Shown here in pieces: positions 1 to 59,395 of a stretch of 59,395 nt of DNA. This DNA comes from Yersinia thracica (GTDB lineage Bacteria > Pseudomonadota > Gammaproteobacteria > Enterobacterales > Enterobacteriaceae). The notes beneath the pieces were generated by a model, which saw only the letters and a program-made list of their open reading frames with translations, searched no databases and was not told the origin of the DNA. Position 1 is the first letter of the stretch; the number at the start of each line of letters is the position of its first letter. The position numbers and the translations under genes were made by a program. The stretch spans positions 1-59,395 of the forward strand of contig NZ_CABHXX010000027.1 in the NCBI RefSeq assembly GCF_902170565.1, given 5' to 3'.

Positions 1-103
1 GTTATGAATAGCTATAACTGTATTTCATCGAATAATGATCTATTTCACAATATAGCGGATTTATTATCTCAGGTTTTCGAAGTGGAAAGTGGCAGGATAA
101 AAA

Positions 104-138
104 TAAAGCGACATCGGCAGGTGCCAAATGTCGCTTTA
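104..138 (-). terminator. Rho-independent terminator of proBA
   Basis: An inverted repeat of 11 bp (TAAAGCGACAT at 104-114 against ATGTCGCTTTA at 128-138) contains a further GGCA/TGCC pairing in its loop. Read on the minus strand it is followed by a T-rich stretch (TTTATTTTTATCC). It lies 25 bp past the proA stop, so it is the likely end of the proBA transcript. Confidence 0.8.
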
Positions 139-162
139 AAGTGATTAAAAATACCAGGTATC

Positions 163-1422
163 TTAGATACGGACTAAATCATCACCATAACCAATCCACT
201 TATAAGTCGTCAGTGCATCTAATCCCATTGGGCCACGAGCATGAAGTTTTTGCGTACTGACGGCTACTTCTGCACCCAAACCAAACTGGCCGCCATCAGT
301 GAAACGCGTACTGGCATTAACATAAACAGCGGAAGAATCAACCGCACGAACAAAATGTTCGGCGCTGCTCAATGAGCGGGTCAAAATAGCATCAGAATGA
401 CTAGTGCCATGTTCACGGATATGGTCGATGGCAGCATCGATATCAGCCACAATATCCACATTGAGATCCAGAGATAACCATTCATCGTCGTAATCAGCGG
501 CTTTCACAGGCACAACCTTGGCTTTACCTTCCGCCAGATACGGCATAGCTTGCGAGCTGGCATGCAGTGTCACACCCAATGCATGCATTCTGGCACTTAA
601 CACCGGCAGGAAGCGCTCGGCGATTGCCTGATGAACCAGCAAGGTTTCCAATGAGTTACACGCACTTGGGCGCTGAATTTTAGCATTTTCAATGACCCGC
701 AATGCTTTTTCAAAATCGGCACTTTCATCGACAAAAGTATGGCAAACACCAATACCGCCGGTGATAACCGGAATAGTTGATTGCTCGCGGCACAGTTTAT
801 GTAAGCCCGCCCCCCCACGTGGAATCAACATATCAATATAGTTATCCATGCGCAGCAATTGAGTGACCAACTCGCGATCCGGACTTTCGATCGCCTGTAC
901 CGCTGCGGGCGGTAAGCCACATTGCTCTAGCGCTTGCTGGATAACTTTCACTGTCGCCTGATTAGTATGGTGAGTTTCTTTACCGCCACGCAAAATAACC
1001 GCGTTGCCCGTCTTCAAACATAAGCTAGCCACATCAATCGTCACATTAGGACGAGCTTCATAAATGACACCGATGACACCCAGAGGTACGCGGCGGCGCT
1101 CCAGTTTCAAGCCACTGTCGAGCAAACTGCCGTCAATAATCCGGCCTACAGGGTCATTCAGCCGGCATACCTGGCGCACATCATTCGCAATGGCGGCTAA
1201 ACGGGCGGGGCTGAGCAGCAACCTATCCAACAGCGCCTCACTCATACCGCTGTCACGTGCAGCCGCCATATCTTGTTCATTAGCCTGTAAAATGGCCTGA
1301 CTTTCAGATTCAAGCAGATTGGCTATCACGGCCAAAGCTTGATTTTTCTTTGCCGTACTCAGCATTGCCAATTGCCAGGAAGCCTGTTTAGCGGCTTTCC
1401 CCATTTGTTCCAGCATGCTCAT
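163..1422 (-). CDS. proA: Gamma-glutamyl phosphate reductase (glutamate-5-semialdehyde dehydrogenase)
   Basis: ProA catalyses the NADPH-dependent reduction of gamma-glutamyl phosphate to glutamate-5-semialdehyde, the second step of cytoplasmic proline synthesis. The 419-residue product matches E. coli ProA (417 aa) along its length. It has the aldehyde-dehydrogenase-fold features expected, including the segment [20 protein letters not shown] and the catalytic cysteine in [13 protein letters not shown]. The start at 1422 is chosen because AAGGAG lies 5-6 nt upstream; a second ATG two codons later is spaced less well. It follows proB by 9 bp, forming the usual proBA operon, and ends in a hairpin terminator at 104-138. 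Confidence 0.97.
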
Positions 1423-1431
1423 ACTTGCTCC

Positions 1432-2535
1432 TTAGCTGACAATCATATCGTCACGATGAACAGCCACCGGGCCGTATTCATACCCGAGAATTTCACTGAT
1501 TTGTTGCGAATGGTGCCCCGCTAACATGCGTAAAGCATCACTGTTGTAGCGCGATACACCGTGAGCCAAATCGCGTCCACTGAGATTGCGGATACGAATA
1601 ACTTCGCCGCGCGAGAAATTCCCCAACACACTGCGAATGCCTTTTGGCAGTAGCGAACTGCCCCGTTCCATAATCGCAGTAACAGCACCATCATCGACGG
1701 TGATTTCACCCGCTGGCGGTGCGCCAAAAATCCAACGTTTACGATTTTCCAATGGCGTTTCCAGCGCATGGAATCGGGTGCCAACCGGCGTCCCTTCAAT
1801 CACGTCAGCAATGACACCCACCTGACTGCCCGCCGCAATCACCACATCAATACCGGCACGACACGCAACATCTGCCGCCTGTAATTTGGTTGCCATGCCG
1901 CCGGTGCCCAGGCCAGAGACACTATCGCCCGCCACCCCGCGCAAAGTATCGTCGATGCCATGCACTTCACGGATTAATTCAGCTGCTGGATTATTGCGCG
2001 GATCGGCGGTGTACAGCCCGGCCTGATCAGTCAGTAACAGTAGCTTGTCAGCACCGGCCAAAATTGCGGCCAGTGCCGAGAGATTATCATTATCGCCTAC
2101 TTTGATTTCAGCAGTCGCCACGGCATCGTTTTCATTGATTACCGGCACGATACGGTTATCCAGCAAAGCATTCATGGTGTCACGGGCATTTAAGAAGCGC
2201 TCGCGATCTTCTAAATCAGCCCGAGTCAGCAACATCTGGCCGATATGGATACCGTAGATTGAGAACAACTGTTCCCAGAGTTGAATAAGCCGACTTTGCC
2301 CGACCGCGGCTAATAATTGCTTCGAGGCAATAGTGGCGGGTAATTCCGGATAACCCAAGTGTTCACGCCCGGCCGCAATAGCTCCGGAAGTGACAATAAC
2401 AATACGATGACCTTTTGCGTGTTGCTGAGCACATTGGCGCACCAATTCAACAATATGGGCACGGTTGAGACGACGGGAGCCGCCAGTCAGAACACTCGTC
2501 CCCAATTTCACAACCAAAGTCTGGCTGCCACTCAT
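1432..2535 (-). CDS. proB: Glutamate 5-kinase
   Basis: ProB phosphorylates L-glutamate with ATP to gamma-glutamyl phosphate, the committed and feedback-inhibited first step of proline synthesis; it is thought to channel the labile product to ProA. The 367 residues equal the E. coli length. The N-terminal amino-acid-kinase domain begins [19 protein letters not shown] and contains [10 protein letters not shown] and the GLGTGGM nucleotide-binding segment; the C-terminal PUA domain starts near residue 275 ([10 protein letters not shown]). It is first in the proBA operon. The Shine-Dalgarno sequence is weak (AGAAAAATT). In E. coli phoE lies upstream; here crl is the direct neighbour. Confidence 0.97.
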
Positions 2536-2638
2536 AATTTTTCTGCCGTTGGGATGAAGAATAAAAGAAAGGGTATAGGAGTCTTTTTAACAGGCGGAAG
2601 CCGTTATGCCAAGTACTTTGCGTATCAGCGTCTTAATT

Positions 2639-2671
2639 GGCATTGCAGGTTGGGTACAAGCCTGCAATGCC
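2639..2671 (-). terminator. Hairpin between crl and proB, probable crl terminator
   Basis: A perfect 11-bp inverted repeat (GGCATTGCAGG / CCTGCAATGCC) with an 11-nt loop lies 18 bp past the crl stop. Neither side has a strong T tract, so it may be a weak terminator or an mRNA-stabilising hairpin. Confidence 0.45.
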
Positions 2672-2689
2672 CGTTAAACAGGTCTATTT

Positions 2690-3091
2690 TTACGCCGACA
2701 ACTTAACCGGCTGCTCGCTGAAATCTTGCGCCGGCTCCAATCTCATTTCAATGGAAGTCAGCATCTCGGCGAGGCGTTTATGGAAACTACGCAGCGTGGT
2801 CTCCAGTTTCTCTTGTACTTCAGGATCTTTAATCTTTTCCGCTTTCCAGTTGCCATCTTTATTAAACAGGCCAAACTGGTAAACATAGGTAAAATGGTCA
2901 GCCGCCGGTTCCAGTTCTATCCACCATCCCCAGAACTCACGCTTCTCTGGAGCAAGCTTCACATTGATGCACACAGCTAAGCAATCAAAGAAAAATCGGT
3001 CATTCTGGCACTGCCCTTCACGTAGGTATGGCCCTAAAGCGGCAAAACGTTTCATAAGCTTACTTTTAGGATGAGCACTGGTTGACGTCAT
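2690..3091 (-). CDS. crl: Sigma-S-binding regulator Crl
   Basis: Crl is a small cytoplasmic protein that binds RpoS (sigma-S) and promotes assembly of the sigma-S holoenzyme, raising expression of stationary-phase genes. The 133-residue product has the family length and the conserved centre ([19 protein letters not shown], then [11 protein letters not shown]). The start has a good AAGGAG 8 nt upstream. As in E. coli it lies beside frsA, but phoE, its E. coli neighbour on the other side, is absent. A hairpin (2639-2671) lies downstream. Confidence 0.95.
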
Positions 3092-3118
3092 TCTTAAATC
3101 TCCTTATGTAGGCCCACC

Positions 3119-3139
3119 TTTTTAACAAACTGTTAAAAA
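3119..3139 (-). terminator. AT-rich hairpin after frsA
   Basis: TTTTTAAC / GTTAAAAA inverted repeat with a 5-nt loop, 12 bp past the frsA stop. It is AT-only except for one pair, so it is a weak terminator candidate. Confidence 0.35.
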
Positions 3140-3150
3140 TTAGCAACTCA

Positions 3151-4398
3151 TTAACGCATTTTATCTTCTAACCATTGACTGGTTTGCAATAATGCGCGAT
3201 GGAAATTGTCATACACTGGTGTTGATGATATGGGTAATAATTTGCCATCAGCAGAAGAAGAACAAATCAGTTTAGCTTCCTCTTTCGGGCTGAAAGGGTC
3301 GTTTTCCCAGAAGCCTGCCAACATAGGTGTTTGGCAGCGTCGCCCCAATAACCCCTGCGTTTTCAAAGAATAGCGGTTCATTTCTGCTCTGAGTATTTCA
3401 TCCGCAGCATCTGCCATTCCCAAGCGGCTGGCCATCACATCCATATACATGTCGGGCACTTTGCGCTGGCTATCGGCATTACACAGAAGATGGTGCACAA
3501 TCGGGCCGAGGCACGCCACAGCGCGCACACGTTGCGGTTCTAGATACCCCAAACGAACCGCCACATTGGCACCAAAACGGAAACCAAAAACACTGACGCG
3601 CTGGTGATCAATCCACGGAATTTTTGGCAATGCCTGTAACACTTGTTGGTGTAGGAAACTGGTGTCCTGAGTGAGTTTCCACTTTGACGAAGCCCCGACG
3701 GATGGCATGTCGATGGTCAACATCGCAATCCCTTTGGGAGCCAGATAGTCGCGGAACAGGCGATGATAATCACTTTGCAATGTATCCAGCCCGCCGCACA
3801 TCAGCACCGTCGGGAATGGCGCGCTGCCGATGGTCGGCATATGCAGGAACCCATTAAGAGTGCCGCCATCTGAAATATCAAAACTGAGTTCTTTCAAAGT
3901 GTAAGGCAGATGCTTGGCGGCTTCTTCATAAGCGCGGTTAGACAGCACCTCGACTTGCTCGGCCAGCTCGTCACCTTTCAAATGCGGATAACCGGCGATA
4001 CTGTATAAATTAGCCGCATTTAGCCAATACTGGCCGGCATTCATTGGGTCCGCTTCATCCATGGCTTTTTGCTGCCACTGCATTCCCTGATGGGCCCATT
4101 CATAAATCCAGTTACCGTTACGATAACCCACCACGGTGTCCAGCAGGTCATTATCACTGTGCTCCGCTTTCGAACAGGCAATTCGTGATAATACCTCTTC
4201 GATTTCCAGAGGATCAACGCCACGCCAAGTCCAGATAAGGCGGTTAATCATGCGGTACCAATGATGGGCAGTATCGCCATCCAGTGCCGAGTGAACCGTC
4301 ACCGTATTGTTGCAGTGAGCATGCCGCACTAAAGTAGAGGTTTCAGGATGCTTGAATTTTGGTTTGAACAGAATTTCAGAAAGGTTGGCTTGTGCCAT
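3151..4398 (-). CDS. frsA: FrsA, alpha/beta-hydrolase-like fermentation-respiration switch protein
   Basis: FrsA binds dephosphorylated EIIA-Glc of the sugar PTS and was proposed to shift metabolism toward fermentation; esterase activity has been reported, and a claimed pyruvate decarboxylase activity of a Vibrio homologue is disputed. The product is 415 aa with the E. coli-like start [13 protein letters not shown]. The C-terminal alpha/beta-hydrolase part includes [23 protein letters not shown] and [17 protein letters not shown] chose the ATG at 4398 (GGAGG 11 nt upstream); an in-frame ATG at 4416 overlaps that Shine-Dalgarno sequence. It lies between gpt and crl as in E. coli. Confidence 0.93.
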
Positions 4399-4488
4399 AG
4401 TAACAATAGCCTCCATAAGCCGTGATTCAGGCCCGTTAAGGGCTGGTCAGATGGGGTCAGTGTACTCATACTGCGCGGAAAATGAAAC

Positions 4489-4506
4489 GCCCGGTAGGCA
4501 CCGGGC
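4489..4506 (-). terminator. Rho-independent terminator of gpt
   Basis: A GC-rich 7-bp stem (GCCCGGT / ACCGGGC) with loop AGGC lies 18 bp past the gpt stop and is followed on the minus strand by TTTCATTTTCC. Confidence 0.75.
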
Positions 4507-4523
4507 ATTTAAATTACACTAAA

Positions 4524-4982
4524 TTATTTACCGCTCAAAGGAGCGACGAAAGTTACCGCCATATCCCACGGCTGCTCAATCCAGGTACCTTGAGGAATAT
4601 CAACCTCATAGTCATCAACTAATGGGCGGCCCGCGGGTTTGGCAAAGATGGTCACAAAATGTGCTTTAGGATACATTTCACGGATAGCTTTCGCCGTACC
4701 GCCGGTATCAACCAAGTCATCAATCACGATAAAGCCTTCACCGTTGCCTTCTGCGCGTTTCAAAACTTTAAGTTCACCTTGATTATCATGATGATAGCTG
4801 GCGATGCACACGGTGTCGACATAACGAATACCCAGCTCACGCGCCAGAATACCCGCTGGCACTAACCCACCACGGCTAACCGCGATGATACCTTTCCATT
4901 GCTCAGCAGGCAGTAAGCGCTGTGCCAATTTGCGGGCATGAATTTGCAACATATCCCAAGTAACGACGTATTTTTCGCTCAT
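4524..4982 (-). CDS. gpt: Xanthine-guanine phosphoribosyltransferase
   Basis: Gpt salvages guanine, xanthine and, less well, hypoxanthine by transfer to PRPP, acting at the inner face of the membrane. The 152 residues equal the E. coli length. The PRPP-binding loop of type I phosphoribosyltransferases is visible as [14 protein letters not shown] (about residues 83-96), and [15 protein letters not shown] lies near the N-terminus. It is monocistronic here, with its own terminator, and divergent from pepD across a 307-bp spacer. Confidence 0.97.
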
Positions 4983-5289
4983 AAAGTGTAATCCCAGCCA
5001 GTATAAAAGTGGCTTACTATGATTCAGAAGGGGAAAAAAGGTTGCGCGAGATTATAGAGAGCCAGCCGAATAAAAACCAGCAATTATCCGGCTAATTAAT
5101 CAGGTTAGTTACAGTTATTGTGCGGCGATACGCGCGTAATACCAATGAAAGTGATATTCTCAAACTATCTCGCCATCTTAATGGCGGTGTATCACCACCC
5201 TTAAAATCTTTAGTCATCAACCCAATAGCATCTCTGACATCTCTACTGTGAGGTTGCCGATATGAGAATGCTGTTACAGGAGACTTACA
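4983..5289. other. gpt-pepD divergent intergenic region
   Basis: This 307-bp spacer must hold the promoters of gpt (leftward) and pepD (rightward). Two adjacent small hairpins lie at 5171-5197: CGCCAT-CTTA-ATGGCG followed by GGTG-TAT-CACC. They fall in the probable pepD leader. No gene is seen. Confidence 0.5.
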
Positions 5290-6753
5290 GTGTCTGAACT
5301 GTCTCAACTTTCGCCTCAGCCGTTGTGGGATATTTTCGCAAAAATCTGCTCGATTCCCCATCCGTCTTACCATGAAGAAGCACTGGCACAACATATTATG
5401 ACGTGGGCCAAGGAAAAAGGCCTACATGCGGAACGTGATAAGGTCGGTAATATCCTGCTGCGTAAGCCCGCTACCAAAGGGATGGAGAACCGTAAGCCGG
5501 TTGCGCTACAAGCTCACTTGGATATGGTGCCACAAAAGAATAATGATACGGTACATGACTTTACCAAAGACCCTATCCAACCCTATATCGACGGTGAATG
5601 GGTTAAAGCCCGAGGTACCACATTAGGTGCGGATAATGGCATTGGTATGGCCTCCGCATTGGCGGTGCTATCTGACGATAGCGTCGAGCACGGCCCACTG
5701 GAAGTGCTGCTGACCATGACCGAAGAAGCCGGTATGGATGGCGCATTTGGTCTGCAACCTAACTGGTTGAAAGCCGATATTCTGATTAATACCGATTCCG
5801 AGCAGGAAGGTGAAATCTATATGGGTTGCGCCGGTGGTATTGATTTTATTACCACTTTAGCACTAAAGCGCGAAGCAGTTCCTGCTGGTTACCAGACTTT
5901 GAAGTTGACCATTAAAGGTTTGAAAGGCGGTCACTCAGGCGCTGACATCCATTTAGGGCTAGGCAATGCCAATAAACTGCTGGCCCGATTCCTGTTCGAC
6001 CAGGCCAAAGATTTAGACCTGCGGATATTGGATTTGAATGGCGGCACACTGCGTAATGCTATTCCACGTGAAGGCTCTGTGACCTTGGCGATTGCCGCAG
6101 ATAAAGTCGATCAGCTGAAAAACCTGAGCCAGGAGTATCTGGCAACCTTGAAAAATGAGCTGGCCGCAGTTGAAAAAAATCTGACTGTATTGCTTGAGCC
6201 GCTATCTATTGATAATGCTAAGGCTCTGACAAAAGATACCCAACAGCGCCTGATCGCCTTATTGAATGCCACGCCAAACGGTGTCATTCGTATGAGTGAT
6301 GCAGTAAAAGGGGTGGTTGAAACCTCACTGAATGTGGGTGTGGTGACCATGAATGAGAACGAAGCAGAAATCATCTGCCTGATTCGTTCTTTGATCGACA
6401 GCGGCAAAGATTACGTGGTGAGCATGTTGACCGCGATTGGTCAGTTGGCTGGCGCAGAAACCTCGCCAAAAGGCGGCTACCCTGGCTGGCAACCTGACCC
6501 AACCTCACCGGTGATGGCGTTGGTGCGGGAAACCTACCAAAAACTGTTTAACAAAACCCCCAATATCATGGTTATCCATGCCGGTCTGGAATGTGGTTTA
6601 TTTAAAAAACCTTACCCAGATATGGATATGGTGTCGATTGGGCCAACGATGACGGGGCCACATTCACCGGATGAACAAGTTCATATCGAAAGTGTGGGTC
6701 AATATTGGCAATTACTGACGGCGCTGCTGAAAGCGATTCCTGAGCGCGCATAA
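5290..6753 (+). CDS. pepD: Aminoacyl-histidine dipeptidase (peptidase D, carnosinase)
   Basis: PepD is a cytoplasmic zinc metallopeptidase of family M20 that hydrolyses unspecific dipeptides, notably Xaa-His. The 487-residue product matches E. coli PepD (485 aa). Metal-binding and catalytic segments visible are LQAHLDMVPQ, GADNGIGMASA, MTEEAGMDGAFG and MVIHAGLECGLF. The start is GTG, supported by GGAG 8 nt upstream. A strong terminator follows (6779-6807). It is divergent from gpt, as in E. coli. Confidence 0.96.
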   Translation: MSELSQLSPQPLWDIFAKICSIPHPSYHEEALAQHIMTWAKEKGLHAERDKVGNILLRKPATKGMENRKPVALQAHLDMVPQKNNDTVHDFTKDPIQPYIDGEWVKARGTTLGADNGIGMASALAVLSDDSVEHGPLEVLLTMTEEAGMDGAFGLQPNWLKADILINTDSEQEGEIYMGCAGGIDFITTLALKREAVPAGYQTLKLTIKGLKGGHSGADIHLGLGNANKLLARFLFDQAKDLDLRILDLNGGTLRNAIPREGSVTLAIAADKVDQLKNLSQEYLATLKNELAAVEKNLTVLLEPLSIDNAKALTKDTQQRLIALLNATPNGVIRMSDAVKGVVETSLNVGVVTMNENEAEIICLIRSLIDSGKDYVVSMLTAIGQLAGAETSPKGGYPGWQPDPTSPVMALVRETYQKLFNKTPNIMVIHAGLECGLFKKPYPDMDMVSIGPTMTGPHSPDEQVHIESVGQYWQLLTALLKAIPERA

Positions 6754-6778
6754 GAAAATCGGTTTGTTTTATATGATA

Positions 6779-6807
6779 ACGGCGGTGCTTAGGCCCGCTG
6801 TTTTTTT
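6779..6807 (+). terminator. Rho-independent terminator of pepD
   Basis: Stem ACGGCGG / CCGCTGT (one G-U pair) is followed directly by a run of T at 6802-6807, 26 bp past the pepD stop. Confidence 0.85.
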
Positions 6808-6815
6808 AGTCAGGA

Positions 6816-7874
6816 TTACTCCCAACTCAACAGTAATTGTCGCTCGAGTTGCGGATCCAATAAAGTGACATGTAACCCCACCAAACGCACCCCCCGCTCC
6901 GCCCGCCGCTCATTCCATGCTGCCCGCGCGACTTGCAATAAATCCGCTTTATTCAACTCCGGCCAAACATGCTCTTGCGTAGTTTGCTGAAAATCATGAA
7001 ACTTCAATTTCACCCCTTGTCGGGCGATATGCAGATCCGGCCTAACCTTGCGAAGGCGGGTTTCCAGCTCAATATAAAGCTTTTCAATCAATAACTCACA
7101 GCTTTCCCAATCATGAATATCCTCTGCCAGAGTCCGCTCAACCCCAACCGATTTGCGCAAGCGATCGGGAGAAACTTCGCGCTCATCAATACCGTGGCTG
7201 CGCTCCCATAGCACATGACCAAACTTACCAAAGCGCTTTAATAATTCAGCCTGCGAATAGTTTTGTACATCACTACAGGTTATCAGCCCCAGATCTTGCA
7301 GACGTTTCGCGGTCACTTTGCCCACTCCCGGAATTTTACTCAGCGGCAAATCATGCAAGAAAGGCAATACTTTATCTGGGGTTATCACATACTGACCATT
7401 GGGTTTATTTAAATCAGACGCGATCTTGGCTAAAAACTTGATGGGAGCAATGCCCGCAGATGCCGTGAGATTAAGCTCCATCGCAATAGACTGGCGAATT
7501 TCTTGTGCAATTAATGTGGCGGAACCGCTGCATACCTGGCAATCAGAGACATCCAAATAGGCTTCATCCAGTGAAAGCGGCTCAATCAAAGGGGTGTAGC
7601 GAGCAAAAATCTCACGGATATGTTGTGAAGCTTCTTTATACGCCGCCATTCTGCCGGGGATCACTTTCAGTTGTGGGCAGAGTTTCAGTGCCATCGCGGT
7701 CGGCATCGCGCTGCGAACCCCATAGCGCCGGGCAGGATAATTGGCGGTGCTAATCACACCGCGTCTGTCTTTACTGCCGCCAATCGCAATAGGAATATCA
7801 CGCAAATTGGGGTCATCGCGCATTTCGACTGCCGCGAAGAAGCAATCCATATCGACATGAATAATTTTCCGCAT
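6816..7874 (-). CDS. dinB: DNA polymerase IV
   Basis: DinB is a Y-family, error-prone translesion DNA polymerase that lacks proofreading and is induced in the SOS response. The 352 residues match the family (E. coli 351). The catalytic carboxylates lie in [15 protein letters not shown] near the N-terminus and in [12 protein letters not shown] near residue 103; the helix-hairpin-helix [17 protein letters not shown] follows, and the little-finger domain forms the C-terminus. A LexA box lies about 20 bp upstream of the start. It converges on pepD with only 62 bp between the stops. Confidence 0.97.
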
Positions 7875-7893
7875 GTTTATCCCCCGACCAAAC

Positions 7894-7913
7894 CACTGTA
7901 TAAGAATACAGTT
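7894..7913. promoter_or_regulatory. LexA operator (SOS box) of dinB
   Basis: CTG-N10-CAG (CTGTATAAGAATACAG at 7896-7911), within ACTG...CAGT, fits the gammaproteobacterial LexA consensus. It ends about 20 bp upstream of the dinB start codon, so SOS induction is expected. Confidence 0.85.
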
Positions 7914-7975
7914 AAATCGGAGAAATTCAAGATTATCCTAGATCCTGACCACGCAAATTTCGTGATAGCGAAAAA

Positions 7976-8368
7976 CTAGCCAGGAAGCAGAGCAACCGCT
8001 TCAATTTCTAAGGCCAAATCATGATGTAAAACGGGCACTGGCACCACACAGCGCGCGGGTTTGTGTGGCCCCAACCAATCAGCATAAAGCGCATTGAAAT
8101 GTGGCCATAGGGCGATATCACACAGATAAATTCGCACCTGAACCAAGCTATTTATGCTGCAATGACAATCCGCAAGTATCCCCTCAATATTGGCAAAAAC
8201 CTGCATAACCTGAATATCAAAAGGTTGGTTTGATAATGCCACGCCCTGCGCCGTGACGGGCAGTTGGCCGGAAAGATAGACCATACCGCCCGCACAGACA
8301 GCATGGCTATAATGGCCCGCTGGCGGCAAGCCCTGTGTGGAATTTATTAAGATAGGCTCGGACATCAT
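7976..8368 (-). CDS. RidA (YjgF/YER057c/UK114) family enamine/imine deaminase
   Basis: RidA-family proteins hydrolyse reactive enamine/imine intermediates such as 2-aminoacrylate, released by PLP dehydratases acting on serine or threonine. The 130-residue product has the fold landmarks MVYLSGQLPV and a C-terminal LEIEAVALLPG. The arginine that binds the substrate carboxylate in E. coli RidA (Arg105) appears conserved in PARCVVPV. It is a paralogue, not the canonical pyrI-linked ridA. Its ATG at 8368 overlaps the dehydratase TGA by one base (TGATG) and has no clear Shine-Dalgarno sequence, so translation is probably coupled. The pairing with a dehydratase gene fits detoxification of that enzyme's own product. 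Confidence 0.88.
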   Translation of the reverse strand: MMSEPILINSTQGLPPAGHYSHAVCAGGMVYLSGQLPVTAQGVALSNQPFDIQVMQVFANIEGILADCHCSINSLVQVRIYLCDIALWPHFNALYADWLGPHKPARCVVPVPVLHHDLALEIEAVALLPG

Positions 8369-9336
8369 CAAGGCTTATCAATAAAGTGGGCCAGACGCGC
8401 TAAATCGACATTGCCGCCCGAAATAATCACCCCGACGCGTTTGCCACGTAAATCCAGCTCATCACCAAAAGCGACAGCCGCCCCTAAGCAACCTGTGGGT
8501 TCAACCACAATCTTCATTCGGCTGGCGAAAAACTTCATTGCCGAGATCAATTGGTCATCGGTGGCAGTCAGAATATTATCAACCCGCTCCTGAATAATCG
8601 GGAAAGTATAATGCCCCAAAGCCGGAGTTTGCGCGCCGTCCGCAATAGTCACTGGCGTATCAATTTTAACAATTTTTCCGCTGCGGAAACTCTGCTGCCC
8701 ATCATTACCGGCGGCGGGTTCCACCCCAAATACCTGGCAATTGGGATAGAGCGCTTTGGCAACCGTGGCACAGCCGGACAACAGCCCGCCGCCGCCCAAT
8801 GGCACCAGCAGCACATCCAGCTCACCCACTTCTTCAAATAACTCTTTTGCCGCCGTCCCCTGCCCGGCCATCACATCTGGATGGTCATAAGGTGGGATCA
8901 AGGTTAGTCCCTGATCTTGTGCCAGTTTACGGCTAATGTCTTCACGGTCTTCAAGATAGCGGTCATATAGCACCACTTCGCCGCCATAACCCCGTGTCGC
9001 CGCGATTTTAGCTGCTGGCGCATCTTTAGGCATGACAATAACCGCGCGAATACCTAATTTACGCGCAGACAAAGCAATAGCCTGCGCATGATTCCCCGAC
9101 GAGAAAGCAATAACCCCTTTTGCTTGCTGTTCCGGCGATAATTTCACTAACGCGTTATAAGCGCCACGGAATTTAAACGCCCCCATATGCTGGAAATTTT
9201 CGCATTTAAAAAACAACTGCGCACCGGTCTGCTCATTAGCGGTGGAAGAAGTCAACACTGGGGTTTTGAGTGCAAAACCAGCAATCCGTTGATGTGCTTG
9301 AATAATATCTTCGTAACTAATGACTAATGGGGCCAT
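8368..9336 (-). CDS. PLP-dependent serine/threonine-type dehydratase (fold type II)
   Basis: The 322-residue product belongs to the serine/threonine dehydratase, serine racemase and threo-3-hydroxyaspartate dehydratase group. The PLP lysine is in FKFRGAYNAL (about residue 58); the phosphate-binding glycine loop is VPLGGGGLLSG, and SSGNHAQAIALSA is the substrate loop. There is no C-terminal ACT regulatory domain, so it resembles catabolic TdcB or racemase-like enzymes rather than IlvA. The ATG at 9336 has AAGGA 8 nt upstream; a TTG two codons earlier is less likely. It lies between a YheO/DauR-like regulator and a RidA gene in one operon. The exact substrate (Ser, Thr, hydroxyaspartate or a D-amino acid) cannot be told from sequence. 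Confidence 0.85.
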   Translation of the reverse strand: MAPLVISYEDIIQAHQRIAGFALKTPVLTSSTANEQTGAQLFFKCENFQHMGAFKFRGAYNALVKLSPEQQAKGVIAFSSGNHAQAIALSARKLGIRAVIVMPKDAPAAKIAATRGYGGEVVLYDRYLEDREDISRKLAQDQGLTLIPPYDHPDVMAGQGTAAKELFEEVGELDVLLVPLGGGGLLSGCATVAKALYPNCQVFGVEPAAGNDGQQSFRSGKIVKIDTPVTIADGAQTPALGHYTFPIIQERVDNILTATDDQLISAMKFFASRMKIVVEPTGCLGAAVAFGDELDLRGKRVGVIISGGNVDLARLAHFIDKP

Positions 9337-9338
9337 CT

Positions 9339-9971
9339 TCAACTTCCTTCAGTGGGGAGGTAGGTATAGACAGTAGAGCGGGCGACACCCAGATTATTGG
9401 CAACCACGGTCTGGGCATTTTTTAAATCCATCAAACCCGCTTGCGCCAGTTGACGGACAATTTCACGCCGCTGTGCCGGGTTCAGCGCGCGTGGCGTGGT
9501 ATTGTGCGCAGCAGCAAATTGTTCCAGTTGATTGCGCAGCATCTCAAGGCGAGGTGATACCAGAGACTCCTGAACCTCTGCCGGTGTCGTTTGGGTCAGT
9601 TGAGATAAACTGGTGCTGACGGCGGAAAACAGCGAGATATCCATATTTAGACAAAGTGCCCCGATGAATTCCCCTTTACTATTTTTCAAGCCAATTGATG
9701 TGCTTTTTGCCGGGCGACCATCAGGAAATTGATTCGGATAATTAAGAATAACTTCAGGAAAATTAGGGTCGGCAATGCGACTCAGCCCCAGTTCAGTCGC
9801 TGGCTCACCGACTTCACGACCGGATAAATTGTTTGAAATCGCCGCAATGGCATGTTCAGGTTGAGTCAGGTCGTGCAAGACAAATTCCACTAAGGGTGCA
9901 AATGTTTTGCCCAGTGCCTCAACGATTTTTTTGCTCTCCCGCAACAGGAGTTGATCTTCTGTAAGTTTCAT
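9339..9971 (-). CDS. YheO/DauR-type transcriptional regulator (PAS-like plus HTH)
   Basis: The product (210 aa from ATG 9971) has an N-terminal YheO-like PAS domain (KTFAPLVEFVLHDL, then GLKNSKGEFIGALCLNMD) and a C-terminal helix-turn-helix (NPAQRREIVRQLAQAGLMDL, then VANNLGVARSTVYTYL). Members include DauR, a repressor of D-arginine catabolism. It heads an operon with a PLP dehydratase and a RidA protein; the stop lies 2 nt before the dehydratase ATG. A TTG start at 9998 would add nine residues, but a promoter -10-like element would then lie inside the coding region. Inverted half-sites in its promoter suggest autoregulation. The ligand is unknown. Confidence 0.85.
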   Translation of the reverse strand: MKLTEDQLLLRESKKIVEALGKTFAPLVEFVLHDLTQPEHAIAAISNNLSGREVGEPATELGLSRIADPNFPEVILNYPNQFPDGRPAKSTSIGLKNSKGEFIGALCLNMDISLFSAVSTSLSQLTQTTPAEVQESLVSPRLEMLRNQLEQFAAAHNTTPRALNPAQRREIVRQLAQAGLMDLKNAQTVVANNLGVARSTVYTYLPTEGS

Positions 9972-9977
9972 AAATGA

Positions 9978-10006
9978 AGTATTGTCATTTACTGACAATT
10001 TGTCAA
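9978..10006 (-). promoter_or_regulatory. Promoter and candidate operator of the regulator-dehydratase-ridA operon
   Basis: On the minus strand a perfect TTGACA (-35) is followed after 17 nt by AATACT (-10, 4/6). Three half-sites TTGTCA / TGACAA / TTGTCA lie at 9982-9987, 9993-9998 and 10000-10005, overlapping -35, spacer and -10. The -10 ends only 6 nt before the ATG at 9971, so the transcript may be leaderless. Confidence 0.55.
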
Positions 10007-10074
10007 ATTAATTATATTAGCAATAAGAAAGCTGCGCGAGGCAGCTCTTTTCCAGGGGATAGCGGTAGTCAGTC

Positions 10075-11175
10075 TTATTTCAGGATGGAGCTTTTCAGTG
10101 ATTTATCTTGCTGATGGCGCTCTAAAGCCAACTCAATCAGTGTGGTGATCAATTCTGTCGAGCCAACACCAGTGGCGCGCCACAATTTAGGATACATACT
10201 GATATTAGTAAATCCAGGTAAGGTATTTATTTCATTGATAATTACGCGGTTATCTGGGGTTAAAAAGACATCAACCCGCGCCATACCACAGCATTCGAGC
10301 GCTCGAAATGCCGCTAAAGCTACCGCGCGAATATGGTCACTGGTAGCACTGTCTATTAGCGCAGGGATGAGGACTTGAGCACCCGCTTCATTTATGTATT
10401 TAGTCTCATAAGAATAAAACTCATCACTGATGACTACCTCGCCACACAAACTGGCTTGCGGGTTGTCATTGCCCATGACGGCACATTCGATCTCCCGCCC
10501 AATAATAGCCGACTCCACCAACACTTTATGGTCAAAATCAAAGGCTAACGCCACCGCCTGTTGATATTCGGCCGCATTGCGCACTTTACTCACACCCACC
10601 GAGGAGCCCTGATTCGCCGGTTTAATAAATAACGGTAATCCGAGTTTTTCCGAAACCTTTTCAAAATCGTAGCTGTCTTTATTGCCGCGTGTCAGTGTAA
10701 TAAAAGGGGCGATATTCAACCCAGCATCACGCAATAACCGCTTAGTGATGTCTTTATCCATACTGACCGCAGACCCCACGACACCTGAGCCGACAAAAGG
10801 AATATTGGCCATGCGCAACAGGCCTTGCAAGGAACCGTCCTCACCTAACGTCCCGTGTACAATAGGGAAAATGACATCCAACTGAGCCAATGCAGCCGCA
10901 TTATCCGCAGTAATGAGTTGCTGACTCTCTTGGCCAAGGATCAGCGCCACATTTTTGTTTGAATGATTCAGGGAAATCAACGCCGGATTTTCTGCATTTA
11001 ACAAGTAACTGGATGCATCGTTAATATGCCATTTACCCTGTTTATCAATGCCCAACAGTGTTACTTCAAACTTTTCTTTATCAATCGCATCCACGATATT
11101 CTTGGCAGACTGCAATGACACTTCATGTTCAGCCGATTTACCGCCAAAAATCACACCAACTCGCAATCTCGACAC
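10075..11175 (-). CDS. ddlA: D-alanine--D-alanine ligase A
   Basis: DdlA joins two D-alanines with ATP, giving the dipeptide used by MurF in peptidoglycan precursor synthesis in the cytoplasm. The 366-residue product is closest to E. coli DdlA (364 aa) rather than DdlB. It has the N-terminal [20 protein letters not shown], the ATP-grasp segment [18 protein letters not shown] and the C-terminal metal/D-Ala site [11 protein letters not shown] with [20 protein letters not shown] chose GTG at 11175, which has GAGG 8 nt upstream and gives the E. coli-like N-terminus; the frame stays open to an upstream ATG at 11202. It is separate from the upstream operon by about 100 bp and follows a long ERIC. 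Confidence 0.95.
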
Positions 11176-11234
11176 ACTACATTCCTCTTTAAGACTTGGC
11201 ACTTAGGGGCGCGACCACCCATTAAAATCAAACG

Positions 11235-11436
11235 TATACCCTAAATAATTCGAGTTGCAGGAAGGCAGCAATTGAGCGAGTCCCCAGGAGCTTACACCAG
11301 TAAGTGACTGGGGTGACAAATCTGCCTGGAGCAGATTTGAACGCTGCTTGCAGCGGCCTCGCAGAGGCGAGGCCCATGGACGGGCCGAGTAACGAAAGCA
11401 GCCAACGCACATGCAGCTTGAAATATGATGGGTATA
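11235..11436. repeat. ERIC element, long form (about 76-bp internal insertion)
   Basis: Ends TATACCC and GGGTATA are the tips of long imperfect terminal inverted repeats. The core has the ERIC landmarks CCCCAGGAGCTTACACCAGT, AAGTGACTGGGGTGA and GCAGCCAACGC. Between GGGGTGA and CGAAAGCAGCC there is an extra segment (about 11316-11391), also present in the ERIC at 53770-53979. It lies between ddlA and the GDPD-like gene; small reading frames across it are not genes. Confidence 0.9.
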
Positions 11437-11787
11437 ACACTAATACAACTTTTAGCTGCCTAACTAATGTTTTTTAAGATTTATCAAGAATTTTCTCATT
11501 ATACTGTGGGATGAACCCTGTCGTCTTAGAGAGGAATTTAGCACCCACTCACCTTCAAGAACATCACAAATTAAATCGCCATCGGTGATATTCATAATTA
11601 TCCTAATCAATATGACAACCATTTTAGAAAATAACAGAATTGAATTCTGTTATTGGTGTTTTTATTCTTTTTGTCATTTATTTTTAATGAAAAATCATTA
11701 AATTCGACAAAGCCGAAGAATATTGGCTATATGATTAACATCTCCTTGAAAAATTCATTATCAGTCAATGGATGGAAACTAAATATT
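11437..11787. other. Intergenic region upstream of the GDPD-like gene
   Basis: This AT-rich 351-bp stretch has no convincing gene. It contains a 25-bp near-perfect palindrome at 11630-11654 (two 12-bp arms, AATAACAGAATT and AATTCTGTTATT, around one base). This could be an operator or a terminator, since GTGTTTTTATTC follows. An upstream extension of the following frame (from 11653) is probably untranslated. Confidence 0.5.
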
Positions 11788-12768
11788 ATGCGAAATTATA
11801 TAATGGCAACTTTATTACTCTCTGCTAGTTTTGTCACAAATGCTAATTCAGCTTCTTCAATGGCCCCCCAACAAGCACCACAAATTATTGCTCACCGGGG
11901 TGGGACTGCCGATGCCCCTGAGAATACCATTCCAGCGATTAAAAAAGCCTTGGCTAATGGTGCGGATGCCATCTGGATAACATTACAGTTATCAAAGGAC
12001 AATATTCCGGTTTTGTATCGCCCAGTTTATCTCAATGAATTAACCGATAAATCAGGTAAGGTTTCTGACTATACCGCACAGCAACTCGCCCAAGTCGACG
12101 CCAGCTTTAATTATAATAAAAAGCATAATATTCAACCAAAATCTGGCTCACACATTGGCATTCCTACACTTGATGAGGTATTGAAAACCTTTCCTACCAC
12201 GACATTCTATCTCGACATTAAATCCCCAGATGCAGACCCGGAAAAATTTGCTAAGGCACTGCAAACAATACTTAAAACAACACCTAAAGGCGAAGATAAC
12301 CGACTGGCTCGCACCCGTGTTTACTCCACAGAAGACCGTTATTTAGATGCGCTGGGTGTACTCAATAAAAAACAGAAAAAACAGAATGTACTCAATGGGA
12401 AAAACGAAGCTGCAGATGAAATTCAACGCTTTGAAAGCCGCGCCTTTACGCGAACGCAATTAGCCAACATTACCATGGATCATAAGTGTAATTTGCCAAC
12501 AGATAATGAAGAGCGTTGGTATGGTCTGGAGTTACATCGCAAGGTTGAAGTTGTAGAAAAATACACGTCGGGAGAAGGCCGCTCTAACGCTATATTAAGT
12601 TGGGATAAAGAAGCCGTTGACTGTTTCCGTAAAAACGCTAACGCACATATTATTTTCTTCGGAATTAATACTCCAGAAGATTACCAGAAAGCGAAAGAAT
12701 TAGGTGCCAATGGAGTGATGGTAGATTCTCCAGCGATGTTTAAGAAGATAGTTCATGGCAATAAATAA
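11788..12768 (+). CDS. Secreted glycerophosphodiester phosphodiesterase-like protein, active site apparently degenerate
   Basis: The 326-residue product has a signal peptide (MRNYIMATLLLSASFVTNANS) and a GDPD TIM-barrel that opens with the catalytic-looking AHRGGTADAPENTIPA. In active enzymes the next strand carries an ExD metal pair and a downstream His (GADxIELD...VxHD). Here the matching positions read GADAIWITLQLSKD and PVLYRP, so E, D and H are replaced by W, T and R. Thus hydrolysis of glycerophosphodiesters is doubtful by sequence. The frame extends upstream to 11653, but ATG 11788 gives a clean signal peptide. It is monocistronic, with a 12-bp-stem terminator after it. Its role is unknown; a periplasmic lipid- or sugar-phosphate-binding role is possible. 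Confidence 0.75.
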   Translation: MRNYIMATLLLSASFVTNANSASSMAPQQAPQIIAHRGGTADAPENTIPAIKKALANGADAIWITLQLSKDNIPVLYRPVYLNELTDKSGKVSDYTAQQLAQVDASFNYNKKHNIQPKSGSHIGIPTLDEVLKTFPTTTFYLDIKSPDADPEKFAKALQTILKTTPKGEDNRLARTRVYSTEDRYLDALGVLNKKQKKQNVLNGKNEAADEIQRFESRAFTRTQLANITMDHKCNLPTDNEERWYGLELHRKVEVVEKYTSGEGRSNAILSWDKEAVDCFRKNANAHIIFFGINTPEDYQKAKELGANGVMVDSPAMFKKIVHGNK

Positions 12769-12792
12769 TTAGAAAGCCAGCGAGAAATTAAT

Positions 12793-12824
12793 ATCCCCCA
12801 TTCAATATTCATTGAATGGGGGAT
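12793..12824. terminator. Bidirectional hairpin between the GDPD-like gene and nqrM
   Basis: A perfect 12-bp inverted repeat (ATCCCCCATTCA / TGAATGGGGGAT) with an 8-nt loop lies 24 bp past the GDPD-like stop and 43 bp past the converging nqrM stop. T runs are modest on both sides. Confidence 0.7.
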
Positions 12825-12867
12825 CAAAACATCTCTTTTATATACAGTAAAACAATTCAAATCCTAA

Positions 12868-13095
12868 CTAGAGAATGCGATATTGCTCCAATGCTTTCTG
12901 GCGCGCCGCCTCTTTAGCTAACCGTTTTTTGCGCGAATCACAAGGCTCGGGGCAATCACACACTTTTTCCATTCCTAAAGCCCCAAGACCTCCGCAACTG
13001 CCCTGCAAGGTTTTACGTTTTACGATATAACCCAGCGACAACCCCGCGATGGCTAAGAGAAAAAAAACAAAAGACGCGATAAAAACAGTCAACAT
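12868..13095 (-). CDS. nqrM: NqrM, Na+-NQR maturation protein (DUF539)
   Basis: NqrM is a small membrane protein required for maturation of Na+-translocating NADH:quinone oxidoreductase; it is thought to deliver iron for the Cys4 site within the NqrD/NqrE subunits. The 75-residue product has one N-terminal transmembrane helix (residues 3-25) and the conserved cysteines in GSCGGLGALGMEKVCDC and EPCDSRKK. It is the last gene of the nqrABCDEF-apbE-nqrM cluster, 12 bp after apbE. Confidence 0.93.
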   Translation of the reverse strand: MLTVFIASFVFFLLAIAGLSLGYIVKRKTLQGSCGGLGALGMEKVCDCPEPCDSRKKRLAKEAARQKALEQYRIL

Positions 13096-13107
13096 AATCT
13101 TCTCCTA

Positions 13108-14115
13108 TCAAAGCCGCTTTTGTAGATACGGTTTGAATGACTCAGAAGAGTGCTCCTCAAAGCCTTCATCAGTTTTGACTATCATAAACACCGGAATACC
13201 CAGCAAATTAGCCAATGCCATCCCGCGTTCTGGCCCAAGGACACCTAAACCCGTCGAAAGTCCGTCGGCCGTCATACAACTCGGATCTAAAACAGTAATT
13301 GAGACTAAACGATGGTTAATTGGCCGACCTGTTTCGGGATCAATGGTATGTGAGTAACGCACACCATTTTGCTCAAAATAATTACGATAATCACCAGAGG
13401 TAGCTATCGCCATACGACCGGGTTCGATAATTTCTTGAGTACTTTGTGTCGAGCCTGCAATTGGTTTTTCAATTGCGATGCGCCAAGGTTTATTTTCCCC
13501 ATTATTACCACGAGTCCGGACTTCCCCGCCAATATCGACCATATAGTTATCGATATTCTGCGCTTCCAAATATTCGGCAACCACATCTACGCCATATCCT
13601 TTAGCTATAGCAGAAAGATCGACATACAGCTCGGGAATACGTTTTACCAAGGCACCATTTTCTACTGCTAAATTATCAATGCCAACCCATTCCTGGCGTT
13701 TAGCAATTTCAGCATCTGTCGGCACCACGTTTGGCCGCCCTTCAGGGCCAAAACCCCATAGATTAACCAATGGCCCGACCGTCACATCCAGCGCCCCATC
13801 AGTCAAACGGTTAATACGGATAGCCTCCCGTACCACTTTGGCTGTCGCGGCTGAAACAGGAAAGGGTGTATCCACTTTCTGACGTTTGTTGAAACGGCTC
13901 AATTCAGAGTTTGGCCGATATGTCGACATTTGATCATTAACCTGTTCCAGCTCGCGGTCTATTTCCTGCTGTAGCTGTTCCGGGCTGAGAGTGGTTGAGT
14001 CACCCATATACTTAATTGAATATGAGGTGCCCATGGTTTTACCTTCAAGATTGATTTGCTCAGGGCCACACCCCGTTAGCAGCAAAACGCCCACCGCAAC
14101 CATCAACCAATGCAT
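13108..14115 (-). CDS. apbE: FAD:protein FMN transferase, lipoprotein
   Basis: ApbE transfers FMN from FAD to Thr residues of target flavoproteins, here expected to be NqrB and NqrC encoded in the same cluster. The 335-residue product has a lipoprotein signal (VGVLLLTGCGPEQ, Cys16), followed by MGTSYSIKYMG, the flavin/Mg region DLSAIAKGYGVDVVAEYL and ATSGDYRNYFEQNG with YSHTIDPETGRP. I chose ATG 14115; the frame extends upstream to a GTG at 14145 through a short tandem duplication (GCGAAGACATATA twice). An ERIC separates it from nqrF. Confidence 0.93.
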   Translation of the reverse strand: MHWLMVAVGVLLLTGCGPEQINLEGKTMGTSYSIKYMGDSTTLSPEQLQQEIDRELEQVNDQMSTYRPNSELSRFNKRQKVDTPFPVSAATAKVVREAIRINRLTDGALDVTVGPLVNLWGFGPEGRPNVVPTDAEIAKRQEWVGIDNLAVENGALVKRIPELYVDLSAIAKGYGVDVVAEYLEAQNIDNYMVDIGGEVRTRGNNGENKPWRIAIEKPIAGSTQSTQEIIEPGRMAIATSGDYRNYFEQNGVRYSHTIDPETGRPINHRLVSITVLDPSCMTADGLSTGLGVLGPERGMALANLLGIPVFMIVKTDEGFEEHSSESFKPYLQKRL

Positions 14116-14147
14116 TATATGTCTTCGCGCTATATGTCTTCGCACAA

Positions 14148-14284
14148 TATCCCCAATTTGCCCTTCGTACTTGAAGCTTCAGGGGTGTTAGCTGCTCCCA
14201 CTCACCCGAATCACTTACCTGAGTAAGCTCATCGGGACTCGTTTGTTTGCACCTACCTGCAACTCTAATTTCTTTGGGCATATA
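14148..14284. repeat. ERIC element between nqrF and apbE
   Basis: About 137 bp with ERIC landmarks on the reverse strand (AAGTGATTCGGGTGAGTGGG, GAGCTTACTCAGGTAAGTGA) and terminal inverted repeats (TATCCCCAATTTG / TTTGGGCATATA). It fills most of the 202-bp space between nqrF and apbE and would be transcribed in the nqr operon. Confidence 0.85.
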
Positions 14285-14317
14285 GTAATGGCAGTAAAAA
14301 ACTCGAGTGGCGGCAAG

Positions 14318-15541
14318 TCAGCCACCAAAGTCATCGAGCATAATGTTTTCATCTTCCACACCAAGGTCTTTTAACATCTTAATGACTGCCGCGTTCATCA
14401 TTGGTGGGCCACACATATAGAATTCACAATCTTCAGGTGCCGGATGATTTTTAAGATAATTTTCTAATAACACGTTATGAATGAAGCCGGTATAACCCGT
14501 CCAATTGTCTTCTGGTTGCGGATCAGACAAAGCAACATGCCAACGGAAATTATCATTCTCAGCCTGTAACTGATCAAAATCTTCTTCATAGAACATCTCG
14601 CGCCGTGAACGCGCGCCATACCAGAAGCTAATCTTGCGCTTAGAATGCAGCCGTTTAAGCTGATCAAAAATATGCGAGCGCATAGGCGCCATACCCGCAC
14701 CACCGCCAATAAAGACCATTTCGGCATCAGTATCTTTAGCAAAAAACTCACCAAATGGTCCAGAAATAACCACTTTATCACCCGGTTTCAGTGACCAGAT
14801 GTAGGAAGACATAATCCCCGGAGGGGCATCCGGAACTGAGGGTGGTGGCGTGGCGATACGCACGTTCAGCATGATAATACCGCGCTCTTCTGGGTAGTTT
14901 GCCATGGAATAAGCACGCACCGTCGGCTCGGTAACCACTGACTCAAACCGGAACAAATTGAATTTATCCCAATCGCCGCGATATTCCGCTGGCACATCAA
15001 AATCCGCATATTTTATTGTATGAGGCTCGGCCTCAATTTGAATAAAGCCCCCTGCACGGAATGGCACAACCTCACCATCAGGAATTTTAAGTTTCAGCTC
15101 TTTGATAAATGTCGCTTTATTATCATTAGAGATAACTTCGCATTCCCACTTTTTCACCCCAAAGATTTCTTCCGGCAATTCAATTTTCAGGTTTTGCTTC
15201 ACACTAACCTGACATGCTAACCGGCAACCTTCTTTTGCTTCCCGCTTGGAGATATGAGAAAGCTCGGTCGGCAAAATATCCCCGCCGCCTTCTTTGATGG
15301 TTACCCGGCACTGCCCACAGGAACCGCCACCGCCACACGCTGAGGAAACGAAAATGCCATGGCTGGAAAGCATGTTGAGCAGCTTATCCCCTGCCGGAGC
15401 AGTAAAACTTTTATCCGTATCTTCATTAATATCAACTGTGATATCACCGGTATTCACCAACTTTGACTTGGCAAACAAAATCATCACCGTCAATGCCAGC
15501 ACAATGAGGGTGAACATGACTACGCCCAGAATTATTTCCAT
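14318..15541 (-). CDS. nqrF: Na+-NQR subunit F, NADH-oxidising flavoprotein with 2Fe-2S
   Basis: NqrF takes electrons from NADH through FAD to a 2Fe-2S centre, the entry point of the Na+-pumping complex. The 407-residue product has one N-terminal transmembrane helix (about 3-25), the ferredoxin cysteines in [15 protein letters not shown] with a further Cys in GCRLACQVS, the FAD motif RAYSMANYP, the nucleotide motif [13 protein letters not shown] and [13 protein letters not shown] near the C-terminus. Length equals the Vibrio protein. It is the last structural nqr gene. Confidence 0.97.
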
Positions 15542-15556
15542 GAATTATTCCTACCT

Positions 15557-16153
15557 TTATAGGTTTACGCCGGAGAAAGACATAAACCCTAAGGCCATCA
15601 ATCCGGTGGTGATAAAGGTGATCCCTAAGCCCTGTAAACCCGCGGGTACATTGGCATATTTCATCTTTTCGCGAATACCCGCTAACGCGACAATCGCCAG
15701 CATCCAACCGATACCAGAACCAAAGCCATACACAATGGATTCAGGGAAGTTGTAATCACGCTGGGCCATAAATGACACTCCGCCGAAAATGGCGCAGTTC
15801 ACCGTAATCAGTGGCAGGAAAATACCCAGAGCGTTGTACAGTGCGGGGAAATAGCGATCAAGAATCATCTCCAAAACCTGTACAATGGCAGCAATTACGC
15901 CAATAAAAGTGATGAAATTCAGGAAGCTGAGGTCAACACCTTCAACCAATGCCCCATCCCGCAGAACCAGGTTATAAACCAGATTGTTAGCAGGTACGGA
16001 GATGCCCAAAACCACTGTTACTGCAATGCCCAAGCCAAAAGCCGTCGAGACTTTCTTGGAAACCGCGAGGAAAGTACACATCCCCAAGAAAAACGCTAAC
16101 GCCATATTCTCGACAAACACTGCGCGGACGAACAGACTGATGTAATGTTCCAT
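15557..16153 (-). CDS. nqrE: Na+-NQR subunit E
   Basis: NqrE is an integral membrane subunit (about six helices) homologous to NqrD; together they hold an intramembrane iron or 2Fe-2S site formed by cysteines of both. The 198-residue product has the family length and the start [20 protein letters not shown]. Candidate ligand cysteines are in [12 protein letters not shown] and VNCAIFGG. I chose ATG 16153, with GGAG 9 nt upstream; a TTG two codons earlier would sit too close to that site. Confidence 0.96.
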
Positions 16154-16159
16154 CGTCAA

Positions 16160-16789
16160 TTACTCCTTCTCAATCTGCGCAGGTTTCAGGGTTCGTAAGC
16201 CCCAAATCAGCAAACCAATGATAAAAAATGCGCTAGGTGCCAGCAGGAATAATCCATTAGGCTGATACCAACCACCATTCTGGACAGTTTCTAACACTGT
16301 TACGCCAAATAATTTACCCGAGCCAATCAACTCACGGACAAAGCCCACCAGCACTAGCACCACGCCATAACCCAAGCCATTGCCGATGCCATCCATAAAG
16401 CTTTCGATTGGCGGGGATTTCATTGCATAAGCTTCAGCGCGCCCCATTACAATGCAGTTAGTGATAATCAGGCCAACAAATACTGAGAGCTGTTTAGATA
16501 TCTCATAGGCATAGGCCCGTAGGATCTGATCCACCACAATCACTAGCGAAGCAATAATCACCATTTGAACAATGATGCGCACACTGTTTGGAATATGGTT
16601 GCGAATCAGTGAGATGAAGAAGCTGGAGAATGCCGTAACCAAGGTCACCGCCAGTGTCATCACTAAAGCGGTTTCCAGTTTGGTGGTGACTGCCAGCGCT
16701 GAACACACGCCCAGAATTTGCAGCGCAATGGGGTTGTTATCAAATAACGGCCCCAATAAAACCCGTTTAATTTCTTTGCTATCAGCCAT
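16160..16789 (-). CDS. nqrD: Na+-NQR subunit D
   Basis: NqrD is the second of the homologous RnfA/E-like membrane subunits that carry Na+ and the intramembrane iron site. The 209-residue product has about six hydrophobic helices. Candidate ligand cysteines are in [10 protein letters not shown] and [17 protein letters not shown]. Its start overlaps the end of nqrC by 8 bp and nqrE begins 6 bp after its stop, so the genes are tightly coupled. Confidence 0.96.
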
Positions 16790-17582
16790 TTTTTAACGCC
16801 CCTTCGCGCACTTTTTTCAGGAACGGGCCAAAGCCGTTTTCACCGAGCCAAAAATCAAAGCTGTTTTGTACTCCATTGGAGGTCAGCGTTGCGCCGGACA
16901 AACCATCTATAGCATGAGGATCGTTAGCAGGCGCTCGCCCTTTAACAATACGAATAGCCGGTTGCCCTTGATCATCAAACAATCGCTTACCAATCCATTG
17001 GTTACGCCAGATAGGGTTCTCAATTTCGCCCCCTAGTCCCGGTGTTTCGCCCTGATCGTAATAGGTGATGCCACGGACTGTTTTACCGTCAGTATCAATG
17101 GCAACAAAGGCATACATCATTGACCACAAACCAGAGCCGTAAATCGGTAACACGATTTTGTTTATCTGCCCGTTTTCACTACGTACCAGATAAATCTCAA
17201 CCACATTAGCCCGGCGGCGGATGCCCGCAATATCCTGTGCAGGTGTCAGCGCGATGCTCATTTGGTTATCACGTAGTGCCTGCACGCGATCAAACGCCGC
17301 AGGATCTTGTTGAATAAACTCACCGCTTTGCAAATCGAGCAGGCGCGGTTCAATCCGCTGTGCAAACTCACTCTGCACTTTTTCTGCTGACATTCTCGGT
17401 TGCAGTAAACCGGCCACTGCCAAAATATTGCGCTGCTTATCCAACAAGCGCTGTTCTTGTTGCTTGGCTTTCAAACCTACCGCCGCGCCAGCCACGATGA
17501 CTGAACACACCAAACACAGCACAATCACCACCAGCAGTGTTTTGCCGATGCTGTCATTATTTCTTGGTTTATCATTCGCCAC
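16782..17582 (-). CDS. nqrC: Na+-NQR subunit C
   Basis: NqrC is anchored by one N-terminal helix (about 13-37) and carries a covalent FMN on the threonine of the SGAT motif, here [13 protein letters not shown] with Thr232. ApbE, encoded downstream, would attach it. I chose GTG 17582, which has GGAGG 7 nt upstream and yields 266 residues starting (M)ANDKPRNN. The frame is open further upstream inside nqrB. It overlaps the nqrB stop by 11 bp. Confidence 0.95.
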
Positions 17583-18813
17583 GGGCTTTCCTCCGCTTGA
17601 TATTGGCCTGAACAACCACATAATCGAACAGTGGCGCAAACAGGTTAGCGAACAGAATCGCCAGCATCATTCCCTCCGGATACGCCGGATTAGCCACGCG
17701 GATCAAGACACACATCGCGCCAATCAAGCCGCCATACCACCACTTGCCTTTATTGGTAAAGGAAGCGGACACCGGATCGGTCGCCATAAAAATCATGCCG
17801 AAAGCAAAACCGCCGAGCACCAAATGCCAATACCACGGCATAGCGAACAATGGGTTGGTGGCTGAGCCGACCCAGTTAAACAGGTAGGCCGTCGCCACCA
17901 TGCCAATCATAACCCCGGCTACAATTCGCCAGGACGCTACGCGGCCGAAGATGATAATGGCACCGCCAATCAAGATCATTAGCGTGGAGACTTCACCAAT
18001 AGAACCGGGAATATTGCCAAGGAAAGCATCCATCCAGGTAATAGGTTGTCCGCTAATCGTATTGACCAAACTGTGGCTACCATTAACACTCCATTGTGAT
18101 AAAGGCGTCGCACCAGAAAAACCATCGGCGGCAGTCCATACCAAGTCACCGGATATTTGTGCCGGATAAGCAAAGAACAGGAAAGCGCGCCCAGCCAGCG
18201 CCGGGTTGAGGAAGTTGCGCCCTGTGCCACCGAAGATCTCTTTACCCATCACCACCCCAAATGAGATCCCCAGCGCCGCCTGCCATAATGGCAATGTCGG
18301 CGGAACTATCAGGGAAAACAGAATCGAGGTGACAAAGAAACCTTCGTTGATTTCATGCTTGCGAATGATAGAGAACACCACTTCCCAGAAGCCGCCCACC
18401 ACAAACACGACGGCATAAATAGGCAGGAAGTAGACCGCCCCCAGCACCATTTTACTTACCCAACCGGCATCTGACGCCAATGAGGCACCCAGCATTTGTG
18501 CCAATCGGTAATGCCAATCGCTGGCAATGATCTGTTGCAGCTCCGCGCCATGGTAGAGTTGGTTCAAGGCCGGAATCGCCTGCCCGCCGACGTTATACAT
18601 CCCCCAGAACATCGCCGGGAATACCGCCAGCCACACTAAAATCATCATTCGTTTCAGATCGATAGCATCGCGAACGTGAGAGGCACCCGGTGTCACTTTA
18701 CCTTGCGTATAAAAAATAGTGGCGGCAGCTTCATACAGCGGGTAATACTTCTCGAGCTTCCCACCGGCTTCAAAATGGTGCTCTATTTTTTCAAGAAAAC
18801 TTTTCAGGCCCAT
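17572..18813 (-). CDS. nqrB: Na+-NQR subunit B
   Basis: NqrB is the main Na+-channel membrane subunit, with about ten helices, covalent FMN and riboflavin. The 413-residue product carries the FMN site [11 protein letters not shown], where the threonine is residue 236, the same number as in Vibrio cholerae Nqr[21 protein letters not shown] precedes it. It starts 3 bp after nqrA ends. Confidence 0.97.
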
Positions 18814-18816
18814 CGG

Positions 18817-20160
18817 TTATCCTTCCTGCTCAATCTTGGTCAGTATGTCGCGCAATACCGGCCCATATTCATATTTACCGGGGCAGACAAATGTACACAG
18901 AGCCAAATCTTCTTCATCCAATTCCAGACATCCCAGAGCTGCAGCGCTGTCGGTATCGCCAGATAACAGGTCGCGTAGTAAATGAGTGGCCAGAATATCC
19001 AGTGGCATAACGCGCTCATAGTTGCCAATTGGCACCATAGCGCGCTCCCCACCGTGCATGTCAGTGGAGAAAGCAAACAATTTGCGTTTGAAGAAATGGC
19101 CCAATGTGGTGCGAGTAATGGAATATTTATCACGCCCAGGCATCACCCAGCCGAATAGCTCTTTTTCTCGCCCTTCGCGGATGACAGATACTTGCTGATG
19201 GAAACGCCCCAGATAACCATGAGTGGCAGAGAAAGCGGTGCCGCTGAGCACCGAACCGGAGATAATGCGGTTATCCCCCTCTTTCAGCCGACCAGCGGTC
19301 AATTCAGATAAACTGGCCCCGAGGCGAGTGCGCAGCAAAACCGGTTGATTCACTTGTGGGCCGGCGACGGCGACGATACGGTCAGTCCATAGCTCACCAC
19401 GGGTAAATAGTTTGCCAATAGCAATGACATCCTGATAACCCACATGCCAGACAATCTTATTCAGACTGACCGGCTCAAGGAAGTGGATGTGAGTCCCCAC
19501 CAGTCCGGCGGGATGCGGGCCGGAGAACTCATTGTAAGTCACCTGCGTATTAGGATGGCTGGCCACTATTTGCCCCGGCGCATGACAGACATGCACTTTG
19601 CCCTCCGTCAGACGGGCCAATACTGTTAAGCCGTGATTGAAAGCATCAGACTCGGTGGCAATAATCACCTGCGGGTCAGCAGCCAGCGGTTGGGTATCCA
19701 TGGCGCTAACAAAAATAGCTCGTGGACGGCTATCAAGGGCCGGGGTTTTGCTGAAAGGGCGGGTTCGCAATGCTGTCCATAAGCCGGATACCTGCAAAAG
19801 CCGCTGCACTTGTTCTGCACTCAGTTGGCCGAGAGATAATTCATCATAATGCTCGAACGGGATTTGCTCATCACCGTCAATATCAATCACCACAGATTGT
19901 AAAACCCGGCGCTCACCGCGATTGATGGTGCTCACTTTGCCACTAGCAGGGGCGGTAAATATCACGCCTGGATTTTTTTTATCTTCAAATAGCGCCTGAC
20001 CTTTCTTAACCCAATCACCTTCCTCTACCAACATTGAGGGGCGCATTCCCACATATTCTTCACCGAGCAAGGCCACATGATGAATTTTTGGCCCCTCTTC
20101 TATTATCTGTGCGGGTGCTCCAGCGATGGGAAGATCTAGTCCTTTCTTTATTTTAATCAT
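18817..20160 (-). CDS. nqrA: Na+-NQR subunit A
   Basis: NqrA is the peripheral cytoplasmic subunit of the complex, linked to quinone binding. The 447-residue product matches the family from [18 protein letters not shown] onward ([23 protein letters not shown]). It is the first gene of nqrABCDEF-apbE-nqrM, and its promoter must lie in the 471-bp spacer shared with yafK. No clear Shine-Dalgarno sequence precedes the ATG, which is unusual for the first gene of a major respiratory operon. Confidence 0.96.
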
Positions 20161-20631
20161 AGAGTTGAACTACTTTATTAGTTATATCAAATGCTGCACT
20201 GAGCCCAGAATGTACAGCCACACAAAGAGAAGATTCTTTCATAGTTCAGTTAAATGGCACTTTAATACTGAGTCAATTAGACAAACATGAATATTGACTG
20301 AAAGAGCCTCAGAAATTAATGCTGACATCCATACAATGTGTTAATGAATAGAAAATAACCATTAATTGAGCAGGTCATCAGCAGTGGGCAATTTTAGCAT
20401 TTCCTTTTGGGGCTGTCTGACAAATGCAGTGACTTGAGTCAAGCAAATACAAATAATTTACTGCAAAATTGTATATGTATTCGGTAAAATCGTATTGTCA
20501 ATTCACCTTTACCGACTTTGTATTTATTTTATACAAAACATATATTGCTAAAAATTTTCTGACTGATAATCTGCGCCTATAAATCAAAGAATGCAGTGGC
20601 ATAATTTACATAATATAAGTAGGAATAATAA
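20161..20631. promoter_or_regulatory. Divergent nqrA / yafK regulatory region
   Basis: No gene is seen in these 471 bp. The yafK-proximal part holds two inverted repeats: TCGGTAAA (20481-20488) with TTTACCGA (20508-20515), and TTTGTAT (20517-20523) with ATACAAA (20531-20537). They are candidate operators; the regulator is not known. The AGGA before yafK (7 nt from its ATG) supports that start. Confidence 0.45.
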
Positions 20632-21435
20632 ATGGGCAAAATCGCGCCGTTGTTTACGACGAGAATGTTTGCGATGAGACTCTTTGCAACCATAACGTTT
20701 GCAGCGATAATTTGTTTGCCTGCGGTATCTTTCACCAGCTCAGCCAGCGAGCCGGTGGCAGTATCCAAAGAGCTAAAACAGCAATTACTCGGGTCCTCAG
20801 TCTATATTCAAATCTTTAAAGAAGAACGTACCCTGGAATTATATGCCCGGTTACAAGGCGAATATCGTTTGGTACAAAGCTACCGTATTTGTGAATTCTC
20901 AGGTGGACTTGGCCCAAAGCGCCGTGAAGGGGATTTTAAAAGTCCGGAAGGTTTTTACACTATTGATATGCGCCATTTGAAACCTGACAGTAAGTTTTAT
21001 CGGGCAATCAATATTGGCTTCCCAAATGATTATGATAAGTCGCAAGGTTATTCAGGCAAATATCTGATGATTCATGGCGCTTGCAAATCAATCGGCTGTT
21101 ATGCAATGACCGACGCCTATATGGACGAGATATTTAACTACGTGCAAACGGCATTTATCTTTGGTCAGGAAAAAGTGGACATCAATATCTATCCTTTCCG
21201 CATGACTGAGCAAAATATGCAACGTCACCGCAACTCTTCGGATTATAACTTCTGGCGTCAATTACAGCCGGGTTACGAGTATTTTGCCAAAAACCGCATA
21301 CCACCGTCAGTTTCTGTGGTCAACGGGCAGTATGTGCTTAGCCGCCCGCCAACCTCCAGTGCGCCAGAATCGCAATACGCCCTGATAAAATCAGATGCTC
21401 TGACCAAAACCAATGCGCTCACCAAAACAGAATAA
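20632..21435 (+). CDS. dpaA: DpaA/YafK, YkuD-family peptidoglycan-Lpp hydrolase
   Basis: DpaA (YafK, LdtF) is a periplasmic YkuD-fold enzyme that cleaves the bond between Braun lipoprotein and peptidoglycan meso-DAP, opposing LD-transpeptidases. The 267-residue product has a signal sequence (hydrophobic stretch about 17-33) and the catalytic motif [16 protein letters not shown] with His148 and the nucleophile Cys156. It is about 20 residues longer than E. coli YafK (246 aa); the extra tail is a short low-complexity repeat ([12 protein letters not shown]) that overlaps the end of the converging yafJ by 45 bp. Confidence 0.92.
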
Positions 21436-22173
21436 TGCAAATTCACCTGGTGCAATTTTGTGCCAAGTTTCATTACCGGTTAAGGGCTGCGTAGCAATCA
21501 CTGTGACCACATCATTGGGTGTGGTCTGGCGCTGGAAATCGATTTCAACATCTTGATCCAGCAAAGTCGCTTTACCGAAAGGGGCGCGGCGCGTTATCCA
21601 ATATAAATTGGTCGAACAGAACGCCATGACAAAACGCCCATCCGAAAGCAACATATTAAACACCCCTTTAGCACGTAATTGCTCACACAAGGTGCCAATA
21701 TAGCGAAATACCGCGGGCCAGTGACTCGGCGTGCGGGGGTAGCGTTTTGCCAGTTGATTCAGTAGCCAGCAGAAAGCATATTCACTGTCTGTTTGGCCAA
21801 TAGGCCGGAAAGTTCCGGTATCCAATTGGCGATAGCCTTTAAGTTGGCCATTATGAGCATAAGTCCAGTTTCGCCCCCACATTTCGCGGGTAAAAGGATG
21901 AGTATTTTCTAATGCCACTTCACCCCGATTTGCCTGACGGATATGGGAAACCACCGCACAGGATTTGATCGGATAATCTTGCACCAATCGAGCAATGGGC
22001 GAATTAAAACTGGGTTGGGGATCTTTAAACGTGCGGCAACCATTACCTTCATAGAAAGTAATTCCCCAGCCATCTTTATGTGGGCCAGTTCCCCCGCCCC
22101 GCTGCACTAAACCCGTAAAGCTAAAGCAAATATCCGTCGGAACATTTGCGCTCATTCCGAGCAATTCGCACAT
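21391..22173 (-). CDS. yafJ: Class II glutamine amidotransferase-like protein YafJ
   Basis: YafJ has the N-terminal nucleophile Cys2 of class II glutamine amidotransferases ([14 protein letters not shown]) and conserved [36 protein letters not shown] and YAHNGQL. Its substrate is not established. The 260 residues are slightly longer than E. coli (255 aa), and the extra end (IGFGQSI) is what overlaps yafK. It lies downstream of gmhA, separated by a hairpin. Confidence 0.9.
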
Positions 22174-22230
22174 ATATTCCTCCGCGCACCGAATAGGGCT
22201 TCAAGCACCATATTGTTCACTCAGACACAA

Positions 22231-22255
22231 GGTGATCAACCGACCGTTGATCACC
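22231..22255 (-). terminator. Hairpin after gmhA
   Basis: A perfect 10-bp inverted repeat (GGTGATCAAC / GTTGATCACC) with a 5-nt loop lies 8 bp past the gmhA stop; the following minus-strand sequence (TTGTGTCTG) is a poor T tract, so read-through into yafJ is likely. Confidence 0.55.
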
Positions 22256-22263
22256 CCAGAAAA

Positions 22264-22845
22264 TCAGGCTTTTACCATCTCTTTTTCAATCAACTGAATC
22301 AAGATGTGAATCACTTTAATATGAATTTCCTGAATACGATCTGCATAGCCGAAATGAGGAACACGAATTTCGATATCCGCAGAGCCGGCCATTTTGCCGC
22401 CATCTTTACCTGTCAGGGTAATGACTTTCATGCCTTTAGCACGTGCAGCTTCAATTGCTTTAATGATATTACCTGAATTACCTGAAGTGGAAATACCGAG
22501 CAGCACATCCCCTTCACGGCCTACAGCTTCAACATAGCGAGAGAAAACATAGTCATAGCCAAAATCGTTACTGACACAAGAGATATGGCTGACATCTGAA
22601 ATCGCAATAGCCGGATAACCAGGGCGGTTCTCACGGTAACGGCCGGTTAGTTCTTCGGCAAAATGCATGGCGTCACAATGGGAGCCACCATTACCGCATG
22701 ACAATACTTTACCGCCAGCTTTAAAAGAATCAGCCAATAATACGGCTGCGCGCTGGATGGCATCAATATTGGCATCATCTTTCAGAAAGTTTGCCAGTGT
22801 GTCTGCGGCTTCGTTCAGTTCACTGCGGATTAAATCCTGGTACAT
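22264..22845 (-). CDS. gmhA: Sedoheptulose-7-phosphate isomerase (LPS heptose synthesis)
   Basis: GmhA (LpcA) converts sedoheptulose 7-phosphate to D-glycero-D-manno-heptose 7-phosphate, the first step toward ADP-heptose of the LPS inner core. The 193-residue product has the SIS fold with the phosphate loops [20 protein letters not shown] and [19 protein letters not shown], and the acidic/histidine C-terminus [15 protein letters not shown]. It lies beside fadE as in E. coli, transcribed divergently. Confidence 0.97.
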
Positions 22846-23063
22846 GGGAGCCTCTTTATCGTTCTATACCTAAATATTCGTCCGCCATCAGTGTACCGGA
22901 TAGCATAAACTGCGAGAAGCACTGTAATGAACTTGCCAATGGAGTTTTGGATGAGCCAGTACCGTTTTAGCGGTTAGTGCTGCCAATTTGTGAAGTGAGT
23001 TGTAAATAATATGTAATGGTATTGATAAAAACAATGAGATGAACTACAACAAATGTATCACTC

Positions 23064-23080
23064 AACAGGTCAGACCTCCT
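23064..23080. promoter_or_regulatory. FadR operator of fadE
   Basis: AACAGGTCAGACCTCCT, read on the other strand, ends GGTCTGACCTGTT, matching the GGTCNGACNTGTT part of the FadR consensus. It lies 20 bp upstream of the fadE ATG, where FadR repression relieved by long-chain acyl-CoA would act. Confidence 0.7.
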
Positions 23081-23099
23081 ACATCTCAGGAGCTTCATT

Positions 23100-25547
23100 A
23101 TGATGGTTCTTAGCATTGTTGCCTTGCTGGTTCTTATTGGTGTGCTGTTCTATCACCGGGTGAACCTGTACCTCAGTAGTTTGGTTCTGGTGGTTTACAC
23201 CGCCGCTATGGGTGCTGCGCAGTTATGGTCATACTGGGTATTATTGCCGCTGGTGATTGTTCTGTTGCCTCTGACCCTCACGCCACTGCGCCAATCCCTA
23301 TTTTCAGCCCGTGCATTGCGCATGTTCCGTAAAGTCATGCCAGCCATGTCACGAACTGAAAAAGAAGCGATTGATGCGGGTACCACTTGGTGGGAAGGGG
23401 ATTTGTTCCAGGGCCAACCTGACTGGAAGAAACTGCACAATTATCCCAAACCGCAATTAACCGCAGAAGAGCAAGCTTTTATCGATGGGCCGGTTGAAGA
23501 AGCCTGTCGTATGGCGAATGATTTCCAGATTACCCATGAATTAGCTGATTTACCGCCAGAACTATGGGCTTATTTGAAAGAAAATCGCTTCTTTGCGATG
23601 ATCATTAAGAAAGAGTACGGCGGCCTTGATTTCTCAGCCTATGCTCAAGCCCGGGTATTGCAAAAATTGTCTGGTGTATCGGGGATTTTGGCCATCACCG
23701 TCGGCGTACCTAACTCCCTCGGCCCCGGTGAATTACTGCAACACTATGGGACTGAAGAGCAAAAAAATCATTATTTACCGGGTTTGGCCCGTGGCGACGA
23801 AATTCCTTGTTTCGCTCTGACCAGTCCGGAAGCAGGTTCAGATGCCGGTGCCATCCCAGATACCGGGATAGTTTGTAGGGGTGAATGGCAAGGTAAACAG
23901 GTGCTGGGCATGCGCCTGACCTGGAACAAACGCTATATTACCCTCGCACCTATCGCCACGGTACTCGGGCTGGCTTTCAAATTATCTGACCCTGAGCATT
24001 TGCTGGGTGAGACAGTTGATTTGGGGATTACCTGCGCGCTTATCCCGACCAATACCCCAGGGGTGGAAATTGGTCATCGCCACTTCCCGTTGAATGTGCC
24101 ATTCCAAAATGGCCCGACGCGCGGTAATGATATCTTTGTGCCCATTGACTACATTATTGGCGGGCCTCAAATGGCCGGTCAGGGCTGGCGGATGCTGGTA
24201 GAATGTCTGTCAGTTGGGCGCGGAATTACCTTGCCGTCCAACGCCACGGGTAGCTTGAAAAGTGTGGCGATGGGAATTGGCGCTTATTCCTATATCCGCC
24301 GTCAGTTCAAAGTCTCAATCGGCAAAATGGAAGGAATCGAAGAGCCATTGGCGCGCATTGCCGGTAACACTTATGTGATGGATGCCGCCGCCACCTTAAT
24401 TACCAGCGGCATTATGCTGGGCGAGAAACCGGCGGTATTGTCCGCCATCGTAAAATACCATTGTACTCATCGTGGCCAACGCGCGGTCATGGATGCAATG
24501 GATATTGCTGGCGGTAAAGGCATCTGCCTTGGCCCGGCCAACTTTATTGCTCGCGGTTATCAGGGCGCGCCTATCGGTATCACCGTGGAGGGCGCTAACA
24601 TACTGACCCGCAGCATGATTATCTTCGGTCAGGGCGCTATCCGTTGCCATCCATTCGTGCTTGATGAAATGGCCGCCGCGCAATCTAACGATGTTGCCGC
24701 CTTTGATAAAGCGCTGTTTGGTCATCTGGGCCATGTGGGGAGCAGCAAAGTCCGCAGTTTCTGGCTGGGGCTGACCCATGGCCGCACCAGTGCCACGCCA
24801 ACCAAAGACAGCACTCGCCGCTATTATCAGCATCTCAACCGGCTGAGCGCCAATCTGGCATTGTTATCTGATGTCTCGATGGGGGTACTGGGGGGCAGTC
24901 TGAAACGCCGCGAACGTATTTCTGCCCGCTTGGGGGATATTCTTAGCCAAATGTATTTGGCGTCGGCTACCTTGAAACGCTATGAAGATGAAGGCCGCCA
25001 GAAAGAAGATTTGCCGCTGGTGCACTGGGGGGTGCAAGATGCCCTGAATCAGGCGGAACAAGCGCTGGATGATTTACTGCGTAACTTCCCGAATGGCTTT
25101 ATTGCTGGGGTCATGCGCTTGGTTGTCTTCCCATTTGGTCGTGTACATCAAGCGCCATCAGACCGTCTGGATCACCAGTTGGCGCAGTTGCTGCAAGTTC
25201 CGTCAGCCACCCGCAGCCGGATTGGTCGTGGTCAATATCTGACACCGAGCGAGTTTAACCCGGTCGGTTTGCTGGAAGCAGCATTACTGGATGTCATTGC
25301 AGCAGAGCCAATTCATAAGCGCCTGAGTAAAGAAGCGGGTAAGAGCCTGCCATTTACCCAACTGGATAAACTGGCTAAACGCGCATTGGCTGAAGGGAAA
25401 ATTAATGCTGAGGAAGCCGCAATACTGACCAAAGCAGAAGCTAGCCGCCTGCGCTCTATTAATGTCGATGAATTCGAGGCTGATGAGCTGGCCGCCAAGC
25501 CGGTGGTAAAGCAGCCCACGAAACAACGGCAGACTGAAGCTGCATAA
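23100..25547 (+). CDS. fadE: Acyl-CoA dehydrogenase FadE
   Basis: FadE performs the first oxidation of each beta-oxidation cycle, converting acyl-CoA to trans-2-enoyl-CoA and passing electrons to ETF. The 815-residue product matches E. coli FadE (814 aa). Two hydrophobic N-terminal segments (about 3-20 and 25-60) imply membrane association. Acyl-CoA dehydrogenase signatures include [17 protein letters not shown] and the C-terminal DUF1974 domain. A FadR box and AGGAG Shine-Dalgarno sequence lie upstream; a strong terminator follows. Confidence 0.96.
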
Positions 25548-25591
25548 GGGTATTAGCCTTATTGATGTGAGTGTCTCGCTCTTAAAACTAA

Positions 25592-25616
25592 GCCTCCAGT
25601 CATTGGAGGCTTTTTT
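25592..25616. terminator. Terminator between converging fadE and the glycosyltransferase gene
   Basis: Stem GCCTCCA / TGGAGGC with a 5-nt loop is followed by TTTTTT on the plus strand; on the minus strand TTAGTTTTAAG follows, so it may serve both genes. Confidence 0.85.
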
Positions 25617-25648
25617 ATCATCATCATTCAGCAAAACAATGATATAAA

Positions 25649-27490
25649 TCACGAACAATCATCCAGTAGATCACGGACAATCACCCCGAACTGCTCGGGT
25701 TTGCCGGTAAATAACACATTATCGGGCTGAATCTGCAACAGCCGTTGGCGTAAATCATTCCGCCATTTTTTATCAGTAATTAGCCGAACCGTCACCGCGA
25801 TATATTCAGCCAAATCATGGGCAATTAACTTTTCATCCAATCCCAGCCGGCGGAATAGCCCCTCATCTATATGTTCGTGAACTTCGGCCCCGCTCAGACA
25901 CACTCCGGGCAACCCCTGACGCACGGTATCGACGATGCCATTGGTGTTGCCAAAAGGAAATGGATTGATAAACAGGTCACACTGATTAATCACCTGCAAA
26001 TAATCCAAATACCCCAAGTGTTCATAGATTTTAGCTTGAGGAACAATCTCATTAATCGCCTTTTCCATCACTCGATGGGTGATACCCCAACAAAAACCCA
26101 CTAGAAAATGAAATACCACCGGCGTTGATGTTTGCTGAGCAATTTCAGCGCAAGTCGCTAAAAATCGAGGATTAATTTTCATCGCGGAGGCACAAACAGC
26201 AATATGCACTGCTGGCCGCTCATCAAAATGCGATATGGGTTCCGGCTGATTGATATTGGCAGGTGGCACGTAAGGCAGGCAATCTTTGGGTAATGAGACA
26301 ACTTTCTCTGAGAAACACGCTATATCTCCCAGATAATCCTCTTCGACTAAGACCGCATCAATATAATCAGAATGGGTGGTCGCGGGGTGCCCCAACGCCA
26401 TCACTTGCAAGGGGGCCAACCGCAAGTTAGTCAGTGCAATAGTCAGTGGGAACATACCGACACTGGGGAAATAAATAACGTCCGGTCGCAGTTTCTGCGC
26501 CAATGCCACAATGGTCTCCACCGCCCCCGCTCGACTCACCTCAGTGAAGTCATCAAAGACCTCCCGAGTGATGGCATCAGTAGCTTCAACAATGGTGACT
26601 CCGTGAGTCGAAAACTGCTCACGAGCTGCGCGTAAGGTACTGGAATGAGTACGATAAATTGAATGGCCGCTGTTAAACCATTCTAAAACAACCAACATTA
26701 AGGGCTTAGTGCGTGATGGCGGTGACAACTCATTATCAGATAGCCCTTTGTGAAGCAGTGTATTACGCAAATGAAAATTAATGCTGCGTTTTATGGCGTG
26801 CTTTTGTGCCATATCAGCATAACTGCAATGCATGTAAACATCGTGCAAAATACGTTCAGGCAGATGCTCAAGACTCTCCAGGGTTAAGAGTTTTTCAGGT
26901 AGCCAGTCCAACAGAAGTTCACGTTTTGCATGCCCGGCCACACTGGGTAAAATGCGCGGTGATAATAATGCCAAAAATAGAGCTGCTGCTGCATGCGGGT
27001 TAAATTGCCACAATGTGTCTGGCTGAAGCGGAACGCCCGATTCAGGTAAATACGCCAGACAAAATTTCAGGAAATTATTTTTCTCAAATCGCAGAGGATG
27101 AGCACACCCCTCCCCCGCTTGATTAAGATTAGTAATAACATGATCCGCATGACCAAACGGGGAGGCGGCGAAAATTAATGCAATCCAGCGGTGGAAATTA
27201 ATCAGTTGTAAAAAACCTTTATCTGATAAGACAAATCCGGGATCAGAAAATAGGTGGCCAATGGCCGCCGCTAACCGATTACAATAATACTCCTGCTGCT
27301 GTAATGGCTGTTTATTAAGAGAGAAAACCTCCCAGCGGCCATAGTGGGTATCCAATTGTTCCAGCATCAATATCAAGACCCGCCCCGCCTCCTCATAGCG
27401 CCGCACACAAACTAAAAACTCGAAATAAGGTAATGAAAAGGCTGTCGAGTTCTCCACCATTTGTGTTATTTCATCTGTTTTGTTCACCAT
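25649..27490 (-). CDS. HMW1C-type cytoplasmic N-glycosyltransferase (GT41)
   Basis: HMW1C/NGT enzymes transfer a hexose, usually glucose from UDP-Glc, to Asn of N-x-S/T sequons of adhesins in the cytoplasm before secretion. The 613-residue product has the family length (Actinobacillus NGT about 620). The most conserved part is the C-terminal nucleotide-binding lobe: NPFPFGNTNG at about 509-518, then DTVRQGLPGVCLSG and EVHEHIDEGLFRRLGL; ALGHPATTHSDYIDAVL lies in the central part. The start has GGAGG 7 nt upstream. It follows the exoprotein gene by 66 bp and is the last gene of the B-A-C locus, so the exoprotein is its probable substrate. Confidence 0.92.
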   Translation of the reverse strand: MVNKTDEITQMVENSTAFSLPYFEFLVCVRRYEEAGRVLILMLEQLDTHYGRWEVFSLNKQPLQQQEYYCNRLAAAIGHLFSDPGFVLSDKGFLQLINFHRWIALIFAASPFGHADHVITNLNQAGEGCAHPLRFEKNNFLKFCLAYLPESGVPLQPDTLWQFNPHAAAALFLALLSPRILPSVAGHAKRELLLDWLPEKLLTLESLEHLPERILHDVYMHCSYADMAQKHAIKRSINFHLRNTLLHKGLSDNELSPPSRTKPLMLVVLEWFNSGHSIYRTHSSTLRAAREQFSTHGVTIVEATDAITREVFDDFTEVSRAGAVETIVALAQKLRPDVIYFPSVGMFPLTIALTNLRLAPLQVMALGHPATTHSDYIDAVLVEEDYLGDIACFSEKVVSLPKDCLPYVPPANINQPEPISHFDERPAVHIAVCASAMKINPRFLATCAEIAQQTSTPVVFHFLVGFCWGITHRVMEKAINEIVPQAKIYEHLGYLDYLQVINQCDLFINPFPFGNTNGIVDTVRQGLPGVCLSGAEVHEHIDEGLFRRLGLDEKLIAHDLAEYIAVTVRLITDKKWRNDLRQRLLQIQPDNVLFTGKPEQFGVIVRDLLDDCS

Positions 27491-27556
27491 TATCAGTCCT
27501 CCTTGTCACTCCGACATCACGACTTATCTAACGAATTTAGCGAGCTAAAAACTCCG

Positions 27557-30500
27557 TTATTCCCGATCTGATAGCCAAGGTAGTGGTTTCCAGCGGCCCA
27601 AAACATGCTCGTCACAAATTTCCTGTTTGGTGGTGACATAATCTGAAGCTTGGGTGGTTAGGCCCTCAGGGATACAGGCCCTGATACTGATATTTTCAGC
27701 GATATCATGCTCAGATTCGGTCACGATAGCGGGAGGTAACTGCTGCACTTCGAGGGAGCTGAGAGTCTGGCTTAGTGTCTTCAGTAAACTGCCAGATTTA
27801 TCCCCTATCTGAGGTTGCGCTGTTGGCTCTGAGGTTGTTTTCTCTTTTGAAATCGGCGTGGTCGGGTCAGGTCTAATTCTCCCCCCGGTTGTATTTTTAT
27901 CAATCGGTTTGCTATTGATTGTCACATTTTCACCAATGTTTTCCGGCATGGTGATAAACACTGGTGGCTGACCTAAGCCGGTATTCCCGCTAACCGCAAT
28001 GTCAGTTATCAACGCATCATCGTCGAGGAAAACACCGTGGTTATTACCTGAATTACCGTTTATTACGCCACCGTTAACGATGCCATCCACATGTACTCCA
28101 TGGCCATTGTTAGAAGCATCCCCCTCAATGGTGGTATTACCGTTATTGGTTATCGAGCCGTTGATCTCCACACCATGCCCATGGGTAGAGTTACCTTTTA
28201 TAGCAATGTTTTCGAGGGTGTTATTGCCGTCCAACTGCACCCCGGTGCCGGTCTCACCGGTGGCGTTGCCGGTGACATTAAGTGGATCATTCTCCCCACC
28301 GCCAGTGAGCGCGACATTCGGGGCCACATCCACCCCGCTGCCGTTGGCGGTGTCGCCGTGCACCGCACTGCCATGATTGCCGGTCAGATCACCCGCGATC
28401 TCCACCCCTTTGCCGTCAGGGCTGTTGCCGTTCAGCGTGGCGTTATCCAGTTGGCTATCGTCATCAATTTTGATGCCAGAACCCGTATCTGAGGTGCCAT
28501 TGACCGTGCCGCCCGCAATCGTGCCATCCAGTTCAACGCCCTCTCCCGTATCCGCCTTGCCGCCAATTGTGGTATTGCCCTTGTTGGTCAGCAGGCCATC
28601 AATATCCACCCCGGTACCGCCAGTGGCATTACCGGTTAAGGTTGTGTTATCGAGGATGTGATTACCGCCCAACTGCACGCCAGTGCCTTGATCCCCCGTG
28701 GCATTGCCAGCCACCGTCAGCAAATTACCTATTCCTGCCCCCGTGAGGTTGGCATTTTTGACCACATCAACACCCATTCCGTTGACCGTGTCACCCTGTA
28801 CGGAACTGCCGTTCCTGCCAATCACGTCTGCGGTGATAAAAATCCCTTTACCCTCGCTGCTATTACCATTGAGGGTGCTGTTATCTAGCGTCGTTTCCCC
28901 ACCGACTTTAACCCCACTACCATTAGTGGATATCCCATTGATAATGCTGCCATTAATCGCACCATCCAACCGCACGCCACTACCGCTAGCCACCTGACCG
29001 GTCAGTGTGGTGGCTCCATTGCTCGTCAGCGGGCCGGTAATATTGATACCAATACCATCGGTGGCGCTACCATTTAAGGTTGTGTTAACAAGGGTGTTAT
29101 TGCCCTCTAACTGAATACCCGCGCCTTTATCGCCAGTTGCATTACCGTTGATAACTAACAGATCGTCCGAGCTGCCCCCCGTGAGAATGACATTTCTATC
29201 GATATGCACACCAATGCCATTGACCACCTCACCCTGTACTGAGCTGCCGTGGCTGCCGGACAGGTTTCCAACGATTTCTATCCCCTTGCCATCGTTGCTA
29301 TTGCCGACCAGCGCGGCATTGTTAAGCACAGTGCTGCCATCAACGCTCACCCCGCTCCCCGTCGCTGAGATGCCATTTATGCGACTATCGTCAAGCACGC
29401 CATTCATCACTTTCACACCGATGCCGCTGGTCGCAGTCCCATTCACCACACTGGCACTCAGCAGGCCATTAACCTGCACACCAATACCGGTGCCGGACGC
29501 GGTGCCATTCAATCGCGTATGACCTTGGTTGGTAAGTGGGCCAGTGATATCCAGTGCAACACCATCTACAGCCGAGCCATTTAAGCTGGTATTACTTAAA
29601 TCGTTGTTGCCATTGAGTTTTATTCCAGTACTGAAATCACTTATCGCCACGCCATTTAACGTCAGTAAATCCGCTTCACTGGTGCCAGTAACATTTAAAT
29701 TCTCACCAATATCAATGCCATAACCGATACCATCGGTGGTGCCATTAATAAAACTCTGATGAACACCTTTTATATCACCGGTAACTTCCACCCCGTTGCC
29801 ATTAGTACTGCTGCCATTGAGCGAGGCATTATCCAGCATCACATGGGTGACAATACTGGAACCCGGTAGTGAATCAACTTTGATGCCGCTGCTATTAATT
29901 GATCTCCCGGTCAGTGCAGTATCAGTGATGTTGGCATTACCGCTAATGCGCAGAGCTTCGGCATTGATTGAACTGCCAGTGACATTAATACGATTAATTT
30001 GATGTTCTGCACTGAAGAGGTGAACACCAGTGCCATCGGTACTGGTACCTTCAATAGTGACCCGGCCGCTAGCGTTATTAACCACGCCGGAAATAGCCAC
30101 TCCGCTGCCAGTAACACTGCTACCTTTAATTAGCGTGTCACCGTCACCATTTAATACGACTGTTTTATTACTGGTAGGGAAATTAATGCCGACGCCGTTG
30201 GTGGCGCGCCCCTCCATTATTAGAGAACCATTATTATTAATCGTTAATTTTTTGGGGCTGGTATAGATTATGCCATTGCCACCCGCGGTAGTTTGTACGC
30301 CTTTATTTTCACCGAGAAGAGATAATTGGCTACCCTTGGCAATATTGAGTGTATTAGCACCACTAAATTCAATCCCTTTACGGGTCGCACCGGTGCCCTC
30401 TGTCTCGCCTTTAAAGGCGATATTCCCTTCAACCGACAAGGTACTATTGGCTCTAAAAATAAGTGCCGCACCCTGCGTAGTATTCAGTGCTTTGCCGACA

Positions 30501-33500
30501 AATGACCCATTACTAGCCACTATGGCATTATTACCACCAAAGCTTAAGGTGCCACTTTTGCCAGCCATTAATGGAGTCACCGACTCAGAATAAACAGCAA
30601 CATTACCTAGCGTGGCATTAAGATTAATGTTATTAAAATAAACATTACCTGACCCATAAGAAGACCCATCAATATTAATGTTTTTATTAGCTGATGTCAG
30701 ATTAACATTATCCAAATCAATAGATGTTCCTTGAACAGCTCCGTTACCATTCTTCCCTGTAATAGTAATATTCCCCTGCGCAATAATATTATTACGGGAG
30801 TCATCCGAAGAACCTTTAATATAAATCCCTTCAGATGAAACAAGCGACGCGCCATTCAATGTAATATCTTTTTGGGCATTTAATGTGCTATTAGCCTTAA
30901 TATAAATTCCTTTGTTATTGGTTGCACTTACATTAGCGTTAATACCACCTATTGTTGCTGTGATATTAGTGCTGTCCAATATCAACCCATCACCACCATT
31001 AGTAGTAGAGATAAAGTCAATCTCATTTGCTGTAAGATTGACATTGGCAAACGCCAGACTTTTTGAACCATTATTATTTACTGTAAAATTTCCATTTTTA
31101 GTTTCAATATTAGCACCAGCAATACCAACACCTCCACCTGTGATATTGTCATAATTATTGGCTATTAATGATATATCTTTCCCCGCAGTAACATTGATTC
31201 TATTAGATGAGTCCCCAAGAATTGTTATTGCCTCCACAGACTGTACTGAAGTATTGGCAAACAATGCTATATTCTGGCCTGCGGCCATTCCACTCTTACC
31301 TTTCAAATAGAATGCTTTGTTATTGGGAGCACTTAAATTGGTTTTAATATCATTTTTAGCCGTAAGAACTGTATTAGTCATCACCAAGGCATCATTAGCA
31401 CTAATATTACCATTCAATAAGATATTATTGGCACTAATGTTGACATTATTGATAGAGCTACCTTTGATACCACTGATATTTAAATTAAAGTCCCCCTGCG
31501 CATTTATATTGACAAAATCGGCAGCAACAGTGCTACCGGTTTCTGTTCCGTTATTAACCGCCACCATCGATATATTACCGCCAGCCGTTATATTAACCAG
31601 AACACTACTGGCGTTACCGCCTATCTTTATTGCGTCAGCACCCGCAACAGTAGCGTTACTGGTCACGCCTTTCAAATTGATATTGCCACTGGCGCTTACA
31701 TTGGTCTCATCTGAAAACCAAAGCCCTTTAGCTGTGGTAGTGGCATTAGCATTAATATCGCCAGCAGTGGCCGTAAGATTACTATTTCTGGATAAGAAAC
31801 CATTAACCCCGGAGACATTAATATTAAAGTTAACATTATTGCCACTGACATTTGAATCCAGGATCCCCAGCCCATAATTAGACTGAGTGAGAATTTCACC
31901 ATTGATGTCAAATGAAATATTTCCTGACTTAGAAGAAACACTCCCATTAGTAAATTCTACGCCTCCTGACACACCACCATTGGCATTGGCCTGGAATATA
32001 ATATCTTTATCACTGGTAATGGTTGCATTAGTGAATGTTCCCATCAACGAACGGTTAGAATTAGATTTCATAATAAATGACATATTACCCGAACCGGTTA
32101 GGACTGAATCCTCAGATATATCAATACCACGCCACCCTCGCTCATTAACATTACTACTTTCACCCGTTATACGCGTTTCACCCGCCACGGAAAAATTAGC
32201 CGAGTTAATGATATTCACCCCTATTAGAGATGCAACTCCAGTATTGCCTTCCAGAGTGAGGTTACCGACCTCATATTGCCCGCCCGCAATAATAATACGC
32301 GTCGCACTGTTATCATCGGCATGTTTTGCCAGGAAATCCCCTTTATTTAATAAAACATTGCTACTATTTAATGTAATAACAGAGTCTGCGGTGGAATTGC
32401 CCGCTAATAAATTAAGATTCAACCTCCCAGCATTGGACGAAATATTATTGGTAACGATAATATTACCGTCAGCATGCAAGGTTAGCGTAGCATCGCCTCC
32501 GGCGGTTTTATTGATATCCGCATTTACCGTAATATTGCACCAGCGGCAGTTGGTTAAACGGCTATTACTGGTGGTTATCGTCACATTAGTGCCACGATCG
32601 AGTTGAGTATTGATACTGCTATTCAGTATTTGTGCAACATTGGCGGTTGGCGTGAAAACCTGTGCATTTTTCATATATCCAGTAGGGATATCCCCCGTCT
32701 GAACCGCAGCCCCGCTCTCAGCACCACTGCCAACAATATTTACCTCGGCCGGATCGAGCAACCAACTGCCCTTGCTTCCGACCATCGCACTCGTATCAAC
32801 CTGACCAAAAGCTTGTAAATTGCGCTTACTGGATGTTTCTACCTGCCCACCATTACCTGACTGTAACCCACCACGGGCATCAATATCGCCATAGAAGCCA
32901 GTGTAATGTTCAGACCACAACACCGCAGTGCCACCCGCCCCTGACTGTGAGGAGGAAACATTAATCTTCGCGCCTTTATCCATCACAACTGCACGAGCAT
33001 TTTTTATCAGTTTGTTTTTGCCTTGCCAGCCACCGCCGACCAGCACTTTGCCACCGCCAGTGGCTCCATGTGCATCAATTTTGCTCGCGGCAACCAAATG
33101 AATATTTTCACCTTGCAGGATAACATTCCCGCCACGGCCCTGCGGGCTACTGACATCGATGATTCCCTGCTGGCGCACCACCCCATTACTGCCGCCATTG
33201 AGATAAATAACGCCATTCTTTTCAGATAAACCCTGCGCCTGCAAAATACCGGTATTATCAATCACAGTATTCATCAACATCTCTTTACCACGAGCAGTCA
33301 GTTGGATAACTCCGCCGTCAGCCTGAATCAACCCCCCGTTTTTTAGCAAAGTGCTGACCTGCTCACCTTGAATTTGCACTCCGAGCAAGCTGCCGTGATC
33401 CAAATAAAGGGTGACGCGACTTCCGCTCGCTAATGCCACTTTCCCTTGCGGCGCGTTAATAACACCAGACGCCTGATTATCCACCTGCTGACCAATTAGC

Positions 33501-34141
33501 GCGATATAGCCGCCCGAAGTGGTACGCAGATTGGCCTGATTAATCACTTGGCCTTCATGGCCACGGCTGGTCAGCGTATAGCATCCGCTAATAAAATCTT
33601 GATTAGACATAGATTTAGTACTGGCGACTAAACCGCCGACATTAACTTGTGCGCCTTTACCAAATAGAATGCCATTTGGATTAAGTAAAAAGACCTGACC
33701 ATTGGCTTTTAAGTTGCCATATATTTGCGATGCATCGCGGCCCAACACTCGGTTCAGCGCGATACTCTGCGGCCCCGGCTGGTTATAAATAACACTGTTC
33801 CCCTGCGCAATATCAAAACTGCCCCAATTGATCCCCAGCTTGTCGCTTTGCTGAGTCACGGTAAGGGTATTGTTATTAACATCCAACACGCCTTGACCAA
33901 TAACAACCTTGCCGTTAACCGGCAGTGAGGAATGAGCAAATACCAGTAGAGGCAAGGTACCGAGCGCTAATCCTGTCAATATAGCCAGATAACTTAATAT
34001 TCCGACCTTCGTATTATTATCATTAATTAATTTTCCTCCAAGAAACGAAAACGACCGCCCATAAGCTCGAGTCAATTCTCCGACAGCAACCAAACATCCC
34101 AACCGACGACAAAAAACAAGTTTGTATAATTTACTGTTCAT
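27557..34141 (-). CDS. HMW-type two-partner-secretion exoprotein (probable N-glycosylated adhesin)
   Basis: The 2194-residue product begins with an extended type V signal peptide (MNSKLYKLVFCRRLGCLVAV, hydrophobic 48-68, likely cleavage near AHS at 69-71). The TPS/haemagglutination domain follows (about 73-330), with LGINWGSFDIAQGNSVIYNQ and NPNGILFG at 154-161. The rest is a predicted beta-helix of short glycine/asparagine-rich coils full of N-x-S/T sequons. Residues 1497-1957 form nested long repeats. After a Pro/Thr-rich linker (about 2088-2110) the C-terminus has Cys2156 and Cys2176, resembling the disulfide loop that anchors Haemophilus HMW1. The transporter gene lies 40 bp upstream and the glycosyltransferase 66 bp downstream. 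Binding target is unknown. Confidence 0.9.
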   Translation of the reverse strand: MNSKLYKLVFCRRLGCLVAVGELTRAYGRSFSFLGGKLINDNNTKVGILSYLAILTGLALGTLPLLVFAHSSLPVNGKVVIGQGVLDVNNNTLTVTQQSDKLGINWGSFDIAQGNSVIYNQPGPQSIALNRVLGRDASQIYGNLKANGQVFLLNPNGILFGKGAQVNVGGLVASTKSMSNQDFISGCYTLTSRGHEGQVINQANLRTTSGGYIALIGQQVDNQASGVINAPQGKVALASGSRVTLYLDHGSLLGVQIQGEQVSTLLKNGGLIQADGGVIQLTARGKEMLMNTVIDNTGILQAQGLSEKNGVIYLNGGSNGVVRQQGIIDVSSPQGRGGNVILQGENIHLVAASKIDAHGATGGGKVLVGGGWQGKNKLIKNARAVVMDKGAKINVSSSQSGAGGTAVLWSEHYTGFYGDIDARGGLQSGNGGQVETSSKRNLQAFGQVDTSAMVGSKGSWLLDPAEVNIVGSGAESGAAVQTGDIPTGYMKNAQVFTPTANVAQILNSSINTQLDRGTNVTITTSNSRLTNCRWCNITVNADINKTAGGDATLTLHADGNIIVTNNISSNAGRLNLNLLAGNSTADSVITLNSSNVLLNKGDFLAKHADDNSATRIIIAGGQYEVGNLTLEGNTGVASLIGVNIINSANFSVAGETRITGESSNVNERGWRGIDISEDSVLTGSGNMSFIMKSNSNRSLMGTFTNATITSDKDIIFQANANGGVSGGVEFTNGSVSSKSGNISFDINGEILTQSNYGLGILDSNVSGNNVNFNINVSGVNGFLSRNSNLTATAGDINANATTTAKGLWFSDETNVSASGNINLKGVTSNATVAGADAIKIGGNASSVLVNITAGGNISMVAVNNGTETGSTVAADFVNINAQGDFNLNISGIKGSSINNVNISANNILLNGNISANDALVMTNTVLTAKNDIKTNLSAPNNKAFYLKGKSGMAAGQNIALFANTSVQSVEAITILGDSSNRINVTAGKDISLIANNYDNITGGGVGIAGANIETKNGNFTVNNNGSKSLAFANVNLTANEIDFISTTNGGDGLILDSTNITATIGGINANVSATNNKGIYIKANSTLNAQKDITLNGASLVSSEGIYIKGSSDDSRNNIIAQGNITITGKNGNGAVQGTSIDLDNVNLTSANKNINIDGSSYGSGNVYFNNINLNATLGNVAVYSESVTPLMAGKSGTLSFGGNNAIVASNGSFVGKALNTTQGAALIFRANSTLSVEGNIAFKGETEGTGATRKGIEFSGANTLNIAKGSQLSLLGENKGVQTTAGGNGIIYTSPKKLTINNNGSLIMEGRATNGVGINFPTSNKTVVLNGDGDTLIKGSSVTGSGVAISGVVNNASGRVTIEGTSTDGTGVHLFSAEHQINRINVTGSSINAEALRISGNANITDTALTGRSINSSGIKVDSLPGSSIVTHVMLDNASLNGSSTNGNGVEVTGDIKGVHQSFINGTTDGIGYGIDIGENLNVTGTSEADLLTLNGVAISDFSTGIKLNGNNDLSNTSLNGSAVDGVALDITGPLTNQGHTRLNGTASGTGIGVQVNGLLSASVVNGTATSGIGVKVMNGVLDDSRINGISATGSGVSVDGSTVLNNAALVGNSNDGKGIEIVGNLSGSHGSSVQGEVVNGIGVHIDRNVILTGGSSDDLLVINGNATGDKGAGIQLEGNNTLVNTTLNGSATDGIGINITGPLTSNGATTLTGQVASGSGVRLDGAINGSIINGISTNGSGVKVGGETTLDNSTLNGNSSEGKGIFITADVIGRNGSSVQGDTVNGMGVDVVKNANLTGAGIGNLLTVAGNATGDQGTGVQLGGNHILDNTTLTGNATGGTGVDIDGLLTNKGNTTIGGKADTGEGVELDGTIAGGTVNGTSDTGSGIKIDDDSQLDNATLNGNSPDGKGVEIAGDLTGNHGSAVHGDTANGSGVDVAPNVALTGGGENDPLNVTGNATGETGTGVQLDGNNTLENIAIKGNSTHGHGVEINGSITNNGNTTIEGDASNNGHGVHVDGIVNGGVINGNSGNNHGVFLDDDALITDIAVSGNTGLGQPPVFITMPENIGENVTINSKPIDKNTTGGRIRPDPTTPISKEKTTSEPTAQPQIGDKSGSLLKTLSQTLSSLEVQQLPPAIVTESEHDIAENISIRACIPEGLTTQASDYVTTKQEICDEHVLGRWKPLPWLSDRE
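28271..29653 (-). repeat. Long coding repeats in the exoprotein (146-aa units)
   Basis: Residues 1666-1811 and 1812-1957 are two units of exactly 146 residues, each starting GNATGD and roughly half identical by eye; residues 1497-1665 form a related unit lengthened by one coil of about 23 residues. A partial unit starts at 1958. Each unit is built of about 23-26-residue coils with a GxGhxh core and TLNGN-type turns. Confidence 0.8.
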
Positions 34142-34181
34142 TATTCGCGTCCATTAAATCTGACAAATATGCCGATAAGCG

Positions 34182-35996
34182 CTAAAACATCTTATAAGCG
34201 CTAAGCCAAAATTGGTCGTTATCCGGTTGAGGGGTTACAGCCTGGCCGGTACGATGTGCCCAGGCCAGATTCAAAGAATAATCTGCCGTACGGGAGAGAG
34301 TGATATAGGCACCAATGCCAGACAGGTTGATATTATTCCCTGTCAGGCCCTCGACAGGCTGGCGATAATAAGACCCCCATCCTTGATCAAAGAATGCCGC
34401 AAAGGTGATTTGATTTCCCGCTTCAGCCCAAGCAGGGAGAGAAGGTTGCCAGTAGGCACGTAATTCGGTGGTGAAAATAGTACCTTTATCCACCGCCCCT
34501 TCACCAATACCATAAGCGCGAACCGCCAGTGGCCCACCGAACAATAGCTTTTGTGAGCTATCAAGATTCTTACTGGCCATCTGGCCGGTAAATTGATTGA
34601 AGAAAGAAAAATTAGGGCCAAAACCCTGATCATGACCGACACGATAATTAAAACGGGCAAAAGTACCGCTAATATTGGTCAAAGAATTTATGCTCTGACT
34701 GAATTCATCATCCAGTGATAGATGGCCTGCCGTGGTCAGTAAATTAAAATTGCTGAGCCCACGAGAGGCGGTAAACCGACCATTAATACCCAACTCGCCA
34801 GCATCTAAATTGCGTTTTTGTTCCGGTAGCATTATCAATGAATCTCGCATTCTGCCCTGATAATAACCGGTATTCACATCAATTCTGGCTGCTGAATTAC
34901 GGATCCACGGATGGCGTAAATCCATACCCCAAGTATTAGAATTACCGCTAGCATCCAATATAGCGAAAGGCCCCTTAAGCGTATAATCCAGGTGGCTATA
35001 ATTAAACGCGGCACGGGTACCATAAGTATTAATGGGGAAATTGTAGTCCAACAGGCCATTGAATACATCCGCCGAACTGGATAAAATTAAATCTGCGCGT
35101 AATTGATCCCCCCAACCCGTCATATTATTCAACGTACCGCCCACTAATAACCGATTGTGACCGGAATAATCATTACCCTGATTATCGGCACCGATATATC
35201 CCATCGCATTTTGGCTGGGAGTAATATCAGCATAAATTCTCGTCATTCCAGATTGGGTTCCAGGTTTCAATGCTAAAGCAGCATCAACTCCGGGTATTTC
35301 ATTAAGAATAAATGCGGCGCGCTCAAGGCGAGATAATTCAACCGGAGAAGCGGCGCAATTTTTATTGCCCCAAAAAACCACTTTTTTACTGCAACTATTA
35401 CTTTCAATCACTGCAACAACAAAGTCAGTATTCAACCGGCTCTGATTATTGACTTCCGGTTTATCTAATCTGCCAGCAACAACACGCACTATAACAATAC
35501 CGTCATGAACAGTTTGTGGGGGTAATATTGCCTGAGCAGCAACCCATCCTTGTCGTCGATAAAAGCGAGTTACCGCCAATGTCATAGCCTGTAAATCAGA
35601 AAATGTTAATGACCGGCCTAACCAAGGGGCAACCACAGCTTGCAAAGTTTTATTACGCCCATCCAAATCAGTGCTGCCCGAAGACAATAACCCTGTATCA
35701 CCCTCAAAACGGACTTCACGTAGCTCAATATGATTCGCTGTAGCCGTACTGCCTGAGGGCGGTGGCGGAGCCAATGGCGGGAGGGCGATATCTGCTTCAC
35801 GTGGGGCCAGCAGTGACTCTATGGTCGATTGCCGAATTTCATTGCCGATAGCACCAGCATTAGGCACATTTCTTACTTGAGGAGCCGAGACTACGCATAA
35901 GCTAAAAAATAATTGTGAACAAAATAAGAGGAGAAAGAATACTTTTCTACATTTTAATTGGTACCATAAATCTGCTTGACAATAAAAATATCGCAT
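34182..35996 (-). CDS. Two-partner-secretion outer-membrane transporter (FhaC/ShlB/HMW1B type)
   Basis: TpsB proteins are outer-membrane Omp85-superfamily barrels that export the partner exoprotein. The 604-residue product has a signal peptide ending near VSA (38), a proline-rich linker (PPLAPPPPSG), two POTRA domains (from about HIELREVRFEGD through RIYADITPS) and a 16-strand-type barrel ending in the terminal Phe (SAYKMF). The conserved loop-6 motif, VRGY/F in FhaC, reads VRAYGIGEG at 492-500. It is the first gene of the locus; upstream DNA is strongly AT-rich. Order B-A-C differs from the Haemophilus hmw order A-B-C. Confidence 0.93.
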   Translation of the reverse strand: MRYFYCQADLWYQLKCRKVFFLLLFCSQLFFSLCVVSAPQVRNVPNAGAIGNEIRQSTIESLLAPREADIALPPLAPPPPSGSTATANHIELREVRFEGDTGLLSSGSTDLDGRNKTLQAVVAPWLGRSLTFSDLQAMTLAVTRFYRRQGWVAAQAILPPQTVHDGIVIVRVVAGRLDKPEVNNQSRLNTDFVVAVIESNSCSKKVVFWGNKNCAASPVELSRLERAAFILNEIPGVDAALALKPGTQSGMTRIYADITPSQNAMGYIGADNQGNDYSGHNRLLVGGTLNNMTGWGDQLRADLILSSSADVFNGLLDYNFPINTYGTRAAFNYSHLDYTLKGPFAILDASGNSNTWGMDLRHPWIRNSAARIDVNTGYYQGRMRDSLIMLPEQKRNLDAGELGINGRFTASRGLSNFNLLTTAGHLSLDDEFSQSINSLTNISGTFARFNYRVGHDQGFGPNFSFFNQFTGQMASKNLDSSQKLLFGGPLAVRAYGIGEGAVDKGTIFTTELRAYWQPSLPAWAEAGNQITFAAFFDQGWGSYYRQPVEGLTGNNINLSGIGAYITLSRTADYSLNLAWAHRTGQAVTPQPDNDQFWLSAYKMF

Positions 35997-36505
35997 ACAA
36001 ATACACCCATTTTAAATAGGAATGTGCCAACCGAAACAATAATAGCCATCATTATTCAATACTGACCCGTATGGTTAGTAACTTTTAAGTTGATAATTAA
36101 AAAACCTTACTCGCCAACATTTAAATCAACAAAACCAGAATAAATAATAAGTTCATCACCAAAAACCAATTTACTCTTTGTTGTTTCAGACTAATAGGCC
36201 AAACATATTTATCACAAACAGTTATTTGCGTTAGATATTCTTTTATCCAAATGAAATAATAATTAGTTCATACTTTATATTATGTGTAAATATAATATTC
36301 TTATATTAATTACCGCAAAACGACATAATGCACTGAAAAACATGAAGCATAAAAAATATTTCCCGATATTTTGCAAAAAAACAAATCAGCTTAATATAAT
36401 GATATTTTATTATAAATAACATTAACTATAATAAATCGTGATAAAAATTGATTTCATTTTAATAAATGAGTGATAAACATCAAATTAAATTGTCATTTTA
36501 AAAAA
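35997..36505. promoter_or_regulatory. AT-rich region upstream of the secretion locus
   Basis: About 500 bp without a gene, visibly far richer in A+T than its neighbours, with long A/T tracts (36050-36500). It must contain the promoter of the B-A-C locus. The composition suits H-NS silencing of an acquired locus; that is inference. Confidence 0.5.
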
Positions 36506-36530
36506 TAAAACCCCGCATTATTATGCAGGG
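36503..36530 (-). terminator. Rho-independent terminator of mtnK
   Basis: Stem CCCCGCAT / ATGCAGGG (one mismatch, loop TATT) is followed on the minus strand by TTTTATTTTTTAAAA, 50 bp past the mtnK stop. Confidence 0.8.
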
Positions 36531-36580
36531 TCATTATATTTAGATATCATTAATCTATCGTATTGACTCGAGCAATTTCA

Positions 36581-37780
36581 TTACCCATTCTGCCGAATGC
36601 GGGCAATAAACTCATCAACACTATTAATATGTGGTGCGGCCAATATCAAAGTACGTCCCAAACTCAAAACTTGGCGTTGGCATGCCCTGCGCATCTCATC
36701 ATCAACAATACTATCAAGATCAGCCACATGGGCCAGTCCAATGGTGCGGCGGATCAATTCACTGCCACAATACCCCACAGCATCTAGCCAAACCTGCTGT
36801 AAAAACAGTTGTGCATAACCTGCGGTTGCCAGTGTTGAGTCTTGGGTTTTTTCCTCACTTAAGGCCAGAAAACGGCTGGCGAAGGTATTCCACAGAAGAT
36901 GAATATCTTTCAACCGCTGTTCACGGGCAGCCGCCGCATCACGCGGGCCAGCTAATCCCGGCAAACCACAATAATTAAGCAGTAAATTACCCAGTGCGGT
37001 ACCGACATCAAAACCTACTGGGCCATAGAAACCAAACTCGGCATCGATGGCTTTCAGCCGACCCTCAGCAACAAAAATGGAGCCGCTGTGAATATCGCCA
37101 TGCAACAATGCCTCGGCTTTGCTCAGGAAACGGTGCTTTAGCGAAGCCACGGCTAACTTGAGTGCATTATCCTGACGTAAAACCAACACATCCGCCAATA
37201 GCGCCGGATCGAAATTATTACGCTCATGGTCAATATAGGGGTCAGTAAAGAATAAATCTTCGGTAATTTGGCACAATTCCGGGTTGGTATAGCGGCTCAC
37301 TGCGGCCTTTTTAGCTTGAGCCGACTGATAAAAATCGGAGGTATGAAATAGGGTTTGCGCTAAATACTCAGCCAATTGCCCCGCAGCCTGTGGATAATAT
37401 TTTCCCTTAACCAATTCACTGCGCCAGATTTGGTGGTCAGATAAATCTTCCTGCACCATCACCGCCAGTTCTGCATCGTGGTGCAGGACATTAACCGTAT
37501 GTTGTGGGCAGAATTGGCGGTGTGTCAGCAAGGTTTCAGCTTCAATTCTGGCGCGATCCAAGGTCAGCGGCCAGGATTCCCCCACACAACGCACATAAGG
37601 CAGTGCCTGTTTCACAATCACTCGGCTAATTCCGGTAGCATCGCGAATTTTAAACACCAGATTGAGATTCCCATCGCCAATTTCATCCGCTGACACCAAA
37701 GCCTGTGGATCGGCCACCTGACCAAATTGGCGAGCATATTCAACGGCATCCGTAGCAGTAAATGTATGGTAGCGCGACAT
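36581..37780 (-). CDS. mtnK: 5-methylthioribose kinase
   Basis: MtnK phosphorylates 5-methylthioribose to its 1-phosphate, feeding MtnA in the methionine salvage pathway. The 399-residue product has the aminoglycoside-phosphotransferase-like kinase fold: [10 protein letters not shown], the catalytic loop [13 protein letters not shown] and the metal site [17 protein letters not shown] chose ATG 37780 (GGGG 6 nt upstream) over an ATG four codons earlier. It is divergent from mtnA with a MetJ box between them. Confidence 0.95.
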
Positions 37781-37880
37781 CTTCAACCCCATTATTCTTT
37801 ATCAGATTCTAATTCACTCACCGCTAACCATTTGCTTAGCCGTGAAATTATTCCCTGCTCGAGCAAAAAAATCCGTATTT

Positions 37881-37912
37881 AAGCGTAAAACCATATAGAC
37901 GTCTATACTTCC
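37881..37912. promoter_or_regulatory. MetJ box in the mtnK-mtnA promoter region
   Basis: AGACGTCT at 37897-37904 is a perfect met box, flanked in 8-bp register by weaker boxes ATACTTCC (5/8), AACCATAT (4/8) and AAGCGTAA (4/8). MetJ binds tandem 8-mers, so SAM-dependent repression of both genes is expected. Confidence 0.7.
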
Positions 37913-37973
37913 GAAATATATGTTGGCAGAATAAGAAACCAGATGCAATAACGCAACATGGATTTAACTGACA

Positions 37974-39014
37974 ATGCAGACGCTTAACAGTTTTGATTTA
38001 CAGACCACCAGCTTAAAAATTAGAGATAATCAGCTTTGGATACTTGACCAACAGGCTTTGCCACAGCGCCAGGAATGGCTGTCCGCCGATACCGTGGAAT
38101 TACTGATTGAGCATATTCAAGCGCTGCGAGTGCGTGGTGCACCATTGATCGGCTTATCAGCCAGCTTACTGTTGGCTTTGTTGGCCGATCGCGGTTTACC
38201 GCAAGCTCAGCTTGAGCAGGCGCTGATCGCATTGCGGGAATCACGCCCAACGGCGGTCAATCTAATGAATAATCTGGCGCGGATGCAGCAGGCGTTATTG
38301 CAAGCCAATTGGGTTGAAGCCATGGCTCACGAGGCACGGCGTCTGGTCGAAGAAGACCGCGAGTTATGTGAACGCATTGCCCAGCATGGCGCACAATTAG
38401 TCAAACCCGGCAGTCACTTACTCACCCACTGTAACACCGGCGGCCTCGCCACGGCGGGTATTGGCACGGCTATCGGCGTATTACTGCGCGCCCATCAGCA
38501 AGGCAAAATCCGCCAGGTGTGGGTCGATGAAACCCGACCTTTGCTGCAGGGTGGCCGCTTAACCGCCTGGGAACTGGGCGAGTTGGGTATTCCATATCAA
38601 TTAATTTGTGATTCGATGGCGGCCAGTCTGATGGCTCAGGGCAAAGTAGATGCTATCTGGGTTGGCGCTGATCGCATTGCTGCCAACGGTGATGTCGCGA
38701 ATAAAATTGGCACCTATAGTTTGGCGGTATTGGCGCATTATCACCGAATTCCATTCTATGTGGCGGCTCCGCATACCACTCATGATCCGGACTGCCCGAA
38801 TGGTGCAGCAATCCCCATTGAGCAACGTGATGCCAGCGAAGTCAAAGGCGTGTCTGGGGGGTTTGGTCATTGCCAATGGGCACCAGAGAATGCACCGGTG
38901 TACAACCCCGCATTTGATGTCACCCCAGCCGCATTAATCAGCGGCTGGGTATTAGACAGCGGCGTCATCACGCCAGAGCAAGTCGCAGCGGGCTTCTTCC
39001 AGCCGAAGAATTAG
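37974..39014 (+). CDS. mtnA: S-methyl-5-thioribose-1-phosphate isomerase
   Basis: MtnA converts methylthioribose 1-phosphate to methylthioribulose 1-phosphate. The 346-residue product has the eIF2B-like fold with the active-site cysteine in [13 protein letters not shown] and aspartate in [28 protein letters not shown] lies near residue 52. It is divergent from mtnK. An ERIC begins about 16 bp after its stop. Confidence 0.95.
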
Positions 39015-39029
39015 CATGGTAAGAAAATT

Positions 39030-39157
39030 TTGTCCCCAAACTCATTGGAGCCGCAGGAAGGCAGCAAGCGAAAACATCCCGATGAGCTTACATTAGTAAG
39101 TGATTCGGGTAAGTGAGCGTAGCTAACACCCCTGCGGCTTCAAGGACGACGGGGATT
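39030..39157. repeat. ERIC element between converging mtnA and mtnD
   Basis: About 128 bp with ERIC landmarks (CCGCAGGAAGGCAGCAAGCG, GATGAGCTTACATTAGTAAG, CCTGCGGCTTCAAGGACGAC) and terminal repeats TGTCCCCAA / GGGGATTA. Its end overlaps the TAA of mtnD (39156-39158). As a long hairpin at converging 3' ends it could act as a bidirectional mRNA end structure. Confidence 0.85.
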
Positions 39158-39698
39158 AATCCAGGCGCGGATACGAGTCAGCTATCTTATCGCCGGTAAA
39201 ACGCGCTATCCAACCCTCAGGATTATCAAATACTCGAATAGCAGTGAAATTCGGTGCTGACCCCATATCAAACCAATGGCGAGTATCTGCTGGCACTGAT
39301 AGCAAATCATTCTTCTCACACAAAATTTGATAAATTTTGCCATTCAGATGCAAACAAAATAACCCGCTCCCCTCGACGAAGAAACGCACTTCATCTTCAC
39401 CGTGAGTATGTTCTGATAAAAATTTCTCGCGCAATACTTCGCGCTGCTCATTATCAGGGCGCATGCTGATCACATCCCAACTCTGATAGCCTTTTTCCGC
39501 CACCAGCCGGTCAATTTCATGCTGATAAGCGGCAATCACCGCTCCCGGTTGTGGGTTTTCGCCCAGTTCGCGATCCGCCTGCCAGCGCTCAAACCTTACG
39601 CCAATAGCGGTCAATTGCTGTTGAATTTCCTCAGCATTGCGGCTTTGCCACAGCGGCTGTTCTGGCTGTTCATCACTAAAAATGGTTAATCCGCTCAT
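39156..39698 (-). CDS. mtnD: Acireductone dioxygenase
   Basis: MtnD is a cupin metalloenzyme acting on the acireductone; with Fe2+ it yields formate and 2-keto-4-methylthiobutyrate, with Ni2+ an off-pathway product. The 180-residue product carries the metal ligands in [14 protein letters not shown] and the later His in [10 protein letters not shown]. It overlaps mtnC by 4 bp (ATGA). Its stop codon coincides with the tip of an ERIC. Confidence 0.95.
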
Positions 39699-40384
39699 GC
39701 TGTAAAACCCTCTATATCTATCTCATCAAAACGGCTGACTTGGGGATGACGGCTTTCGCTGTCGGGAAGATCTCGAATTAACTGACAAGTTTGCCATCCG
39801 GCAAGCTGTGCGGCGTCCAATTCCTGGCGAATATCAGATAAAAACAGCAATGCTTGCGGGGCAATGGCCAACTGATTGGCAATATTCTGGTAAGCGCTCA
39901 CTTCGCGCTTCGCCCCAACATGGGTGTCAAAATAACCACTGAATAATGGCTGTAAATCCCCCGCATCACTGTAACCAAACAATAATCTCTGCGCAGCAAC
40001 TGAGCCGGATGAATAAACATACAGTTTCAGCCCTTGCTGCTGCCAGTCCGCCAGTTGCGGGGCAACATCTGAATACAAGTGACCGCGAAAATCCCCTTGC
40101 AGATAACCGCTGCGCCAAATGATGCCCTGAATGGCTTTTAGTGCGGTGGATTTGCGGTCTTCATCCATAAAACCATGCAATGTGGTGGTCAGCGTTTCAA
40201 TATCCGCATCCGGCTGTTCAATCTCGTGCCGCAAACGGGTCAATGCGGCGGCAACCTCTTCATCCTGTTGATGTTCTTGTAAAAAAGGTGTCAGCCGCTC
40301 ACGGGCATAGGGGAACAGCACTTGGTGGACAAAACGGATGTCAGTGGTGGTGCCTTCAATGTCGGTCACTATGGCCTGAATCAT
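39695..40384 (-). CDS. mtnC: Enolase-phosphatase E1
   Basis: MtnC is a bifunctional HAD-superfamily enzyme that enolises and dephosphorylates diketo-5-methylthiopentyl-1-phosphate to the acireductone. The 229-residue product has the HAD nucleophile motif in [11 protein letters not shown] and [16 protein letters not shown] as motif II. It overlaps mtnB and mtnD by 4 bp on each side, in the order mtnB-mtnC-mtnD. Confidence 0.95.
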
Positions 40385-41013
40385 TTTTCCTCCGTTTTAT
40401 AATTTGTGTCCAACAAGCGGCGTTGCAGTTCACACTGGAACAAAAACTCCAACCCTTCCAAATGACGGCGGGCTTCAGACACGCTATTGCCCCAGCAATA
40501 CAAACCGTGCCCGCGCACCAAAAAACCGTAACGCAATGGATGATTATCCGCCAGCGCAGCAACCCTCTGTGCCAACGCCGGAATATCCTGATCATTATCA
40601 AAAATAGGGATAGCCACGCTGTCCAGATGGCTGCGCTGCCCCGCGAGAGATTTCTGCATCTCATAGCCTTGCAATACCAACTCATGGCTGCGCTCGACCC
40701 GTGATAGCACCGTAGCATTCACCGAGTGAGTATGTAAGACCGCATTGATTTCCGGATACAGGCGATAAAGTAAAGTATGCAGGCCGGTTTCCGCCGACGG
40801 GGTACGCCCGCCAGGGACATGGTTCGTCGCCGTCTCCACCAGCAAAAAATCATCGGCGGTCAAACTCCCTTTATCTTTGCCCGACTCTGTCACCAAACAT
40901 TGGGCTGAATCCAATCGCAGGGACATATTGCCGCCAGTCGCCGGGCACCAGCCTTTCTCACCAATCCAGTGGCAGGCGGCTAACAGCGCGCCAAGTTGTA
41001 CATTTTCGGTCAT
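40381..41013 (-). CDS. mtnB: Methylthioribulose-1-phosphate dehydratase
   Basis: MtnB is a zinc class II aldolase-family enzyme that dehydrates methylthioribulose 1-phosphate. The 210-residue product has zinc ligands in [11 protein letters not shown] and [12 protein letters not shown], and the phosphate loop [10 protein letters not shown] chose ATG 41013 with AGGGA 6 nt upstream. The frame is open further up only because a 15-bp tandem repeat encodes repeated LQPIP in it; this is not expected to be translated. Confidence 0.94.
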
Positions 41014-41023
41014 TGTATATCCC

Positions 41024-41098
41024 TGTAGTGGTATTGGCTGTAGTGGTATTGGCTGTAGTGGTATTGGCTGAGGTGGTATTGGCTGAGGTGATGTTGGT
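41024..41098. repeat. 15-bp tandem repeat (5 copies) in the mtnB leader
   Basis: Three identical copies of TGTAGTGGTATTGGC are followed by a one-base variant (TGAGGTGGTATTGGC) and a more diverged fifth copy. The array begins 10 bp upstream of the mtnB ATG, next to its Shine-Dalgarno sequence. Confidence 0.95.
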
Positions 41099-41179
41099 AT
41101 CAGAACATATTGCCATGGCAACCGGCCTGACGATTACCCTTAGCACAAATTTATCTATACTTAGCCAATTAAGTCATTT

Positions 41180-41203
41180 AGCCGTTTAAACATCCAAACG
41201 TCT
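41180..41203. promoter_or_regulatory. MetJ boxes between mtnBCD and the aminotransferase gene
   Basis: Three consecutive 8-mers AGCCGTTT (6/8), AAACATCC (5/8) and AAACGTCT (7/8 to AGACGTCT) lie in register, 68 bp upstream of the plus-strand start and in the divergent promoter region. Confidence 0.6.
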
Positions 41204-41270
41204 TGATTGCCAAATATTAACATCGTGATATATTTACGGCAACATACAGCGCCCGGAGTATTCACCTGCC

Positions 41271-42431
41271 ATGAGCTCTTTATCTTTTATTCCAGACAGT
41301 AAATTACCCGCACAGGGCACCACAATTTTTACGCAAATGAGTGCGTTAGCGCAAAAGCATCAAGCTATTAACCTGTCGCAGGGCTTCCCGGATTTCGATG
41401 GCCCAGATTATTTAAAGCAACGATTAGCCTACCATGTGAGTCAGGGCGCTAACCAATATGCGCCGATGACCGGCGTGGCTCCGCTGCGCACGGCTATCGC
41501 GGCGAAAACAGCTAAAATCTACGGCTGGCAGCCCGATGCCGACAGCGAAGTCACTGTCACCACCGGTGCCAGTGAGGCCTTATTTGCGGCCATTACTGCG
41601 CTGGTGCGCCCTGGCGACGAAGTGATTTGCTTTGATCCCAGCTATGACAGTTATGCTCCAGTGGTTAAATTGGCTGGCGGCATCCTCAAGCGCATTGCGC
41701 TCAAACCTCCGGCATTCGCCACCGACTGGGCGGAGTTTGCCGACCTAATTTCTGAACGCACCCGGCTGGTGATTGTGAATACGCCGCATAATCCATCGGC
41801 GACGGTTTGGTGCGCAGAAGATTTTGAGCAACTGTGGCAAGTGATTGCTGAGCGCAATATTTATGTCCTCAGTGATGAAGTTTATGAACATATCTGTTTC
41901 AGCCCAGCGGGCCATGCCAGCGTATTGGCACACCCACAATTACGCCAGCGGGCCATTGCGGTTTCCTCTTTTGGCAAAACTTTTCATATGACCGGTTGGA
42001 AAGCGGGCTATTGCATCGCACCCGCCGCGATCAGTGCAGAAGTGCGCAAGATTCATCAATATTTGACATTTTCAGTCTGTACTCCAGTACAGTTTGCACT
42101 GGCTGACATGTTGAATAGCGAGCCGGAGCACTGGCAACAATTGCCGGAATTCTATCGCGCTCGCCGCGATCGCTTCGTCAATGCGCTCTCCACCAGCCGT
42201 TTCAAAATTCTGCCCAGTGAAGGAACCTACTTCCTGCTGGCCGATTACAGTGCTATTTCAGATCTCGACGATGTTGATTTCTGCAAATGGCTGACCGAGC
42301 ACGTGGGTGTGGCCGCGATACCTTTATCCGTATTCTGCGCAGGCCCCTTCCCCCATAAACTGATCCGGCTGTGCTTCGCCAAACAGGATGCCACGCTGGA
42401 CGCCGCCGCGGAGCGATTGTGTCAACTTTAA
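41271..42431 (+). CDS. ybdL: Methionine (KMTB) aminotransferase, YbdL/MtnE type
   Basis: This class I PLP aminotransferase would convert 2-keto-4-methylthiobutyrate to methionine, the last salvage step. The 386 residues equal E. coli YbdL, a methionine/glutamine-preferring aminotransferase. The PLP lysine is in SSFGKTFHMTGWKAGY (about residue 236), with YAPMTGVAPLR and NTPHNPSATVW upstream. Met boxes precede it, and it overlaps the downstream omega-amidase by 13 bp, which suggests glutamine is the amino donor. Confidence 0.92.
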   Translation: MSSLSFIPDSKLPAQGTTIFTQMSALAQKHQAINLSQGFPDFDGPDYLKQRLAYHVSQGANQYAPMTGVAPLRTAIAAKTAKIYGWQPDADSEVTVTTGASEALFAAITALVRPGDEVICFDPSYDSYAPVVKLAGGILKRIALKPPAFATDWAEFADLISERTRLVIVNTPHNPSATVWCAEDFEQLWQVIAERNIYVLSDEVYEHICFSPAGHASVLAHPQLRQRAIAVSSFGKTFHMTGWKAGYCIAPAAISAEVRKIHQYLTFSVCTPVQFALADMLNSEPEHWQQLPEFYRARRDRFVNALSTSRFKILPSEGTYFLLADYSAISDLDDVDFCKWLTEHVGVAAIPLSVFCAGPFPHKLIRLCFAKQDATLDAAAERLCQL

Positions 42432-43189
42432 AACTGACTTTGCTGCAACAGCCGCTGGTGTGGCTGGATGCAGCGGCGAATCTGCGTCACTTTGAGATGC
42501 TGCTGGAATCCATACAGCAGCGTGATGTCATCGTGCTGCCAGAAATGTTTACCACAGGTTTTGCGATGAATGCGGCGGAAAATGCCCTGCCAGAAGCTGA
42601 GGTTATCGGCTGGCTGCGCTCTTGGTCGGCGCGTACCTATGCCCTGATTGGCGGCAGTGTGGCGCTAAAAACAGCCAACGGCGCCGTTAACCGTTTTCTG
42701 TTGGCGCAGCCGGATGGGAAAATCCATCACTATGACAAGCGCCACTTATTCCGCATGGCCGGTGAGCACCATCACTATCTGGCGGGGGGCGAGCGCAAAA
42801 TTGTCGAGTGGCGCGGCTGGCGAATTCTGCCGCAAGTTTGTTATGACCTGCGCTTTCCACTGTGGTCACGCAATCAGCAAGATTATGATTTAGCACTGTA
42901 TGTGGCTAACTGGCCAGCGGCGCGCGCCAAACATTGGCAAACCTTGCTGGCGGCGCGGGCGATAGAAAATCAAGCTTATGTCGCGGGTTGCAATAGGGTC
43001 GGTGATGATGACAATGGCCATTATTATCAGGGTGATAGTGTCATTTTAGATGCCCAAGGTGAGATTCTGACCCAAGCAGAAGCGGGGCAAGCGGCGCAAC
43101 TGGATGCTGAATTATCTTTGGAAACGTTGCTGAGTTACCGAAAAACATTCCCGGCGTGGCGCGATGCTGACGATTTTTTATTGTTATAA
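42419..43189 (+). CDS. yafV: Omega-amidase YafV (nitrilase family)
   Basis: YafV hydrolyses 2-oxoglutaramate, the keto acid left when glutamine donates its amino group, to 2-oxoglutarate and ammonia. The 256-residue product (GTG 42419, GGAG 5 nt upstream) equals the E. coli length. The nitrilase Glu-Lys-Cys triad is visible: VLPEMFTTGF, YDKRHLFRM and LPQVCYDLRFPLW. Coupling to the aminotransferase by overlap fits a glutamine-transaminase/omega-amidase pair that pulls the last salvage step forward. Confidence 0.94.
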   Translation: MSTLKLTLLQQPLVWLDAAANLRHFEMLLESIQQRDVIVLPEMFTTGFAMNAAENALPEAEVIGWLRSWSARTYALIGGSVALKTANGAVNRFLLAQPDGKIHHYDKRHLFRMAGEHHHYLAGGERKIVEWRGWRILPQVCYDLRFPLWSRNQQDYDLALYVANWPAARAKHWQTLLAARAIENQAYVAGCNRVGDDDNGHYYQGDSVILDAQGEILTQAEAGQAAQLDAELSLETLLSYRKTFPAWRDADDFLLL

Positions 43190-43343
43190 AGATTAGCTGC
43201 AACTGCGCTTAACCCTGCTGGATTGGCGCAGTGCTTGCTGCCACAATGTCCTTACCAAATATTCATCAGCTAAAAATAATAACTTGGTTTATCCCACTTA
43301 TTTATCTAATACTGTCTCTCTTCTCAATTTCGAATAATTCCTC

Positions 43344-44546
43344 ATGATACAAAAAACTGAAAAAACGGGGCTGAGTCCGGCCTTGATCGCGCTAATGTCG
43401 GTCGCCACCGGACTGGCCGTTGCCAGCAACTATTATGCCCAGCCATTGCTGGAAACTATCGCGCAAGCCTTTAATCTTTCCGTCAATCAGGCCGGTTTTA
43501 TCGTGACCGCCGCCCAACTGGGCTATGCGGTGGGGCTAATGTTCCTGGTGCCGCTGGGGGATATGTTTGAACGGCGCGGGCTGATTGTCAGCATGACCCT
43601 GTTGGCGGCGGGTGGGATGTTGATTACCGCCATGTCGCAAAATCTCACCATGATGATTGTCGGCACCGCCCTCACCGGCTTGTTCTCTGTGGTAGCACAA
43701 TTACTGGTGCCATTAGCCGCCACACTGGCTGCACCCGAAAAACGCGGCAAAGTCGTCGGCATTATCATGAGCGGCCTGTTGCTGGGTATTTTACTGGCAC
43801 GAACCGTGGCGGGCGCATTGGCCTCGATTGGCGGTTGGCGCACCATTTATTGGGTTGCCAGTATCTTGATGATAATTATGGCGTTGATTTTATGGCGCTA
43901 TCTGCCGCGCTATAAGTATCATAGTGGCCTGAATTATGGTCAGTTGCTCAGCTCAATATTTTCTTTATTTATCCACACTCCGGTACTGCGCACCCGCGCC
44001 TTGCTTGGCGCACTGTCATTTGCCAACTTCAGCGTCTTGTGGACCTCAATGGCTTTCCTACTGGCTTCGCCGCCTTTTGGTTATTCAGAGGCCACTATCG
44101 GGTTGTTTGGTTTAGTCGGAGCGGCGGGGGCATTAATGGCCACCAGAGCAGGCCAATTGGCAGATAAAGGAAAAGCCCGCATCACCACCAGCGTCGGCTT
44201 GGTATTATTGTTATTGTCATGGATACCCATAGCCTTGGGGCAACATTCAATCATCGCGCTGATTATCGGGATTATCGTGTTAGACCTGGCCGTTCAAGGG
44301 GTGCATGTCACCAACCAGAGTGTGATCTACCGCATGATGCCGGAAGCCAGAAATCGCTTAACTGCGGGATATATGACCACTTATTTTATTGGTGGGGCTT
44401 TAGGTTCACTGATTTCCGCCGCCGCCTATCAACATGCGGGCTGGTATGGTGTCGCCACCGCCGGGTTAGTGCTGTGTGTCTTGAATATTGCCACCTGGTT
44501 AGCCGGTAAAAGATTTGATCCCCCGGCCAATCAACCTGTGGAGTGA
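43344..44546 (+). CDS. ygaY: MFS transporter YgaY (intact)
   Basis: A 400-residue, 12-helix major facilitator of the drug/sugar-efflux type, with NYYAQPLLETIAQAF near the N-terminus and the loop 2-3 motif GDMFERRGLI. E. coli K-12 has only a broken ygaY in the same position before ygaZH-mprA-emrAB. Its substrate is unknown. Confidence 0.85.
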   Translation: MIQKTEKTGLSPALIALMSVATGLAVASNYYAQPLLETIAQAFNLSVNQAGFIVTAAQLGYAVGLMFLVPLGDMFERRGLIVSMTLLAAGGMLITAMSQNLTMMIVGTALTGLFSVVAQLLVPLAATLAAPEKRGKVVGIIMSGLLLGILLARTVAGALASIGGWRTIYWVASILMIIMALILWRYLPRYKYHSGLNYGQLLSSIFSLFIHTPVLRTRALLGALSFANFSVLWTSMAFLLASPPFGYSEATIGLFGLVGAAGALMATRAGQLADKGKARITTSVGLVLLLLSWIPIALGQHSIIALIIGIIVLDLAVQGVHVTNQSVIYRMMPEARNRLTAGYMTTYFIGGALGSLISAAAYQHAGWYGVATAGLVLCVLNIATWLAGKRFDPPANQPVE

Positions 44547-44551
44547 CCTTA

Positions 44552-44569
44552 ATTAGTTAGCTAACTAAT
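44552..44569. promoter_or_regulatory. 18-bp perfect palindrome between ygaY and ygaZ
   Basis: ATTAGTTAGCTAACTAAT is self-complementary and begins 5 bp past the ygaY stop, 107 bp before the ygaZ ATG. Length and AT-rich arms resemble MarR-family operators; mprA in this cluster encodes such a regulator. Direct evidence is lacking. Confidence 0.45.
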
Positions 44570-44675
44570 AATCAATTGAGATATAAAATTGGGTTATAGG
44601 GTATTAAGAAAATTACTACTCTGGTAATGTGACTTAACTTTTACCCTGTAATCTCAATTATTGATAGCCAACTCT

Positions 44676-45449
44676 ATGCCAAGCCAAATCACCGACGCCC
44701 CCTCGACGGATCAGTCAACAGCTACATTCACTGAAGGAATAACCGATAGCCTCCCCATTGTTATTGGTTATTTACCCGTGGCTTTCGCCTTTGGTTTGAG
44801 TTCAGTAAAACTTGGCTTCACCCCGTGGGAAGGTATTTTCTTTTCTTGCATCATTTATGCCGGAGCCAGCCAATTCGTCATCACCGCCCTGCTCAGTGCC
44901 GGGATGTCATTGTGGGTTTCCGCATTAACTGTAATGGCAATGGATATCCGCCATATCTTGTACGGCCCCGCACTGAAACACCGCATTGTGGCAAAATTAT
45001 CCGGTAAAAAAACCGCCCTGTGGGCCTTTGGCCTGACGGATGAAGTGTTTGCCGCCGCCACCACCAAATTAATGAAAGACCAACGGCGCTGGAGTGAAAA
45101 TTGGATGCTCGGCATCGCGTTCACCTCTTGGTTGTCTTGGGTGGCGGGCACCGCCATCGGCGCGATGTTTGGTAATGGCCCGCTGGAAAATTATCCGGCC
45201 ATTGAAGCTTCTCTTTCCTTTATGTTGCCAGCGCTGTTTCTTAGTTTCCTATTAGCGTCATTTAAACACCAATACAGCCTCACGGTTATGGCCTCTTTGA
45301 CCGGCGCATTGCTCGGTGTGTTGTTGTTCTCTATTCCAGTGGCTATTTTGGCCGGAATTGGCGGCGGATGTCTGGCGGCCTTACTCCAACCCGCGCCAGA
45401 AGCGGCCGTAGAATATGGCGAGAGTGATAAACAGGAGCAGAAACCGTGA
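44676..45449 (+). CDS. ygaZ: Branched-chain amino acid (valine) exporter subunit YgaZ
   Basis: YgaZ is the large AzlC-family subunit of the YgaZH exporter of L-valine and possibly methionine. The 257-residue product has the conserved FFSCIIYAGASQFVITALL, MAMDIRHILYGP and LWAFGLTDEVFAA. I chose ATG 44676 by comparison with E. coli; a TTG lies five codons upstream. ygaH overlaps its stop (GTGA). Confidence 0.93.
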   Translation: MPSQITDAPSTDQSTATFTEGITDSLPIVIGYLPVAFAFGLSSVKLGFTPWEGIFFSCIIYAGASQFVITALLSAGMSLWVSALTVMAMDIRHILYGPALKHRIVAKLSGKKTALWAFGLTDEVFAAATTKLMKDQRRWSENWMLGIAFTSWLSWVAGTAIGAMFGNGPLENYPAIEASLSFMLPALFLSFLLASFKHQYSLTVMASLTGALLGVLLFSIPVAILAGIGGGCLAALLQPAPEAAVEYGESDKQEQKP

Positions 45450-45787
45450 ATATGGATGTACTGATTATTGGCCTGGTGGTGGGAACGGTAAATTATCTGT
45501 TTCGCTATTTGCCGTTGCGCCTGGGGCCAGCACGCAAACAAGCGGGTCTGCAACGCGGTAAAGTGTCACTGTTGCTCGACAGCATCGGGATCGCCTCGAT
45601 TTGTGCATTGTTGGTGGTATCCAGTACGCCGGAAATTATGCATAACCCACAGAAATTAGTTCCTACACTTATTGGTTTTTTGGTTATCTGCGGATGCTTT
45701 TATAAAACTAACAGTATTATCTTTGCCACCTTACTGGGGGCAATCAGCTACGGTCTGACATTTAAGTTACTGATGGTTTTAGCGTAA
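45446..45787 (+). CDS. ygaH: Valine exporter small subunit YgaH
   Basis: YgaH is the small AzlD-type membrane partner of YgaZ. The 113-residue product has about four helices and the motif VGTVNYLFRYLPLRL. The GTG start overlaps the ygaZ stop by 4 bp, with GGAG 8 nt upstream; an ATG two codons later is possible. Confidence 0.92.
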   Translation: MNMDVLIIGLVVGTVNYLFRYLPLRLGPARKQAGLQRGKVSLLLDSIGIASICALLVVSSTPEIMHNPQKLVPTLIGFLVICGCFYKTNSIIFATLLGAISYGLTFKLLMVLA

Positions 45788-45958
45788 CAATTTGCCTGAT
45801 TTCTTAACTGAAACATAATATCCTTACAATCAATAAGACTAATGATTCACACACAGTGACTGAATAACACTAATTGCTAAATTTTTCTCTTATTAACCCG
45901 TTTACATTATTAGTCACTACCGTTACTGTACCACTTGAAATTAATGAGGCTCCTTATA

Positions 45959-46471
45959 ATGGAAAGTTCCTTTAGTCCCATAGAACAGATGCTTAATTCT
46001 CGTGCCAAACGCCAGAAAGATTTCCCTTATCAAGAAATCCTACTGACGCGATTATGTATGCATATGCACAGTAAATTGTTGGAAAACCGCAACAAAATGC
46101 TGAAAGCGCAAGGAATTAACGAAACCCTGTTTATGGCGCTAATTACGCTGGAAGCACAAGCGAGCCACAGTATTCAGCCGTCAGAATTAAGTGCTGCATT
46201 GGGGTCTTCACGTACCAATGCCACCCGCATTGCTGACGAGTTGGAAAAGAAAGGCTGGATTGAACGCCGTGAAAGCCACAATGACCGCCGTTGTTTGCAT
46301 TTGCATCTCACCGAAGCGGGCGTTGAGTTTTTAAATCAATTACTGCCCCCACAACATAAGTGTCTGCATTTTCTTTGGTCAACACTCGACGCCGACGAGC
46401 AGCAACAGCTTGAAACGCTGACGCGCAAGTTACTGACGCGTTTAGACCAAATGGAAATATCGGAACAGTAA
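45959..46471 (+). CDS. mprA: MarR-family repressor MprA (EmrR)
   Basis: MprA represses the emr pump genes and releases DNA on binding uncouplers and other hydrophobic drugs. The 170-residue product is nearly identical to E. coli MprA in the winged helix ([20 protein letters not shown], then [19 protein letters not shown]). ATG 45959 has GAGG 9 nt upstream. An ERIC and an outer-membrane factor gene follow before emrA. Confidence 0.95.
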
Positions 46472-46479
46472 TTCCAATA

Positions 46480-46600
46480 TATCTACACCCTAAATAATTC
46501 GAGTTGCAGGAAGGCGGCAGCGAATAAATTCCGATGATTTGACGCCAGTCAATGATGAGGAAGAGAGCGGCCAATGCAGCTTGAAGTATGAAGGGTATAT
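46480..46600. repeat. ERIC element (short form) between mprA and the outer-membrane factor gene
   Basis: About 121 bp; ends ATATCTACACCC / AAGGGTATAT form terminal inverted repeats with TAAATAATTCGAGTTGCAGG and GCAGCTTGAAGTATG inside. The internal core is partly shortened compared with the ERIC at 39030. It ends 13 bp before the next start codon. Confidence 0.8.
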
Positions 46601-46613
46601 CCAGGTACATAAT

Positions 46614-48080
46614 ATGCTATCCCCACATAGCTGGAGACTCACGCCCTTGTTCGCCGTTTTAGTACTGGCGGGCTGTGCCTCAAGCGATAATATTGCGCCT
46701 CAGTCTCAAATGCTGGATAACCAACAACTCCAATTGGCGCAACCTAAAGTCAGTTCGTTGGCGCTAAGTTCTCAGTGGTGGCGGGTACTGGAAGATCCCC
46801 AACTTGATGCTTTGATGACCCAAAGCTTGCAAACCTCACCTTCGCTAAAACAGGCGGCGGCGCGGGTACGTGAAGCACAAAGTGTGATGGGCCAAGCCGA
46901 TGCGGCTAATGGCCCAAACTTGGATCTCTACGGCAGCAGTAATCGGGAAAAAATCTCGCAGAATACACTGCAACCCTTTTTGCAGTCTTATCCCGACAAA
47001 CCTTTGTATGAAACCGCGAATACTCTTGGCCTGAATCTTAGCTACGAGTTTGATTGGTGGGGTAAATATCGCAATCGGGTCAATGCCGCCAATGCGCAGG
47101 TTAATGCTGCCCGCGCAGAACAGCAGCAGGCCACACTGACACTGACCAGCTCAGTGGCATCGGTTTATTACCAGTTACAGAGCAATTTTGCTCTGCAAAA
47201 TGTATTGCAACAGGCAGTCGATAATAATGACAGCCTGGCTGAGCTGCGCACCAGGCAATATCAGGCGGGTATCTATAGCATTGAAGTTCCACAGCAAACA
47301 CAAGTTCAGGCGGATACAGCCAAACAGCAAATTATCCAACTGCAATCACAAGGCGAACAACTGAAACATCAGTTGGCAGCCCTGACAGGCCAAGGCCCGA
47401 GTACCACACAAAACTTGCGCCCGGTTCCTTTGCCAGAGCTAACTCGCCTGGCCCCCAAAGGCGAATTAACCACGGATTTACTGGGTCAGCGGCCAGATAT
47501 CACCGCCCAGCGCCAACTGGTTGAATCTTATGACCAACGAGTTAAAGCAGCACGCAAAGAGTTTTATCCCAGCTTATCCATTACTGGATTTGCCGGTTTC
47601 TCTACCACGAACTTCCAGGGCACTAACCCCAATCTGTTGGAAGCCGCCAGCCAAGCATGGAATTTTGCTCCGGCAATTTCACTGCCTATTTTCCACGCTG
47701 GCGCGTTGCGCAGTAAGTTAGGCGAAGAATCAGCCCTTTATGACGAAGCAGTTGAGTCTTACAACCAGACTATCCTCAATGCCGTGCGGGAAACTGCGGA
47801 TGCCATCACCATCCAACAAAGCAGCCAACGCCAATTACAGCAAGCCATATCAGCATCGCAATCTATGCAGAAAGTTTATAGCGTCGCCGATGCCCGCTAC
47901 AAGGCTGGGGTTATTGGGCGCGATGAACTGTTGATTAGCCAGTCACAATATCTACAACAGCAGCAAGCAGAACTCAGTGCCAGCAACAATTTATTGCAGG
48001 CCAAGATTGGTTTGATCCGTTCACTCGGCGGTGGCTATCAAGCGCCCGCCAGTGATGGTTCACAAAATAAAACAATATAA
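46614..48080 (+). CDS. Outer-membrane efflux lipoprotein (NodT/OprM family)
   Basis: A TolC-like outer-membrane factor: lipobox VLVLAGC (Cys21, then Ala-Ser, so outer-membrane sorting), then two OEP repeats with the coiled-coil segments (QAAARVREAQSVMGQAD, YEFDWWGKYRNRVNAANAQ, LGQRPDITAQRQLVESYDQR). The 488-residue length fits OprM-type lipoproteins. E. coli lacks a gene here and EmrAB uses TolC; the position, 15 bp before emrA, suggests this is the dedicated exit duct of the Emr pump. The open frame upstream runs through the ERIC; ATG 46614 gives the lipoprotein signal. Confidence 0.9.
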   Translation: MLSPHSWRLTPLFAVLVLAGCASSDNIAPQSQMLDNQQLQLAQPKVSSLALSSQWWRVLEDPQLDALMTQSLQTSPSLKQAAARVREAQSVMGQADAANGPNLDLYGSSNREKISQNTLQPFLQSYPDKPLYETANTLGLNLSYEFDWWGKYRNRVNAANAQVNAARAEQQQATLTLTSSVASVYYQLQSNFALQNVLQQAVDNNDSLAELRTRQYQAGIYSIEVPQQTQVQADTAKQQIIQLQSQGEQLKHQLAALTGQGPSTTQNLRPVPLPELTRLAPKGELTTDLLGQRPDITAQRQLVESYDQRVKAARKEFYPSLSITGFAGFSTTNFQGTNPNLLEAASQAWNFAPAISLPIFHAGALRSKLGEESALYDEAVESYNQTILNAVRETADAITIQQSSQRQLQQAISASQSMQKVYSVADARYKAGVIGRDELLISQSQYLQQQQAELSASNNLLQAKIGLIRSLGGGYQAPASDGSQNKTI

Positions 48081-48095
48081 AATGTGGGGAAGACC

Positions 48096-49268
48096 ATGAG
48101 TGCAAGCGCGGAAGCTCAAGTGCCGCAACAACCGCAGAATAAAAAGAAGCAACGTAAACGCGTGCTGCTATTACTGACGGGTATTTTTATTATTATCGGG
48201 GTGGCTTACTTTATTTATTGGTTCCTGGTGCTGCGTCATCACCAAGAGACTGATAATGCCTATGTTTCGGGCAATCAGGTACAGATAATGTCGCAGGTTC
48301 CCGGCAGTGTCGTCAGTGTTAATTTTGAAAATACTGACTTGGTCAAAAGTGGCGATATTCTTCTGACACTTGACCCAACGGATGCCGAACAAGCTTATGA
48401 GCAGGCAAAAACCGCACTGGCAAACAGTGTGCGCCAAACCCACCAGCTCATGATTAACAGCAAGCAATATCAAGCCAATATTGCGCTGAAAAAAACCGAG
48501 CTAAGTAAAGCACAAAATGACCTAAAACGCCGTGTGGTGCTGGGTTCTGTTGATGCCATTGGCCGCGAAGAATTGCAACACGCCCGTGATGCCGTGGATG
48601 CTGCACAAGCTTCATTGGACGTGGCGATTGCACAATATAACGCCAATCAGGCGCTGGTGCTGAACACTCCGTTGGAGAAACAACCGGCCGTCGAGCAAGC
48701 GGCTGCCAAGTTGCGCGATGCCTGGCTTGCCCTGCAACGCACCAAAGTGGTTAGCCCAATCACCGGTTTTGTGTCACGCCGCAGTGTGCAAGTGGGCGCA
48801 GAAATTGCCAATGGTGCGCCACTGATGGCGGTCATTCCAGCTAACGAAATGTGGATTGACGCCAACTTCAAAGAAACCCAGTTAGCCAATATGCGTATCG
48901 GCCAACCCGCCACGGTGGTGACTGATTTCTATGGCGATGATGTGGTTTTCCAAGGAAAAGTTATTGGCCTGGATATGGGGACGGGCAGCGCCTTCTCACT
49001 GCTCCCTGCGCAAAATGCCACTGGTAACTGGATCAAAGTGGTTCAGCGCTTGCCGGTGCGTATTCAGCTTGATGCCAAACAGCTGGCTGAGCATCCGCTG
49101 CGCATTGGCTTATCGACCACAGTGCGGGTAGATACCGCCGATGTTGAAGGCCAAGTGTTAGCGCAAAACGTGCGCAAAGAACCTGCATTTGTCACCAACG
49201 CGCTGTCCTTGGATTTAGCGCCGGTTAATCAAATGATTAGCGATATTGTTCATGCGAATGCGGGTTAA
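48096..49268 (+). CDS. emrA: Multidrug efflux periplasmic adaptor EmrA
   Basis: EmrA is the membrane-fusion protein linking EmrB to an outer-membrane factor. The 390-residue product has one transmembrane helix (about 27-46), a split lipoyl domain (VSGNQVQIMSQVPGSV and VVSPITGFVSRRSVQVG), a coiled-coil hairpin and the beta-barrel NEMWIDANFKETQLANMRIG. I chose ATG 48096 (GGGGA 5 nt upstream), matching E. coli. Confidence 0.96.
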   Translation: MSASAEAQVPQQPQNKKKQRKRVLLLLTGIFIIIGVAYFIYWFLVLRHHQETDNAYVSGNQVQIMSQVPGSVVSVNFENTDLVKSGDILLTLDPTDAEQAYEQAKTALANSVRQTHQLMINSKQYQANIALKKTELSKAQNDLKRRVVLGSVDAIGREELQHARDAVDAAQASLDVAIAQYNANQALVLNTPLEKQPAVEQAAAKLRDAWLALQRTKVVSPITGFVSRRSVQVGAEIANGAPLMAVIPANEMWIDANFKETQLANMRIGQPATVVTDFYGDDVVFQGKVIGLDMGTGSAFSLLPAQNATGNWIKVVQRLPVRIQLDAKQLAEHPLRIGLSTTVRVDTADVEGQVLAQNVRKEPAFVTNALSLDLAPVNQMISDIVHANAG

Positions 49269-49307
49269 TATTGATGCAAATGCAAGTTAAGCGCACCGGG
49301 GGCCACC

Positions 49308-50849
49308 GTGGCACAAAAACCGCTTGAAGGTGCCCAACTTGCCTGGATGACGGTCGCGCTATCATTAGCGACTTTCATGCAGGTGCTGGACTCCACTATT
49401 GCTAACGTGGCTATTCCGACTATTGCCGGGGATCTTGGCTCGTCCAACTCCCAAGGCACATGGGTTATCACCTCATTCGGTGTGGCAAATGCAATTTCCA
49501 TCCCTATCACTGGTTGGTTGGCAAAACGCATCGGTGAAGTCAGATTGTTCCTGTGGTCGACGGGGTTATTCGCACTGGCCTCATGGCTGTGCGGCGTGTC
49601 AAATAGCTTGGGGATGCTTATCTTCTTCCGGGTTATTCAAGGGCTGGTCGCTGGCCCATTGATCCCGTTGTCACAAAGCTTGCTACTGAATAACTACCCG
49701 CCCGCGAAGCGAAGTATGGCCCTGGCATTGTGGTCGATGACGATTGTTGTCGCCCCAATCTTTGGGCCGATCCTTGGCGGTTATATCAGTGATAACTATC
49801 ACTGGGGCTGGATTTTCTTTATCAACATTCCTATCGGGGTGGTGGTCATTTTAGTCGCGGGCAGCACCTTGAAAGGGCGAGAGACCAAAACCGAAATCAA
49901 ACCTATTGATACCGTGGGGTTGGTATTATTGGTGGTGGGTATTGGTGCCTTACAAATCATGCTTGACCAAGGTAAGGAGCTGGACTGGTTTAACTCGACC
50001 GAGATAATCGTCCTGACGGTTATTGCCGTGATTGCCATTATCTTCCTGATAGTGTGGGAGCTAACTGACGACCATCCGGTGATCGATTTGTCATTATTCA
50101 AATCGAGAAACTTTACCATTGGTTGTTTGTGTATCAGCCTGGCCTATATGTTGTACTTCGGTGCGATTGTCTTGCTGCCGCAGCTATTACAGGAGGTGTA
50201 TGGCTATACCGCCACCTGGGCCGGCTTAGCATCAGCACCGGTAGGTATCTTGCCGGTGCTGCTGTCGCCAATCATTGGGCGCTTCTCACATCGAATTGAT
50301 ATGCGCCAGTTAGTCACATTCAGCTTCATTATGTATGCGGTTTGTTTCTACTGGCGAGCATATACATTCGAACCGGGAATGGACTTCGGTGCCTCGGCAT
50401 GGCCGCAGTTTGTGCAAGGTTTTGCTATTGCCTGCTTCTTTATGCCACTGACGGCGATTACTTTGTCCGGCTTACCGCCAGAGCGTATGGCGGCGGCATC
50501 CAGTTTGTCTAACTTCCTGCGAACACTGGCGGGGTCGATTGGTACTTCAATCACCACCACGTTGTGGACGCAAAGAGAATCGATGCACCATTCGCAGCTG
50601 ACGGAATTTGTTAACCCGTTTAACCCGAATGCCACGCAAATGTATCAGGATCTCGAGAAACTGGGCATGAATCAGCAGCAAGCATCGGCTTATCTGGCAC
50701 GGGAAATTACCAATCAAGGGCTGATTATCTCGGCTAATGAGATTTTCTGGCTCTCGGCGGGCGTGTTCCTACTGCTACTGGCACTGGTGTGGTTTGCTAA
50801 ACCGCCATTTACCTCCGGCGGCGGAGGCGGTGGCGGTGGCACGCACTAG
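49308..50849 (+). CDS. emrB: Multidrug efflux MFS transporter EmrB (DHA2 family)
   Basis: EmrB is a 14-helix proton-driven drug exporter for hydrophobic compounds and uncouplers. The 513-residue product has the DHA2 signatures LDSTIANVAIPTIAGDLG and GPILGGYISDNYHWGWIFF. It starts at GTG with GGGGG upstream and ends in an octaglycine tail, GGGGGGGGTH, a longer version of the E. coli end. Confidence 0.96.
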   Translation: MAQKPLEGAQLAWMTVALSLATFMQVLDSTIANVAIPTIAGDLGSSNSQGTWVITSFGVANAISIPITGWLAKRIGEVRLFLWSTGLFALASWLCGVSNSLGMLIFFRVIQGLVAGPLIPLSQSLLLNNYPPAKRSMALALWSMTIVVAPIFGPILGGYISDNYHWGWIFFINIPIGVVVILVAGSTLKGRETKTEIKPIDTVGLVLLVVGIGALQIMLDQGKELDWFNSTEIIVLTVIAVIAIIFLIVWELTDDHPVIDLSLFKSRNFTIGCLCISLAYMLYFGAIVLLPQLLQEVYGYTATWAGLASAPVGILPVLLSPIIGRFSHRIDMRQLVTFSFIMYAVCFYWRAYTFEPGMDFGASAWPQFVQGFAIACFFMPLTAITLSGLPPERMAAASSLSNFLRTLAGSIGTSITTTLWTQRESMHHSQLTEFVNPFNPNATQMYQDLEKLGMNQQQASAYLAREITNQGLIISANEIFWLSAGVFLLLLALVWFAKPPFTSGGGGGGGGTH

Positions 50850-50871
50850 CAGCAAAAACTGACTCATAAAA

Positions 50872-50902
50872 AAAGGGCGCTGACTTATCATCAGCGTCCT
50901 TT
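50872..50902. terminator. Bidirectional terminator between emrB and yfiF
   Basis: Stem AAAGGGCGCTGA / TCAGCGTCCTTT with a 7-nt loop. The minus strand is followed by TTTTATGAG (with the A/T stem arm), so it is stronger for the leftward gene. Confidence 0.75.
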
Positions 50903-51057
50903 GAGGTTATTGACAAAGCTATTTTATAGTTCGGAGATTAGCAGGGCGACTGCACCGATGGGCGCTCCGGCGGCTTACGCCGTTACGACCCATTCGGCAC
51001 ATTTCCCCGCTTATCAACTTGTTACTTTATGTTTTAGCTATTGCAACGACGAATGAA

Positions 51058-52149
51058 TTAAGCGTGATTTTGACGCCACCATTCTGCCAGCAAAATCCCG
51101 GTCGCCACTGACACATTCAAACTTTCAACTTTGCCAGTACCGCCAATAGAGACACTCACATCGCCCTGCTGCCAAGCGCTGTCAGTCAGGCCATCACTCT
51201 CTTGCCCTAAGACCAACACCATTTTGGCTGGTAGCTCAGCTTTCGCCAGACTGACACCTTTATGGCTTGAGGTGGTCACTATGGTGTAACCCGCTTTACG
51301 GAAAGTATCCAACACAGAAAGGAAATCATCTGCATTGATTGCTTTGATATGCTCCGCACCGCCTTCAGCTGTACGAACAGCGGCACCAGACTCCAACACT
51401 GCGGGGTCTTGCAGCAACACGCCATTGATACCAAAATGTGCACAGGTCCGCATAATGCCGCCCAGATTATGTGGGTTACCCACATCTTCCAGTGCCAACA
51501 CGCAATCTTTCGCCTGAGTCTGTTGTTGCAGATAAGTTTCTGCATCCAAACCCTGACGTTTTTTAATCAGGAAGCACACGCCACCATGGTGTTCAGTGCC
51601 AGAGGCTTTCGCCAGCTCATCTTCTTCAACCACATGGTAAGCCTTGCGGTTAGCCGCCATCCATTTCAACGCTTCACGGAAACGTGGGGTAACTGACTGC
51701 ACAAACCAGGCGCGCACAATAGCATCAGGGCGGCTTTCAAACAGCGCTTTACAAGCATTTTCGCCATAAACTCGTGTTTCTTCAGCCCGCTGACGGCGCA
51801 ATTGCGCTGGGTCTACATGGCTTTTACCGCTGATACCGCCGTGATCAAACTCGGGTTCTTCAGAGGGGGCGCGAGACACAGTTTTCCACGGTGAATCGTA
51901 AGGGCCACTGCTGTCAGAACGCGCCGGACGGCTAGGACTCGTGCGTTCATTACGGCCTGAATCATTACGACGTGAGTCATTATTACGCGATGAGCTGCCG
52001 CGACCGGCACTATCACCCGGGCGGCCTTTGCCTGCCGGACGCGGGTTTTTACCACGGTTGTTGTTACTACGGTCGTCGCTGCTGTTTTCGTCACTGCGGA
52101 CGTACATCACTTTAACTTTGCCGTTTTTGCCACTAAATGAATCGTTCAT
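51058..52149 (-). CDS. yfiF: YfiF, SpoU-family (SPOUT) RNA 2'-O-methyltransferase homologue
   Basis: The C-terminal half is a TrmH-like SPOUT methyltransferase with motifs [30 protein letters not shown] and [15 protein letters not shown], the knot that binds SAM; a substrate-binding domain precedes it ([20 protein letters not shown]). The N-terminal ~115 residues are low-complexity, rich in Arg, Ser, Asn and Asp, a likely disordered RNA-binding tail. ATG 52149 has GGAG 6 nt upstream. The RNA target is uncertain. Confidence 0.9.
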
Positions 52150-52369
52150 TGTCTTCTCCACCAACGCGCAGGGCGCGAAGATTACCTGATGTCTGCTCGG
52201 TTAGCCATAAGCAAGCGCTAAAAGCTAGCAACTATCGTATTCATCGAATAAACCATTTTGGCACTGACTTCATTTATATCCATAATAGATAACAACAACG
52301 AAACAATTCAGGTCACATTGACTGTATGGTTTCCCTTAATCTACTCAGATACTCAATAAAGGCTAATTT

Positions 52370-52810
52370 ATGAATACGGTATGTACAGCTTGTATGGCGA
52401 CCAATCGCCTACCGGAAGCACGTATTGATGACGGCGCTAAATGTGGGCGCTGCGGCCACTCTTTATTTGATGGCGAAGTCATTAACGCCACCGCCGAAAC
52501 ACTGGATAAACTGCTGCAAGATGACTTGCCGGTGATTATAGACTTCTGGGCACCATGGTGTGGGCCTTGCCGCAGCTTCGCGCCCATTTTTGAAGATGTT
52601 GCCGCAGAGCGTGCCGGAAAAGTTCGCTTCGTTAAAGTCAATACTGAAGCAGAACCCGCACTCAGCACGCGTTTCCGTATCCGCAGCATTCCCACCATTA
52701 TGCTGTATCGGAACGGCAAAATGGTCGACATGCTTAGCGGCGCACTGCCAAAAGCACCTTTTGATAATTGGTTAAATGAGCAATTATCAGGGGAATCCGC
52801 CGCCCGCTAA
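52370..52810 (+). CDS. trxC: Thioredoxin 2 (zinc-containing)
   Basis: TrxC is a cytoplasmic disulfide reductase. The 146-residue product has the N-terminal zinc domain with two CxxC pairs (VCTACM and KCGRCGH) and a thioredoxin fold with the active site [12 protein letters not shown] and cis-proline [10 protein letters not shown]. It is divergent from yfiF and has a strong terminator. Confidence 0.97.
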
Positions 52811-52880
52811 GCTAGTTTAACTCATTTATCCCCCTTCGGGGCCACTCAAGTGCCCGATAAAGTTTGGTTATAATCCAAAA

Positions 52881-52918
52881 CAGCACCCTGACAGTTTTCT
52901 GTTGGGGTGTTGTTTTTT
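52881..52918 (+). terminator. Rho-independent terminator of trxC
   Basis: A 14-bp stem with three G-U pairs (CAGCACCCTGACAG / CTGTTGGGGTGTTG), loop TTTT, followed by TTTTTT at 52913-52918. Confidence 0.88.
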
Positions 52919-52981
52919 CTTTTATGGTATGACTGGGCACCTGGGTTGATTAGAATAGCGCTATTTCTTCAGGAGTCCGTC

Positions 52982-53731
52982 GTGACTGGATCATCCACCA
53001 CCGAACATGTTTTACCAACAGTCATAACGACGGAAAATGCAGTACTGCGTTTGCGTCAGCAGCGGTTATCCGCATCCACTCGCCTTTATCGCGCCCGTGG
53101 TTGCCGTGCCATTCGCTGCCAAGGCTGCCTGTTAACTGAGCGATTTTGCTTGTGTGACACCATCAAACAACAACCGGCCAACAGCCGATTTTGCCTGATT
53201 ATGTTTGATACTGAACCCCTTAAGCCCAGTAATACTGGCCGCTTAATTGCTGATATTCTGCCAAACACTCAAGCTTTTCTCTGGGCGCGGACAGAAGTTT
53301 CTCCTGAGCTGTTAGCCGCGATACGCGACCCTCTGCGCCAACCTTATGTGGTCTTCCCGGAAAAATATGCCGACCCCGAGCGGCAAGTCTTCAATCAATT
53401 ACCTGTCAGCGATAAACCACCGTTATTTATTCTGCTGGACGGTACCTGGACTGAAGCTAAAAAAATGTTTCGTAGAAGCCCGTATCTTACCGGACTACCG
53501 CTATTGTCGCTGAATGTCAGCAATACCTCGGATTATATGTTGCGAGAAGCAGCACGCCCGGAACAACATTGCACCGTCGAAGTTGCCGCAGCCCTACTCC
53601 AGCAAGCTGGTGATATTCAAGCAGCGGATGGATTAACAGCCCATTTTCATTATTTCCGCCAACAATATTTAGCAGGAAAACCTCACCATCCAGTGGGTCG
53701 AGTCACAGCAAATACCGAAAAAATCGCATAA
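52982..53731 (+). CDS. tapT: tRNA-uridine aminocarboxypropyltransferase TapT (DTW domain)
   Basis: TapT (YfiP) makes acp3U47 in tRNA from SAM. The 249-residue product has the DTW-domain cysteines in CRAIRCQGCLLTERFCLCD, the motifs DTEPLKPSNTGRLI and LLDGTWTEAKKMFRRSPYL. I chose GTG 52982 (AGGAG 6 nt upstream). The frame is open to an upstream ATG at 52907 inside the trxC terminator region, which is unlikely to be used. E. coli YfiP is 232 aa. Confidence 0.92.
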   Translation: MTGSSTTEHVLPTVITTENAVLRLRQQRLSASTRLYRARGCRAIRCQGCLLTERFCLCDTIKQQPANSRFCLIMFDTEPLKPSNTGRLIADILPNTQAFLWARTEVSPELLAAIRDPLRQPYVVFPEKYADPERQVFNQLPVSDKPPLFILLDGTWTEAKKMFRRSPYLTGLPLLSLNVSNTSDYMLREAARPEQHCTVEVAAALLQQAGDIQAADGLTAHFHYFRQQYLAGKPHHPVGRVTANTEKIA

Positions 53732-53769
53732 AATCAATAAAGCTGTCGTTGACTTACCCCATGTTTTTG

Positions 53770-53979
53770 ACTTACCCCAATAAATTTAAGGGGGGGCAGG
53801 AAAGCGGCAATTGAGAAAATCCCGATGAGTTGACACCAGTCAATGATTCGGGTGACAAATCTGCTGGGAGCAAATTTGAACGCTGTTTGCGGCAATCTCG
53901 TAGAGCCGAGGCCCATGAATGGGCTGAGTAACCGGAAGCAATCAACATACCTGCAACTTGAAAGATGACGGGGATTATA
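53770..53979. repeat. ERIC element, long form, abutting patZ
   Basis: Ends TTACCCCAATAAATTTAAG / CTTGAAAGATGACGGGGATT are the terminal inverted repeats; inside are CCCGATGAGTTGACACCAGT and a segment (about 53856-53931) homologous to the insertion in the ERIC at 11235-11436. The right tip (GACGGGGATTAT) directly precedes the patZ ATG. Confidence 0.88.
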
Positions 53980-56621
53980 TGAGCCAACGTGGATTAGAAG
54001 CCCTACTACGCCCCAAGTCTATTGCGGTCATTGGCGCATCTGAAAAACCGGAGCGCGCAGGTTTTCTAATGATGCGCAATTTGCTCGATGGCGGCTTTAA
54101 TGGCCCGATTCTACCTGTTACTCCTACTCATAAAGCCGTTTGTGGGGTGTTGGCTTATGCAAACATCGCCAGCCTACCCATTACCCCCGACCTGGCCATC
54201 TTGTGCACCCATGACCGCCGTAACCTGTCACTGCTGGAAGACTTAGGGACTCGTGGCTGTAAGGCGGTGATTATCCTGTCGGCAGCAACTGAACAATTCC
54301 CTGAACTGAAAGCTTGTGCGCAGCGCCACCATATGCGCCTACTTGGCCCAAACAGCCTGGGTTTACTGGCTCCGTGGCAAGGGTTAAATGCCAGCTTCTC
54401 GCCAGTGCCTATCAAAAAAGGGCGGCTGGCGTTTATCTCCCAGTCAGCAGCTGTCGCCAACACCATTTTGGACTGGGCGCAGCAACGCGAAGTGGGATTC
54501 TCTTACTTCATTGCTCTCGGTGATAGCCTGGATATTGATGTCGATGACTTGCTCGACTTCCTTGCCAGAGACGGGAAAACCAGCGCTATCATGTTGTATA
54601 TCGAGCATATCAGTGATGCGCGTCGCTTCTTATCCGCCTCCCGCAGTGCCTCGCGCAATAAACCCATTCTGGTGGTCAAAAGTGGCCGCAGCCAACGAGC
54701 TCAACAATTACTCAATGGCCAGCAAGGGTTAGATGCCGCCTATGATGCAGCCATTCAGCGCGCGGGTCTGTTGCGGGTTCAAGATACTCACGAGCTATTT
54801 TCGGCAGTCGAAACACTAAGCCATATGCACCCATTGCGCGGAGAGCGGTTACTGATTGTCAGCAATGGTGCAGCCCCGGCGGCAATGGCCTTGGATGAGT
54901 TGATTAGCCGTAATGGCAAGCTGGCAACACTGTCTGATACCACGCAATCCGCCCTGAGCGCGGCACTACCGCCTTTTGTTTCCTTACGAAACCCGATTGA
55001 CCTGCGGGATGATGCCAGCGCTGAGCGCTATTTAGCAGCGCTTAAACCCTTATTGGACAGCACCGATTACGACGCGCTGTTGCTTATCCATTCACCGAGC
55101 GCAGCGGCACCGGGCAGTAAAACCGCTGAGTTATTAATATCCGCTATCCGCCAGCACCCGCGCGGCAAGCGCATTACTTTGCTAACTAACTGGTGCGGTG
55201 AATATTCATCACAAGATGCCCGCCGTTTATTCACCGAGGCCGGTATCCCGACTTATCGCACGCCAGAAGGCGCGATAACCGCCTTTATGCACATGGTTGA
55301 ATATCGCCGCAACCAAAAGCAGTTAAAAGAAACGCCGGCCTTGCCTGTCGGCCTCACTGCCAATACCGCCCATGTCCACCAGTTAATTCGCCAGGCCCTG
55401 GCAGAAGGTACGACCCAACTTGATACCCATGAAGTGCAGCCGATCCTTGAAGCCTATGGCCTCAGCATGTTGCCAACCTGGATTGCCAGTGACAGTGTTG
55501 AAGCAGTACACATTGCTGAGCGGTTGGGTTATCCGGTTGCCATCAAATTGCGCTCGCCAGATATTGCGCATAAATCCGAAGTTCAGGGGGTCATGTTATA
55601 CCTGCGTACTGCAATGGAAGTGCAACGGGCAGCGGACGATATTCTTGATCGCGTGAAACGCACTTATCCCCAAGCCCGTATTGACGGTTTATTGGTGCAA
55701 AGTATGGCAAACCGCGCCGGAGCGCAGGAGCTACGGATTGCTGTGGAACAAGATGCCATCTTTGGCCCACTCATTATGCTAGGGGAAGGCGGTATTGAAT
55801 GGCACCATGAAACCCAGGCCGCAGTTGCATTACCACCACTCAATATGGCGTTAGCCCGCTATCTGATAATCCAGGCGGTCAAAGGTGGAAAAATCCGCAG
55901 CCGCGGCTCACTGCAACCTCTCGACATCCCTGGTCTGAGCCGTTTGCTAGTACAAGTTTCCAACCTGATTCTTGATTGCCCTGAAATCTCGCGTTTAGAT
56001 ATTCACCCTGTGCTTGCTTCTGGCAGTGAGTTCACGCTGCTGGATGTATCAATGCAGTTGGCCCCCGTCACTGGCGACCCACAAGCGCGGCTGGCTATCC
56101 GCCCTTACCCGCACGAATTGGAACAAACCGTGATACTAAAAGACGGCTCTCATTGCTTATTCCGCCCTATCTTGCCAGAGGATGAGCCGCTGCTAAAACT
56201 GTTTATTGATCAAGTCACTAAAGAAGATCTCTACTATCGCTACTTCAGTGAAATCAACGAATTCAGTCACGACGATTTGGCGAACATGACGCAGATTGAC
56301 TATGATCGGGAAATGGCCTTTGTGGCAGTCCGTCAAAATACAACTGGCCCGGAAATTATTGGTGTCACGCGCGCGCTATCTGACCCTGACAATATTGATG
56401 CAGAGTTCGCCGTCTTGGTGCGCTCAGATTTAAAAGGGCTGGGGCTGGGGCGGGAGTTGCTCGAGAAAATGATCCAGTACACCCGCAGCCACGGGTTAAC
56501 TCGGCTAACAGCGGTCACCATGCCCAATAACCGAGGCATGATTGGGTTGGCGAAAAAACTGGGTTTTAGTATTGATGTACAAATGGAAGATGGCATCGTT
56601 AATCTGGAGCTGACACTTTGA
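53979..56621 (+). CDS. patZ: Protein lysine acetyltransferase PatZ (YfiQ/Pka)
   Basis: PatZ acetylates lysines, including that of acetyl-CoA synthetase, silencing it. The 880-residue product has an N-terminal CoA-binding/NDP-forming acyl-CoA-synthetase-like domain (PKSIAVIGASEKPERAG; the histidine region), an ATP-grasp part (GYPVAIKLRSPDIAHKSEVQ) and a C-terminal GNAT domain with SDLKGLGLGRELLEKM. The start MSQRGLEALL is identical to E. coli. The only Shine-Dalgarno-like sequence (GGGGA, 5 nt before ATG) belongs to the ERIC tip. Confidence 0.96.
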   Translation: MSQRGLEALLRPKSIAVIGASEKPERAGFLMMRNLLDGGFNGPILPVTPTHKAVCGVLAYANIASLPITPDLAILCTHDRRNLSLLEDLGTRGCKAVIILSAATEQFPELKACAQRHHMRLLGPNSLGLLAPWQGLNASFSPVPIKKGRLAFISQSAAVANTILDWAQQREVGFSYFIALGDSLDIDVDDLLDFLARDGKTSAIMLYIEHISDARRFLSASRSASRNKPILVVKSGRSQRAQQLLNGQQGLDAAYDAAIQRAGLLRVQDTHELFSAVETLSHMHPLRGERLLIVSNGAAPAAMALDELISRNGKLATLSDTTQSALSAALPPFVSLRNPIDLRDDASAERYLAALKPLLDSTDYDALLLIHSPSAAAPGSKTAELLISAIRQHPRGKRITLLTNWCGEYSSQDARRLFTEAGIPTYRTPEGAITAFMHMVEYRRNQKQLKETPALPVGLTANTAHVHQLIRQALAEGTTQLDTHEVQPILEAYGLSMLPTWIASDSVEAVHIAERLGYPVAIKLRSPDIAHKSEVQGVMLYLRTAMEVQRAADDILDRVKRTYPQARIDGLLVQSMANRAGAQELRIAVEQDAIFGPLIMLGEGGIEWHHETQAAVALPPLNMALARYLIIQAVKGGKIRSRGSLQPLDIPGLSRLLVQVSNLILDCPEISRLDIHPVLASGSEFTLLDVSMQLAPVTGDPQARLAIRPYPHELEQTVILKDGSHCLFRPILPEDEPLLKLFIDQVTKEDLYYRYFSEINEFSHDDLANMTQIDYDREMAFVAVRQNTTGPEIIGVTRALSDPDNIDAEFAVLVRSDLKGLGLGRELLEKMIQYTRSHGLTRLTAVTMPNNRGMIGLAKKLGFSIDVQMEDGIVNLELTL

Positions 56622-56799
56622 TTTCAATCACCTGAATCGCTGTGATATAGGCCACATAGATAAGTGATTCAGTCTACGGTTGGCAAAACTTGCGCACAAT
56701 CCGGAAAAGTAGTGGTATTATCGCCCGACTCTATGGATTAGTGTTTTTTTTGGATATGGCGGTTCTGCCATCAAATAACAAGAGAAGAAGCGCACTGTG

Positions 56800-58155
56800 A
56801 TGTTGTCAAAATTCAAACGTAGCAAACATCAACAACACCTTGCACAACTGCCCAAACTCCCCCAGTCAGTTGATGATGTCCAAACGCTTTATTGCCCCAA
56901 GGTTTTCCGCTCTACTCTGCTGGAATTAATAGGCCAGGCGACCAAACGTATCTATCTGGTGGCGCTTTACCTTGAGCAGGATGATGCAGGCCATGATGTG
57001 ATGAGCGCGCTCTATCAGGCCAAACAGCGGCATACTGAGCTGGAAATTTGTGTATTAGTAGATTGGCATCGCGCCCAACGTGGCCGCATCGGGGCCGCCG
57101 CTGTTAATACTAATGCAGATTGGTATTGTGAGATGGCAAACAAGCATCCGGATATCTGTGTTCCGGTTTATGGTGTCCCGGTGAATACCCGTGAAGCCCT
57201 TGGTGTATTGCATCTGAAAGGTTTTATCATTGATGACACCGTGATTTACAGTGGTGCCAGCATCAATGATGTCTATCTCTATCAAAACGACAAATATCGT
57301 TATGACCGTTATCAATTAATCACAAATCAATCATTAGCCGATATTATGGTTGATTATGTGAAGCAACGAGTTCTGAGTGCAGGTGCCGTTCAGCGCCTCG
57401 ATCGCATTGATCGCCCCACCAATCCTGAGATCAAAAATGAAACTCGGCAGTTTCGATCATCACTGCGAGATATCGGTTATCAATTTCCAGCACAAGCTGG
57501 CAATGATGAATTAGCGGTCACTCCGTTAGTTGGGCTAGGTAAAAAAAGTCAACTCAACAAAACTATTCATCATTTAATGGCTTCCGCTGATGAACGCCTC
57601 ACTATTTGTACGCCCTATTTTAACCTGCCCGCATTGTTAGTTCGCAATATCATTTATCTACTGCGCGAAGGTAAACAGGTTGAGATTATTGTTGGCGACA
57701 AAACAGCGAACGACTTTTATATCCCCGAAGATCAGCCGTTTAAAATCATTGGTGCTTTACCATACTTATATGAAATCAACTTGCGCCGCTTCCTTAGCCG
57801 CTTACAGCGCTTTGTGGATAATGGTCAACTGATTGTTCGTTTATGGAAAGATGGCGACAATACCTATCATCTGAAAGGGATGTGGGTAGATAATAACTGG
57901 CAGTTGATCACGGGTAACAATCTGAATCCACGTGCATGGCGTCTGGATCTGGAAAATGCCATTTTGATCCACGATCCTAAACATGAGATGCATGAGCAGC
58001 GTGCAAAAGAGCTGGAATGCATTCGAACTCATACTAAAGTTGTTTCACACTACCTTGAACTTGAGAATATTCAGCAGTATCCGGTCAAGGTGCGTAAACT
58101 GATCCGCCGCTTACGCAGAATTCGTATCGACCGGCTCATTAGTCGTATTCTATAA
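56800..58155 (+). CDS. pssA: CDP-diacylglycerol--serine O-phosphatidyltransferase
   Basis: PssA makes phosphatidylserine, precursor of phosphatidylethanolamine; it is a peripheral phospholipase-D-superfamily enzyme. The 451 residues equal E. coli. The two HKD motifs are VLHLKGFIIDDTV and YHLKGMWVDNNW. The basic C-terminus (RKLIRRLRRIRIDRLISRIL) suits binding to acidic membrane. I chose ATG 56800; a GTG precedes it directly. Terminator at 58166-58191. Confidence 0.97.
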   Translation: MLSKFKRSKHQQHLAQLPKLPQSVDDVQTLYCPKVFRSTLLELIGQATKRIYLVALYLEQDDAGHDVMSALYQAKQRHTELEICVLVDWHRAQRGRIGAAAVNTNADWYCEMANKHPDICVPVYGVPVNTREALGVLHLKGFIIDDTVIYSGASINDVYLYQNDKYRYDRYQLITNQSLADIMVDYVKQRVLSAGAVQRLDRIDRPTNPEIKNETRQFRSSLRDIGYQFPAQAGNDELAVTPLVGLGKKSQLNKTIHHLMASADERLTICTPYFNLPALLVRNIIYLLREGKQVEIIVGDKTANDFYIPEDQPFKIIGALPYLYEINLRRFLSRLQRFVDNGQLIVRLWKDGDNTYHLKGMWVDNNWQLITGNNLNPRAWRLDLENAILIHDPKHEMHEQRAKELECIRTHTKVVSHYLELENIQQYPVKVRKLIRRLRRIRIDRLISRIL

Positions 58156-58165
58156 AATTAAAACA

Positions 58166-58191
58166 AAAACCCGGTTCTATTGCCGGGTTTT
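58166..58191 (+). terminator. Rho-independent terminator of pssA
   Basis: Stem AAAACCCGG / CCGGGTTTT with loop TTCTATTG, 10 bp past the pssA stop. Confidence 0.88.
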
Positions 58192-58217
58192 CTGTCTCCA
58201 GCCAGGGGAGGAACGGC

Positions 58218-58559
58218 ATGTGGTGCCCACCTTATCTTCGCCCTTTAATTATTGCCCCACTACTTTTCACCAGCTCTGCATGTACCCATATGGCCAACGA
58301 TAGCTGGACGGGAAAAGATAAAGCCCAACATTTTTTTGTCTCTGCTGCGCTAGCTGCTGCGGGTACAGCTTATGGTGAACATCAGAATTGGTCGGATGCC
58401 AAAAGCCGCAATTTCGGTTTACTATTTTCGATAAATATCGGCGCAGTCAAAGAGCTATATGATAGCCGTCAAGCTGGCACGGGCTGGAGTTGGAAAGATT
58501 TTGCCTGGAATGTCGCTGGCGCAGTCACTGGCTATAGTCTCTATCAAGCCGTTAACTAA
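58218..58559 (+). CDS. yfiM: YfiM-family lipoprotein (DUF2279)
   Basis: A 113-residue predicted lipoprotein: hydrophobic signal ending FTSSAC (Cys22), then the conserved KDKAQHFFVSAALAAAGTAY and WSWKDFAWNVAGAVTGY. Function unknown. GGAGG lies 6 nt upstream of the ATG. In E. coli kgtP follows; here it is absent and an IS fragment and rrn end follow. Confidence 0.9.
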   Translation: MWCPPYLRPLIIAPLLFTSSACTHMANDSWTGKDKAQHFFVSAALAAAGTAYGEHQNWSDAKSRNFGLLFSINIGAVKELYDSRQAGTGWSWKDFAWNVAGAVTGYSLYQAVN

Positions 58560-58912
58560 GATTACCTATAGAACTATTGGCGCTAGCCTAACCGACCAAT
58601 ATACTCATATTGTATTTTGTTTTAAGTGGATGCATAAAAATCTATGGTCACCCCCGTTTTTGCAACACCGATTTTGATTTATGATGGGCTTGCTTAAATC
58701 TATTCGGTGTCTGGTGGGAGCCAGCTTCCGCGCCATGATGAGTTCCGCGCCTGATGAACCTTAAAAAACCCGTCGGCTTCAAAGAGCCATTTTTTGTGTC
58801 AGGTTTATCATCAGGCCGCTGTGCCGTTCATGTCATCAATAATCAGTCGTCGCAAAACCAGAAAGTCACTTGGTAACTCATTGAGCTGACAGTAAATTTA
58901 CTGTTGGCTCTT
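58560..58912. other. Intergenic region after yfiM
   Basis: No convincing gene. A 27-codon frame at 58681-58764 has no recognisable match. A hairpin at 58884-58911 is centred on the perfect palindrome ACAGTAAATTTACTGT (58889-58904) and is followed by TTTTATTT. Confidence 0.45.
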
Positions 58913-59065
58913 TTATTTACTGAAGACGGTTCCTTGTATGGTTACTGCCCAGGCTATCGTTCCGACCCCGGGAATATAAAGCAGGCGCTGCGCTGTTTCA
59001 TCATTGGCCATGTGGTTTTTTAACTCTTTTTCGACTGCCTCTATCTGCTCGCAGAGATAACCATC
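58913..59065 (-). pseudogene. IS110-family transposase fragment
   Basis: The minus-strand frame from 59065 reads 50 residues to a stop: EQIEAVEKELKNHMANDETA, then QRLLYIPGVGTIAWAVT. This is the start of the IS110/IS116/IS902 C-terminal (Transposase_20) domain, with its IPGVG helix-hairpin. There is no start codon in frame, no DEDD domain and an early stop after VFSK, so it is a remnant. Confidence 0.65.
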
Positions 59066-59071
59066 TCATTA

Positions 59072-59106
59072 AGCCCTCTGCACAGCAGAAGGCTTTTCTC
59101 TTTTTC
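59072..59106 (+). terminator. Terminator-like hairpin
   Basis: Stem AGCCCTCTGC / GCAGAAGGCT (one internal C-A mismatch, loop ACA) followed by TTTCTCTTTTTCTTTT on the plus strand. No gene directly upstream on that strand needs it; it may be an IS or rrn flank remnant. Confidence 0.55.
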
Positions 59107-59119
59107 TTTTCCACATAGC

Positions 59120-59144
59120 AAAAAACCCACGCTTTGGGCATGGG
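59120..59144 (-). terminator. Second rrn terminator
   Basis: On the minus strand CCCATGC / GCGTGGG (one G-U pair, loop CCAAA) is followed by TTTTTT. It follows the vestigial 5S end. Confidence 0.7.
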
Positions 59145-59154
59145 GTCTCGGCTT

Positions 59155-59183
59155 TATTTGATGCCTGCCAGTGTCCTACTCTA
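59155..59183 (-). pseudogene. Vestigial 5S rRNA 3' end
   Basis: TTATTTGATGCCTGCCAGTG and the next nine bases repeat positions 59317-59345 with one mismatch (CCTGCC for CCTGGC). It matches only about 22 nt of the 5S 3' end plus flank; the rest is unrelated, so it is a remnant of a second 5S copy. Confidence 0.7.
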
Positions 59184-59280
59184 TTCGTCTCATCCTCAAG
59201 ATGAGACTCACCCCTTCGGGGCCAGCGCAAGCGCTGTTCAAACTGCCATGCGCGACTTGAATCTGTCAGAAAATTATAAA

Positions 59281-59314
59281 CAAAAAAGGCCACCCGCTAG
59301 GGTAGCCTCTTTTG
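59281..59314 (-). terminator. rrn operon terminator T1
   Basis: Minus-strand stem GGCTACCC / GGGTGGCC with a 4-nt loop TAGC, followed by TTTTTTG, lying directly after the 5S gene. Confidence 0.88.
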
Positions 59315-59322
59315 TTTATTTG

Positions 59323-59395
59323 ATGCCTGGCAGTGTCCTACTCTCGCATGGGGAGACCCCACACTACCATCGGCGCTACGGCGTTTCACTTCTGA
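59323..59395 (-). rRNA. rrf: 5S ribosomal RNA (3' part; runs off the window)
   Basis: The reverse complement contains CGCCGATGGTAGTGTGGGGT and CTCCCCATGCGAGAGTAGGA then CACTGCCAGGCAT, the 3' portion of enterobacterial 5S rRNA. About 73 of 120 nt are in the window. It is the distal end of an rrn operon at the position of E. coli rrnG. Confidence 0.95.

What the first reader, a model, noticed from the sequence alone, without database searches (positions are those of the whole stretch)
25649..35996. Complete glycoadhesin secretion locus in B-A-C order
The sequence shows a TpsB transporter, a 2194-residue TpsA exoprotein and a 613-residue GT41 NGT with 40- and 66-bp gaps, all on one strand. Haemophilus hmw loci are ordered A-B-C. 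The exoprotein is dense in sequons: I count 11 N-x-S/T sites in residues 1666-1811 and 8 in 1812-1957. HMW1C enzymes modify such sites in the cytoplasm before export. Inference: a heavily N-hexosylated surface adhesin made by a self-contained cassette inserted between fadE and mtnK.
Basis: partly seen in the sequence, partly recalled or inferred. Interest (0 to 1): 0.7.

Follow-up and report, generated by a model that had tools for sequence, protein, structure and literature searches.

The report
Yersinia rscBAC-type glycoadhesin cassette
A three-gene cassette in a Yersinia genome probably makes a long sugar-coated surface protein together with its own exporter and its own sugar-adding enzyme; this kind of system is already known, but comparison with relatives adds evidence that the sugar sites are kept by selection.

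Summary
Observation confirmed. The exoprotein has 88 sequons against 46.8±5.8 in shuffles; the six other TpsA proteins found in the same genome show no excess, and all 21 Yersinia copies examined do. Asn in sequons are retained better than other Asn; wrong-spacing controls are mostly flat. Residues that bind donor and sequon are intact. The cassette lies between mtnK and fadE in its Yersinia carriers; in three non-carriers these genes are direct neighbours. B-A-C order is not new: rscBAC (Y. enterocolitica) and etpBAC (E. coli) are in print, as are Yersinia HMW1C-like genes beside tpsA/tpsB. It is a new member of a known kind. Two details I did not meet in the papers searched: Phe instead of Gln at an acceptor-groove position in all 21 Yersinia enzymes and both Etp-type plasmid enzymes (0 of the 69 others), and an HMW1-like C-terminal Cys pair in all 21 Yersinia exoproteins but not in the one EtpA frame examined. 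Glycosylation, tethering and adhesion are inferred, not tested.

The parts
34182..35996 (-). B: TpsB outer-membrane transporter, 604 aa, first gene of the set
   Evidence: ORF; Pfam ShlB 62.2 bits and POTRA_2 47.7 bits
27557..34141 (-). A: TpsA exoprotein, 2194 aa: extended signal peptide (1-32), TPS secretion domain (76-326), sequon-rich beta-helix (about 500-2083), 111-residue tail with Cys2156 and Cys2176
   Evidence: ORF; Pfam ESPR and TPS; EtpA match over residues 3-639, E 3.1e-142; sequons; model; Cys positions
25649..27490 (-). C: HMW1C-like (GT41) N-glycosyltransferase, 613 aa; AAGGAGG stands just before its ATG
   Evidence: ORF; Pfam HMW1C_N, HMw1_D2, GT41; A. pleuropneumoniae HMW1C-like 3q3e E 2e-148; upstream sequence
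27893..29146 (-). 146-residue repeat region of A (residues 1665 to about 2082): copies at 1665-1810 and 1811-1956 and a partial copy 1957-2065
   Evidence: lag 146 in self-comparison; profile of the unit
27560..27892 (-). C-terminal tail of A (residues 2084-2194): low-confidence linker, short predicted helix, then a Cys pair 20 residues apart
   Evidence: model pLDDT under 50 from residue 2084; Cys pair in 21 of 21 Yersinia A C-termini, spacing 9-20
35997..36580 (-). 584-bp A+T-rich region between mtnK and B, with a terminator-like hairpin at 36532-36509 after mtnK; likely holds the promoter of the set
   Evidence: sequence; hairpin (promoter-like sites there are no more frequent than in shuffles); G+C about 0.35
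25590..25612 (+). terminator-like hairpin between the convergent ends of fadE and C
23100..25547 (+). fadE, flank; convergent with C
   Evidence: FadE_coli model 1562.6 bits
36581..37792 (-). mtnK, flank; same strand as the set
   Evidence: MTRK model 504.3 bits

Best explanation
This is the Yersinia rscBAC-type locus. B-A-C are very likely co-expressed. C, a cytoplasmic UDP-hexose:Asn transferase, puts single hexoses (probably glucose, at some sites di-hexose) on many Asn-x-Ser/Thr sites of A before export; A then passes the inner membrane by Sec with its extended signal peptide, its TPS domain docks on the POTRA part of B, and the chain leaves through the B pore and folds outside as a long beta-helix with ladders of sugar-bearing Asn. 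A C-terminal disulfide loop probably holds the end of A in or near the B pore, as in HMW1, so the protein stays on the cell as a sugar-coated fibre. Shown here: genes, order, domains, sequon excess, sequon retention, intact active-site residues, predicted beta-helix, conserved Cys pair, presence/absence at one site. Inferred: co-transcription, glycosylation, sugar identity, disulfide, tethering, adhesion.
For: Domains of all three proteins. Closest solved relatives are an HMW1C-like N-glycosyltransferase for C and EtpA for A (fold search of the repeat half also ranks EtpA first, E 3.7e-5, though with low TM-scores). In the alignment of 92 C proteins, the residues that PMC10507012 (passages) ties to sequon recognition (AaNGT Arg177, His214, Asp215) and to UDP/sugar binding (His276, Ser277, Arg280, Gly369, His370, Lys440, Asn520, Asp524) are kept in the window protein (R179, H216, D217, H276, S277, R280, G367, H368, K438, N517, D521). 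Sequons: window A z 7.1; the six other TPS-domain proteins found in the same genome z -1.1 to 1.4, two of them cut by contig ends; 21 of 21 Yersinia A rows z 5.6 to 19.7, two of them partial. Asn in sequons retained 0.854 against 0.740 for other Asn (columns of residues 500-1300) and 0.764 against 0.638 (1300-2080), both intervals excluding zero, while the same test with N-x2, N-x3, N-x4-[ST] is flat for Asn. B, A and C occur or are missing together: B's best match in the four C-less Yersinia genomes is 29% identical, against 69-79% for the B genes beside C. EtpA, the closest relative, carries hexose at 133 of 166 analysed Asn (PMC11463764, passages).
Against: No glycan, transcript or adhesion was measured. 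C scores 603 bits on NCBIfam's NGT equivalog against a cut-off of 1000. In the repeat half the Ser/Thr test is weak (+0.045, interval -0.009 to +0.096) and one wrong-spacing control (N-x2, Ser/Thr) is positive (+0.141, 0.040 to 0.210). The pairs of orthologues are not independent and the bootstrap is over columns only. Not every C-linked exoprotein elsewhere has a sequon excess: the two H. aegyptius frames give z 0.5 and 1.9, and L031 z 0.7. Sequon Asn are not preferentially in strands in the model (21 of 41 against 31 of 55).
Confidence: 0.86

Rival explanations
1. C is a general cytoplasmic N-glycosyltransferase of the cell whose main targets are other proteins; its place behind A is incidental.
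For: Many HMW1C-like genes have no TpsA nearby: 44 of 71 non-Yersinia loci showed neither A nor B in the stretch held, though stretches are cut and my profiles missed some partners. A. pleuropneumoniae is such a case in print (PMC3012730, passages). PMC8615707 (passage) reports glycan staining of other secreted Y. enterocolitica proteins and mentions a cytoplasmic N-glycosyltransferase.
Against: In Yersinia C is found only with A and B (20 of 20 relatives with C, B beyond the contig end in one) and is missing with B (4 of 4). Sequons are in excess in this TpsA and not in the six others of the genome and are retained by selection.
Confidence: 0.08
2. The sequon density only reflects the Asn-, Ser- and Thr-rich composition and repeat duplication of beta-helix proteins.
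For: Repeats multiply sites: the G013 protein with about 14 copies of the unit has the highest z, 19.7.
Against: Composition-keeping shuffles give half the number; N-x(k)-[ST] at five of six other spacings gives 34-53 (one, three residues between, gives 66) against 88; the excess is as clear in residues 501-1300, outside the 146-residue repeats (43 against 24.7 +- 4.2); six other beta-helical TpsA proteins have none; sequon Asn are retained better.
Confidence: 0.04
3. The locus is a decaying or silent remnant.
For: C is broken in two relatives (G001 and G005), and A is also split in G001; G020, a close relative, has lost the whole set.
Against: All three frames are intact in the window and in 18 of 20 relatives as far as the contigs reach, with all active-site residues kept.
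Confidence: 0.05

Closest known systems
rscBAC of Yersinia enterocolitica (Nelson et al. 2001; not held, seen only through PMC5422565 and PMC3983070)
   Same: Same genus, same B-A-C naming order, RscC named as HMW1C-like and encoded beside tpsA/tpsB (passages).
   Different: I could not read the 2001 paper or align its sequence by name; that the window locus is the orthologue is inferred. The review lists an RscR regulator; no regulator gene lies between mtnK and fadE in the window.
etpBAC of enterotoxigenic Escherichia coli
   Same: B-A-C order (record NC_014232.1); A matches EtpA over residues 3-639; C is 50% identical and falls in the same clade, support 100; same Phe at the acceptor-groove site; EtpA is densely hexosylated (PMC11463764, passages).
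   Different: Plasmid-borne, followed by a DUF2919 gene. EtpA repeats are 228 residues (PMC11463764), here 146. The EtpA frame in that record ends in the repeat region without a C-terminal Cys pair.
hmw1ABC / hmw2ABC of Haemophilus influenzae
   Same: Three-part logic: TpsA, TpsB and a cytoplasmic Asn-hexosyltransferase; C-terminal Cys pair, which in HMW1 is needed for tethering (PMC3983070, passage).

Membership tests
Two-partner secretion (type Vb) | TpsA with N-terminal TPS domain and signal peptide | tested here: met
   Pfam TPS 125 bits, ESPR 36 bits, over cut-offs
Two-partner secretion (type Vb) | TpsB with POTRA and ShlB/FhaC-type barrel, encoded next to TpsA | tested here: met
   Pfam ShlB 62.2 and POTRA_2 47.7 bits, over cut-offs; 40 bp from A. 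One POTRA matched by Pfam
HMW1C-like N-glycosyltransferases (GT41 NGT) | HMW1C N-terminal domain, domain 2 and GT41 catalytic part | tested here: met
   three Pfam models over cut-offs
HMW1C-like N-glycosyltransferases (GT41 NGT) | residues for sequon recognition and UDP-sugar binding | tested here: met
   all those compared are kept except Gln468 (AaNGT), which is Phe466 (residue roles from PMC10507012 passages)
NCBIfam NF049992 UDP-glucose:protein N-beta-glucosyltransferase (equivalog) | curated score cut-off 1000 bits | tested here: not met
   603.3 bits over nearly the full length; not filed under this equivalog
HMW1C-like N-glycosyltransferases (GT41 NGT) | transfer of hexose from UDP-hexose to Asn | not testable with these tools
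   needs enzyme assay
rscBAC / etpBAC type loci | B-A-C order on one strand with C of the EtpC/RscC clade | tested here: met
   clade of 19 intact Yersinia C and 2 plasmid C, support 100
rscBAC / etpBAC type loci | direct sequence identity with the published rscBAC | not tested
   paper not held; held Yersinia genomes of the genome search are unnamed
HMW1-type tethered TpsA | two Cys near the C-terminus | tested here: met
   Cys2156 and Cys2176; a pair in 21 of 21 Yersinia rows
HMW1-type tethered TpsA | disulfide and surface retention | not testable with these tools
   needs experiment

The most novel reading that the evidence does not exclude
The RscC/EtpC enzymes form their own functional class of N-glycosyltransferase: the shared Gln-to-Phe change in the acceptor groove (the same position whose change to Ala raises the activity of the A. 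pleuropneumoniae enzyme, according to PMC10507012) makes them faster or less choosy, fitting the 'low-fidelity' behaviour reported for EtpC, and they have co-evolved with exoproteins whose repeat rungs carry phased Asn ladders, so that in Yersinia a densely hexose-coated fibre stays tethered to the cell by a C-terminal Cys loop, while in E. coli EtpA has lost the tether. Against it: residue preference at +1 around sequons did not clearly differ between Phe-type and Gln-type partners, and sequon density is as high or higher in several Gln-type burkholderial partners.
Probability: 0.25. Interest if true: 0.5.

Novelty: new member of a known kind. Interest (0 to 1): 0.3.

Why it matters
It shows that a bacterial N-glycosylated surface protein system is an old, mostly vertically kept part of Yersinia chromosomes, including species not known here as pathogens, and it gives comparative evidence (own-genome controls, sequon retention) that the sugar sites themselves are under selection. 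The natural Phe/Gln difference in the enzyme and the presence or absence of the Cys tether give ready-made comparisons for asking what sets the fidelity of these enzymes and what the sugar coat is for. For the field as a whole it is a modest addition.

Tried and rejected
Considered and set aside: (1) B-A-C as a new gene order: rejected (also seen in L012). (2) Recent horizontal insertion into this one species: rejected; 21 of 25 Yersinia genomes carry C and the fadE tree with presence/absence needs two changes, best read as one deep gain or loss and one loss in G020; the root there was set by me on the three deep non-carriers. (3) Insertion footprint: the empty sites of G020, G009 and G017 compared with the window gave no clear target duplication; in G020 the left flank aligns up to about window 25593 and the right flank from about 36502, at the two terminator hairpins. 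(4) A link of Phe466 with the residue at +1 of sequons: no clear difference between Phe-type and Gln-type partners; a bias to N-x-T over N-x-S in Phe-type partners (1027 to 687 in 19 Yersinia, 222 to 126 in EtpA plus the Salmonella protein) against 398 to 424 in nine Gln-type rows is confounded by repeats. (5) Sequon Asn confined to one strand face: the secondary structure gave no preference, although sequons cluster at certain distances before a G-x-G-[VIL] motif. (6) Promoter: promoter-like sites in the region scanned are at the shuffled level, 30 against 29.1. (7) Papers by Nelson 2001 and Fleckenstein 2006 are not held. (8) PMC4773443 mentions RscB/RscC in connection with the Rcs phosphorelay, not this locus.

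Rows dropped: in the C tree the two broken C rows L119 and L129 were left out; in the sequon-retention test the split A of L129 and the cut A of L130 were left out, 19 of 21 rows used; the H. aegyptius B gene was not found by my profile.
Full report
What is there. Pfam finds ShlB and POTRA_2 in B, an extended signal peptide and the TPS domain in A, and HMW1C_N, HMw1_D2 and the GT41 end in C, all over the curated cut-offs. NCBIfam's NGT equivalog scores C at 603 bits, under its cut-off of 1000, so I file C as an HMW1C-like enzyme, not under that equivalog. A strong AAGGAGG stands before the C start. The flanks are fadE and mtnK. The 584 bp between mtnK and B are A+T-rich and begin with a terminator-like hairpin.

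Sequons against controls. A holds 88 N-x-[ST] sites against 46.8 +- 5.8 in 2000 shuffles (z 7.1); the secretion domain region 71-330 has one (2.9 expected), residues 501-1300 have 43 (24.7 expected) and 1661-2080 have 25 (9.3 expected). The same genome has six other TPS-domain proteins; their z values run from -1.1 to 1.4, two of the six being cut by contig ends. The A proteins of 20 Yersinia relatives and the window give z 5.6 to 19.7 in 21 of 21 rows, two of them partial. Among 19 complete A proteins, Asn in a sequon is kept in 0.854 of aligned comparisons against 0.740 for other Asn in residues 500-1300, and 0.764 against 0.638 in 1300-2080; the intervals exclude zero, and Asn placed two, three or four residues before Ser/Thr with the wrong spacing shows no such gain. 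Ser/Thr at +2 gains in the first half (+0.081) but not clearly in the second (+0.045, interval including zero), where one wrong-spacing control is positive (+0.141). The comparisons share ancestry, so the intervals are optimistic. Elsewhere the picture is mixed: of the 17 A-type frames over 400 aa found near C genes outside Yersinia, z runs from 0.4 to 17.5, with low values for H. aegyptius (0.5, 1.9) and L031 (0.7); several of these frames are cut or on the other strand.

The enzyme. Against the residues named in PMC10507012 (passages seen), the window C keeps the sequon-reading Arg, His and Asp and the donor-binding residues. One position differs: Gln468 of AaNGT, which touches the residue after the acceptor Asn, is Phe466. 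In 92 aligned C proteins it is Phe in 21 of 21 Yersinia rows (including the two broken genes' longest frames) and in the E. coli and Salmonella plasmid enzymes, Gln in 67 and His in 2 of the remaining 69. PMC10507012 states that Gln469 of the A. pleuropneumoniae enzyme is unfavourable and that its change to Ala improved activity. I did not meet a mention of the Phe variant in searches, of which I saw listings and some passages only. The tree of 90 C proteins places 19 intact Yersinia enzymes and the two plasmid enzymes in one clade (100), apart from burkholderial and Pasteurellaceae-type enzymes, with a warning about long branches.

The exoprotein. Its first 640 residues match EtpA. The last third is built on a 146-residue unit; the window has two full and one partial copy in register, and the closest relative G013 has about 14, which explains its 3952-residue A. 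An AlphaFold2 model of residues 1295-2194 on 13 aligned sequences has mean pLDDT 85.3 and is beta-stranded throughout to residue 2083; the last 111 residues are under 50. Foldseek ranks EtpA first (E 3.7e-5) with TM-scores of 0.25-0.27, too low to claim more than the same class of fold. All 21 Yersinia A rows end in a Cys pair 9 to 20 residues apart. In HMW1 such a pair is needed for tethering (PMC3983070, passage). The EtpA frame of NC_014232.1 has no such pair; the Salmonella plasmid exoprotein has several Cys there.

Distribution. 21 of 25 Yersinia genomes have C. In the 20 relatives with C, A and C are adjacent in all, B is present in 19 and beyond the contig end in one, fadE is present in 20, and mtnK in 18, with contig ends in the other two. 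Two relatives, Y. aldovae (G001) and G005, have C in two frames, and in G001 A is also split; this is described, not mended. G020, G009 and G017 have fadE and mtnK 120, 135 and 136 bp apart; G022 has fadE but no mtnK match. None of the four has a B orthologue. On a fadE tree G020 lies beside the window species and G013 (100/100), the other three form the deep branch on which I rooted it; presence/absence needs two changes. In a sample of 198 genomes of the wider family, only the Yersinia ones (3, the window's included) had a full-length C; the 13 other matches were weak and partial, 22-27% identical, in frames of 667 to 1189 residues. In plasmids 109 records match, 64 from Escherichia and 20 from Salmonella, all under 60% identity.

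What is known. PMC5422565 (passages) lists rscBAC of Y. enterocolitica with RscA limiting splenic dissemination, and etpBAC. PMC3983070 (passages) names RscC, EtpC and predicted HMW1C-like enzymes of Y. pestis and Y. pseudotuberculosis as encoded next to tpsA and tpsB, and says that among them only EtpC had been shown active then; PMC10507012 (2023, passage) lists Y. pestis among the sources of similar enzymes. PMC11463764 (passages) shows EtpA hexosylated at 133 of 166 Asn analysed and calls EtpC low-fidelity. The E. coli record confirms the B-A-C order. So the locus, its order and its likely mechanism are known in kind.

How it most likely works. C modifies A in the cytoplasm, A is exported by Sec and B, folds outside as a long beta-helix carrying Asn-linked hexoses, and is probably held by its C-terminal Cys loop. 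The first and last steps rest on HMW1 and EtpA, not on data for this protein. Confidence 0.86 for the system as a whole; adhesion as its purpose is less certain.

Verdict. A correct and careful observation of a system already known in kind; interest 0.3. The sequon-retention result, the Phe466 signature and the Cys-pair contrast with EtpA are the additions.

Noticed in passing
window 26093-26095 (Phe466 of C); C proteins of L111-L130, L161, L162: Phe at the position that is Gln468 in AaNGT in 21 of 21 Yersinia rows and both plasmid enzymes, Gln in 67 and His in 2 of the other 69.
   Followed up: partly
L129 (G001, Y. aldovae) and L119 (G005): C lies in two reading frames in both; A is also split in L129, while A and B are intact in L119 with sequon z 8.7: a natural case of the exoprotein without an intact enzyme.
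   Followed up: partly
L111 (G013), A at 2829-14690: A of 3952 residues with about 14 in-register copies of the 146-residue unit at 146-residue steps.
   Followed up: partly
A residues 532-535, window about 32537-32548: A CxxC pair just after the EtpA-like secretion part is present in 20 of 21 Yersinia A rows; the remaining row is a fragment that does not reach it. Role unknown.
   Followed up: no
L012 2948-11887: A B-A-C set on a contig labelled Akkermansia muciniphila; its C groups with Comamonadaceae enzymes (75% identity), so the contig is probably mis-binned.
   Followed up: partly
plasmid records: The enzyme gene is named 'cobalt ABC transporter permease' in several plasmid records, which looks like a propagated annotation error.
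   Followed up: no
L161 10908-11402 and L162 12901-13389: A DUF2919 gene follows C in both the E. coli and the Salmonella plasmid; in the window C is followed by the convergent fadE instead.
   Followed up: no
L018, L033, L039, L042: Some burkholderial loci carry two C-type genes near one B.
   Followed up: no
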